IMG/VR virus record: IMGVR_UViG_3300042485_004291
Coordinates: 1-33,623 of that record
Length of the DNA: 33,623 nt
Source: a virus
Reading direction: 5' to 3' (one strand)
Shown: one piece after another, positions 1 through 33,623 of the stretch
Numbering within the stretch: the first letter of the stretch is position 1
Layout: every line of letters starts with the position of its first letter
The notes under the pieces: generated by a model
Database searches by the model: none
Told to the model about the DNA's origin: nothing
What the model saw: the letters and a program-made list of their open reading frames with translations, nothing else
Program-made: the position numbers and the translations under genes

Positions 1-538
1 ATGCATTGGTCATCAAGCGAACTAGATGATCTTCAAGTGCTCCACCCTCAATATTGTCTTCAAGTGCTTCAGTTGATACTTCCCAATCAAGACGAATCTT
101 TTTGGTTGTAAGTTCTACTTTTGTAAATGTTGCACCAACGTTAGTGTAGTCTGGTGCTCCTTGTGCTGCTGCACGAATAACACGCTCTCCAACATTGACC
201 TTCTCAATTTCCATTGTATTGGCTCTCATGGTGACTTTACGGCCATCCTTAGCAAGGACAGTTGCGTCCCATACATAGTCAATAAAACGGCGAGCTTGCT
301 CTGGTGCAAGAATACCACCAGCAACACCTGTTGGATTTACTGCGTTTGCTCCAGTTGTTGAACCGAATGCTGCAGTAGCAGTGTTACCAAGTTGTGATCC
401 TACAGATGATCCTGCAGAGTCTAAACCAGTTGCACTACCAATACCACCAGACACGAATCCGCCTTGAGAGTTAATCTCATTGCCTGCTCCTGCTGATCCT
501 GGATAGTTTTTTTCTAGATCTTTATTTTGTTCCGACAT
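1..538 (-). CDS. Major capsid protein, HK97-like fold (3' end outside window)
   Basis: Reads leftward from an ATG at 538 and runs off the window edge with about 179 codons visible and no stop. A strong SD (AGGAGGTGA) lies just upstream of the ATG. The first 70 residues are Gly/Ala/Ser-rich and flexible. They are followed by a capsid-like region with LAPEQARRFIDYVWDAT, then VTMRANTMEIEKVNVGERV and a stretch ending EVSTEALEDNIEGG. This resembles HK97-type capsid proteins, where the protease-processed N-arm precedes the shell domain. It lies directly downstream of the protease/scaffold gene, the usual place for the capsid gene. The protein should form the icosahedral head shell. The identification rests on motif resemblance plus gene order; only about the first half is visible. 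Confidence 0.82.
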   Translation of the reverse strand, partial: MSEQNKDLEKNYPGSAGAGNEINSQGGFVSGGIGSATGLDSAGSSVGSQLGNTATAAFGSTTGANAVNPTGVAGGILAPEQARRFIDYVWDATVLAKDGRKVTMRANTMEIEKVNVGERVIRAAAQGAPDYTNVGATFTKVELTTKKIRLDWEVSTEALEDNIEGGALEDHLVRLMTNA

Positions 539-566
539 TATTTTTCACCTCCTAGTGATTTTTACC

Positions 567-1115
567 TTAGTTAAATAGGTCGGCATTTGTGAGGAAACGA
601 CCGCCCCATAGGGATTTTTGAACCACTTGTGGTGATTCCTGTACGATCTCGCCTAGATCGCCAGACTTTCGGAAAGCTGTATCTTGTTCTACAAGGTCTA
701 CACGCTTACCAAACTCGTTAAAGTTACCCTTAATTCCATTAACATCTGATGTTACTGTTTCAAGAGACTTTGTTAGTGCTGCTACTTGGTCATTAATAGA
801 CTTAACTGTTGCAGCAAGATCGCCAAAGGCATTAGTAAGAGAAGAATTAATATCTGAAACTGCTTTAGCAAATTCTACATTAACATCAGTAACGGCTTCT
901 GCCACCACTTCTTCTGCTTTCTTTACTTCAACTGCTGCTTCTGCAACAGTAGAATCTGCACCACCGTCAACTGATTTTGCAACTACTAACTCTTCAGTAA
1001 TAGCAACTTCCTCAGCAACTGCAAGTGTTTCAATAACATCTGCTGGTTGTGCCTCTGGGGCAACCTCTGCAACTTCAACTGCAACATTTGCTGCTGCTTC
1101 TGTTGATTCTGTCAT
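567..1115 (-). CDS. Nested scaffold protein from an internal start
   Basis: In the same frame as the protease gene, an ATG at 1115 begins MTESTEAAANVAVEV. It is preceded by a near-perfect SD (AAGGAGGT, 1123-1130) with a 7-base spacer. This is the best ribosome site in the head module apart from the capsid's own, and it lies exactly at the junction between the protease half and the Ala/Glu-rich coiled half. The product would be 182 residues of scaffold alone. This is the lambda C/Nu3 arrangement, in which a scaffold is made in excess from an internal start of the protease gene. The start signal is seen directly; the expression ratio and function are inferred. Confidence 0.7.
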   Translation of the reverse strand: MTESTEAAANVAVEVAEVAPEAQPADVIETLAVAEEVAITEELVVAKSVDGGADSTVAEAAVEVKKAEEVVAEAVTDVNVEFAKAVSDINSSLTNAFGDLAATVKSINDQVAALTKSLETVTSDVNGIKGNFNEFGKRVDLVEQDTAFRKSGDLGEIVQESPQVVQKSLWGGRFLTNADLFN

Positions 1116-1874
1116 TTGATTTACCTCCTTAGTAATCTTAATTGTATTAATGCCTTTAGCACTATCAACTAAGAATTTTATTGTTTCTGCATTATCTTTA
1201 TCGTTCTTTTCTATAAAACCAATATTTTGCATTTTGTTTCCAGTTACTGGACTTGTTACTGAATCAGAATCTGACATCATTACAATACCGTTTTCTGAAT
1301 CCCAGAACACATTTTCAATTTCTGCTTTTGACAAATATCCACTAACAACATTTTGTCCATTTACCTTTTCAATAGATAAAATATTTGCAAACTGATTTGC
1401 TGGATTATCTACAAGAGATAGTTCATGAAGTTCATAATTTTTAATTACACGAATTGTTTTATCAATTTTTTCATCATAGGCGTCATCCCAAGTTGTAATG
1501 TTTCCACCAATTGAAAAACCAGTGTAAGTTCCATCTAAAACTTTTTCCCATGCATCTTGTGCACCCTTTGAGACATAAGCAGATACATAAACTCCGCTAT
1601 AAAATTTTTTGTCGTTAGGATCAAAGTATTTATCTTCTTTAAAGGATACAATTTTTCCAACAGCGCTTGGTTGATGCATTTCACGAAGATTACCACGAAA
1701 ATTTTTAAATGCCTCTACGCTAGACTCTGTTGTTACAATGTCACCTTGGCGATCAACATTATCAAGGGTTGCAAAGCCAGACACCATACGGCGCTCAACA
1801 TCTACTTTTCCAATAGGCATTGAAAGGCGAACACTGTCACCTTTAGTTTCCCAATGAGCTTTATTTGTTACCAT
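567..1874 (-). CDS. Prohead maturation protease fused to a scaffold region
   Basis: A 435-residue protein with two parts. Residues 1 to about 170 match the HK97-type (U35) prohead serine protease family: SGFATLDNVDRQGDIV near the start, LREMHQPSAVGKI with the likely catalytic His, GTYTGFSIGG with the likely catalytic Ser, and ELHELSLVDNPANQ. The C-terminal half, from about residue 250, is Ala/Val/Glu-rich with heptad-like stretches ending in a conserved-looking hydrophobic tail, typical of a scaffold (delta-domain) that is degraded during maturation. The gene lies between portal and capsid. A TGATATAAT box lies 9 bases before the ATG and no SD is visible. A second start inside the gene at 1115 is listed separately. 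Confidence 0.85.
   Translation of the reverse strand: MVTNKAHWETKGDSVRLSMPIGKVDVERRMVSGFATLDNVDRQGDIVTTESSVEAFKNFRGNLREMHQPSAVGKIVSFKEDKYFDPNDKKFYSGVYVSAYVSKGAQDAWEKVLDGTYTGFSIGGNITTWDDAYDEKIDKTIRVIKNYELHELSLVDNPANQFANILSIEKVNGQNVVSGYLSKAEIENVFWDSENGIVMMSDSDSVTSPVTGNKMQNIGFIEKNDKDNAETIKFLVDSAKGINTIKITKEVNQMTESTEAAANVAVEVAEVAPEAQPADVIETLAVAEEVAITEELVVAKSVDGGADSTVAEAAVEVKKAEEVVAEAVTDVNVEFAKAVSDINSSLTNAFGDLAATVKSINDQVAALTKSLETVTSDVNGIKGNFNEFGKRVDLVEQDTAFRKSGDLGEIVQESPQVVQKSLWGGRFLTNADLFN
1123..1130 (-). promoter_or_regulatory. Internal Shine-Dalgarno for nested scaffold
   Basis: AAGGAGGT on the minus strand, 7 bases before an in-frame ATG inside the protease-scaffold gene. The full-length gene itself has no such site, so this internal signal probably drives most scaffold synthesis. 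Confidence 0.75.
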
Positions 1875-1883
1875 AACGTTATA

Positions 1884-1892
1884 ATTATATCA
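1884..1892 (-). promoter_or_regulatory. Extended -10 of protease-scaffold gene
   Basis: TGATATAAT; the ATG at 1874 follows after 9 bases and no SD lies between. Confidence 0.6.
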
Positions 1893-1914
1893 CTACTTTA
1901 TGGGGTTTTCTCAA

Positions 1915-3522
1915 CTATTGAGACGATCTTCCTTCACCTTGTGGATTACGTCCAGATATTGTAGTTGGAGAGTCAGAGTTGTTATTTGTTCTTTCTGAAT
2001 CTCTTTCACGGTTCCCTGCTAAATTTGCTCTAGCATCAGTTGCCTGTCTTGGAGACATAACAAATGGATCATCCCCATCTGCTCTTTGTGGCAAGTCTAA
2101 CTTTTCACGTGCTTCATTTGGAGTCATCACCTGTGTCTTGACATATCTTTCAAGAATCTGTGATTGAGCAATTTCATCGGTAAGCGTAAGTTCATTAAAC
2201 CTAAGCTCAAGAATATCTGTTTTTTCTCTAATAATTTTACTTATAATTTTTTCTAGATGTCTTTGTGCTGGACGAGATACTTGCTCTTTAAATGTGCGAT
2301 CTTGAGAAAGTGCTGCTGCAGTTCCTCCAGAATCTGCACCACCTAATTTTGAAATAGGAACTTGGTGAGCAATTAAAATGTCATCACGATTTTGTTTGCG
2401 ATACTCTTTAAATGATCCATCTTGTATACCATTTTCAATTGGCTCCATCTTAAACTCAACCTTGTTCCCATCACTATCTCCAGGAAGTGGTATATAAAGT
2501 GTTCTATGCGATTGAGCTTTAAGTCCAGTTTGTAAAAATCTAAACATTTTATCTTCTGCGTCACCTGATAGTTTTGCACCCTTTAGTGTTACTACATATC
2601 TTGGAACAGCTTTATTTTCAAAATAATCAATATTATATTGAGATGCTAATTGATCTCCAATTAAAGAAGGCATTGCTGCAATGATATCTGGAATACCATA
2701 AAATGTATTTAAAGGAGAGTATTCTTTAATGTGAATAATTTCATTTGGCCTTGGATCTGTACCCATTGGATTTTGATTTTTTGCTCCAAAATTTCTAAAG
2801 TAAACTACCTTTTGACCAATAATTTGAATAAACCCATCACGTAAACGACGTACACGAACAGTCGTTGCTGGAATGTGTCCAACGTATCCAATATCTCCAG
2901 CTACCGTTCTACCTACTTCAATAAAGCCATTTCCAGTTGCTTGAAGATCTGTATAAACTTTTTCCATAGTTTTTGTAAAACTATCATCATCGTTTAAACT
3001 TTCTACCCAATCACGAAGCTGAATCTTTGCTCTTTCTATACGATTACGAGCACGATCTACGGCTGCCTGATCATCATTCATTTCAAACCTTAACATTGTT
3101 CTATCTGCAATATCAAAGCGGTAGCCAAGACCAACTACGTTTTCTACTTTAGCATCAATAGCAGCATGATTAGCAAATGATGTGTCATAAAAGTTTGCTA
3201 GTTCATACATGTTGTATGGAGGAGTAATTACATCAAATAGTCCATAACCATTTCTATATACGGTTCCAGGGTTAATTTGCTTTGAACTTGCGTCTACTCC
3301 AGAAGGTGTAACATTTGCTGCATTTAAATATGCCTGATTTGTTTCTGGACTAATATATTTTGATAAATTACGAGTTGTTCTACGACGAAAGTTTTGATCT
3401 AATCCTACATAATCCTTTAAGTCGTCCCAACTTTTATTAAATGGGTCTTGATGCTTAAAAGCATTTTCTTCTTTATCTTGAGTATTTAACCCAGCACGAA
3501 CATATTCTTCTTTGTCACTCAT
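1915..3522 (-). CDS. Portal protein
   Basis: About 535 residues, the usual portal length. It resembles the phage portal family: ITPPYNMYELANFYDTSFANHAAIDAKVENVVGLGYRF near the N-terminus, GNGFIEVGRTVAGDIGYVGHIPA in the middle, and the pattern NEIIHIKEYSPLNTFYGIPDI (split here by region) followed by a long helical section with a QVPISKLGG motif. Portals form the dodecameric ring at one head vertex through which DNA passes. The start chosen is the ATG at 3522 (MSDKEEYV), which overlaps the upstream gene's stop by 8 bases; an in-frame ATG at 3540 would add six residues. Neither has a strong SD, so translational coupling is likely. No terminase lies upstream. Confidence 0.85.
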   Translation of the reverse strand: MSDKEEYVRAGLNTQDKEENAFKHQDPFNKSWDDLKDYVGLDQNFRRRTTRNLSKYISPETNQAYLNAANVTPSGVDASSKQINPGTVYRNGYGLFDVITPPYNMYELANFYDTSFANHAAIDAKVENVVGLGYRFDIADRTMLRFEMNDDQAAVDRARNRIERAKIQLRDWVESLNDDDSFTKTMEKVYTDLQATGNGFIEVGRTVAGDIGYVGHIPATTVRVRRLRDGFIQIIGQKVVYFRNFGAKNQNPMGTDPRPNEIIHIKEYSPLNTFYGIPDIIAAMPSLIGDQLASQYNIDYFENKAVPRYVVTLKGAKLSGDAEDKMFRFLQTGLKAQSHRTLYIPLPGDSDGNKVEFKMEPIENGIQDGSFKEYRKQNRDDILIAHQVPISKLGGADSGGTAAALSQDRTFKEQVSRPAQRHLEKIISKIIREKTDILELRFNELTLTDEIAQSQILERYVKTQVMTPNEAREKLDLPQRADGDDPFVMSPRQATDARANLAGNRERDSERTNNNSDSPTTISGRNPQGEGRSSQ

Positions 3523-3910
3523 CAACAGCGCTCTTTCCATGTTTGTCTAATGTTTGTTGTGCTGCATGCCAAGCACCTAAATCATTCATTGAAGGAATTA
3601 AGCCTTCTCTCATTCTTTCTTTTTGTTCTGAATACTCTTCTTCACTAATTCTATGCAATCCAGGAACAAATACTGCGCTTCCTTCTCCATCGTCTCCGTA
3701 TGAAATTGCAGCGTTTTTAAGTTCAGAAATCTTTGAAAGATCTCCACGATCAGATGGTATATTTAAAATTGACCCTTCATCGTCTGTAAACCACTTGCCA
3801 TTTGACTTTTTATAGACATAAAGACCCCAGTCATAATGCTTTTCAATGACCTTACGACGAACATTTTTTACATAGGGTTTACCAGTTTTTGGGTTTATTA
3901 ACGATTCCAT
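3515..3910 (-). CDS. Conserved-looking protein upstream of portal, function unknown
   Basis: A 131-residue acidic/basic mixed protein with no signal peptide or membrane helix. It has a Gly/Lys-rich start, a central KKSNGKWFTDDEGSILNIP stretch and a C-terminal helix ending SLEDLGAWHAAQQTLDKHG-like (actual: MNDLGAWHAAQQTLDKHGKS). I do not recognise the family. The start chosen is the ATG at 3910, because a TGATATACT box ends exactly 7 bases before it, matching the leaderless pattern seen elsewhere here. An ATG two codons upstream (3916) lies between that box and 3910. It ends inside the portal start region, so the two genes are probably translated together. A head-assembly role is inferred from position only. 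Confidence 0.65.
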   Translation of the reverse strand: MESLINPKTGKPYVKNVRRKVIEKHYDWGLYVYKKSNGKWFTDDEGSILNIPSDRGDLSKISELKNAAISYGDDGEGSAVFVPGLHRISEEEYSEQKERMREGLIPSMNDLGAWHAAQQTLDKHGKSAVDE

Positions 3911-3917
3911 AACCATA

Positions 3918-3926
3918 AGTATATCA
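3918..3926 (-). promoter_or_regulatory. Extended -10 upstream of portal unit
   Basis: TGATATACT; the ATG at 3910 follows after 7 bases, which decides the start of that gene. Confidence 0.6.
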
Positions 3927-3928
3927 GA

Positions 3929-6900
3929 CTATACAGGTGTATTGACAGTACTTGACCATTCTATTTCTGTATATACCTTTAGTTCTTCAGGCTGGTATAT
4001 TAATCCTTCTCCATCATCAATAATAATTTTATTAGTTCCGATGTATGTTTTATAAATATCTAATGGGTTAATTCCATAGAACTCTGATGACCCTAAAACC
4101 AACATTCCTTCCCAAGTAAAATTATTATTCCAGAATTGCCAGTCTAGCGTTGTGAACCCGTCTGTTAAAACTTGAAACCATGACCTAAAAGTAGTGCTTT
4201 CAACTTCCTGTAAACTGCTTGCTTGATAATACGCAATGTTATTAAATAGTGCCTGCCCCGTAATATTTAAACTTCCTAAATAAGAGCTACAGTTTAAAGA
4301 GGTTAAAAATGATATACCGATAGAAGACCACTCTTTAAGTGATAGTACTGGCTCTCTTACAAGAGTGCCATTTAAATAAAATGAAACACCATTATATTGA
4401 ACTCCGTTTTCATTTAAAACAAATACCCTTCCTCTATTTAGGTCAAGACTGTTTGCTTGAATATAAAATTTTAATGTACCTTCTTTATAATTAATTTCAA
4501 ATATTTCTGTTGCTGTTTCTGGAAATATATCTTGGTCGTATTTTAACCACAATTGCATAGCACTTACTTTATAAAAACTTGCTAGCTCTTTGTTGATTGG
4601 CAAAGATAAACCACGATTTTCTAAAATATTTAGTTCTCCACGTATTTCTATTCCTGAGGTATTAGTTAAATGTAGATATGGAGTACTTTCTTTATAAATA
4701 CTAAAAGGATTTTTAGATTTATAGTCAAAATATATACCGTTTTTCTTATATGGAAATAAATCTACTCCAAATCCTGTTCCTACTGGGTTAGAAGAATTAT
4801 TATTAAAAACCTGTGAAGCTAACTGCAACTTGCTTAAACTTATTGGTTTTGTTAAAATTCCACGACTATTGAATTCAAGACTATACACAATGGCAAGGTC
4901 GTTAAAGTCTTCTGTTTTAATTGGATAAATTAATGTGTTGTTTAAAACTTCAAATCTGGTTGTTTTCCAGTTTTCGTAATCATTAATATCAAGAACTTTA
5001 TATTCATTTAGTGTTTGTTCATTCTCAAAAGATGTTGGAATGTTTGCCCCATCAGCAATATATTGGAAGGTTACATAGCTTTTTATTTGTGATCCAGATG
5101 TATCATAATAATACCCAGTAGCTCCAGACTCCTCAACTAATGTTGTTGTTGTTGGATACCCTAAATTAAATTGTAAAAAATCTAAATCGTAATATTCTTC
5201 ATTATTTTTATTTTTTACAAATTGTCCAAAATAAGAAAGAGGTAGGTAATCTTGCCAGTAGCCAGAAACTCCAATATCTAAAAAATATTTTTGATACGCT
5301 TCAGATGGCAAAAGAGTATAGCTTGCTGTATGATCAATCATTGTTAATCCATCTTCTAGAACAACAATTCCATTTTGACTAAAACTATCTGATATCTTAG
5401 AATGATTTATTGCACTACATAAGCCAAGAGAATAAATTCTTCCAGTAAATGCATACTGTCCAGAATCATCACCACCAACATACATTTTCAATAAGTTTTG
5501 ATTTCCAAAAAAAGAGTTTACATTTTTACCAAAATTATTAGATAAATCTCTTAGATTAAATCCTACTGAAAAAATAGTGTTTGCTGTTATTTGATTTGAT
5601 GTAAAAAGTAGTTCAGTATTTCCGCTATAAGTTAAAGAGTATTTAATTTCATCAGCATCTTTGATAACAGAAAAATAATCTTTGGTTATTGGATTGTATA
5701 TTTTAAACAATAATTCTTCAGAAGAAAGATTGCTACAGCTAAAAACACCGTAAAAACTATCAACTTGATTTCCTAAAATATTAAACTTGTCAAAATTAAT
5801 ATAAGTATTTTTAGAATTCCAGCTATTGTTTGGTCTAAATGATAAAAAGTTATTTTCAACAAATGGTCCAGACTCGTTATCCTGTATGTCTTGATTATCC
5901 TCATACAAATCTTTTATTGTTTTTCCATCTAAAAATATTTCAGGCAAGGTGTAATCTGGAGTTTTTAGACTAGTTGTGGTTGTTATTAAATTATCAAAAC
6001 TTCCTTGATTCCATTGTGCAAAATCTGGATAGTTATAATTTGCAGTATAGTCGGCAAATGAATAATCTATAAACGCAGTTGTTCCTCCATACGCTGAGTT
6101 AAGTCCTTCTGGAGACACAACTCCTTGTCCATACACCCATCTACGCTTTGCTACTGTTACTGGAACCTGATAAGAATAAATAGCAACACAATCAATTTCA
6201 AAAGGATATACATTGTTACTTGCATAAAATCCTAGCCAATCTTGATTATTTCCACTATTATCAATTTCGTCTGGCAGATTAAGATTATTGGTGTCTAAAG
6301 ACAAAGACAAAACTTCTTCCCCATTTACCAATAGTGATGCTGAATTTCTAATTAAACGAATATGAATTAGCATTGGTCTAAACCATTCACCAACAAAATG
6401 AGAGGCAAATTGATCACCAATAACTAAAGTTAAAAACCCATCCTCAACATATAGGCCATCATCAGATGAAATTGGTCCAAATATTTTAAATGGAGATAAT
6501 GTGTTTACTGCAACTCTTGCCCAAAACTCAATAGTATAATCGTTATATTGACCTTTTTTATTTAAGAATCCTTTACCTGGAACTATTAAAGAGGCATCTG
6601 TGTTAGGTTTTATGTTTGTTGTTCCGCTTGCACCATATACCAAAGGAATTCCTATATTCTTACACTTCATTCCACCTTCTGTAATATAGTAACCAGAGTC
6701 TTCCGCAATTCCGTATGCTTGAGCTTCTACGGCATTTAAACCACCATAGATGCTTATATCTGATGGAACTGTAGTTTCAGATATTCCATTTAAAGAATAC
6801 GTATTAAACTCTTCATTCCATTGACCCAAAGTAATTCCATTAAAATAAAACTCATTATCAATTGAACTTGAAGATCCTTCAAGTATCTTTATTTTAAAAA

Positions 6901-7393
6901 CAAGTCTTAGTTGTGCTGATACATTTGGTATTTCAAAAGTTTCAGAAATAAATCCCCATTTTTGATACAAAGTACTATTAAAAGTTTTTAAATTTTGAAC
7001 TACTGTAGATGTATTTGGATCTGTATATTCATAACCTATAGAAACGCTTTGTAAAAAAATACTGTTGGAATAAAAATATGTTCCTACTGTAAAAGTTCCA
7101 AGATCTTCAAGTGTATTTATATTTAGTATATTAGGACTGATTATTGATGCTTCAAGAGTTTCTGAAACAGGAACATTTACCCTAACTCTTGTTAAATGAC
7201 TACTAGCAAATGGTTCTTTTAAGTTTTCAGAAGATGATGCAAGAGTAGCACTTGTTGGTGTCCATAATGTTGTAAGATTACGTTGTGCTTCGGAAATTAA
7301 ACTTTTATAGTCAAGGCTATCATCTAGTGCCCACAAAACCAGTGGATGCTCAGAATATATTTTTTCTGCATATAAATTGGATGGGTTAGACAT
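3929..7393 (-). CDS. Large LamG/concanavalin-like virion protein
   Basis: 1154 residues, rich in Asn, Ser, Tyr and beta-strand patterns. The start, NLYAEKIYSEHPLVLWALDD, is of the type seen at the start of large phage minor-tail or adsorption proteins. A concanavalin/LamG-like sandwich is suggested around residues 280-420 (DYTIEFWARV, then HIRLIRNSASLLVNGEEV). A second candidate lies near residues 965-1090 (SAMQLWLKYDQDIF, then GVSFYLNGTLVREPVLSL). Such domains usually bind carbohydrate or build the virion surface. SD AAGGAG (7398-7403) and a TGCTATAAT box upstream support the start. It sits just upstream of the portal block, an unusual place for a tail protein. The exact role is unknown. Confidence 0.7.
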   Translation of the reverse strand: MSNPSNLYAEKIYSEHPLVLWALDDSLDYKSLISEAQRNLTTLWTPTSATLASSSENLKEPFASSHLTRVRVNVPVSETLEASIISPNILNINTLEDLGTFTVGTYFYSNSIFLQSVSIGYEYTDPNTSTVVQNLKTFNSTLYQKWGFISETFEIPNVSAQLRLVFKIKILEGSSSSIDNEFYFNGITLGQWNEEFNTYSLNGISETTVPSDISIYGGLNAVEAQAYGIAEDSGYYITEGGMKCKNIGIPLVYGASGTTNIKPNTDASLIVPGKGFLNKKGQYNDYTIEFWARVAVNTLSPFKIFGPISSDDGLYVEDGFLTLVIGDQFASHFVGEWFRPMLIHIRLIRNSASLLVNGEEVLSLSLDTNNLNLPDEIDNSGNNQDWLGFYASNNVYPFEIDCVAIYSYQVPVTVAKRRWVYGQGVVSPEGLNSAYGGTTAFIDYSFADYTANYNYPDFAQWNQGSFDNLITTTTSLKTPDYTLPEIFLDGKTIKDLYEDNQDIQDNESGPFVENNFLSFRPNNSWNSKNTYINFDKFNILGNQVDSFYGVFSCSNLSSEELLFKIYNPITKDYFSVIKDADEIKYSLTYSGNTELLFTSNQITANTIFSVGFNLRDLSNNFGKNVNSFFGNQNLLKMYVGGDDSGQYAFTGRIYSLGLCSAINHSKISDSFSQNGIVVLEDGLTMIDHTASYTLLPSEAYQKYFLDIGVSGYWQDYLPLSYFGQFVKNKNNEEYYDLDFLQFNLGYPTTTTLVEESGATGYYYDTSGSQIKSYVTFQYIADGANIPTSFENEQTLNEYKVLDINDYENWKTTRFEVLNNTLIYPIKTEDFNDLAIVYSLEFNSRGILTKPISLSKLQLASQVFNNNSSNPVGTGFGVDLFPYKKNGIYFDYKSKNPFSIYKESTPYLHLTNTSGIEIRGELNILENRGLSLPINKELASFYKVSAMQLWLKYDQDIFPETATEIFEINYKEGTLKFYIQANSLDLNRGRVFVLNENGVQYNGVSFYLNGTLVREPVLSLKEWSSIGISFLTSLNCSSYLGSLNITGQALFNNIAYYQASSLQEVESTTFRSWFQVLTDGFTTLDWQFWNNNFTWEGMLVLGSSEFYGINPLDIYKTYIGTNKIIIDDGEGLIYQPEELKVYTEIEWSSTVNTPV

Positions 7394-7410
7394 TTTTCTC
7401 CTTGGCTTTA

Positions 7411-7419
7411 ATTATAGCA
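7411..7419 (-). promoter_or_regulatory. Extended -10 of LamG-like gene
   Basis: TGCTATAAT, followed by SD AAGGAG and the ATG at 7393. Confidence 0.6.
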
Positions 7420-7437
7420 GGAACAAGACATAAAATA

Positions 7438-8628
7438 TCAAATATTCCGTCCTTTATTAAAATTTGTATATCCCATACCAGTATCAATGGCTGATAAATT
7501 TTTTGCTTCAAATACCCAACTAGTTAAGTCTTCTCCACCAACGCTTCTATAGTGGTCTGACATTTTTTTGGCTTTTTCAAAAGCTTCACTATTGTTTAAA
7601 ACTTCTTTAGATTCTTTAACTATCCAGTCCCAAAATGGTGTCTCATATGTAGATCCGCCATGATACATATAGTAAATCATATCTGAAACAGACTTTACAT
7701 TTTTATGAAATTCCTCATTAATGTTTAAATTTGGTTTTTGATTAATTTCATCCATTAACAATTTATTAACAATATCATACAAAAATAGTGAATTGGCAAA
7801 CATTGGTTCTAAAAATAAAGCATTATTTCCATTTTTTATTACTTTTCCTTGTATTACATTTTTAGAAATATATGATTTAAAAGAAAACTCAATATTGTCT
7901 AAGTCATTTACTAATACATTTATTTCTTTAGCAAAGTTTATTTTTGCTGCTTCTTTGCTTGTAATGTCGCTATTATATAAATACCCATACGACGTTCTGC
8001 TTTTTAGTGGTATTACAAACATCCATCCGTCTGGTGTTGCAACGTGTTTTGTGTGAAGAAAATTAGATCCATTTTTTATATTGTGAACAAGGCATGAATT
8101 TGTTGTTGAGTTTAATAAATCATAATCATTAAAGTTTTTTGGTTTTCCAGAACAATCCATTATATAATCAAACTCATAAGATAAACCATCTACTACGGCT
8201 ATTGCTTTATTTTCAACTGTTTTTATTTCTTTGACATTTCCTTCTATAACCTTAAATTTGTTTCCCCATTTTTCAAAAAACTCTTTTATTGCCCATTCTT
8301 TTAATTTAAATGTATCTATATGAATAGCAACAGCAGAACCTATTAATGGATTTATAAAATTTTTATTACGCCATTTTTCATACATTGTTCCATATTTAAC
8401 TGTTGCATCTAGACTTCCTCCAACTAATTCGTCATACATGCAAAAATTTGTTCCAGAACTTATGGCATTAACAAATGTAGGAAAAGTACTTTCTCCAATT
8501 CCAAAAATAGAAATATTAGGATCAGATATTGATACAACCTCCCAATCATTGTTTAGATAAGAAAGAAAATGTGCTAAAGACTGAATTCCTGCTGTACCTA
8601 AACCAATAACTGCTATTTTTTTCATCAT
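7438..8628 (-). CDS. Flavin-dependent (tryptophan) halogenase-like protein
   Basis: 396 residues with the landmarks of FAD-dependent halogenases: a Rossmann GLGTAG (residues 9-14), FGIGESTFP (42-50) matching the family GxGExT/SxP signature, and a Lys at position 78 in DATVKYG where the catalytic Lys that forms the chloramine is expected. Further on are WMFVIPLKSRTSYGYLY (202-218), in place of the WxWxIP motif with the second Trp replaced by Phe, and STYETPFWDW near the C-terminus. Known members chlorinate or brominate tryptophan or other aromatics with reduced flavin. This protein is shorter than the usual 500-540 residues, so the substrate cap may be reduced. Two tandem ATGs (8628, 8625) are possible starts. 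The stop of the upstream reductase is only 5 bases away, suggesting co-translation. Confidence 0.75.
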   Translation of the reverse strand: MMKKIAVIGLGTAGIQSLAHFLSYLNNDWEVVSISDPNISIFGIGESTFPTFVNAISSGTNFCMYDELVGGSLDATVKYGTMYEKWRNKNFINPLIGSAVAIHIDTFKLKEWAIKEFFEKWGNKFKVIEGNVKEIKTVENKAIAVVDGLSYEFDYIMDCSGKPKNFNDYDLLNSTTNSCLVHNIKNGSNFLHTKHVATPDGWMFVIPLKSRTSYGYLYNSDITSKEAAKINFAKEINVLVNDLDNIEFSFKSYISKNVIQGKVIKNGNNALFLEPMFANSLFLYDIVNKLLMDEINQKPNLNINEEFHKNVKSVSDMIYYMYHGGSTYETPFWDWIVKESKEVLNNSEAFEKAKKMSDHYRSVGGEDLTSWVFEAKNLSAIDTGMGYTNFNKGRNI

Positions 8629-8633
8629 GAATT

Positions 8634-10664
8634 TTAATATAGCTTAATTTCGCATGCATCTGTTGAACAGTAAGACTCACCTTGAGCTTCAAGATTATCA
8701 ATACCATCATAAATAGCAGACCAATCAATTTTTCCAATTGTCCCAACATATGCGTTATATTCTTCTTTTGTAATCTCTGTATAGGGCTGTTGTGGATATG
8801 TCTTATTTCCCATAGGAAGAAATGAAACTGCCTTAAGTTGACCCTCATACATATGAAGTGCTGGAGCAATAAACTTTGTTTCTTCTTCTTTATCAAACGA
8901 CAATGTAACTGAAACTCCGTTATCTGACCAGTATTTCTGAGCAGTTGCAGCTAATCCAATTTTTTCAAACAGACTTACTTGTTTTTCTGATCGTTGATGT
9001 CCTGATGCTACTGGGAAATATACTACTTCAGTATTTGCAGAAACAAGGTCTTTTTCAATTTTATACCCTGCTGCTCTAAATAAATGCATCATTGGGTCAG
9101 TATTTCCAAAACGAATAGCTCTTAAATAAAATTGACCACCTGGTCCCCAGTGAACTCCAGGGGTAGCACCAGAAAGAAGTGAAACTGACCCAGAAGGTTT
9201 TACAGTAGTTACACGAATTGATTCACGAACACACAGCCATTCTGAGTATTGTTTATCATAACTACGAATCTTTTTATAACCTTCATCCATCCATTCACGA
9301 GTTACTGGTAATCCATTTTGATCTGCAAAAGATGCAATTCCAGTAAGAGATGTTCCAATACGACGATTACGTTGCATAATTCCATTAGTAATCTGCCAAT
9401 GTGTTGGAAGAAGGGTTACAGTCTTTCCATAAAGATATGCAAACTTTAATGTCTTTAAAAAGTCTTCCTTGGAGTCATGGCGATTAAGGTGTACCTCTAC
9501 AAGAGTACACAACTCATAACTTTCTAGTGGCTGTTCAGCACAAGGATTAAAACCCATTACACGATAATCTTTTCCATCTGCTGGATCTGCAAGACGACCA
9601 AAGTTACGAGCAACATCTAACCAGATAAATCCTGGTTCACCGTTGTCTGCAATTAAATTTACATAATCTTCATATTTTGTTCCAACCTCAGCAGCAATTG
9701 AATTGTTACTCATCCATGCCCAACCTGGGTTTTCTGAATCATAAGAGTTACGTTCTGGAAATACCTCTGGATTTTTAAGGTTAATAAAGTTTTTATCTTT
9801 TGGAGTACCTAAAGCAAGTGTTGCAGAACGACGAACATTTCCAGAAACAACACATGTTCCAATAAGATTTACTATATCTGTAATTGCACGTGAATCAAGA
9901 AGATCCCCAGTTCTTCCACCAATTACTTTATCAATTCTATTATGTAAATCAATTAATGGTTGTGGTCCAGATGCCACACCTCCAAAACCTTTAATTGGTG
10001 CACCCAATGGACGAATCTCAGAATAATCAAACTTTTGAATATTTTGATTTTGACGAAGGTAAGAGTTTAATAACATACGAACTGACTCTACCCATCCTTC
10101 ACGGGTATCAGGAATAACATAGGTATTAACGGGCTCTGTAGGGGCATAGATAAGCATTTCTTTGTCCTGACCTAATGTATCAAAACCTACTCCAATACCC
10201 AGCATAAGGGCGTCCATAACCCATGAGAAGAGTGCTCCTGGGTCATTACGATCAATGTCCCTAGTGGATACCATTGCACAGTTTTGTAGGGCAGCTGAGT
10301 TACGTTTTTCCATTGTCATTGGAGTTCCAAATGTCCACATTCCACGACCTGGAGGAGTCCATTTTAATTCAAACATTCTTTGAAATGCTTCTTGGGCAGA
10401 TTTTTGTGCTTTATTATCATTCCATGGAAGTCTATTTTCTTTAGCATGGTTTTTTTGAACTGAGTACATACCCTCAATTACACGCTTACAGACTTCGTGC
10501 CATCTTTCTTTTGTTCCGTCGTCTTTCATCCGTGAATATGTTCTTATAAATGTAATCTCACCTAATGAATTAGATCCTGCATCTGTAAAACCAAAAGGAG
10601 CTACCATTGTTGAATATTTATTTATAAAATCATCTGACAAACGAAAAGAAAAGATATCTGACAT
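8634..10664 (-). CDS. nrdJ: Class II (adenosylcobalamin-dependent) ribonucleoside-triphosphate reductase
   Basis: 676 residues. It reduces ribonucleotides to deoxyribonucleotides for phage DNA synthesis using a cobalamin-generated thiyl radical. The key cysteines of the monomeric RTPR type are present. C129 (ALQNCAMVS) and C386 (ESYELC) form the active-site redox pair. C375 in FNPCAEQPLE is the likely thiyl residue, 11 residues before C386 as in the Lactobacillus enzyme. The C-terminal shuttle pair C666/C671 (CSTDAC) has the same spacing as that enzyme. TVKPSGSVSLLSGATPGVH is the family phosphate-binding loop. It is slightly shorter than the 739-residue bacterial enzyme. SD GAAAGG precedes the ATG and a TGATATACT box lies about 60 bases upstream. 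The host must supply or salvage B12. Confidence 0.95.
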   Translation of the reverse strand: MSDIFSFRLSDDFINKYSTMVAPFGFTDAGSNSLGEITFIRTYSRMKDDGTKERWHEVCKRVIEGMYSVQKNHAKENRLPWNDNKAQKSAQEAFQRMFELKWTPPGRGMWTFGTPMTMEKRNSAALQNCAMVSTRDIDRNDPGALFSWVMDALMLGIGVGFDTLGQDKEMLIYAPTEPVNTYVIPDTREGWVESVRMLLNSYLRQNQNIQKFDYSEIRPLGAPIKGFGGVASGPQPLIDLHNRIDKVIGGRTGDLLDSRAITDIVNLIGTCVVSGNVRRSATLALGTPKDKNFINLKNPEVFPERNSYDSENPGWAWMSNNSIAAEVGTKYEDYVNLIADNGEPGFIWLDVARNFGRLADPADGKDYRVMGFNPCAEQPLESYELCTLVEVHLNRHDSKEDFLKTLKFAYLYGKTVTLLPTHWQITNGIMQRNRRIGTSLTGIASFADQNGLPVTREWMDEGYKKIRSYDKQYSEWLCVRESIRVTTVKPSGSVSLLSGATPGVHWGPGGQFYLRAIRFGNTDPMMHLFRAAGYKIEKDLVSANTEVVYFPVASGHQRSEKQVSLFEKIGLAATAQKYWSDNGVSVTLSFDKEEETKFIAPALHMYEGQLKAVSFLPMGNKTYPQQPYTEITKEEYNAYVGTIGKIDWSAIYDGIDNLEAQGESYCSTDACEIKLY

Positions 10665-10722
10665 TTTAAACCTTTCAAAGTAAAAATAAGTTAAGTACTT
10701 TAAGAATCCTAAAGTAGTGTTA

Positions 10723-10731
10723 AGTATATCA
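10723..10731 (-). promoter_or_regulatory. nrdJ: Extended -10 of nrdJ
   Basis: TGATATACT about 58 bases before the nrdJ ATG, in the 155-base gap 10665-10819. No clear -35. A 50-base untranslated leader remains between box and SD; no riboswitch fold was recognised in it. Confidence 0.55.
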
Positions 10732-10819
10732 TAGTTTAAAGTATTAGAATTACGCTTAAATAAAATTTCTATATGTATTGTTTAGGTTTAGAACTTTAAC
10801 AAAACAATAGTTGTCTTAC

Positions 10820-11488
10820 TTATCCAAACTTACTACTATTGATGTGACACATCTCTATTTGATTTATATTTAAGTGTTTAGGTAAAGATCCAACCCAGTA
10901 TATTGCTTCTGCTAAATCTTTTGCTTTTAAAGCATTTTCTCTTTTTTGTTCTTGGGTATCAATTGTGGCTGGACAAATTTCTGTTATTTTAATATTATAT
11001 TCTGGAAATTCTAGTCTCATAGTATCTATAAGTCCTCGTTCTCCACGCTTAGCATTAGTATAGTTTCCCCCACCACGATATGGAATTTTTCCTCCAAAAG
11101 ATGTAACAAACACAATTGTTGGAGATTCAGACCTTTTCATACATGGAATAAATAGTTGGGATAGATACATAGGTCCAGTTACGTTTATGTCGTATGCTAC
11201 CCTGAAGTTTTCTGGAGTTTCGTCAATTATTTTAGTTGGAGAAGATCCACCACCAGCATTGTTTACTAAAAGGTCAAGGGTTATATTTTTGTACTTTTCA
11301 AAAAAAATTTTTATTGCTTTAGAGTCTGTAATGTCTAGTTGATAAACCTCAACATTATCAGAAATTAACCCAGAAACTTTTGACAGATTTCTTGAAACAG
11401 CAATAACATTATATCCATTTTCAGATAAAAACTTTACTGTTGCATAGCCAACACCTTTACTAGCCCCAGTTACTATGGCTGTTTTCAA
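10820..11488 (-). CDS. Short-chain dehydrogenase/reductase (SDR)
   Basis: 222 residues, a compact classical SDR. Nucleotide-binding TGASKGVG is at residues 7-14, NNAG at 76-79, catalytic Ser at 130 (FVTSFGG) and the YxxxK pair Y143/K147 in NYTNAKRG. Members oxidise or reduce alcohols and ketones with NAD(P)H. Arg33 after the second strand (VSRNL) suggests a preference for NADP(H), which is weak evidence. The substrate cannot be told. It lies 2 bases downstream of a dioxygenase gene in the same direction, so it is probably expressed with the oxygenase cluster and may act on the same product. Confidence 0.88.
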   Translation of the reverse strand: MKTAIVTGASKGVGYATVKFLSENGYNVIAVSRNLSKVSGLISDNVEVYQLDITDSKAIKIFFEKYKNITLDLLVNNAGGGSSPTKIIDETPENFRVAYDINVTGPMYLSQLFIPCMKRSESPTIVFVTSFGGKIPYRGGGNYTNAKRGERGLIDTMRLEFPEYNIKITEICPATIDTQEQKRENALKAKDLAEAIYWVGSLPKHLNINQIEMCHINSSKFG

Positions 11489-11490
11489 AA

Positions 11491-12156
11491 TTAATGAATC
11501 CAGTGCTGTGGAACCATTATCTTTTCACCACTTTTAACTAGGTGTGCTGTGTGGTGATATGGTGGTGATGGAGGGAACACAATAATGCTACCTGCTTTTG
11601 GTTTTACAAAAAACGTAAAAGACTCTGGATTATTCTTTGCAATTTCCATATCAGGATCTGGTCCACCATAGGATATTGGTCCATCAATTTTTTTGCCACC
11701 GTCAGATATTGGACCATCAGGTGATTTTATAGTAAAAGATATTTCTCCGCCTTCATAGTCATCATTTAGGTACATAACAAAAGAAACTTTAAGTCTTTCG
11801 TCTCCTTCTTGCTGATCAAAGTGTGCACCCATAAATGTTCCTGCCTGATATTTTTTGATTGGATATTGAGGAAACAGCTTTGGTTCATCAGTAATTCCTT
11901 GAGCTTTTGCATAATCTCTTGCAACATCGTCAAATGCTTTTTGCAAAGTATTATAAATATACTTATCCTGATCATTAGCATCTGGAGTTAAAAAAATAGT
12001 TTTATCTGTTCCGTAAACATAATGTTGACCACTACAAGCCATCCACTCTCCCCACTCATCCTTATTGTCTTTTTCAATTGCTTCAACAAGTTTCTTAGGG
12101 TCTTCAATTACATCTTTGTAATAATAAACCTTTTCTTCAAGTATTTCTCTTTGCAT
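11491..12156 (-). CDS. 2-oxoglutarate/Fe(II) dioxygenase, prolyl-hydroxylase-like (1)
   Basis: 221 residues. Double-stranded beta-helix landmarks: H112 and D114 in GAHFDQQ, VMYLNDDYEGGEISF, KPKAGSIIVFPP, distal H202 and a Lys at 212 (SGEKIMV), where many members have Arg to hold 2-oxoglutarate. Collagen prolyl 4-hydroxylases also use Lys here, so activity is plausible. A Gly/Pro/Asp-rich insert of about 30 residues (PDGPISDGGKKIDGPI) lies between the two core motifs and is absent from the neighbours. SD AAGGAG is 7 bases before the ATG. The reaction is hydroxylation or other C-H oxidation of an unknown substrate. Confidence 0.9.
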   Translation of the reverse strand: MQREILEEKVYYYKDVIEDPKKLVEAIEKDNKDEWGEWMACSGQHYVYGTDKTIFLTPDANDQDKYIYNTLQKAFDDVARDYAKAQGITDEPKLFPQYPIKKYQAGTFMGAHFDQQEGDERLKVSFVMYLNDDYEGGEISFTIKSPDGPISDGGKKIDGPISYGGPDPDMEIAKNNPESFTFFVKPKAGSIIVFPPSPPYHHTAHLVKSGEKIMVPQHWIH

Positions 12157-12170
12157 TTTTATCTCCTTTT

Positions 12171-12830
12171 CTAGTATTTATTATTAACATAAAAATTTTT
12201 TATTTTTATAAAACCAACCAAAACATATCTTATTGGACCTTTTCCTACGTGTTTAACTCCATGATTAAACTCTTCCGTTCCTGGAAAAAATATAAGTGTT
12301 CCTGCTTTTGGTTTTAATTCTAAGTTTTTATTTACAAAAAACAACTCGCCGTCAATGTAATCATCATTTAAATATAAAATTGTTGCATATTTAATTGCTG
12401 GGTCAGTATCTTTGTCTGTATGCGCTTTTAATTCTACACCCTCTTGCATTCTTTGAAAAGTAACCATCCCAGTTTGCTCTAAAGATGAATCTGCTGTTTC
12501 TACAACAGCAAGAATCTTGTTTAACCATGACATAACTATAGGATCTCCATGGGTATCATAGTTTTTGTCTTGCCATCCCTGGGTAATTTCAAATTTTCCC
12601 TCTGCAACTAAATTTTCTACATCATCTCTACCAAATTTTTCTAAACAAAATCTTTTTAAGTTTTTTGTGTACTCTATATTCCAATCATCTTCTGTTAAAT
12701 TATTTATAATACCCTTAATATAATCTAACTCTTCACTACTAGCAAAGTTTTCAATAACTAAAACCTGATCAATAGGCTCTTGAACTATAAAACCAATATC
12801 TTCTAATTCTTTTTTTAAAAAGGTAGCCAT
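12171..12830 (-). CDS. 2-oxoglutarate/Fe(II) dioxygenase (2)
   Basis: 219 residues. Iron ligands are H137 and D139 (KAHTDKD) and H190 (FNHGVKH), with R201 for 2-oxoglutarate. The core shows ATILYLNDDYIDGELFF and KPKAGTLIFFPG. The N-terminal 110 residues are helical and unlike those of the neighbouring oxygenases, so the substrate pocket probably differs. A basic Asn/Lys/Tyr-rich tail follows the core. It starts 2 bases after the stop of the previous gene with AAAGGA upstream, consistent with one polycistronic message. The family is clear; the substrate is unknown. Confidence 0.9.
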   Translation of the reverse strand: MATFLKKELEDIGFIVQEPIDQVLVIENFASSEELDYIKGIINNLTEDDWNIEYTKNLKRFCLEKFGRDDVENLVAEGKFEITQGWQDKNYDTHGDPIVMSWLNKILAVVETADSSLEQTGMVTFQRMQEGVELKAHTDKDTDPAIKYATILYLNDDYIDGELFFVNKNLELKPKAGTLIFFPGTEEFNHGVKHVGKGPIRYVLVGFIKIKNFYVNNKY

Positions 12831-12831
12831 T

Positions 12832-13581
12832 TTAGTCTATATCCTTTGCCTTATACTTATTCCCATTGGCATCTAGCTTCCATCCTTGTTTTAGTAACTT
12901 TTGCCATTCAGCCCTTTCAATTTCTTGTTTTGCTCTAGTTTCTTTCATTTCTTTTGCCCAAGAATCTCTTAACTCTTGTGGATAATCAGACTCTTCTCTA
13001 TCATCCCAGAAAGAACCTATGGTGTACCTTATTCCACTTTCTATTAGGGATACTTCGTGCATGTTGTTGAATCCTCCATCAAAAACTGCAAGCATTCCAA
13101 CCTTTGGCTCAATGTCTATATTCTGATCTGGAAACTTTAATAGTCCGCCTTCAAAGTCATCATTTAAGTAAAGAAATCCAGCATATCTGCTTCTTGTAAA
13201 AGCTCCCGATTTTCCTTCAGCATCTGTGTTATCTGAGTGTATTCTTGCAAATGCTCCTGGCTCCCATTTTTGTGTGTGGTATCCAATCTTAGAAATTGTT
13301 TTTGGATCTAAATCATGAACAGATGCTATTGCTTCTGGCATTATATTTTCAATATCTGAAAAAATTGTTGGAATTAATCCAGCATCAAGAACTTCCTGAT
13401 CTCCATCCTTTGGAAGAATAGATGAGTATGATTCATAAAAAGAAATTGGCATCCAGGATATTTTACCGTTATTTGCTTGTGCATCTAAAGCATTAATCAT
13501 TTTTTGACAAGTCTTCTCATCAATAAAGTTTTCGTATACTACTATATCTTTCGTTATTCTTTTTTTATTGTTTAAATTCAT
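12832..13581 (-). CDS. 2-oxoglutarate/Fe(II) dioxygenase (3)
   Basis: 249 residues. H115 and D117 (ARIHSDN), H175 (NMHEVSL) and R185 (ESGIRYTIGSFW) form the iron and 2-oxoglutarate site. FLYLNDDFEGGLLKF and EPKVGMLAVFDGG complete the core. A charged C-terminal extension of about 50 residues rich in Glu, Lys and Trp (residues 195-249) is predicted helical and could mediate protein contacts. The gene overlaps the preceding one by 4 bases (ATGA type), so translation is coupled. The substrate is unknown; similar phage proteins are usually annotated as prolyl 4-hydroxylase-like. Confidence 0.9.
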   Translation of the reverse strand: MNLNNKKRITKDIVVYENFIDEKTCQKMINALDAQANNGKISWMPISFYESYSSILPKDGDQEVLDAGLIPTIFSDIENIMPEAIASVHDLDPKTISKIGYHTQKWEPGAFARIHSDNTDAEGKSGAFTRSRYAGFLYLNDDFEGGLLKFPDQNIDIEPKVGMLAVFDGGFNNMHEVSLIESGIRYTIGSFWDDREESDYPQELRDSWAKEMKETRAKQEIERAEWQKLLKQGWKLDANGNKYKAKDID

Positions 13582-14252
13582 GGCTTTTTATTTCCTGTAT
13601 GTTCTGTGATCTCCCAAAAAAATGGACAGGTATATCTTATACCACTTTTAATTTCTGTTACTCCGTGAACATAGTTCATATCTCCTGGGAAAAAATACGC
13701 TGCACCCTTTTTAGGTTTAAACTGTACACCCTGTAGTGGGAAATATAGCTCTCCACCCTCATAGTCTTCATTTAAATAAAATAGACTTGAAAGGTCGTAG
13801 TTTGGAAAATCATTAGGAAGTCCTGCATCTGGACCTTCGTGCAGTTCTTTGTCTGCGTGAGGGTTCTGAAATTGGCCTGGTAGCCATCTAACAATAGTTG
13901 TACCAGTAGGTGTAACCTTTACCTTATAAAACTCTTCAACTATTGGCTTAAGCCTTTGAAATAATCCTGCAATTACTGGAGCAATTGTTGGATCATTTTT
14001 ATCTAAAGTTGGACTAGTTGCTACCCTATCTTTCCAATATTCAGAGTCATAGACAACCGTTCCGTTTTCATTAACATGGCTTTGAGTTACATCCCAAATT
14101 GTTAAAGATTTTGCAGCCTTTTCTAAAAACTCTATTTCTTCTTGAGTCATAAAATTTTCTAACTCAACAATCATTTCTTTTCCACTGCCAAAAAATCCTG
14201 AAGGCGTCATGGATGGAGTTCTTTTAACAACTTGTGCATTATTATTTGTCAT
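13578..14252 (-). CDS. 2-oxoglutarate/Fe(II) dioxygenase (4)
   Basis: 224 residues. H132 and D134 (NPHADKE), H196 (YVHGVTE) and R206 (KSGIRYTCPFFW) mark the active site. LFYLNEDYEGGELYF and KPKKGAAYFFPG are typical of the prolyl-hydroxylase-like branch. A loop rich in Pro, Asp and Gly (residues 138-152) follows the HxD motif. The ATG at 14252 has no SD, but a TATAAT box ends exactly 6 bases upstream, so a leaderless transcript from inside the cluster is possible. This would allow genes 14252 to 10820 to be transcribed separately from the upstream part of the island. Confidence 0.9.
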   Translation of the reverse strand: MTNNNAQVVKRTPSMTPSGFFGSGKEMIVELENFMTQEEIEFLEKAAKSLTIWDVTQSHVNENGTVVYDSEYWKDRVATSPTLDKNDPTIAPVIAGLFQRLKPIVEEFYKVKVTPTGTTIVRWLPGQFQNPHADKELHEGPDAGLPNDFPNYDLSSLFYLNEDYEGGELYFPLQGVQFKPKKGAAYFFPGDMNYVHGVTEIKSGIRYTCPFFWEITEHTGNKKP

Positions 14253-14258
14253 AATATG

Positions 14259-14264
14259 ATTATA
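14259..14264 (-). promoter_or_regulatory. Internal promoter in the dioxygenase cluster
   Basis: TATAAT overlapping the end of the upstream gene; the ATG at 14252 follows after exactly 6 bases with no SD. Confidence 0.55.
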
Positions 14265-14973
14265 CCCCTTTTCTATTATCTTTTACAGATAGGCGTAGAG
14301 TTGTTACTTCATGACTTCCTATTTTTTCTCCATGCTCATTAGTTGCATTTCTATACCAGTTTGTCCATTTTCCAACAGAAATATTTTTTTGTGAAGCTAT
14401 TCCATATGACTTATTTTTATTTTCTCTTACTCTTCCTGGATCTGAATAATCAAAAATTTGTATTTCAGTTTTATCCATTGCTGACAGCGAAATTGGTATA
14501 ATTGTTGCAATAGGCTCTCCAGCTTTTATTAATATTTCTTTATTGGCAATTTTTGCCCTTATTGCTAAAGGAAACCCAGTGTCTAGCCAAGAAGTGCTTA
14601 TTACTGTTGCAATTGTTTCAAAGTCATTATTAAAGTAGTTTACTGGATTAATCGTCATAATACTAACATTTTTATCTGACCTAATTACAATTCCAGTGTG
14701 TATGCTTAAACTTGACTGACCTCTTCCAGTATATGCAAAATCTTCACCTTCTAAAATTGTTACATGATCTTGACTTGTATCATTAACTCCATCCCAAATA
14801 AACCTTATGTCTTTATCAAGTGAAAGATTCCATCCAACCATGTTTGCTGAAGTTACTGGAAAACATCTATATGCGTGTTTATCTGGTGTTTTATCTAGCC
14901 AATCTCTTTTTATAGACATTGGAGAAATTGTCACTAAAGACTCTTGAAATTTTTCAACTGTTATATTTAACAT
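14260..14973 (-). CDS. DUF6065-like protein (1)
   Basis: 237 residues with a pattern I associate with the DUF6065 family: HAYRCFPVTSANMVGWNL, a SLSIHTGIVIRSDKNVSIM section, TVISTSWLDTGFPLAIRAKI and KAGEPIATIIPISL. The family has no established function. The C-terminal 60 residues are polar and may be a separate tail (SVGKWTNWYRNATNEHG). It starts 5 bases after the stop of a dioxygenase and lies between two dioxygenases, which suggests a shared pathway. The family assignment is from memory of its motif pattern and should be treated as likely rather than certain. Confidence 0.6.
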   Translation of the reverse strand: MLNITVEKFQESLVTISPMSIKRDWLDKTPDKHAYRCFPVTSANMVGWNLSLDKDIRFIWDGVNDTSQDHVTILEGEDFAYTGRGQSSLSIHTGIVIRSDKNVSIMTINPVNYFNNDFETIATVISTSWLDTGFPLAIRAKIANKEILIKAGEPIATIIPISLSAMDKTEIQIFDYSDPGRVRENKNKSYGIASQKNISVGKWTNWYRNATNEHGEKIGSHEVTTLRLSVKDNRKGV

Positions 14974-14978
14974 TAGTC

Positions 14979-15650
14979 TTAATCTTCAACATACATTTCT
15001 GCAGTATGAAACTTTTTGTTATAGTCTAACATAGTGACAATAGAGTATTTTGTGCCTGAGTGAACTGGCATTGCTTGATGAGGGTACATATAGTTAGATG
15101 GAAATATAAAAAGATCTCCAGCTTTTGGTTTAATGTTTAGGTTTTGTAATCTAAAGTATAACTCTCCACCTTCATAATCATCATTTACATATGCAACTAA
15201 AGAAACTGTACAATTATATGAAAATCCATGATCATGATGTTCTTTAAAATGTTGACCTGGACCATATTTAATAAAATTAAATGCCTCCCAATATTTTAAA
15301 TCTCCAAGGTTGTGATCTCTTCTATAGTCATCAACGGCTTGAACCTGAGCATCATAAATATCTTGCCACAAAGATTGTAGCTTTAAGGAATCTTCGCTAA
15401 GATCTTGTTCTATGTCTGTTTTTTTAAACTTAAAATCGTAACAATCTCTGTAGTCTGGCATAAGTTGCTTATATCCAACATATGCTGGCATCCAATGATA
15501 ACTTTTTCCTTCAGGAGACAGCTCTCCCATTTCAGCAACAGAGCCTAAGGTTTCTTCAAGTCTATTGATTACATCAAGCTCTTTTTTTATAACATTCCTA
15601 TAGAGAACAATTCCGTTTCCAAGGTTTTCTTTTTCTGTCCATGTTTTCAT
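14979..15650 (-). CDS. 2-oxoglutarate/Fe(II) dioxygenase (5)
   Basis: 223 residues from the ATG at 15650 (MKTWTEKE), chosen because SD AAGGAG (15659-15664) and a TGCTATAAT box (15673-15681) lie directly upstream. A start at 15710 would add 20 residues across those signals. The active site is H138 and D140 (KEHHDHG), H191 (YPHQAMP) and Lys201 (SGTKYSIV) in the 2-oxoglutarate position. It is a close paralogue of the enzyme at 16479-17213: both share RDCxDFK, AFNF[IV]KY, DHGxxYNCTVS and IFPSNYxY. The ORF region before 15650 overlaps the end of the neighbouring gene only if the longer start is used. Confidence 0.9.
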   Translation of the reverse strand: MKTWTEKENLGNGIVLYRNVIKKELDVINRLEETLGSVAEMGELSPEGKSYHWMPAYVGYKQLMPDYRDCYDFKFKKTDIEQDLSEDSLKLQSLWQDIYDAQVQAVDDYRRDHNLGDLKYWEAFNFIKYGPGQHFKEHHDHGFSYNCTVSLVAYVNDDYEGGELYFRLQNLNIKPKAGDLFIFPSNYMYPHQAMPVHSGTKYSIVTMLDYNKKFHTAEMYVED

Positions 15651-15672
15651 TATATTTTCTCCTTTATATATT

Positions 15673-15681
15673 ATTATAGCA
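15673..15681 (-). promoter_or_regulatory. Extended -10 of dioxygenase (5)
   Basis: TGCTATAAT followed by SD AAGGAG (15659-15664) and the ATG at 15650. Confidence 0.6.
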
Positions 15682-15685
15682 CTAT

Positions 15686-16477
15686 CTAGATATATTTTCT
15701 TCTTGACCATATTTTATTTTTATAAATACCACCATCTGGTTTACGATAAAAGTTTGAATTATCCATTAATTTATTATAGATTTCTTTTTGATCTAAAACT
15801 TCTATTTTTTGTTTCCAGTCTTCTCTTTTAAAAGGAAAAATTTGCAAATATGGAGTTCCTTCTGGTAAAACCCCTTCCCAACCTTCTACAATAAAAAATG
15901 GAAATGTTCCAAGTATATGAACTTTATCACAATCAACTATACCAGTTGTGTTTAAAAATGGTAAATCAAACCTATTCATTGGTGTCATAAACAAAGCACT
16001 ATATCCTTCTGGAAGCTCTAATCCCCAATTTGAATACCAAGCAAAATGTTCCCTATAAAAACCTTTTGGATGTTCAAACTGTGGCATAGGTGCTCTTTTA
16101 AGGCAAAAATCTTCATACTTTTTATCAGATACCTTAACGTCAATGCTTCCTTTTTCATTTTTAAAAAATGTAAGATCGCATGGAGTTTTTAATACATACC
16201 CTGTTGAAAAACCATCCATAATTGCTGGGCATGCTTTCCATGTTGGAATTTTTCCATAATCTGAATCTGTTCCTTCTTTTGGAATTGGACATACTTCTTT
16301 TGTTGCTTTATAATATTCTTCAGTAAATGGATTTTTTGCAAATCGGTCTGCATTTTTATACCAGGAAGGTATCACAGACTGTGTTGTAGATGGTGCAGAA
16401 AAACTTTTTTCATTTAACCATGGCCTATAAGGCCTAAATGTAATTACGTTTTCATCTTGATTATTTTTTTTAAACAA
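15686..16477 (-). CDS. DUF6065-like protein (2), TTG start
   Basis: 263 residues. ITFRPYRPWLNEKSFSAP opens the protein, then VIPSWYKNADRF, CPAIMDGFSTGYVL, HFAWYSNWGLELPEGYSALFM, FPFFIVEGWEGVLPEGTPY and QIFPFKREDW. The order of elements (a buried central strand region, then G-x-P-x-x-x-I-x-P) parallels the other DUF6065-like gene here, but sequence identity is low. The only in-frame start before the conserved part is TTG at 16477, one base after the TAA of the preceding gene, so translational coupling is likely. The function is unknown; its place between two paralogous dioxygenases is the main clue. Confidence 0.55.
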   Translation of the reverse strand: MFKKNNQDENVITFRPYRPWLNEKSFSAPSTTQSVIPSWYKNADRFAKNPFTEEYYKATKEVCPIPKEGTDSDYGKIPTWKACPAIMDGFSTGYVLKTPCDLTFFKNEKGSIDVKVSDKKYEDFCLKRAPMPQFEHPKGFYREHFAWYSNWGLELPEGYSALFMTPMNRFDLPFLNTTGIVDCDKVHILGTFPFFIVEGWEGVLPEGTPYLQIFPFKREDWKQKIEVLDQKEIYNKLMDNSNFYRKPDGGIYKNKIWSRRKYI

Positions 16478-16478
16478 C

Positions 16479-17213
16479 TTATTTATGACCTAGTTGATTA
16501 ATATCTGTCATGATTACCACACAATATTTTGTTCCTGATTTCATTGGCAAAGAAGCATGCTCATAGATGTAGTTTGATGGAAAAATTGCTATATCGCCAA
16601 CCTTTGGTTTATGTGTGTAACCATCTAGTCTTGGAAACCTAATTTCTCCACCATCATAGTTATCATTAATATATATTACAGCAGATACTGTACAGTTATA
16701 TGCTGGTCCGTGATCTGCATGTATATTAAAATGCGTTCCTTCACCTTCGTATTTTACAAAATTAAAGGCTTCGTAATAAACAACGCTTATGCCCCAATAT
16801 TTAGCATAATCATCTACGCAATATTTTAACTTTTCATATATTTCTTGATGAAGGTCTAAAAGCTCTGTATTGTGTTCATCTCTTGGACCTAAATCTTCTT
16901 GTTTATATTTAAAATCTATGCAGTCTCTTGCTCTTTTGATTGGTGTTGGAGAGTTAGTAACTGTTGCATCAGCCCATTTATATTTTTTATTATTTGATAA
17001 ATTTGATTCAAGTATGTTTATATATCTGTTTGCATCATCAATAGAAAAAACATTTTTATATATATTTAATCCTATACCTGGATTTTCAACAGTAATTTTT
17101 TCATCAAGCACTCTATCAATTCTTTTTGATGTTGTTTCTGATCTATCTTTAGTAAACCATGGGTTTGTATTTTCATCATCATATGCACTATTAGGTAATC
17201 TTTTGTTTTCCAC
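16479..17213 (-). CDS. 2-oxoglutarate/Fe(II) dioxygenase (6), GTG start
   Basis: 244 residues. H165 and D167 (NIHADHG), H219 (YEHASLP) and Lys229 (SGTKYCVV) form the predicted active site. INDNYDGGEIRF and KPKVGDIAIFPSNY complete the core. It is paralogous to the 14979-15650 enzyme but has an extra 30-residue polar N-terminus. GTG at 17213 is supported by AAGGAG 7 bases upstream (17221-17226) and a TGATACAAT box (17241-17249). This is therefore the likely first gene of the accessory-enzyme operon. Confidence 0.9.
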   Translation of the reverse strand: MENKRLPNSAYDDENTNPWFTKDRSETTSKRIDRVLDEKITVENPGIGLNIYKNVFSIDDANRYINILESNLSNNKKYKWADATVTNSPTPIKRARDCIDFKYKQEDLGPRDEHNTELLDLHQEIYEKLKYCVDDYAKYWGISVVYYEAFNFVKYEGEGTHFNIHADHGPAYNCTVSAVIYINDNYDGGEIRFPRLDGYTHKPKVGDIAIFPSNYIYEHASLPMKSGTKYCVVIMTDINQLGHK

Positions 17214-17240
17214 TTTTTTACTCCTTCTTTATTTTAATTA

Positions 17241-17249
17241 ATTGTATCA
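17241..17249 (-). promoter_or_regulatory. Extended -10 of the accessory enzyme island
   Basis: TGATACAAT, SD AAGGAG, GTG at 17213. Probably the main start of the dioxygenase operon. Confidence 0.55.
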
Positions 17250-17265
17250 CAACTATAATAATATT

Positions 17266-17553
17266 TTATTTTGTAATATTTTTTAAAGTTTTAACTTCAT
17301 TTTCTAAATTTTCTACTTTTTCTAATAATATTTTTAAAACCTCTATAGAGTAGACAGAAAGAAGGTCATATTTAAGACCTAGTGGATTATTATCTTTGTC
17401 TAGAACAACGATATATTTAAGAGAGTCTATCTCATTAACTTCTTCTGCTATGTAGCCAATATGCCTGATCTCTTTAAGATCGCCATTGTATACCCATGTG
17501 ACAGGATTCAAACTTTTTATAGTTTTTTCAAAATCAATTTCTACTAACCCCAT
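17266..17553 (-). CDS. S74-type intramolecular chaperone domain, stand-alone
   Basis: 95 residues that match the later part of a peptidase S74 / endosialidase chaperone domain: EKTIKSLNPVTWVYN, IGYIAEEVNEI, a KYDLLSVYSIEVLKIL helix and a C-terminal coiled coil (LLEKVENLENEVKTLK). Such domains normally sit at the C-terminus of a trimeric fibre, drive its folding and then cut themselves off. Here the domain is a separate ORF, and its usual first motif (S-x-x-R-[FY]-K) is found at the end of the upstream FN3 gene. SD AAAGGGG lies about 12 bases before the ATG. It may assist folding of the upstream fibre in trans, or be a remnant of a split gene. Confidence 0.75.
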   Translation of the reverse strand: MGLVEIDFEKTIKSLNPVTWVYNGDLKEIRHIGYIAEEVNEIDSLKYIVVLDKDNNPLGLKYDLLSVYSIEVLKILLEKVENLENEVKTLKNITK

Positions 17554-17572
17554 ACTGCTTAACTACCCCTTT

Positions 17573-18346
17573 TTATTTTGACTTTTTACTAAACACCCTC
17601 AAGATGCTGTGCTTAAATCTCTTAGATGAGTATGCAAATCCTGGGAAGAATGGACCAAATCCTGGTGGGAAGAATGGACCAAATCCTGGGAAGAACGGGA
17701 AGAACGGAAAGAATGGTGGGAAAAATGGCGGGAAGAATGGAAAGAACGGTGGGAAAAATGGAGGAGTTGTTACACTAGTAGATGCACTTGAAACTAAAGA
17801 GTTTCCATTTGCATTTGTAGCATAAACCGTGTAAGTCTGTGAAGTATTTGCCTCTTGAGTAACGTTAACACTTGTTGTTCCTGAACCTACAGTAGCGCCT
17901 TTACTATCTGATGATGCCCATGTATATCCAGAAATAGCTTTACCACCATTTGCAGGGGCTACCCAAGAAACAGCATCATTAAGTGCTGAAGTTACTACAG
18001 TTGGTGCTGCAGGTGTTGCTGGAACAGTTGTTGCAGTAATAGAAGCAGAAGCAGAAGATGCATCAGAAGTTCCTGAAGCATTAGTACCAGTAACTGTAAA
18101 CGTATATGCAGTATTTGACTGCAATCCTGTAACTGTAAGTGGAGAAGAGCCTCCTGTTGCAGTAAAAGATCCAGGAGATGATGTTACTGTAAACGACGTT
18201 GCTGTTGCTCCTGCTCCTGCAGTAAATTCTACACTAGCAGCACCATTATTAAATGCACGACTTGTTCCTACGTCAGTTGCTGTAACGCTTGTTGGTACTC
18301 CTGGTGCACCCTTAGCTGAAGAGCCAATTACCCCTAAAATATCCAT
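17573..18346 (-). CDS. FN3-domain fibre protein with PFFP repeat tail (1)
   Basis: 257 residues from the ATG at 18346, which overlaps the preceding stop as TAATG. Two fibronectin type III-like domains lie at about residues 15-105 and 108-195 (SGYTWASS, SQTYTVYATNANGNS). A tract of about 45 residues follows, built almost only of Pro, Phe and a few Gly (PFFPPFFPFFP). The end is YSSKRFKHSILRVF, which looks like the first motif of an S74 chaperone domain that then stops. The second FN3 domain, the PFFP tract and the tail are shared with the protein at 24761-25804. FN3 domains on phage tails often bind cell-surface glycans. The PFFP tract is unusual and its role is unknown. Confidence 0.75.
   Translation of the reverse strand: MDILGVIGSSAKGAPGVPTSVTATDVGTSRAFNNGAASVEFTAGAGATATSFTVTSSPGSFTATGGSSPLTVTGLQSNTAYTFTVTGTNASGTSDASSASASITATTVPATPAAPTVVTSALNDAVSWVAPANGGKAISGYTWASSDSKGATVGSGTTSVNVTQEANTSQTYTVYATNANGNSLVSSASTSVTTPPFFPPFFPFFPPFFPPFFPFFPFFPGFGPFFPPGFGPFFPGFAYSSKRFKHSILRVFSKKSK
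17638..17763 (-). repeat. PFFP-coding short tandem repeat
   Basis: On the plus strand the tract is a run of GGGAAGAATGG-type units of 9-12 bases with few substitutions, encoding PFFP on the minus strand. Unit number differs from the second copy at 24830-24919, so the tract probably changes length by slippage or recombination. Confidence 0.8.
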
Positions 18347-20529
18347 TACGAAATATCTCCTACTACGTACCAAACATTTGAGCCTTCATAGACTGCTGTT
18401 GCTGAAGAGTATCTTACACGAAGTTTTGGTGCAGTAGCTGTGGCACCAGTAGAGTTAATTGTAACTCCAGATCCTTGTGCAAATGTTACTTGGCCAGCTC
18501 CCTTTTGAATAACATTGAGCTGTGTTCCTATTGGATAAGCTACATCTGCTGATGGTGGAATTGTAACTGTAATTGCTGAAGCATTTGATGCAGTTATAAA
18601 CTTACCAGCATCATCTAGAACAAATGTATATGTTGTTCCAGTTTGTCCATTAATACCTAGGTTAATTTTAGGTGAAGTTAAAGTTTTGTTTGTAAGTGTT
18701 TGGGCTGTTGAAAGATCTGCTGTAATACTAGTATTAATACTAAATGAGTTATCAGTTAATGTTAATCCGTTACCCGCAACAAATGTGCCAGCACCTGAAA
18801 ATTGACTAAACTCAATTGGATCTGTACCTATTGTTCCAACAGTGTTTATCTGTACAAAGCCCTTGTTATCGTTTGCTGTTCCTCCAGTTACGAATACAAA
18901 GTCTCCTCCATCAATTTCAGCAGGAGAATCAAAGTCTGTTGCTCTAGATGGTGCTCCTGATGCTGCTACTACGTAAATACCGTTTTCAGATGCAGTTGAT
19001 TGATTCTTAACAAGAATTCTGTTACCAGTTGCAAGAGTTACTCCGTCAAGAGTGTCTCCATTTTCAACAGCTGTAGCAAGTGCAATATTAGCAGTTGTTG
19101 CTGCGACTACTGAAGCGTGAATATGTAAACCTTCTCCAAGAGCATCTACATATGCTTTTGTTGCTGCGTCAGTTGAGTCAGTTGGTGTACCAAGACCTGT
19201 AATCTTGTTTGTACCCATTGCGATTGCGCCAGTCATTGTTCCACCAGCAAGGGCTAACTTAGCATTTAATTGTGCTTGAATGTCTGAAGTTACTTCACTA
19301 AGATATCCAATTTCTGTATCTGATACACCAGAAATTTTATCTTGCTTATTTCCTAAATCTGTTGTTAATCCAGAAATTTTAGATTGTGCAATTGCTGCTG
19401 ATGCATTAATGTCTCCATCAACAATAGTTCCGTCTAAAATCATTGTGCTAGTTACTGAGCCTGTGTCACCAGTTGTAACAACAGTACCGCTTATATCTGG
19501 GATTGTGATTGTACGGTCAGCAGTAGGGTCTGTAAATGTTACTGTAGTCTCAAAATCATTTGCTGTAGAACCTTCAACAACAATACTTCCATCTGTAATA
19601 GTTAGACCACTTACTGCTGGAGATGTTAATGTTTTACTTGTAAGGGTTTGTGCAGCAGAGTCAATAACAACTGTTCCTCCTGCATCAGGAAATGAAACTG
19701 TTCTGTCAGCAGTTGGATCTCCACCTGCAAGGGTAAGTTCAAAATCATCAGCGGTAGAACCTTCAAAAACGATTGAGCTAATCGTTCCAATACTATTAAT
19801 ACTTGATAGGTTTCCAGTTGTGATAACGGTACCGTCTACGTCAGGCAATGTAATTGTACGGTCTGCGGTTGGATCTGTTATTGCTAATACAGTTTCAAAA
19901 TCATTTGCAGTAGCACCTTCAAAAGTAAGTCCACCTTCAATAAAGATAGGATTACTAATTGTTGGTGTTCCAATTGATGGACTATTAAGAGATGTAATTG
20001 CTGAAAGGTTTCCAGTTGTAATGATTGTTCCAGTAACGTCTGGAATAGTGACTACACGATCTCCAGTTGGGTCTGTTACCTCAAGTCGTGTTTCAAAATC
20101 ATTTGCTGTAACACCTTCAAATGTAAATGAACCTACAACGTTAACATTTGTTGAATCAACTGTAGTGGTACTTCCTTGAACTGTTAAGTTACCAGCTACG
20201 GTTACGTTTCCACTACCATCTGCAAGTACTACAGTTCCTGTAGCATTGGGAAGAGTAATTGTACGATCAGCCGTTGGGTCTGTAACTACTAGTGTAGTTT
20301 CGTATGAGTCTGCTGTAGCACCTTCAAAAGTAATGCTAGTTCCAAAAGCGGGATTTACTGTAGAGTCAATATCAGCAAAGTAGTCTAGGCTTGCCCAGTG
20401 ATTTGTACCATCACCAATTTTAAATTTATTTGTATCAGATTCCCACCCAATTTCACCAGCGTTTAATACTGGGTTTGCAGATGTCCACTGTGAAGCAGTA
20501 CCTCTGCGCTGTTGCATTCTCGTTGCCAT
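18346..20529 (-). CDS. Long tail fibre, repeated beta modules
   Basis: 727 residues. The N-terminus (MATRMQQRRGTASQWTSANP ... WESDTNKFKIGDGTN) is the virion-anchoring module common to many phage fibres and to Mtd-type proteins. Then come about six copies of a module of roughly 45 residues with the core TFEGATADxFET and DPTADRTITLP, which should stack as a trimeric beta shaft. A fibre-type section (GYLSEVTSDIQAQLNAKLALAGG, TDSTDAATKAYVDALG) and a C-terminal beta tip follow. It likely reaches the host surface. SD GAGGAGC and a TGATATAAT box (20552-20560) precede the ATG, so it is the first gene of its own transcript, coupled to the FN3 gene downstream. Confidence 0.85.
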   Translation of the reverse strand: MATRMQQRRGTASQWTSANPVLNAGEIGWESDTNKFKIGDGTNHWASLDYFADIDSTVNPAFGTSITFEGATADSYETTLVVTDPTADRTITLPNATGTVVLADGSGNVTVAGNLTVQGSTTTVDSTNVNVVGSFTFEGVTANDFETRLEVTDPTGDRVVTIPDVTGTIITTGNLSAITSLNSPSIGTPTISNPIFIEGGLTFEGATANDFETVLAITDPTADRTITLPDVDGTVITTGNLSSINSIGTISSIVFEGSTADDFELTLAGGDPTADRTVSFPDAGGTVVIDSAAQTLTSKTLTSPAVSGLTITDGSIVVEGSTANDFETTVTFTDPTADRTITIPDISGTVVTTGDTGSVTSTMILDGTIVDGDINASAAIAQSKISGLTTDLGNKQDKISGVSDTEIGYLSEVTSDIQAQLNAKLALAGGTMTGAIAMGTNKITGLGTPTDSTDAATKAYVDALGEGLHIHASVVAATTANIALATAVENGDTLDGVTLATGNRILVKNQSTASENGIYVVAASGAPSRATDFDSPAEIDGGDFVFVTGGTANDNKGFVQINTVGTIGTDPIEFSQFSGAGTFVAGNGLTLTDNSFSINTSITADLSTAQTLTNKTLTSPKINLGINGQTGTTYTFVLDDAGKFITASNASAITVTIPPSADVAYPIGTQLNVIQKGAGQVTFAQGSGVTINSTGATATAPKLRVRYSSATAVYEGSNVWYVVGDIS

Positions 20530-20551
20530 GATGCTCCTCTATACGTTATAT

Positions 20552-20560
20552 ATTATATCA
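20552..20560 (-). promoter_or_regulatory. Extended -10 of long fibre gene
   Basis: TGATATAAT with SD GAGGAGC closer to the ATG at 20529. Confidence 0.6.
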
Positions 20561-20565
20561 GATAA

Positions 20566-21024
20566 TTAGTTAAAATTATCAATTGCCGTTCCACCGTCAT
20601 ATGTTGCCTCAAATGACGACGTATTATATAGCCCAGCACTTATAAGAACACCTGGTTCATTATATGCTCCACCACTAATAAAAGTACTTACTATTAATCC
20701 ACTACCATCAATTGAGGTATCGTGAATGTGATCCTTTAATGTTTCTGCATCTTCTAATGTTGCAATTGGTAACCATTGGGAACCATAATAAACATGAACA
20801 CGCTCTGTTAATGTATCAAACCACAAATCTCCATTTTCTGGAGAAACTGGTGGTGTTGCACCAACTGGAAGTTGCGGAGACCCTATTGCAGTATCTACGT
20901 ATAGCTTTGTTGCTGCATGTGAATTTTCGGTAGGAGTGGCAACTGTGACTGTTGATCCAAAAGTACCGCCAAGGGCTACGTTTATCCCGTGCTTTACTTT
21001 AAAGTCTTTATTTACAGTTGCCAC
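20566..21024 (-). CDS. Small fibre-type virion protein, GTG start
   Basis: 152 residues. The start MATVNKDFKVKHGINV is the same kind of N-terminal module as in the fibre at 21043-22902. A TPTENSHAATKLYVDTAI fibre motif follows, then a PENGDLWFDTLTERVHVYYGSQW hairpin typical of phage structural proteins, and a short Gly/Ser/Asn-rich tip. The start is GTG at 21024 with AGAGG upstream. It probably assembles on the tail with the neighbouring fibres. Confidence 0.75.
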   Translation of the reverse strand: MATVNKDFKVKHGINVALGGTFGSTVTVATPTENSHAATKLYVDTAIGSPQLPVGATPPVSPENGDLWFDTLTERVHVYYGSQWLPIATLEDAETLKDHIHDTSIDGSGLIVSTFISGGAYNEPGVLISAGLYNTSSFEATYDGGTAIDNFN

Positions 21025-21042
21025 TTCCGACCTCTATTCTAG

Positions 21043-22902
21043 TTATGCTTCAATATAAATTTTGTGTACTTTAACAGAGGTATCTGCTGATGCACCAGTT
21101 ACCTGAAGAAGAACGTTTCCACCACTGTAAACAGCGTTAGTAGTTCCTAGTTCAGTGTTGCTGATTACATCGGCATACTCTGTTAAGTAAACACTATTAT
21201 TGCCATCAACTGTAACAAGTACTTCAATTACTTCAATATCATTACCCTTTTTCATTTGTACGATATATTTAGCGCTTGAGTATGTTGTTGCTGACCAAGA
21301 GTCAATTGTAGTTGCTGAGGCTGAAGCGGTAGCAAGAGCAGAACCCATAAGGGCATCTGCAAAAGCAATGCTTGTCGCAGTTGCTGCACCAAGTACTGGA
21401 GTAACAAGAGTTGGTGTATTAGCAAATACTAGAGCATCAGTTCCTGTTTCGTCAGATATAACTCCTGCAAGTTCTGCAGATGTTGTTGCAGCCAGCGCTG
21501 AAATCTTGCTTGCTGTAGTAATACCATTTGTTACTGTTGCAGCATTTCCAGTGTACTGTGTTGCTGATAGAACTTCAGTTCCATTAATCTTTAATACCTT
21601 GCCAGAAGCAAGATCCATGTGCTCAGAAGATGTCCATGAATCAGTTGCATCTACCCAGTTAAAAGTTTTGTCTGTATTACCCTTAAGTGTAAGACCTCCG
21701 CCGTCAGCGCCTGCATCTGTTGGAGATGTTACTGCACCAAGAACAAGGTTCTTGTCATCAATTGTAATTTCTGTTGAGTTAATTGTAGTTGTTGTACCGT
21801 TAACTGTTAGGTCCCCTGAAAGAACCAAAGATGTACCAGTCGCAGCACCAATGTTTGGTGTTACAAGCGTTGGGGTATCAGCAAAAACAAGTGCTCCAGT
21901 ACCAGTCTCGTCAGAGATTACTGTACGAAGTTCTGATGAAGTAGTTGCTGCAAAGACATCCAACTTATTGTTTGTAAGAGCAACAGTACCTGTAGCATCT
22001 GGCAAAGTAATAGTCTTATCAGATGTTGGGTCTGTAACTGTAAGTGTTGTTTCAAATTCATTTGCTGTTGCGCCCTCAAAAACAATTCCATTTCCATCAA
22101 CTGCTGGAGATGTAAGAGTCTTATTTGTAAGAGTTTGTGTATCTGATGTACCAACTACTGAACCTGTAACTCCATGTACACCAGTTGATGCACCTGTGTG
22201 AGTTGTTAGATCTGAAGAAGAAGCCTTATCGTTTAGCTGAGTCTGAATTGCTGACGTTACACCGTCTACATAATTAAGCTCAGTTGTACTAGCGGTTATT
22301 CCATCAAGAACGTTTAGTTCTGATGCTGTTGAAGTAATTGATGTACCAGCAATTTGTAATGTTGTGGCATTTACCTCACCTGTTGCACCATAGACTACCG
22401 CTTTTCCATTTACAACGGTTCCTGCTGCTGATCCATCTATTAAGTTAAGTTCTGTAGCAGTTGCTGTAAGTACAACGTCTTCGTTAATCTTTGGTGAATT
22501 TAATGTTTTATTTGTAAGGGTCTCAGTTGAATCTTGAAGAACAACTGTTCCTGTTGCATTTGGAAGTGTAATTGTACGATCTGCTGTAGGATCTACTACT
22601 GTAAGTGTAGTCTCATAGTCATCTGCTGTCGCACCTTCAAAGACAATGCTTGATTCAAATACACCAACTGCTGCTGGTGCTGCCCACTCAATTCCGTTTG
22701 TTGCTCCAGAATTTGCTGTAAGAACATGTCCGTTTGTACCCGCTGCAAGGCGAGTTACGGTGTCTGCTGCTGAAGCAACTAGTAAATCACCTTTTACGTC
22801 TACTAATGCTTCTGTTAATATGTCGTGGCCATTTACGGTTGCGGTTGATCCCTCAACTACCAGCCCCGCTTTTACTCTAAAGTCTTTTGTTACTGTTGCC
22901 AT
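21043..22902 (-). CDS. Tail fibre with repeated beta modules
   Basis: 619 residues. The N-terminus MATVTKDFRVKAGLVVEG is followed by modules of the FEGATADDYETTL / DPTADRTITLPNATGTV type also found in the 18346-20529 fibre. Repeats of the TLTNKTLTSPA and TATELNLIDG types typical of phage fibres come next. The last 90 residues (SSAKYIVQMKKG ... VKVHKIYIEA) form a C-terminal domain shared with the protein at 22918-23364. The SD is AGGAG. Presumed role: shaft and tip of a receptor-binding fibre. Many DNA-level repeats make this region prone to recombination and to misassembly. Confidence 0.85.
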   Translation of the reverse strand: MATVTKDFRVKAGLVVEGSTATVNGHDILTEALVDVKGDLLVASAADTVTRLAAGTNGHVLTANSGATNGIEWAAPAAVGVFESSIVFEGATADDYETTLTVVDPTADRTITLPNATGTVVLQDSTETLTNKTLNSPKINEDVVLTATATELNLIDGSAAGTVVNGKAVVYGATGEVNATTLQIAGTSITSTASELNVLDGITASTTELNYVDGVTSAIQTQLNDKASSSDLTTHTGASTGVHGVTGSVVGTSDTQTLTNKTLTSPAVDGNGIVFEGATANEFETTLTVTDPTSDKTITLPDATGTVALTNNKLDVFAATTSSELRTVISDETGTGALVFADTPTLVTPNIGAATGTSLVLSGDLTVNGTTTTINSTEITIDDKNLVLGAVTSPTDAGADGGGLTLKGNTDKTFNWVDATDSWTSSEHMDLASGKVLKINGTEVLSATQYTGNAATVTNGITTASKISALAATTSAELAGVISDETGTDALVFANTPTLVTPVLGAATATSIAFADALMGSALATASASATTIDSWSATTYSSAKYIVQMKKGNDIEVIEVLVTVDGNNSVYLTEYADVISNTELGTTNAVYSGGNVLLQVTGASADTSVKVHKIYIEA

Positions 22903-22917
22903 CTTTTATCTCCTAGG

Positions 22918-23364
22918 TTAGGCCTTTAATCCCATACGCATGTAGCGTAGAGTTATAGGTGTCATTCCCCCTACTGGAAGAACAGTTAATGAAACTGTAT
23001 CTCCAGCCCTTGAAACAGAGATGGTGCCAATATTCCCATCATTGTCAATAGTTGCATATTCACTAACAGATATTCCTGATCCGTCAATTAATATGTTTAA
23101 TTCTGTAGAGTAGTACTTGTTTGCACCACCAGCTACATGTTTAATGGAAACCATATATTTCATTGATCGCCATTCACTTGCTGTAAAGCTATCAAAAATT
23201 GTTGAGTTTTCAATACCGTTGATTGTTTGCTCATTATTGCCATCTGAACCAAGATCTGTAGACCTAGCAGAAGTACTATCAATTAAATCTACATAGTTTT
23301 CCTGAGTTGGTCTATCACCAGTTTGAAATAGTGATTTAATATTTGCTATTGATATCTTTGCCAT
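22918..23364 (-). CDS. Small virion protein sharing a fibre C-terminal domain
   Basis: 148 residues. The N-terminal third (IKSLFQTGDRPTQENYVDLID) resembles the anchoring segment of phage structural proteins. The rest matches the C-terminal domain of the neighbouring fibre: FDSFTASEWRSMKYMVSIKH, YYSTELNILIDGSGISVSEYA, TVSLTVLPVGG, ITLRYMRM. It may be an alternative tip or capping subunit. There is no SD; TGATATAAT ends exactly 6 bases before the ATG, suggesting a leaderless message. Confidence 0.75.
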   Translation of the reverse strand: MAKISIANIKSLFQTGDRPTQENYVDLIDSTSARSTDLGSDGNNEQTINGIENSTIFDSFTASEWRSMKYMVSIKHVAGGANKYYSTELNILIDGSGISVSEYATIDNDGNIGTISVSRAGDTVSLTVLPVGGMTPITLRYMRMGLKA

Positions 23365-23370
23365 AGTGTT

Positions 23371-23379
23371 ATTATATCA
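23371..23379 (-). promoter_or_regulatory. Leaderless-type -10 box
   Basis: TGATATAAT, 6 bases, ATG (23364). It overlaps a 12-base palindrome ATATCATGATAT (23374-23385). Confidence 0.65.
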
Positions 23380-23384
23380 TGATA

Positions 23385-23606
23385 TTAAAGAATATAATTA
23401 TTGATTCCAATTATTTGAAGACCAATTCCAGGTATGTTTCCGTATGCTGGACCAACTCCAATTGTTGTGAATCTAACCCTAAATGGTAAGACTTCATTAA
23501 TTTTTATTGCTCTTGTTTTATATAAAATTTCTGATATTGGATACCCAACAGAGTTAACACTTTTTGCTTTATGGCTATCTATATCAATAATAATAACAGA
23601 TGCCAT
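23385..23606 (-). CDS. Small hypothetical protein in tail cassette
   Basis: 73 residues, beta-rich, with ISEILYKTRAIKINEVLPFRV and a Gly/Pro-rich end AYGNIPGIGLQIIGINNYIL. I do not recognise a named family. The ATG overlaps the stop of the upstream gene as TAATG, so it is co-translated with the module at 23606-24016. Probably a small structural partner of that protein. Confidence 0.6.
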   Translation of the reverse strand: MASVIIIDIDSHKAKSVNSVGYPISEILYKTRAIKINEVLPFRVRFTTIGVGPAYGNIPGIGLQIIGINNYIL

Positions 23607-24016
23607 TATGACTCGCTATTAGTTACATCTTCAATAACATTCATTGTGCCACGTGCAACTGTCCATACTCTAGAATCATCGCTTAGCTCAATATCAAAAA
23701 TATCTCCAGTCTCTAACAACACAGACTCATTTGCTGTAAGTGAAACAGTAAATTCTCCAGCACTGTCTATTTCTGTTTGAGTTGGATAAAGATCAACAAT
23801 TAATTCTGCATCATCTGTAAAATCTCCAGGGGAAGTGTTTGGTCGCTTAACTTCCATTGCAATAGTCCAATCAGGAATATTTAGTGCGTCTTTATTATCA
23901 TCTGTAACATAAACACGAAATGAAGATGTATCACCACGAACAATTGTCCATAATACATTTGGTGGAGTTAAACCAACAGAATATGAGCTTGCGCCTTGAC
24001 CTCTAAATGTAGCCAT
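23606..24016 (-). CDS. BppU-like N-terminal beta module (1)
   Basis: 136 residues. PNVLWTIVRGDTSSFRVYVTDDNK is followed by a strand-turn pattern with DWTIAMEVKRP, SAGEFTVSLTANES and IFDIELSDDSRVWTVARGTMNV. The layout (R-G-D near the start, about 100 residues of Ig-like strands, V[AW]RG near the end) is that of the baseplate upper-protein N-terminal domains that plug receptor-binding fibres into the tail. Related genes lie at 27672-28022 and 28868-29269. TGGTATAAT ends 9 bases before the ATG and no SD is visible. Confidence 0.7.
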   Translation of the reverse strand: MATFRGQGASSYSVGLTPPNVLWTIVRGDTSSFRVYVTDDNKDALNIPDWTIAMEVKRPNTSPGDFTDDAELIVDLYPTQTEIDSAGEFTVSLTANESVLLETGDIFDIELSDDSRVWTVARGTMNVIEDVTNSES

Positions 24017-24025
24017 AATATTATC

Positions 24026-24034
24026 ATTATACCA
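24026..24034 (-). promoter_or_regulatory. Extended -10 of BppU-like module (1)
   Basis: TGGTATAAT, 9 bases before the ATG at 24016. It lies back to back with the lysozyme promoter. Confidence 0.6.
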
Positions 24035-24081
24035 CCAACTACAATTATATTTATAGTATTTTTATATACTATTTTTAAAAC

Positions 24082-24111
24082 TTGACCAAAAGACTAAATT
24101 GATGTTATAAT
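24082..24111 (+). promoter_or_regulatory. Promoter of the lysozyme unit
   Basis: TTGACC (24082-24087), 18 bases, then TATAAT (24106-24111) with the extended -10 element TGT. Predicted transcription start is near 24118, the first base of the hairpin and of the leader ORF. It faces against all neighbouring genes. Confidence 0.8.
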
Positions 24112-24117
24112 TAATGT

Positions 24118-24137
24118 ATGCTACCGATTGGTAGCAT
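24118..24137 (+). promoter_or_regulatory. Perfect 8-bp hairpin at predicted mRNA 5' end
   Basis: ATGCTACCGATTGGTAGCAT folds as an 8-bp stem with a GATT loop. It begins at the expected transcription start and includes the ATG of the leader ORF, so it could hide that start, protect the mRNA end, or serve as an operator in DNA form. Confidence 0.7.
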
Positions 24138-24165
24138 TTGTTCTCTAGGAGGTATTTTACAATGA
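24118..24165 (+). CDS. Candidate 15-residue leader peptide of lysozyme
   Basis: ATG at 24118 lies exactly 6 bases after the -10 box, the spacing used by the leaderless genes of this window. It opens a 15-codon ORF (MLPIGSICSLGGILQ) whose TGA overlaps the lysozyme ATG as ATGA. It reads straight through the lysozyme SD (AGGAGGT). This could couple or gate lysozyme translation. Short ORFs arise by chance, so the support is the double coincidence of promoter spacing and ATGA overlap. Confidence 0.45.
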   Translation: MLPIGSICSLGGILQ

Positions 24166-24707
24166 GAGAGGCAAAAGTTTGGCTAGGGGTGTTTGTTTTA
24201 GTTCTTTGTAGTGCCGTTTTTTCTGGTTCTGCAAAAGCTACTAACGAAAACAATTTATTAAGCAAAAAGTCTTTAGAGGTTTCTGCCACCCCACAGGTGG
24301 CTTTTTTGGTTTCTAAAGAAAAAAAGCTTGAAAAATATGAAAATGCTCATAAATTAACTGATGAGCAACTAGTTGATATGTTGAAAGCTGTTGGATTTAA
24401 GGAGAAGGCTTTGAGGTCTGCTTGTGCTATTGCAAAGGCAGAATCTAATGGTCGTCCCCTTGCTTTTAACGGTAATGTAAAAACAGGAGATAGTTCTTAT
24501 GGTGTATTTCAAATAAATATGCTTGGAGAACTTGGGTCAGATCGTAGAGAAAAGTTTGAACTAGATTCAAACGCTGAGTTGTTAAACCCAGTTGTTAACG
24601 CACAGATTGCTCTCCACATGACTAAGGGTGGAGAAGATTGGTCAGCATGGTCATCCCTTAATGGGAAACGGTATCAAGAATGGTACTCTAAATATCCATG
24701 TAAGTAA
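24162..24707 (+). CDS. Secreted lysozyme/transglycosylase-like endolysin
   Basis: 181 residues from the ATG at 24162, which has an excellent SD (TAGGAGGT). Residues 1-26 are a Sec signal peptide (REAKVWLGVFVLVLCSAVF, cut after SAKA). A charged linker follows, then a lysozyme-like domain at about residues 60-181. ACAIAKAESNGRPLAFN carries the likely catalytic Glu, SSYGVFQINM is the substrate-groove motif, and WSAWSSLNGKRYQEWY is the C-terminal signature of transglycosylase-like muralytic enzymes. It should cut peptidoglycan outside the membrane during entry or lysis. It is the only gene in the tail cassette on the plus strand, with its own promoter and terminator. A terminator-like hairpin lies inside it at 24285-24307. 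Confidence 0.88.
   Translation: MREAKVWLGVFVLVLCSAVFSGSAKATNENNLLSKKSLEVSATPQVAFLVSKEKKLEKYENAHKLTDEQLVDMLKAVGFKEKALRSACAIAKAESNGRPLAFNGNVKTGDSSYGVFQINMLGELGSDRREKFELDSNAELLNPVVNAQIALHMTKGGEDWSAWSSLNGKRYQEWYSKYPCK
24285..24307 (+). terminator. Intrinsic-terminator-like hairpin inside the lysozyme gene
   Basis: GCCACC, loop CCACA, GGTGGC, then six T: a textbook intrinsic terminator, but about 40 codons into the lysozyme ORF, in the linker after the signal peptide. It would cut the message short unless ribosomes or an antiterminator prevent folding, so it may act as an attenuator for lysis timing. Confidence 0.6.
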
Positions 24708-24726
24708 TAACCTTTAATATAAAAAT

Positions 24727-24758
24727 ACCCTCCTTGCTTTTGGCTTGGAGGGTTTTTT
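24727..24758. terminator. Bidirectional intrinsic terminator
   Basis: ACCCTCC ... GGAGGGT stem with a small internal mismatch, followed by six T on the plus strand and by an A/T-rich tail on the other strand. It lies between the convergent stops of lysozyme (24707) and the FN3 gene (24761) and can end both transcripts. Confidence 0.85.
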
Positions 24759-24760
24759 AT

Positions 24761-25804
24761 TTATTTTAATTTAATATTAATAAGTCTTTGTATGCTGTGC
24801 TTGAATCTCTTAGATGAGTACACAAAGTTGGGGAAGAATGGTGGGAAGAATGGGAAAAATGGAAAGAATGGTGGGAAGAATGGACCAAATCCTGGAAAAA
24901 ATGGTGGGAAAAATGGTGGTGTTGTTACGCTAGTAGATGGATCTGATATTGCAGAATTTCCAATTGCATTAGTAGCATAAACAGTATAGGTTTGTGAAGT
25001 ATTTGCTTCTTGTGTTACTTCAACAGATAAGGTTGTTCCACTAACCGTGCCACCTTTACCGTCCGATGAGGCCCAAGTGTAGCCCGTAATTGTACTTCCA
25101 CCGTTTGCTGGGGCAATCCAAGATACGGTGTCTTTAAGTGCTGAGGTTACTACAGTTGGAGCAGCAGGTTTAGCTGGAACAGAGGTTTCTGAAACAATAA
25201 TTCCAGAGCTTGCAGAACTTGCAACTCCAGTACCATTAGCATTAATTGCAGCAATAGTAAAAGTATAAGATTGTCCTCCAGAAAATGACCCAGTAGCAGT
25301 TAAAGGACTTGTTGTTCCAGCACTGGTAGTTATTGAAATAGATGGAGATGAGGTTATAGTGTATCCACTAATTGCCTTACCGCCAGTTGCTGGTGGTGTA
25401 AATGTTAGACTTACTACTGTATTGCTTACTTTAGTTGCCACACCAATTGTTGGAGTTCCTGGAACAGTAGTTGCTGTAATTGAATTTGAAGCTATACTTG
25501 GCAAATAAGAACTTCCTAGTGCACTATTTCCTTTTGATGTAAATGTATAAGCTGTGCCAGATTGTAATCCTGTAACTGTTAATGGTGAAGAACCAGTAGC
25601 TGTAAAAGATCCTGGAGTTGATGTTACTGTATAGTCTGTTACTGGACCACCTGTTGTGGCAGCTACCAATGTAATAGTTGCAGATCCATTATTAAATGGA
25701 CGAGATGTTCCAACATCTGTTGCAGTTGGCACTGCACTATCTGGAAGATCATTGATTGGTGTAGTATATTGTAGTTTACTTAATGATGCTTTTGAAACTG
25801 TCAT
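24761..25804 (-). CDS. FN3-domain fibre protein with PFFP repeat tail (2)
   Basis: 347 residues from the ATG at 25804, two bases after the upstream stop; an ATG at 25834 would overlap that gene by 29 bases. Three FN3-like domains (about residues 25-110, 112-205, 210-300) are followed by a PFFP tract of about 33 residues and the tail NFVYSSKRFKHSIQRL. The last FN3 domain, the tract and the tail are clearly homologous to the protein at 17573-18346. Unlike that copy, no S74 remainder follows; the gene runs directly into a terminator. Likely a surface-exposed adhesin of the virion. Confidence 0.75.
   Translation of the reverse strand: MTVSKASLSKLQYTTPINDLPDSAVPTATDVGTSRPFNNGSATITLVAATTGGPVTDYTVTSTPGSFTATGSSPLTVTGLQSGTAYTFTSKGNSALGSSYLPSIASNSITATTVPGTPTIGVATKVSNTVVSLTFTPPATGGKAISGYTITSSPSISITTSAGTTSPLTATGSFSGGQSYTFTIAAINANGTGVASSASSGIIVSETSVPAKPAAPTVVTSALKDTVSWIAPANGGSTITGYTWASSDGKGGTVSGTTLSVEVTQEANTSQTYTVYATNAIGNSAISDPSTSVTTPPFFPPFFPGFGPFFPPFFPFFPFFPPFFPNFVYSSKRFKHSIQRLINIKLK
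24830..24919 (-). repeat. PFFP-coding short tandem repeat, second copy
   Basis: GGGAAGAATGG-type units on the plus strand, the same as at 17638-17763 but shorter and in a different order. The flank past the repeat (ATGCTGTGCTT[A/G]AATCTCTTAGATGAGTA in two parts) is also conserved, showing recent duplication or exchange. Confidence 0.8.
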
Positions 25805-25805
25805 C

Positions 25806-26138
25806 TTAAGAAATTTCAGATCCGTATGCTGCAAAAGATATATTTCCAGTTGAAGGATAAACTAGAATTTTATCTGAAGCAGCAAGAGTTACTCCAATTG
25901 TTAATACAATAGTGTCATTTGCTGCAACTGTTGTTCCATAAACCAAATAATGTTTGCTGGTAGTTGTAGCGTCCTCTGATGGCCTTACAGCAACTCTAAA
26001 TGTTGCAGATGTTGCTGCTTGATTACAAATTGTAATACTTGATGCTACAGTCTGTGTGCTAGATGGAGTTGTGTAAAGAATAGACTCAGTGGCTGCAGAC
26101 GGATTTGCCTGTCCTAATACCTTATATACGCTTGCCAT
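25806..26138 (-). CDS. Small virion surface protein, beta sandwich-like
   Basis: 110 residues, Ala/Thr/Ser-rich with alternating strands: SVYKVLGQANPSAATESILYT, SSITICNQAATSATFRVAV, YGTTVAANDTIVLTIG and DKILVYPSTGNISFAAYG. Proteins with this layout recur in marine and freshwater phage tail cassettes, but I know no established function. SD AGGGGAT is present. It is coupled to the FN3 gene downstream. Confidence 0.7.
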   Translation of the reverse strand: MASVYKVLGQANPSAATESILYTTPSSTQTVASSITICNQAATSATFRVAVRPSEDATTTSKHYLVYGTTVAANDTIVLTIGVTLAASDKILVYPSTGNISFAAYGSEIS

Positions 26139-26150
26139 TATATCCCCTAA

Positions 26151-26582
26151 TCACATTCCACCCAGCATGAAAGATGTTGGTATTGGGTCATCTAAATCTA
26201 CCCATGATGTTATTGTACCATTTGTTTGCAAGTATTTTCCTTCATTATTAATTTGAGAAGGTATAAAACCAATCCAAGAAGATCCATTATAGTATTGAAG
26301 TTGATAAACTGTATTACCACTGCCATCTTGCCTTATTAAACATATTGACCCAGCCACTGGAGAAGTTATTGATGCATCTCTTGCTGTAGGATTGAGATAG
26401 TTGTTTATACCCTTTTTTGCAACCAAAGATTCAAGCATTGTTACAGCAGATAAATAGCTTTGTAGCCCAGCCCACTCAAATGTTCCAGATGTATCTGTTT
26501 TACCAGATAATTCATACCAAGTATCGTCTGCTGCGTTATATATGTAACCTGGTTTACCGTCGTAATTAAATGATGTTGGCAT
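26151..26582 (-). CDS. Tail-cassette structural protein
   Basis: 143 residues. It starts with PTSFNYDGKPGYIYNAADDTWYELSGKT, the display-hairpin type found in phage fibres. A short helix (SYLSAVTMLESLVAKKG) and a second beta part (SICLIRQDGSG, QYYNGSSWIGF) follow. No enzyme motif is seen. It is coupled by a one-base ATG/TAA overlap to the gene at 26582-27061, so the two are probably built in fixed ratio. Confidence 0.65.
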   Translation of the reverse strand: MPTSFNYDGKPGYIYNAADDTWYELSGKTDTSGTFEWAGLQSYLSAVTMLESLVAKKGINNYLNPTARDASITSPVAGSICLIRQDGSGNTVYQLQYYNGSSWIGFIPSQINNEGKYLQTNGTITSWVDLDDPIPTSFMLGGM

Positions 26583-27061
26583 TAAACCACCTGATCAAAA
26601 GTGCTAGTGTCACCATTATAAACATACATCTCTAATGGGCTTGATCCTTTTTTAATCCAAATAACTCCATTAGCTAATCCAGTTGATGGCTGTGTTGCTG
26701 TGTAAATAGATGTTGCTGATAGATATCCTACTGGGGCTGCTGCATCTTTGTCTACCCAAATATATCCGTTTGGAATTGTTTCAGAAAATGCTGTAAAGTT
26801 TGCTGCAACGGGTGCAGAATTTTGTGCTGAAGATATATTTCTTGCTGAAACCTCTAGGGCAGCCTTTGTAGTAATTTGACTCTGTAAACTATTAATTGTA
26901 TAAGCAATTGATGGATTTAAAAGTTCTGCTGGGTCTGTTTCTGCGGTATCAAAATCATAGGAACCGTAGTGGTATGCCTTTAAAGCATCTTGAATATTAG
27001 CATCATCAATTAATGCTGGAATTTTAGTTGGTACTAAACTTCCTATGTTTTCTACAGCCAT
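26582..27061 (-). CDS. Tail-cassette structural protein
   Basis: 159 residues. The start (GSLVPTKIPALIDDANIQDALKAYHYGS) is helical and may bind the tail. The C-terminal part has two repeats of an NGYIWVDKDAAAPVGYLSA / NGVIWIKKGSSPLEMYVYN hairpin, common in phage fibre-network proteins. SD AGAGGTGA and a TGGTATAAT box (27079-27087) support the start and show that a transcript begins here. Confidence 0.7.
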   Translation of the reverse strand: MAVENIGSLVPTKIPALIDDANIQDALKAYHYGSYDFDTAETDPAELLNPSIAYTINSLQSQITTKAALEVSARNISSAQNSAPVAANFTAFSETIPNGYIWVDKDAAAPVGYLSATSIYTATQPSTGLANGVIWIKKGSSPLEMYVYNGDTSTFDQVV

Positions 27062-27078
27062 TTTTCACCTCTTTAAAA

Positions 27079-27087
27079 ATTATACCA
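27079..27087 (-). promoter_or_regulatory. Extended -10 in tail cassette
   Basis: TGGTATAAT, then SD AGAGGTGA and the ATG at 27061. Confidence 0.6.
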
Positions 27088-27096
27088 TTTTTTATA

Positions 27097-27672
27097 TTAA
27101 ACTATAGATATAAAAATATGAACGTTTTTGCTTCCAGTAAGTGCTGACCAACTGCCACCACTATATTGAACTGCATCAAAGTTGATAACTAGGTTTGATC
27201 CATTCCCTGCTAAAGCAGGAATTTCCATTGATGAGGCAATTGGGTTTGCCCCTTCAATTTGAAATTGAACATTAAAGTTTGAAGCTGTAAGTGGTGAACC
27301 ACTAACTGTCACAATATTTGATACTGGAATAGTAATTGATCCAGATCCAGATGTAAAAACAACGGTATCTGTTGAAGAGTAAATTGCTGGATTTATTTTT
27401 AAAACTTGAATCCAAGTGTTTCCACCTGGTTGAGAAATATATTGATACATATACCCATAGTTTGCTCCTGGTGCAGTATTAATATACATATCATTTAGTA
27501 TTAACGTTGTTCCTAGTAAAACATTGTTTGCTGTTAAAGCATTTGGCTCACCAGAGCCAACAATAAATTTGCTGCCACGAACTCCTTGCGGACCAATGTC
27601 TACTAAAAGATCAATAGATTCTGGTGGGCCTATAACAACAACATCATCAGTATTAAGTAATACGTCTACCAT
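27097..27672 (-). CDS. Fibre-network protein with a short collagen-like segment
   Basis: 191 residues. Near the N-terminus is a single GPQGVRGSKF collagen-type segment, then a beta-rich body (YMYQYISQPGGNTWIQVLK, TVVFTSGSGSITIPVSNI) and a C-terminal domain ending KNVHIFISIV. No catalytic motif is seen. Its ATG overlaps the stop of the BppU-like gene as TAATG, suggesting that the two are partners at the base of a fibre. Confidence 0.7.
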   Translation of the reverse strand: MVDVLLNTDDVVVIGPPESIDLLVDIGPQGVRGSKFIVGSGEPNALTANNVLLGTTLILNDMYINTAPGANYGYMYQYISQPGGNTWIQVLKINPAIYSSTDTVVFTSGSGSITIPVSNIVTVSGSPLTASNFNVQFQIEGANPIASSMEIPALAGNGSNLVINFDAVQYSGGSWSALTGSKNVHIFISIV

Positions 27673-28022
27673 TATGAATCATCTGCTCCACTAATATCAT
27701 TTGTTACTGTCACTGTGCCAGTTAAAAGTGTATAAACTAAGGTTGCACCAGAATCTATTTGAACGTCATATACATATGTTCCAGCGACAAGACCTTCCCC
27801 TGCACCTGGTAAAATTGTGCAAGTAACTGTGTCTGTAGATCCATCAACAACTGCTTGCATTTCATACTGCGTTTGATTTTCACCTCTTGCATTAGCAATA
27901 AAAAATGATGCACTATATCCCGTTAAATCAAATGCATCACCATTTGAATTTTTTGGACGGATTACAAACTCGTACCTATCGCCACGATAGTAATTAAAAT
28001 TATATGAACCTGGAAATGCCAT
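27672..28022 (-). CDS. BppU-like N-terminal beta module (2)
   Basis: 116 residues. SYNFNYYRGDRYEFVIRPKN, FDLTGYSASFFIANARG and GTYVYDVQIDSGATLVYTLL give the BppU-like pattern of a short Ig-type module carrying fibres at the tail tip. SD AGGAGG and TGGTATAAT (28038-28046) lie upstream. Shorter than the other two members in this window. Confidence 0.72.
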   Translation of the reverse strand: MAFPGSYNFNYYRGDRYEFVIRPKNSNGDAFDLTGYSASFFIANARGENQTQYEMQAVVDGSTDTVTCTILPGAGEGLVAGTYVYDVQIDSGATLVYTLLTGTVTVTNDISGADDS

Positions 28023-28037
28023 TATTCCTCCTATAAC

Positions 28038-28046
28038 ATTATACCA
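28038..28046 (-). promoter_or_regulatory. Extended -10 of BppU-like module (2)
   Basis: TGGTATAAT, then SD AGGAGG and the ATG at 28022. Confidence 0.6.
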
Positions 28047-28766
28047 CTATGATACAGATATATATATGCTTTTTAAAATAAAGGAGCCTTCATTATCTGT
28101 TCTAATTTGTGGTTGTCCTCCGTAATTTTTAATGCCCTGGTTATTAATAAAAATTTCTTGAGTATAGGATATATCATAAGAATATTGATATTTAAGTAAT
28201 CCAACATATCCAATTGGAGATATCTTTTCTTCTTTTAAAAGTGTCCTCATCCAAACCTCAGTATTTGATGTATAGGTTTCTATGGAAAAGTTATAAGTTA
28301 TGCTTACTTTAGCTCCAACTTTAAGGGTTTTTAAATTTATAGTTTTAGATACTTCATTTAATAAAGAAACAGATTTGTTTGGTAGATATGTTTCAATTGT
28401 TCTATCGTTATTTATATCTAGAAAAAAAGATACCCACCCATCGTCTCCTCTTTCTGGTCCAACTCTATATGTGTTATTTCCTTTATTTTCATAGTATGCC
28501 CATCCAGGATATTGCCCAGATGGACTGTCGTAGCCTTCTGCACCTTTCCCTGGCTCTCCTCTTTCGCCCTTTGGCCCCTGGGAACCATTATCGCCTTTAT
28601 CGCCTTTTGGTCCTTGTGGGCCTTGTGGACCAACTGGTCCTTGGGGTCCAGTTTCTCCTTTTTCACCTTGCATTCCTGGAACAGCAAGATATTCTGTAGA
28701 TTTTTTTTGCTCTACAGTTTCGTTATATTTTTTCTTTTTGTTTGGAAATTCCATGCTTGTTGTCAT
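28047..28766 (-). CDS. Collagen-like tail fibre
   Basis: 239 residues. After a charged start, residues 30-78 are an uninterrupted Gly-X-Y repeat (GEKGETGPQGPVGPQGP then KGDKGDNGSQGPKGERGEPG), which should form a collagen-type triple helix. It is followed by a WAYYENKGNNTYRVGPE hairpin and a C-terminal beta domain that probably trimerises and binds a receptor. Several Y positions hold Pro or Lys, the sites hydroxylated in animal collagen. That is notable because prolyl-hydroxylase-like enzymes are encoded in the same genome. In-frame start alternatives at 28766 and 28754 cannot be separated. Confidence 0.85.
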   Translation of the reverse strand: MTTSMEFPNKKKKYNETVEQKKSTEYLAVPGMQGEKGETGPQGPVGPQGPQGPKGDKGDNGSQGPKGERGEPGKGAEGYDSPSGQYPGWAYYENKGNNTYRVGPERGDDGWVSFFLDINNDRTIETYLPNKSVSLLNEVSKTINLKTLKVGAKVSITYNFSIETYTSNTEVWMRTLLKEEKISPIGYVGLLKYQYSYDISYTQEIFINNQGIKNYGGQPQIRTDNEGSFILKSIYISVS

Positions 28767-28778
28767 GTTATGCCAAAC

Positions 28779-28868
28779 CTACTTTATCTTTGTCTTAAAA
28801 ACTTTCTTACCAATTTTAACAATTGGTGGAATACTTATATTTGGAGTAGAAACCTTTACAACTGGCAT
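28779..28868 (-). CDS. 29-residue basic peptide
   Basis: A 29-codon ORF (start PVVKVSTPNISIPPIVKIG, then five Lys in the last ten residues). Its ATG overlaps the stop of the BppU-like gene as TAATG, and it ends 12 bases before the collagen-like gene. The tight packing suggests it is translated. The function is unknown; it may be a small structural adaptor. Confidence 0.5.
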   Translation of the reverse strand: MPVVKVSTPNISIPPIVKIGKKVFKTKIK

Positions 28869-29269
28869 TATAGGCTTCCTCCAGGTGTAACATTTCCAAG
28901 AACACATATTGTTCCAACAACTGGCGTCCAGACTGTATCAGTTTCTCCACTACCTCCAGGAATTGTAACTTGAAGGTCAAATGGAAGTTCGGAAACTACG
29001 CTTTTATACTGACTTCCCCAATTTAATGTAGTATCTGCTGGAGCTGAAATTATTACATATCCATCACCACTGGTTACTGTGAGTTCGTCAAGAATTTCTC
29101 CACTTGGGTCATACGATGTTGATAAAAATGTCCATTCGTCTGTATCCCAATAAGTAGTTTCGTCATCTTCAAAAAATTCTACCTTTAGAATTGCGCTATC
29201 TCCACGGACTACGGTCCATTGGATATTTGCTGGGGAAGCGCCAAATTTCTCTATTGTAGGAGCACACAT
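28868..29269 (-). CDS. BppU-like N-terminal beta module (3), first gene of the tail operon
   Basis: 133 residues. ANIQWTVVRGDSAILKVEFFEDDE near the start, DEWTFLSTSYDPSG in the middle, and TVWTPVVGTICVLGNV at the end. It is clearly related to the module at 23606-24016 (NVLWTIVRGDTS). There is no SD; TGGTATAAT ends 8 bases before the ATG, next to the gene-free control region. The product should connect fibres to the tail. Confidence 0.72.
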   Translation of the reverse strand: MCAPTIEKFGASPANIQWTVVRGDSAILKVEFFEDDETTYWDTDEWTFLSTSYDPSGEILDELTVTSGDGYVIISAPADTTLNWGSQYKSVVSELPFDLQVTIPGGSGETDTVWTPVVGTICVLGNVTPGGSL

Positions 29270-29277
29270 AATAATTG

Positions 29278-29286
29278 ATTATACCA
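29278..29286 (-). promoter_or_regulatory. Extended -10 of the tail operon
   Basis: TGGTATAAT, 8 bases, ATG (29269); bordered by the stem-loop at 29302-29339. Confidence 0.65.
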
Positions 29287-29301
29287 TTAAATAAAACTGG
29301 A

Positions 29302-29339
29302 CACCTAGACGCAGTGGGGTGGGGGATAGAATCTAGGTG
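29302..29339 (-). terminator. Stem-loop, possible terminator or operator
   Basis: CACCTAGA (29302-29309) pairs with TCTAGGTG (29332-29339); the 22-base loop holds GGGGTGGGGG on the plus strand. On the minus strand a TTTTATTT tract follows after 5 bases, so it could end transcripts from 30606-29590 just before the tail promoter. It also occupies the -35 region of that promoter. Confidence 0.5.
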
Positions 29340-29352
29340 CCAGCACTCAAAA

Positions 29353-29371
29353 TTATAACATTATATTATGA
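29353..29371. promoter_or_regulatory. Palindromic site A
   Basis: Left half TTATAAC, 5-base spacer, right half ATTATGA (5 of 7 positions as in the ideal half GTTATAA). Degenerate member of the series. Confidence 0.4.
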
Positions 29372-29383
29372 TAAATAGGACAA

Positions 29384-29402
29384 TTGTAACAAAACGTTAT
29401 AA
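29384..29402. promoter_or_regulatory. Palindromic site B
   Basis: TTGTAAC, 5 bases, GTTATAA. Six of seven positions symmetric, with the same 7-5-7 layout as site C and centre about 30 bases from its neighbours. Confidence 0.55.
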
Positions 29403-29412
29403 ATAGTATAAA

Positions 29413-29431
29413 TTATAACAAAAAGTTATAA
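29413..29431. promoter_or_regulatory. Palindromic site C (perfect)
   Basis: TTATAAC, spacer AAAAA, GTTATAA: a perfect 7-5-7 inverted repeat, the best candidate for binding of a dimeric regulator in this window. Confidence 0.6.
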
Positions 29432-29450
29432 AACCAGAGTATTAAGATAT

Positions 29451-29469
29451 TGTTATCAAATTGTTATAA
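29451..29469. promoter_or_regulatory. Palindromic site D (degenerate)
   Basis: Right half GTTATAA is perfect; the left half TGTTATC keeps only 4 of 7 positions. Counted as a possible weak member of the series. Confidence 0.3.
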
Positions 29470-29589
29470 TGACTTTTGCGTAAAGTGTAAAAATCCAGGG
29501 TACTAAGGTGTATACTTAAAATATATAAAGAAAAGAATAACTAGCAAGTAAAGTTTTTAAAATATCTTTTATATATTATATATAGTAAA

Positions 29590-29802
29590 TTATTTAGAAT
29601 GATCTTTAAGATGTTCAACAAATAGATCAAATAATTTGTCAGTTTTTTCTTCAAGGCGATTAACGGAGTCTTTTAAGCTGGATCCTGAATTTGGCTTAAG
29701 TTCGTTTAAATAATGTTTTACGAGCCAACGAATTCCACCAGCAACAATAGTTGTAATGGTAAGAAGTGTTAAAGTTAATGCTGCCCAATCTTGAGGTGAC
29801 AT
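29590..29802 (-). CDS. Small membrane protein, holin-like
   Basis: 70 residues. One hydrophobic helix near the N-terminus (about residues 8-28, LTLLTITTIVAGGIRWLV), then a charged, probably coiled tail (LKDSVNRLEEKTDKLFDLFVEHLK). This resembles small phage holins or membrane anchors, but a single helix with a coiled tail is not specific. TGATATAAT ends 7 bases before the ATG and no SD is present. Located far from the lysozyme, so a lysis role is only a guess. Confidence 0.55.
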   Translation of the reverse strand: MSPQDWAALTLTLLTITTIVAGGIRWLVKHYLNELKPNSGSSLKDSVNRLEEKTDKLFDLFVEHLKDHSK

Positions 29803-29809
29803 AAGGTTT

Positions 29810-29818
29810 ATTATATCA
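29810..29818 (-). promoter_or_regulatory. Leaderless-type -10 of holin-like gene
   Basis: TGATATAAT, 7 bases, ATG (29802). Confidence 0.6.
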
Positions 29819-29832
29819 TTATTTGAGATTAG

Positions 29833-30327
29833 TTATCCAACTTGATTTACCGTCAAAATAATTGAAGGAATTGCTGGATGATTTACACTTGCTGCTTCAT
29901 AATGTAAATCTGCTTGAGTAGAACTTGTCATCCAGATCAGTTGATAGTAGTCCCCAGCAGAGGCATCTACAAAAAAATTAACTATTGCAACAACATATTG
30001 AAAGTCATTTTCTACATTCCATCTAGTATCAGTATTTGCTACGTTATTATTATTTTTTCTTAGCCAAGCGTTTACTTCTGCCGATGAACTTCCGCCAGTA
30101 TGTTTATATAACTGTGCTGAAAATTGAATATTATAAATGCCAGAATTTGCTATTGTTATTTTTGAGTTATCAACTATAGTCACACCATTTGACAGGTCTG
30201 TATTATTAAAGGTCATAGGTGTGGGGGTATTTGCTAAAGCCTCTTGATGCTCTGTACTAAAAAATGATCCATAATATAGATTTGGAGCAGATGATGATTC
30301 TATAGCGGGATGCGTAAATCTTGCCAC
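29833..30327 (-). CDS. C1q/TNF-like jelly-roll virion protein, GTG start
   Basis: 164 residues. NLYYGSFFSTEHQEALANTP, then a jelly-roll pattern: NGVTIVDNSKITIANSGIYNIQFSAQLYK (in two parts), VNAWLRKNNNNVANTDTRWNV, FVDASAGDYYQLIW and AIPSIILTVNQVG. This is the strand order of C1q/TNF-like domains, used by phages as trimeric fibre tips. GTG at 30327 lies just after the stop of the upstream gene, with GGAG about 9 bases upstream. It probably binds the host surface or decorates the virion. Confidence 0.75.
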   Translation of the reverse strand: MARFTHPAIESSSAPNLYYGSFFSTEHQEALANTPTPMTFNNTDLSNGVTIVDNSKITIANSGIYNIQFSAQLYKHTGGSSSAEVNAWLRKNNNNVANTDTRWNVENDFQYVVAIVNFFVDASAGDYYQLIWMTSSTQADLHYEAASVNHPAIPSIILTVNQVG

Positions 30328-30606
30328 TTAAGGCTCCAAGCCGATTTGAATTACAGCGACGTTCATAGAGTTCACAGATGAAATGCCATATAAAGCATCG
30401 TTTGAGACTAGTTCAAAAGAGATTGAGTGGTTTGGCATAATTCTAAATCCGTAGTTGGAAGATGTAACTCCTTCTCCACCAATATAAATATATCCTGAAG
30501 GATTGACATTTTGTAAAGTAATATCCATACCACCGTGTGCGCCTGGTGGAGTCAAGCGAGTAGCGGAACTATCGCTAAGTGTGACTAATGAATGCGCTGT
30601 TGCCAT
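30328..30606 (-). CDS. Small virion-type beta protein
   Basis: 92 residues from the ATG at 30606 (MATAHSLVTLSD). SATRLTPPGAHGGMDITLQNV and SGYIYIGGEGVTSSNYGFRI recall small structural proteins found beside phage head or tail genes. The start is fixed by a TATAAT box that ends exactly 6 bases upstream; an in-frame ATG at 30675 would lie upstream of this promoter. Stop and next GTG are adjacent, so the two genes form one unit. Confidence 0.65.
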   Translation of the reverse strand: MATAHSLVTLSDSSATRLTPPGAHGGMDITLQNVNPSGYIYIGGEGVTSSNYGFRIMPNHSISFELVSNDALYGISSVNSMNVAVIQIGLEP

Positions 30607-30612
30607 ATAACA

Positions 30613-30618
30613 ATTATA
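30613..30618 (-). promoter_or_regulatory. Leaderless-type -10 box
   Basis: TATAAT, 6 bases, ATG (30606). It decides the start of the small beta protein. Confidence 0.6.
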
Positions 30619-30626
30619 TATGTTTA

Positions 30627-30654
30627 TTTCGGCGGGATAAGAGTAAAGCCGAAA
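30627..30654. promoter_or_regulatory. Inverted repeat upstream of a leaderless promoter
   Basis: TTTCGGC, 14 bases, GCCGAAA. It covers the region just upstream of the -10 box at 30613-30618 and could be an operator or a hairpin in an upstream RNA. Confidence 0.45.
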
Positions 30655-30685
30655 ATAGAAATACCAAACCAACATAAGACATATA

Positions 30686-30702
30686 TGAGTACTACATACT
30701 CA
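30686..30702. promoter_or_regulatory. Inverted repeat in divergent intergenic region
   Basis: TGAGTA, spacer CTACA, TACTCA: a 6-5-6 palindrome midway between the divergent promoters of the 30606 and 30767 genes, so one bound protein could control both. Confidence 0.45.
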
Positions 30703-30731
30703 ATAGCGTCTAATAGGATGGCTTTCTATAC

Positions 30732-30760
30732 TTGCTTAATATCCCGATATAGAGTATACT
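30732..30760 (+). promoter_or_regulatory. Promoter of the nuclease-like gene
   Basis: TTGCTT (30732-30737), 17 bases, TATACT (30755-30760). The GTG start follows exactly 6 bases later, so the message should be leaderless. Confidence 0.65.
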
Positions 30761-30766
30761 TTAGAA

Positions 30767-31369
30767 GTGCTAGATACAATTAAACAAACCTTAACTTTTG
30801 GTTTGATAGAAAAATTAAAAATACATCATAGCGTATACAGGCTTCCATGCACATCTGAGTTTCTAGAAGAGCTCATAGCAAATATCTTGTCAGAGGAAGG
30901 TTTTGCAAATGACTGGAAACCCAACAGGAGCCATTCTGTCAGCATAGATATGGTTTTGGATAGTGGACCTAGCATCTCTATAAAGTCAGGCGTGTATGAG
31001 CCTTCTAAGGGCGTTTTAAAGTTTTCTGGATCTAGGCTTGGTAAACACAAAACCTTAGAAGATATGTTATCCCATGTTGTATCTACTAGTGCTGATTATT
31101 ATGTATGTGTTGCTAAAGCAGACCAGGATTGGTCTTCTGTCCCCTCGCAAAATGAGACAAAGACATATTATTTGTTTGTATTTGATAAAACCAGTTTAAA
31201 TTATCAAACCGATACTTGGTTTAAAAAAGATAGAAAAGATGGTGGATTTAAATATCATATGGAGACAGATGGTATGAATGCATCTATTGTTCCTAGCTTG
31301 TCTTATCAGTTATGGACTACTGTGTCAGAGTCTCTTATTGGTTCCCCGACAAAACTTGACATAGAATAA
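30767..31369 (+). CDS. PD-(D/E)XK-like nuclease candidate, GTG start
   Basis: 200 residues. An N-terminal helix with Glu34/Glu35 (EFLEELIANILSEEGF) is followed by HSVSIDMVL with Asp61 and, 12 residues later, ISIKSG with Lys73. A helix (GKHKTLEDMLSHV) and a central strand (YYVCVAKAD) come next. This order fits the restriction-endonuclease-like core with the acidic residue before Lys replaced by Ser, as happens in some type II enzymes. No methyltransferase is nearby, so a plain restriction-modification pair is unlikely in this window. It could degrade host DNA, exclude rival phages or be a homing nuclease. The start is GTG, with a -10 box 6 bases upstream. The assignment is motif-based and moderate. 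Confidence 0.5.
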   Translation: MLDTIKQTLTFGLIEKLKIHHSVYRLPCTSEFLEELIANILSEEGFANDWKPNRSHSVSIDMVLDSGPSISIKSGVYEPSKGVLKFSGSRLGKHKTLEDMLSHVVSTSADYYVCVAKADQDWSSVPSQNETKTYYLFVFDKTSLNYQTDTWFKKDRKDGGFKYHMETDGMNASIVPSLSYQLWTTVSESLIGSPTKLDIE

Positions 31370-31384
31370 TGTTTTTGATATACT
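31356..31384 (+). promoter_or_regulatory. Strong promoter inside the end of the nuclease gene
   Basis: TTGACA (31356-31361), 17 bases, TATACT (31379-31384) with extended TGA: the best -35/-10 pair in the window. It drives the 31415 gene, whose SD (AAGGAG) lies 20 bases later. Confidence 0.8.
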
Positions 31385-31414
31385 TAATAGAAACAAATTT
31401 AAGGAGATAGTAAA

Positions 31415-31603
31415 ATGATTAAAGAAGAAATTTTAAAATTAATGATGAGCAGTTTGAATCAAGATAATCTTGAGCTATGTGAAAGATCAGGAATGGACAG
31501 AGATCAAATTGATATAAAGGTTTCAGAAAGCCAACCTTCGCTACAGTTTATGGTTAGCAATATGTATGACAGAATGAAAGCAGCAGATATACTAAAAGAC
31601 TAG
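31415..31603 (+). CDS. Small hypothetical protein
   Basis: 62 residues, mostly helical and charged: an N-terminal helix (KEEILKLMMSSLNQDNLELC), a short turn, and SLQFMVSNMYDRMKAADIL. It has its own consensus promoter and an AAGGAG SD, so it should be well expressed soon after infection. No family is recognised. Its stop directly abuts the stop of the convergent gene at 31604. Confidence 0.65.
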   Translation: MIKEEILKLMMSSLNQDNLELCERSGMDRDQIDIKVSESQPSLQFMVSNMYDRMKAADILKD

Positions 31604-31813
31604 TTACTCTGCAGGAATAGATGAGTGTGACTGTGAACAGGTGCATGCTTCGCAGCAAACTGCATCAATGCCATTAGGATCTGGATTGCTTCCTTCAACT
31701 TTATAGAATTGCTCTTCAATAGGAGTGCCCTCTGGATATGCACTAAAACCTTCTACAAATGAAGGAAATAGGTCAGAGTTAATTGGCAAGTTTGGATCAA
31801 TTTCTTCAGACAT
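31604..31813 (-). CDS. Acidic small protein with CCxxCxC tail (1)
   Basis: 69 residues. An acidic, Pro-rich body (EEIDPNLPINSDLFPSFVEG) is followed by a Cys cluster VCCEACTCSQSH at the end, likely a metal-binding knuckle. A similar tail (TCCHGCYCQSEKDH) ends the protein at 32136-32351. TGCTATAAT lies exactly 6 bases before the ATG with no SD. The function is unknown; four Cys and one His could hold Zn or an Fe-S cluster. Confidence 0.65.
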   Translation of the reverse strand: MSEEIDPNLPINSDLFPSFVEGFSAYPEGTPIEEQFYKVEGSNPDPNGIDAVCCEACTCSQSHSSIPAE

Positions 31814-31819
31814 AATGAT

Positions 31820-31828
31820 ATTATAGCA
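31820..31828 (-). promoter_or_regulatory. Leaderless-type -10 box
   Basis: TGCTATAAT, 6 bases, ATG (31813). Divergent from the 31868 promoter only 40 bases away. Confidence 0.65.
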
Positions 31829-31831
31829 TAT

Positions 31832-31861
31832 TTGTATGAAATACTTTCTGTAAGGTATAAT
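31832..31861 (+). promoter_or_regulatory. Promoter of membrane peptide and zinc-ribbon genes
   Basis: TTGTAT, 18 bases, TATAAT (31856-31861), then 6 bases to the ATG at 31868. Confidence 0.6.
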
Positions 31862-31867
31862 GTTGAT

Positions 31868-31948
31868 ATGGGAATTTTATTATTTGTTATAACTATTGCA
31901 TGCTTAATAGGTATAATTAATATAGTTTGGAATAGCCTTGAGCGATGA
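31868..31948 (+). CDS. 26-residue single-helix membrane peptide
   Basis: GILLFVITIACLIGIINIVW spans a membrane and is followed by a short polar end. A TATAAT box ends exactly 6 bases before the ATG, the leaderless spacing of this genome, and the ORF overlaps the TTG start of the next gene by 11 bases. It is too short for family assignment. It may modulate a host membrane protein, or act as a translational leader for the zinc-ribbon gene. Confidence 0.5.
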   Translation: MGILLFVITIACLIGIINIVWNSLER

Positions 31949-32135
31949 GGTTAGACCTTGGGATATGATAAATGGCTCCCCGAAGGTTTCAGCAGAGTTA
32001 GTTGAAGAAAGATTAACTATTTGTTCTACATGCCCTGCTTTTAGACCACTTACTCAGACATGTAAAAAGTGTGGATGTTTTATGAAAATGAAGACTCAGC
32101 TAGAAAAAGCTTATTGTCCCCTTGGTAAATGGTAG
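31938..32135 (+). CDS. Zinc-ribbon mini-protein, TTG start
   Basis: 65 residues. ICSTCPAF, then CKKCGCF and a later YCPLGKW give a Cys pattern CxxC...CxxCxC...C expected to bind one or two zinc ions. This resembles the small phage zinc-ribbon proteins often labelled DUF6171, though that name is from memory. The start is TTG at 31938, inside the end of the membrane peptide ORF. Likely an early DNA-, RNA- or protein-binding factor. Confidence 0.65.
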   Translation: MSDEVRPWDMINGSPKVSAELVEERLTICSTCPAFRPLTQTCKKCGCFMKMKTQLEKAYCPLGKW

Positions 32136-32351
32136 TTATATAGATTCTTGTTGGTGATCTTTTTCACTTTGACAATAGCATCCATGGCAACAAGTATCTG
32201 AAAATATTTTCATAGCAAGACTATCGTTTGCAGGTTTTGTTTCAAATGGCAATTCGTCTTGAAGAATCCAGTTTTCAAAATTTTCTAAAATAGCCATAGA
32301 TTTATGATTTCTTAATCCAGTTTTTAGAATATCTAGATTGTCTCTTTGCAT
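32136..32351 (-). CDS. Small protein with CCxxCxC tail (2)
   Basis: 71 residues. RDNLDILKTGLRNHKSMAIL and ENWILQDELPFETKPANDSL form a short helical body, and the C-terminus is TCCHGCYCQSEKDHQQ. It shares the Cys knuckle with the protein at 31604-31813 but not the body. Its stop directly abuts that of the convergent zinc-ribbon gene. No SD is evident; its start lies inside the preceding 33-residue ORF, so translation may be coupled. Confidence 0.6.
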   Translation of the reverse strand: MQRDNLDILKTGLRNHKSMAILENFENWILQDELPFETKPANDSLAMKIFSDTCCHGCYCQSEKDHQQESI

Positions 32352-32403
32352 ATAATAACAAACCAGACATAACTACAACAAAAAATATAATTGTTGATAA
32401 CAT
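32302..32403 (-). CDS. 33-residue single-helix membrane peptide
   Basis: LSTIIFFVVVMSGLLLY forms one membrane helix followed by a very basic tail (KRQSRYSKNWIKKS), a typical inner-membrane micro-protein. The SD AAGGAAGGTGA is strong. It starts 2 bases after the stop of the upstream gene and overlaps the next gene by 50 bases in another frame. The function is unknown; candidates are a small holin, an antiholin or a superinfection factor. Confidence 0.55.
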   Translation of the reverse strand: MLSTIIFFVVVMSGLLLYAKRQSRYSKNWIKKS

Positions 32404-32405
32404 AT

Positions 32406-32567
32406 TTACTCACCTTCCTTTACATATGGCTCAAGTCTATCCCAGTACCCTTTTGGATTCCCTTGATATACCTGTCCAGTTTCACGATCCAGCAATAACC
32501 ATTTTTCTGGTCGTTTTGTTTTTACCGTTAAAACTATTGCTTCGTTAAAAACCTTGTATTGGGTCAT
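32406..32567 (-). CDS. 53-residue hypothetical protein
   Basis: KVFNEAIVLTVKTKRPEKW, LLLDRETGQVYQGNPKGYW and DRLEPYVKEGE form a compact beta-type mini-protein with an RETGQVYQG hairpin like those seen in small phage proteins. The ATG overlaps the upstream stop as ATGA. The family is not recognised, but tight coupling on both sides makes it a credible gene. Confidence 0.6.
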   Translation of the reverse strand: MTQYKVFNEAIVLTVKTKRPEKWLLLDRETGQVYQGNPKGYWDRLEPYVKEGE

Positions 32568-32683
32568 GATACCAACGATACCGAAAAATGTTTTTTACAA
32601 ACACTAATTACATCAGTATTGTATGGCTGGTTATACAGTGACTCTTCATCACAAAAATAACATTTTTCAAAGTTTAGACCCAT
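32564..32683 (-). CDS. 39-residue zinc-finger-like mini-protein
   Basis: CYFCDEE near residue 8 and VCKKHF near residue 29 give a CxxC ... CxxH set, enough for one zinc knuckle. TGATAAAAT ends exactly 6 bases before the ATG, again the leaderless pattern. It is the first gene of a three-gene unit with ATGA coupling. Confidence 0.6.
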   Translation of the reverse strand: MGLNFEKCYFCDEESLYNQPYNTDVISVCKKHFSVSLVS

Positions 32684-32689
32684 ATCTTT

Positions 32690-32698
32690 ATTTTATCA
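32690..32698 (-). promoter_or_regulatory. Leaderless-type -10 box
   Basis: TGATAAAAT, 6 bases, ATG (32683). Confidence 0.5.
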
Positions 32699-32732
32699 CA
32701 TTATGGTTTGGTTTAAAGGTTTATGCGTGGAA

Positions 32733-33365
32733 TTACCCTGTTTTATATGAGTAGTACCTCTCATACAACAAATCTATAATATCCTGTATTTCCTTTATTT
32801 GTTCTTTATAGTCAGAAAGCAAGATCTTTTCTATTTTTGTTTTTTCTAGTGAATGGGTTCTAGGCAAATTACCAAGCTCTGGGTGCTCTATACCACCACC
32901 CTTATCTTTTTCTAATATTTCTTTTATCATTTCTTCTTTTGTGTAATATTTTTCTATACTCAAACCTGGATATTTTTTAACTAGGACATCTATTACCCCG
33001 TTGTGGTCTTTTGTAAATTCGTGAAATGGTGCAATAAAAAATTTTTCATTATGTAGCAAAAATGTCATATATTTTTTATATCTATTAATAATAAAGCCTA
33101 TGTCTGCATGTTCATCATCTTTAGCTCCATACAGTTTATTAATAACAACATAGTCTCTATAAACCTTTGAAGAAATAACTGAGTCTAATGCATCTCTAAC
33201 TGGAACAACAAATGGTTCATTTCCGCAATAGCCTTTTATTGAGTCTAGTTCGTGATTTCTTGTTGATATTAAATCGTTTTCAATAGACAAGCCTAAGCAA
33301 TAGCTAAGGAATACATTTCCAGATCTTTCTATTCCTTCTAGATATATATTCATTTTTTTATCCAT
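32733..33365 (-). CDS. Sulfotransferase-like (P-loop) protein
   Basis: 210 residues from the ATG at 33365 (MDKKMNIYLEG). YLEGIERSGNVFLSYCLGLS is in the place of the PAPS-binding loop (family pattern SGxT/S-W/F-L). FVVPVRDALDSVISSKVYRD matches the second PAPS signature (RDPxDxxxS). The rest is helical (FIINRYKKYMTFLL, EKFFIAPFHEF). Sulfotransferases move sulfate from PAPS to sugars, proteins or small molecules; whether this diverged copy is active is unclear. A TATAAT box ends exactly 6 bases before this ATG and lies inside a possible longer ORF starting at 33407, which favours the shorter form. Confidence 0.6.
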   Translation of the reverse strand: MDKKMNIYLEGIERSGNVFLSYCLGLSIENDLISTRNHELDSIKGYCGNEPFVVPVRDALDSVISSKVYRDYVVINKLYGAKDDEHADIGFIINRYKKYMTFLLHNEKFFIAPFHEFTKDHNGVIDVLVKKYPGLSIEKYYTKEEMIKEILEKDKGGGIEHPELGNLPRTHSLEKTKIEKILLSDYKEQIKEIQDIIDLLYERYYSYKTG

Positions 33366-33371
33366 AAAATC

Positions 33372-33377
33372 ATTATA
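33372..33377 (-). promoter_or_regulatory. Leaderless-type -10 of sulfotransferase-like gene
   Basis: TATAAT, 6 bases, ATG (33365). Confidence 0.55.
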
Positions 33378-33490
33378 CCTAAGATCTGAAAAAATTTCTA
33401 TTTTCATAAAATCTGAATATTTTTGTCAGATGTACGATATGTAATTACAAAAATAAAAATAAAAAAAATTAGTGAGCACACAATAGGAGA

Positions 33491-33502
33491 GGGGGTACCC
33501 CC
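33491..33502. repeat. GGGGGTACCCCC palindrome
   Basis: A 12-base perfect palindrome in an otherwise AT-rich gap of about 150 bases (33366-33515), just downstream of the 33-residue gene. With further C residues on one side it stands out by base content. It may be a protein-binding site or part of a weak terminator; the rest of the gap shows nothing clear. Confidence 0.5.
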
Positions 33503-33515
33503 CCCTACTGTATTG

Positions 33516-33617
33516 CTAGCACTTGCAAGGGTCTATTCTTATCTCTGTTGCATCAAAGATGATGATACCTGTGTCTCCACAGGATTCGCATGTGTGTGCG
33601 TACATCGCTGACTTCAT
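33516..33617 (-). CDS. 33-residue Cys-rich mini-protein
   Basis: HTCESCGDTGIIIF followed by IDPCKC gives CxxC ... CxC, a small zinc-knuckle pattern like that of DnaJ-type or rubredoxin-like fragments. In-frame TAA lies directly before the ATG, so the start is certain to be here or later. The upstream control region is outside the window. Confidence 0.6.
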   Translation of the reverse strand: MKSAMYAHTCESCGDTGIIIFDATEIRIDPCKC

Positions 33618-33623
33618 TTAGAC

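Follow-up and report, generated by a model that had tools for sequence, protein, structure and literature searches.

A conserved phage operon of 2OG-Fe(II) oxygenases and DUF6065-type proteins is linked to genes for Pro/Phe repeat tail proteins

Introduction

Few 'auxiliary metabolic' genes are as common in aquatic phages as those for dioxygenases, and we know of no convincing substrate for these enzymes there so far. To our knowledge, no protein-hydroxylation system has been shown before in bacteriophages, and the literature that we searched yielded no report of hydroxyproline in a bacteriophage virion. Among the closest described systems, 4-hydroxyproline has been reported in proteins of the chlorovirus PBCV-1 (Eriksson 1999, cited in PMC9301287) and hydroxylysine has been detected in mimivirus virions (PMC9614988); according to these sources, enzymes of this kind modify collagen-like viral proteins. 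T4-like cyanophages often carry several 2OG-Fe(II) oxygenases per genome, for which roles in 2OG balance or DNA repair have been suggested (PMC3037559) and which show a structural likeness to EGLN3 (PMC12774648).

The window analysed here is the whole 33,623-nucleotide stretch of IMG/VR virus record IMGVR_UViG_3300042485_004291. A sequence-only reading had described positions 7438-17213 as a single ten-gene 'oxidation/halogenation island' that might build a small molecule, modify nucleotides or DNA, or modify virion proteins. When 25 kb of the window were compared with phage genomes by megablast, no match was found.

Results

The region 7438-17213 holds eleven genes, one more than had been counted, all on the minus strand: six PF13640 oxygenases, two DUF6065-type proteins, an SDR, a ribonucleotide reductase (RNR) and a flavoprotein of the Trp_halogenase family. 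The kinds of protein that the sequence-only reading listed, and their common direction, are confirmed. The tight packing it described holds for most of the genes, which are spaced at -25 to +14 bases, but fails between the SDR and RNR genes, where the gap is 155 bases. Read from its first gene, the operon runs OXf (16479-17213, GTG start; PF13640, 4e-11), D65b (15686-16477; phrog_7084, 2.4e-33), OXe (14979-15710; PF13640, 1e-15), D65a (14260-14973; PF19541, 3.6e-29), OXd (13578-14252; PF13640, 5.2e-9), OXc (12832-13581; PF13640, 4.7e-8), OXb (12171-12830; PF13640, 1e-11) and OXa (11491-12156; PF13640, 3.5e-10). The optional last gene encodes a FabG-like SDR with TGASKGVG and YTNAK motifs (10820-11488; PF00106, 5.5e-39). 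The coordinates of OXe are those of the longest start listed, and its relatives start near residue 21 (MKTWTEKENLG).

Gene order and membership are kept in 32 of 33 complete operon copies, and the SDR is present in 14 of the 33. The scattered, independent cargo that had been named as part of a refuting outcome is therefore not what relatives show for the dioxygenase/DUF6065 block; the operon proper is the six PF13640 dioxygenases and the two DUF6065-type proteins, with the SDR in under half of complete copies. Freshwater actinobacterial phages carry this conserved set of about six enzymes, which are predicted to hydroxylate protein.

The remaining two genes lie outside this unit. The RNR (8634-10664, minus strand) matches the RTPR equivalog profile TIGR02505 at 346 bits, above the cut-off of 340, which identifies it as a class II (adenosylcobalamin) ribonucleotide reductase. 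It adjoins the portal gene and that for LAM, a large structural backbone protein of 1154 residues without a family match (3929-7393, minus strand), in relatives that lack the island, and it lies near the portal in Streptomyces phage Yaboi. Because of this neighbourhood and the 155-base gap, we count the RNR as a backbone gene. The halogenase-like gene (7438-8628, minus strand; PF04820, 5.5e-28) is found only in the close clade (three clusters when grouped at 85% identity), where it invariably sits between RNR and LAM, a slot that in other relatives holds a cobalamin adenosyltransferase. Synteny thus removes both genes from the operon, one as backbone and the other as separate cargo, and 'oxidation/halogenation island' is the wrong description since they lie outside the unit. 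The halogenase-like protein itself scores 98 bits with PF04820 and has a GLGTAG FAD motif and a DATVKYG motif with the lysine equivalent to K79 of PrnA. All homologues fetched read EPMFANSL, with Phe where EPLES has its second Glu, which we take to be E346 of PrnA; the protein is therefore not classed as a tryptophan halogenase.

All six dioxygenases retain the HxD...H iron triad and the distal Lys or Arg, so the observation from sequence that their iron ligands are intact stands, and these residues hardly vary among the 60-133 orthologues of each enzyme: in OXf, H165, D167, H219 and K229 are conserved among orthologues, and in OXa, H112, D114 and H202 are present in 77 of 77. All six score 34-59 bits with PF13640 (cut-off 27). 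SyrB2-type halogenation, in which the Asp of HxD is replaced by Gly or Ala, was rejected, as Asp is retained in all six groups, and so was a TET/JBP DNA oxygenase, since PF12851 matches only OXd, at 19.7 bits against a cut-off of 34.9. By sequence, the closest solved structures are prolyl 3-hydroxylase 1, bacterial P4H, PKHD and the lysyl hydroxylase LH3; by fold, they are HIF prolyl hydroxylase, algal P4H with (Ser-Pro)5, P. putida P4H and the viral P4H of PBCV-1. The OXf model (pLDDT 80) has the fold of the peptide prolyl hydroxylases, with a Foldseek E value of 1e-9 to PHD2, in a ranking skewed by the abundance of PHD2 entries, and matches to algal P4H and PBCV-1 P4H as well. The dioxygenases resemble prolyl hydroxylases.

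The two proteins called DUF6065-like differ in how well they earn the name. D65a matches PF19541 at 102 bits (cut-off 26.6), whereas D65b has no Pfam match and is tied to DUF6065 through their common phrog_7084. The D65b model (pLDDT 93) superimposes on the dUTPase fold (Z 9.8, rmsd 2.4 over 118 residues), and its top Foldseek matches are dUTPases and dCTP deaminases; the DUF6065 sequence profile gave chance matches only against the PDB. Asp182, Asp184, Gln212 and Arg218 are invariant among D65b orthologues, and a motif alignment places its Asp and Gln at dUTPase motifs 3 and 4, an assignment made by eye in a protein without a Pfam dUTPase match; D65a lacks these Asp/Gln residues. No close D65b homologue was found in any cultured phage, and no mention of DUF6065 in the literature searched. 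Halovirus DUF6065 genes were set aside as a clue to function: they lie beside a thymidylate synthase gene, or beside those for RNR and a methylase, and no 2OG gene is annotated in their vicinity.

Just upstream of the operon lies a gene (17573-18373, minus strand; 266 residues with a TTG start, or an ATG at 18344-18346) for a fibronectin-III protein with a repeat made almost purely of P and FF (PFFPPFFPFFP...), here a 40-residue P/F/G repeat followed by a basic C-terminal tail. The region first delimited ends before this gene, and the partner was missed. Between it and the operon sits a small Peptidase_S74-type (endosialidase chaperone) gene (17266-17553, minus strand), found in only some relatives, and upstream of it is a tail-fibre gene with an Mtd_N domain match (18346-20529, minus strand). 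A second FN3-(PFFP)n protein of 357 residues (24761-25834, minus strand) has a similar repeat and C-terminal tail, and the two copies are 67% identical over the C-terminal part. Across about 4,000 inter-proline strings the repeat reads FF (2397), none (1327) or YF (170); it is 95% F+P with about 43% proline, and all four Pro codons are used. Even between very different phages the repeat keeps its almost pure composition, while the C-terminal tips are completely variable; many tips are short, Cys-rich or Hint-like.

The repeat gene and the operon are linked in both directions. Wherever an island locus extends far enough upstream, an FN3-PFFP gene is present there. For the reverse search, a DNA pattern for PFFPPFFPFFP was run against 2.9 million viral contigs (IMG/VR) and ORFs followed by 4 kb or more of sequence were kept (n = 94): 89 have 2OG genes within 4 kb downstream on the same strand, 86 of them with DUF6065 too, and the remaining five have the operon elsewhere in the locus or record, save one. 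The apparent exceptions, L209 and others, carry the operon in the same record, and the F/P-rich ORFs of L102 were discounted as antisense. One counter-example is a 38-kb fragment (G003/L167) with a PFFP stretch beside collagen-like genes and no PF13640 or DUF6065 match. A search of 84,980 species genomes gave a single FN3-PFFP ORF, which lies on a 5.3-kb contig and is followed by OXf-OXe-D65a-D65b-OXd; of the six PFFP matches in bacterial genomes, five belong to proteins other than FN3 proteins and appear to be coincidental.

Among 37 portal-selected records, the PFFP repeat and a close D65b orthologue occur in exactly the same three (Fisher p = 1.3e-4), and the 24 portal loci without island genes in which the region upstream of RNR is visible show no coding F/P-rich ORF there. 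Along the portal tree the island changes state at least five or six times, with the repeat changing alongside it in every case, and the two agree in all five independent pairs (p = 0.0625, five pairs being unable to reach 0.05). Two other 2OG-bearing records of the portal set, with a diverged operon, have in the same place an FN3 protein with a PFGF repeat and Hint-like tail, or with (PPPF)n. Such linkage could also come from the repeat gene and operon moving as one tail-fibre cassette without enzyme-substrate contact.

Discussion

Because the operon almost always adjoins its gene, the PFFP tail protein is most likely what this enzyme set hydroxylates. The sequences themselves show the gene content, the intact active sites, the conserved order, the very strong linkage with its recurrence on the portal tree, and the fold similarity; from these we infer which substrate and residues are modified, what the DUF6065 proteins and SDR do, and how the virion would benefit. 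The probable explanation is an operon for virion-protein modification acting on the Pro/Phe-Phe stalk of FN3-(PFFP)n tail proteins. The product of 17573-18373 is the proposed substrate and that of 24761-25834 a proposed second one. The dioxygenases are predicted to be peptidyl hydroxylases of the prolyl-hydroxylase type that would act on Pro, and perhaps also Phe, in the repeat stalk of the neighbouring upstream gene. Hydroxylation would make this very hydrophobic polymer more soluble and perhaps rigid or adhesive, as a stalk bearing the variable C-terminal tip. The paralogues may split the work, each taking its own repeat position or its own site (Pro C3, Pro C4 or perhaps the Phe side chain), and D65b and D65a may be a catalytic protein with a non-catalytic partner, or else a scaffold on which the stalk is presented. 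The dUTPase-like fold, which is normally trimeric, has no obvious part to play in protein hydroxylation. A bolder reading, which we hold more tentatively, is that the tail-fibre stalk of freshwater actinobacterial phages is a hyper-hydroxylated Pro-Phe-Phe polymer, made by five to nine site-specific hydroxylases on a dUTPase-fold scaffold, and a new post-translationally made virion material.

The main competing view is that the enzymes act on another tail protein or on the host surface, the repeat and operon being swapped as one cassette. The cassette does occupy one site, between the tail-fibre genes and RNR, where it is gained and lost among close relatives with MTD fibres close by. We think this unlikely: the near-pure composition of the repeat beside completely variable tips, the diverged F/P repeats that accompany diverged enzyme sets, and enzymes like prolyl hydroxylases next to so proline-rich a repeat all argue against it. 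A target among collagen-like proteins, as in chloroviruses and mimivirus, is suggested by one such virion protein in the window (28047-28766), yet in the 37 portal-selected records the collagen pattern occurs in 2 of the 3 records with the island and in 4 of the other 34, against 3 of 3 and 0 of 34 for PFFP. Its presence or absence does not track the island, and we rate this target the least probable of all.

Manufacture of an altered base by the RNR, the dUTPase-fold protein and the dioxygenases would fit the Asp and Gln of D65b, the RNR next door and the weak Tet_JBP match of OXd. We regard it as very improbable, given that the RNR is independent of the island, that D65a lacks those residues, that the Tet_JBP score is far under cut-off, that the operon holds neither a glycosyltransferase nor a DNA-modification partner, and that the PFFP linkage would be left unexplained. 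It is about as improbable that FN3-PFFP is a precursor peptide from which the operon makes a secreted, RiPP-like product or other small molecule. The short, Cys-rich or Hint-like tips would suit such a role, and 2OG enzymes, SDRs and halogenases are known from peptide pathways; the gene nevertheless lies among tail-fibre genes, its product has FN3 domains and unconserved tips, and neither an exporter nor a leader-binding protein is seen in the operon. Of the three outcomes first proposed, modification of virion proteins thus gains from the repeat-protein linkage and the prolyl/lysyl hydroxylase relatives, while a small molecule and nucleotides or DNA gain no evidence.

Being linked almost one-to-one with the gene for a striking repeat protein, these dioxygenases acquire a concrete, testable substrate. 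Hydroxylation of the PFFP stalk would shift part of the aquatic-phage dioxygenase pool from metabolism to virion assembly, and would reveal a new hydroxylated biopolymer together with specific sets of prolyl/phenylalanyl hydroxylases and their natural substrates.

Comparison with known systems shows both precedent and difference. The T4-like cyanophage oxygenases (PHROG 61) belong to the same Pfam/PHROG family and some adjoin tail-fibre genes, but no operon with DUF6065 was seen in them, and the fibres that neighbour 2OG genes in S-H9-1 have no P/F-rich repeat. The dUTPase/dCTP deaminase family is the best fold match of D65b, which keeps its Asp and Gln positions, although there is no sequence-family match, the residues are lost from D65a and D65b is about twice the length of a dUTPase. 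Mimivirus L230, a collagen lysyl hydroxylase/glycosyltransferase, is a 2OG hydroxylase of viral origin that has a repeat protein as its substrate, but it acts on Lys of Gly-X-Y repeats, glycosylates, and belongs to a giant amoebal virus. The prolyl 4-hydroxylase of PBCV-1 is a virus-encoded 2OG prolyl hydroxylase whose structure (5c5t) ranks with the best matches both by fold and by sequence; it is a single enzyme of a eukaryotic virus, whereas the phage locus combines a multi-enzyme operon, DUF6065 proteins and a Pro-Phe-Phe polymer.

Results

On the minus strand of the window, a 33.6-kb IMG/VR record, eleven genes occupy positions 7438-17213 in the order OXf, D65b, OXe, D65a, OXd, OXc, OXb, OXa, SDR, RNR and a halogenase-like gene. 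OXa to OXf are six PF13640 dioxygenases, D65a and D65b DUF6065-type proteins, SDR a short-chain dehydrogenase and RNR a class II ribonucleotide reductase. A sequence-only reading had described ten mostly tightly spaced genes in one direction; the genes and their orientation are real, but they number eleven, and close spacing (-25 to +14 bases) holds for the first nine, with 155 bases separating SDR from RNR. Its claim of intact iron ligands was confirmed: the HxD...H ligands and distal Lys/Arg are present in all six paralogues and near-invariant in the 60-133 orthologues compared for each.

Loci retrieved from IMG/VR via D65b, halogenase and portal do not bear out the proposal of a single unit including RNR and halogenase. 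The island is three things: a backbone RNR, the halogenase-like gene and the OXf-OXa block. The backbone runs RNR, LAM (a 1154-residue structural protein), small protein, portal, protease, capsid; in 20 island-less loci of relatives a tail-fibre gene lies directly next to RNR, and in Streptomyces phage Yaboi RNR is likewise a short way upstream of the portal. Among the loci mapped, the halogenase-like gene is confined to close kin of the window, between RNR and LAM; the closest phage halogenase, in cyanophage S-SSM5, adjoins replication and late-transcription genes. Other relatives carry in this slot a cobalamin adenosyltransferase (L056:5592-6107, where PF01923 was tested; also L062, L069, L081 and L083), which fits the adenosylcobalamin dependence of RNR. 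The true unit is thus the OXf-to-OXa block with an optional SDR: of 33 complete operon copies, 32 combine the two DUF6065 types with five or more dioxygenases (nine at most), their order almost fixed, and 14 have SDR. In one clade a third D65b-like gene replaces SDR ahead of RNR (L022:16309-16836, L026:7307-7978, L029:7277-8011, L031:16318-17052).

Immediately upstream of the operon in the window (17573-18373) is a fibronectin-III (FN3) tail protein whose repeat reads PFFPPFFPFFPPFFPPFFPFFPFFPGFGPFFPPGFGPFFP; another copy of the protein is encoded at 24761-25834. Such an FN3-PFFP gene is upstream in every island locus extending far enough. For the reverse test, a degenerate DNA pattern for the repeat was scanned over viral contigs and pooled with earlier loci, giving at least 94 repeat-bearing ORFs followed by 4 kb or more of sequence. 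Among the matches listed and the earlier loci, dioxygenases lie within 4 kb in 89/94, and both dioxygenases and DUF6065 are near in 86/94. Three of the five exceptions (L139, L189, L201) are second repeat copies with the operon in the same locus or record, and for L125 the operon lies in another part of the record. The fifth, L167, comes from a different type of phage (record G003, a 38-kb fragment) and shows neither dioxygenase nor DUF6065; there a PFFP stretch occurs within a different kind of protein, among collagen-like genes (L247:5085-6062), on a fragment with no 2OG gene. This stretch may be a counter-example to the linkage, or the repeat may serve another purpose here. Among 84,980 bacterial and archaeal genomes one FN3-PFFP gene was found, on a 5.3-kb contig, with OXf, OXe, D65a, D65b and OXd downstream.

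A trait-neutral sample of 37 records was picked by portal similarity, which avoids selection by repeat or island; some of its negatives are fragments. Three contain the repeat, and the same three a close D65b orthologue. Two more have dioxygenases. In one, the DUF6065 and 2OG genes adjoin an FN3 gene whose product carries PFGF repeats and ends in a Hint-like tail; in the second, (PPPF)n is the repeat of an FN3 protein encoded upstream of the 2OG/DUF6065 cluster. The portal tree requires at least five or six changes of island state, and repeat and island change together in five of five independent pairs, a number for which the sign-test floor is 0.0625. In the window's nearest negatives (L044, L046, L048) a tail-fibre gene directly adjoins RNR.

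The repeat is 52% Phe and 43% Pro (145 ORFs); some 4,000 inter-proline strings include FF (2397), empty, that is PP (1327), and YF (170). The genes draw on all four Pro codons and on both for Phe, and conservation therefore acts on the protein sequence. The tips that follow are wholly variable: basic, Cys-rich, Hint-like or missing. Short Cys-rich tips (C-terminal 25-40 residues; L015, L017, L018, L201 and others) are odd for a phage protein produced in a reducing cytoplasm. Hint-like domains were recognised by eye at the end of some FN3 proteins with PFFP or PFGF repeats (L013:632-1936, L033:6244-7716, L245:7919-9181), Pfam matching fn3 alone in these proteins; they hint that a tail protein cleaves or splices itself.

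Elsewhere in the window, a collagen-like protein (28047-28766) and one with a weak, below-cut-off BclA C-terminal match (29833-30327) are further fibre-like virion proteins. An SLT_3 lysozyme-like gene (24138-24707) is on the plus strand amid an otherwise minus-strand tail region; a similar gene is likewise opposed to its neighbours in L244, L249 and L251. A 224-residue protein (32733-33407) without family match has a P-loop-like IYLEGIERSGN motif and looks sulfotransferase-like by eye.

Against solved structures, the dioxygenase profile matches prolyl 3-hydroxylase 1, bacterial prolyl 4-hydroxylases, PKHD enzymes and lysyl hydroxylases. Structural matches of the OXf model are HIF prolyl hydroxylase 2 and the prolyl 4-hydroxylases of an alga (with bound (Ser-Pro)5), P. 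putida and virus PBCV-1. The D65b model (pLDDT 93) has a dUTPase-like fold (Z 9.8). All 39 D65b sequences compared keep Asp182, Asp184, Gln212 and Arg218; D65a has other residues at these positions, which suggests a catalytic/non-catalytic pair.

Discussion

WhiB genes are typical of actinobacteria and their phages. Nine of the 16 long related records contain them, and the portal is closest to those of Streptomyces phages, which makes actinobacteria the most likely hosts, in what we take to be a freshwater setting.

The simplest account is that the operon dioxygenases hydroxylate the Pro/Phe repeat of the tail protein. Because we infer the chemistry, we hold this to be no more than rather probable. 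An unmodified Pro/Phe polymer would be expected to be poorly soluble; hydroxylation would add polarity and stiffness, for which hydroxyproline-rich cell-wall proteins offer a model.

Virus-driven hydroxylation of virion proteins is established for a chlorovirus (PMC9301287) and for mimivirus (PMC9614988), and is therefore of a known kind in viruses. In the literature searched we found no precedent for an operon of several such enzymes, a DUF6065 pair, the putative Pro-Phe-Phe substrate or a bacteriophage setting, and to that extent these elements are new.

Follow-up and report, generated by a model that had tools for sequence, protein, structure and literature searches.

Conserved hairpins at the start of and within a phage lysozyme gene suggest an intragenic attenuator

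In phage lambda, the promoter pR' is followed by a ~190-nt RNA (6S RNA), the terminator tR' and then a cell-wall hydrolase, and this terminator precedes the lysis genes and serves the whole late operon under Q antitermination. The phage lysozyme gene described here shows the same order of elements, but its terminator-like hairpin lies inside a single monocistronic gene. In E. coli pyrBI, an intrinsic terminator overlaps a translated stretch, and an advancing ribosome blocks its formation (PMC5021804, PMC4824070), an overlap that the predicted phage element shares. However, pyrL is a separate leader peptide, whereas the phage hairpin sits within the structural gene, 41 codons in, and the likeness rests on the position of the terminator, not on a nucleotide-sensing pause. 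Ribosomes suppress intrinsic terminators within coding regions (PMC5021804). In E. coli, terminators that lie no further than 100 bp into a coding region are effective, those beyond depend on the kinetics of transcription and translation, and the leading ribosome needs no more than ~100-200 nt of new mRNA to catch up with RNA polymerase (PMC4824070). Lysozyme expression from T4 gene e is also under the control of mRNA structure near the start, where a helix formed in the early transcripts masks the ribosome binding site (PMC3014915), whereas in the present gene the Shine-Dalgarno sequence is free and a second hairpin lies within the coding region. Finally, the ompA work cited in PMC3997798 describes stem-loops that begin with base 1 or 2 of the RNA and precede an unpaired segment carrying the Shine-Dalgarno sequence; such stem-loops protect RNA ends in E. 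coli and stabilise the mRNA, and pyrophosphohydrolase needs unpaired 5' nucleotides (PMC3997798). The likeness of the phage leader to these stem-loops is one of predicted structure. We found no prior description of the lysozyme hairpin element in the open-access literature.

We analysed a 33.6-kb fragment of an uncultured phage (the window, meaning the whole stretch of 33,623 nt), in which a simple non-overlapping ORF call gives 36 frames on the minus strand and 2 on the plus strand. The lysozyme gene is among the few plus-strand exceptions (Table 1). Its product matches SLT_3 (PF18896) with an E value of 2.8e-15 and 57 bits against a cut-off of 27, and the hydrophobic N-terminus is kept across all clades. 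Six scans of the viral collection yielded at least ~430 loci with lysozymes of this family, and a single scan placed at least 469 relatives among the candidate stretches. We compared four groups, each named for its nearest query: q1, which contains the window, q2, q4 and q6. The window lysozyme shares 52-59% protein identity with the other main-clade representatives. At the sensitivity used, two scans of ~85,000 bacterial and archaeal genomes gave no match to the family, and among cultured phages there is no relative above 60% identity, only distant ones. Of 15 long contigs of lysozyme-bearing phages, 12 encode WhiB, an actinophage marker (PMC6802176); therefore, the hosts are most likely Actinobacteria, and the carriers most likely form a very common group of uncultured viruses infecting them. 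The gene is served by a promoter of its own and in most cases also by a separate terminator: among 250 distinct relatives, 165 have a terminator-like site 3' of the gene. It is opposite in strand to both neighbours at 169 distinct loci. As part of the attenuator explanation developed below, the lysozyme gene is probably a solitary, self-contained transcription unit in actinophages.

Table 1. Positions of the lysozyme gene and its predicted control elements in the window
Feature	Position	Strand	Remarks
Sigma-70-type promoter TTGACC-18-TATAAT, extended -10 TG	24082..24111	+	11/12 consensus bases; TTGACC 24082-24087, 18-nt spacer, TATAAT 24106-24111
5'-terminal hairpin ATGCTACC-GATT-GGTAGCAT	24118..24137	+	8 perfect pairs, loop GATT
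Leader ORF, 15 codons, judged a non-functional by-product	24118..24165	+	ATG 24118, TGA 24163-24165; ATGA overlap in 42/189 distinct leaders
Shine-Dalgarno AGGAGG of lysozyme gene	24147..24152	+	perfect; kept in relatives
Exported lysozyme-like protein, SLT_3 domain	24162..24707	+	181 aa plus stop
Predicted N-terminal signal peptide MREAKVWLGVFVLVLCSAVFSGSAKA	24162..24239	+	by inspection; hydrophobic, ends in AKA
Internal hairpin GCCACC-CCACA-GGTGGC	24285..24301	+	codons 42-47, 6 pairs
U-tract T6 of internal terminator-like element	24302..24307	+	directly 3' of hairpin
Catalytic SLT_3 domain	24384..24653	+	residues 75-164, profile match
Predicted 3' terminator ACCCTCC ... GGAGGGT, 13-nt loop, then T run	24727..24758	+	sequence

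We interrogated the conservation of the internal hairpin, which sits 123 nt into the gene, downstream of the signal-peptide part and upstream of the catalytic domain, and is present in every clade. With the sequences aligned by protein columns and not by structure, pairing over the six stem pairs reaches 98.6% across 105 distinct sequences from q1, q2 and q6, against 20-53% when the pairing is slid by 1-3 positions. Because the sequences are related, such raw counts are not independent, and counts on a tree, built from the protein part behind the hairpin, are the safer measure. On this tree, pair 4-14 shows six changes on each side, and therefore all six are double. The codons at -5 and -2 from the Phe codon encode Thr-Val (ACC..GTG), Asp-Ser (GAC..TCG), Ser-Glu (TCC..GAG) or Ala-Ala (GCC..GCG), so that four residue pairs occur at the same two protein positions with the RNA pairing unchanged; double-changed states also occur at pairs 1-17, 5-13 and 6-12. 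The silent stem sites 3 and 15 have 0 changes on the tree, compared with 12-28 at silent sites beyond the paired and U-tract positions, and the Phe codon 3' of the stem is TTT in 110 of 110 distinct sequences, compared with 769 of 956 (80%) elsewhere in the gene. Clade q4 carries a different hairpin at the same site, CCTC-GAAA-GAGG plus an A-T or G-T pair (for example, ACCTC-GAAA-GAGGT), followed by T7. Synonymous recoding gives p values of ~0.02-0.04 for most sequences and 0.1-0.3 for some; the strength of the case is the covariation, and the recoding test is moderate per sequence. The predicted internal hairpin is thus maintained even at the cost of protein changes. Terminator-like hairpins within genes are usually discounted as chance, and compensating, protein-altering changes across a very large family of uncultured actinophages are a rare and clear sign of selection on RNA structure in a coding region.

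The internal element combines a G+C-rich hairpin with a U-rich tract, as intrinsic terminators do, in the window and in the main clades. Its T-score (clade mean 4.15, against 3.1-3.9 for the 3' terminators) matches the 3' terminators in the main clades, and the calculated hairpin energy, near -9.6 kcal/mol, compares with medians of -11 to -17. A modest hairpin energy with a good U-tract is the expectation for a leaky attenuator, and the two values fit a modest predicted intrinsic terminator. In two subclades the hairpin persists beside a weak U-tract, ATTTGTTG with GCCTCC/GGAGGC (T-score 2.3) and TCTTTTGC with GCCGCC/GGCGGC (T-score 2.8), and a hairpin kept despite a poor U-tract would suit a pause or another hairpin function as well. 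The distance from the start codon to the hairpin is 120-150 nt in all four clades, with one start-codon outlier, which places the predicted terminator inside a translated stretch and within reach of the first ribosome, as in pyrBI.

Both hairpins are specific to the lysozyme gene in the genomes examined. A simple scan of 22000-27000 finds 4 terminator-like sites against 2.8 expected, which is unremarkable alone. Using strict rules (at least 6 pairs, 4 G-C, at most 1 G-U and at least 5 T in the next 8 positions) with ORFs called by a crude longest-ORF rule, we found one sense-strand terminator-like hairpin within an ORF per genome, always that of the lysozyme, in the window and in two related contigs of 104 kb and 108 kb. 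No other promoter with 10-11 of 12 consensus bases has a stem of 8-9 perfect pairs at its start site in these three sequences, and the few remaining promoter-stem cases have 9-10/12 promoters with shorter or irregular stems.

At the start of the RNA, the preliminary description had reported a TTGACC-18-TATAAT promoter and a perfect 8-bp hairpin, and further on a 15-codon frame joined to the lysozyme gene by an ATGA overlap and an internal 6-bp hairpin with six T; all of these are present in the window. It had also proposed to check related phages for compensatory changes in both hairpins, and these are found in both. The promoter is kept in relatives as TTGACY/TTGCYY followed by TATAAT or TATACT, with a variable spacer. 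The 5' hairpin starts 6 nt past the -10 box, and its first base is the predicted RNA start; a hairpin lies behind the -10 hexamer in 187 of 189 distinct leaders, with the stem usually starting 5-7 nt past the hexamer. Among the stem pairs are ATGCTACC/GGTAGCAT, ATGCTACT/AGTAGCAT, TATAGCAC/GTGCTATA, TATGGCAC/GTGCCATA, ATGACACC/GGTGTCAT, ATAGCACC/GGTGCTAT, AACACCAT/ATGGTGTT and TAACACCT/AGGTGTTA. The stems thus differ between clades in both arms and retain their complementarity. Stems of at least 7 bp near the start occur in 139 of 187 leaders, compared with 1.1% after shuffling. Taken as predicted structures, both hairpins are conserved far beyond chance, and their patterns of change show selection on the RNA structure itself. 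A gap of 9 nt separates the 5' hairpin from the Shine-Dalgarno sequence, which stays free, and by analogy with ompA the hairpin most likely shields the RNA end from decay.

The leader pattern was not found before any other phage gene in the fetched loci: this lysozyme follows in 183 of 183 occurrences, two of which are cut by contig ends with a downstream start of the same protein. Each of the 15 long contigs has at most one such leader, and we excluded a leader shared with other phage genes. A DNA operator is unlikely because the stem changes are complementary between clades and the loop has 4 or 5 nt, as seen in the q1 clade. Pairing of the 5' arms with the arms of the internal hairpin (GCUACC/GGUGGC in the window) is lost, by inspection, in the GUCGGC or GGCGGC clades. 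Sequestration of the Shine-Dalgarno sequence is not conserved: AGGAG and AUG fall within a loop of the predicted fold, in contrast to T4 gene e, and a UUCUCU/AGAGA helix enclosing the ribosome site is absent in clade 6. Rfam gives no matches above the gathering score in the window. As a separate observation, pyrimidines 5' of the Shine-Dalgarno sequence can pair with purines 3' of it (24140-24172), as UUCUCU/AGAGA in q1 and q2, GUUUUC/GAAAC in q4 and UUUU/AAAA in q6, which may be a weak ribosome-site loop or mere composition.

The leader ORF fared differently from the hairpins. Its stop overlaps the lysozyme ATG as ATGA in 42 of the 189 distinct leaders, while 51 end at other stops (19 after 5 codons, with a 5-nt loop, 10 after 10 codons and 22 elsewhere) and 96 have no ATG sequence. 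As the ATG belongs to the stem in ATGCTACC clades, we regard the frame as an accident of stem sequence, whose presence in these leaders is not beyond chance. The conserved short leader ORF of a leader-peptide attenuator is therefore missing, and the proposed coupling of leader translation to lysozyme translation is rejected, since the ORF is not kept and the gene has its own perfect AGGAGG. Of the attenuator that the preliminary description proposed, the separate leader ORF falls away and attenuation at the internal hairpin is still the best reading, in which the first 40 codons of the lysozyme would take the leader role.

We therefore propose that the lysozyme gene probably carries a built-in intragenic attenuator, for which we infer termination, the role of the ribosome and the purpose. 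A strong host-type promoter would start the RNA, and its first bases would fold into a hairpin, probably protecting the 5' end. About 190 nt on, within the coding sequence, the RNA would form a terminator hairpin with a U-tract. When no ribosome is close, RNA polymerase would stop and leave a short RNA with a hairpin at each end; a leading ribosome close behind the polymerase, or a hypothetical antiterminator, would instead block the hairpin and allow full-length lysozyme to be made. The signal-peptide part of the gene would thereby serve as the 'leader peptide' of its own attenuator. We found no conserved antiterminator structure. The 120-150 nt between start codon and hairpin correspond to the interval in which an E. 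coli ribosome catches up, and translation-paced attenuation is thus the most economical reading. Since the gene stands alone on the opposite strand, curbing its transcription may also limit antisense transcription into the neighbours. If the hairpin terminates, it shows that the output of a dangerous exported enzyme can be curbed by a phage inside the gene itself, in hosts without model phages, and the locus opens transcription-translation coupling in Actinobacteria to direct testing. A bolder version, which we consider doubtful, treats the linker of the secreted lysozyme as a sensor of translation speed, with residues chosen in complementary pairs as an overlapping code and with a functional aborted RNA. 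If true, production of the enzyme would require an ample supply of ribosomes, and hairpins at both ends would protect the aborted RNA.

Other functions of the hairpins were weighed against the attenuator. Except where the Shine-Dalgarno sequence and coding impose constraints, clades differ freely in the bases that separate the two hairpins, so that no conserved seed can be seen there, which makes it unlikely that a short regulatory RNA of ~190 nt, acting on other messages, is the product and lysozyme the result of read-through; this holds even though the predicted RNA ends in hairpins on both sides, has a steady length of ~186-212 nt in all four clades and has cited support from E. coli (PMC7815308). 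Such an RNA would be compatible with attenuation, and the two are not exclusive. It is rather unlikely that the internal hairpin acts without termination, either by delaying the ribosome or RNA polymerase at codons 35-40 in aid of export or folding or by setting mRNA decay. The persistence of the hairpin in the weak-U-tract subclades and the predicted signal peptide agree with such a role, but a ribosome halted there would keep most of the signal peptide inside the tunnel, a translational pause needs no invariant TTT behind the stem, and a 6-bp stem is short both as a roadblock to ribosomes and as a target of RNase III. The strong host-type promoter, the hairpin at the RNA start and the terminator-like site ~190 nt on, before most of the hydrolase gene, would also suit late antitermination, in which RNA polymerase, modified by a phage protein while at the promoter or 5' hairpin, would read through the internal terminator only late, as happens with lambda Q at pR'-tR'. 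We consider this quite improbable: we know of no Q-like gene or conserved sequence site for these phages, the 5' hairpin is conserved in shape and not in sequence, unlike a protein recognition site, and only one short gene lies downstream. That the hairpin has no RNA function and reflects protein constraint or shared ancestry, as identical sequences in close relatives and the modest per-sequence synonymous p values might suggest, is highly improbable given six double changes at one pair, all complementary, four residue pairs at two positions, no change at two silent stem sites and a hairpin that is unique in the genomes examined.

The attenuator was also proposed to control lysis timing, a role that is inferred and not established. 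SLT_3 occurs exactly once per contig in the long contigs, and a CHAP protein, peptidoglycan-hydrolase-like, is encoded in 12 of these 15. With a CHAP gene elsewhere in the genome, this lysozyme need not set lysis, and the step from 'lysozyme' to 'lysis clock' is therefore weakened; the lysozyme may not be the sole lysis enzyme, and the CHAP protein is a candidate second hydrolase or endolysin. The CHAP frame has ~185-268 aa and in most of these phages lies on the same strand as WhiB, no more than ~5-9 kb away (L516/L517/L518, contig G009 and other long contigs).

A group of more distant phage SLT proteins with N-terminal hydrophobic segments (L386, L388, L391, L397 and L417) has a terminator-like hairpin in the 5' UTR, directly upstream of the Shine-Dalgarno sequence. 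It reads GGCTCC-AGTAAT-GGAGCC TTTTGC, or AGCCGGTA-GCGA-TACCGGCT TTTGC in L397; the stems are altered yet complementary, and this looks like a parallel solution in the leader. Elsewhere in the window, several adjacent minus-strand ORFs at 11491-17213 look alike, with motifs such as YLNDDYEGGEI, and by eye resemble 2-oxoglutarate/Fe(II) oxygenases; near them lie a tryptophan-halogenase-like gene (7438-8628, PF04820) and a B12-dependent ribonucleotide reductase (8634-10664). The minus-strand proteins at 17573-18373 and 24761-25834 have similar C-terminal Phe/Pro-rich repeats (PPFFPPFFPFFPPFFP), and the latter has a fibronectin type III match, which was tested.
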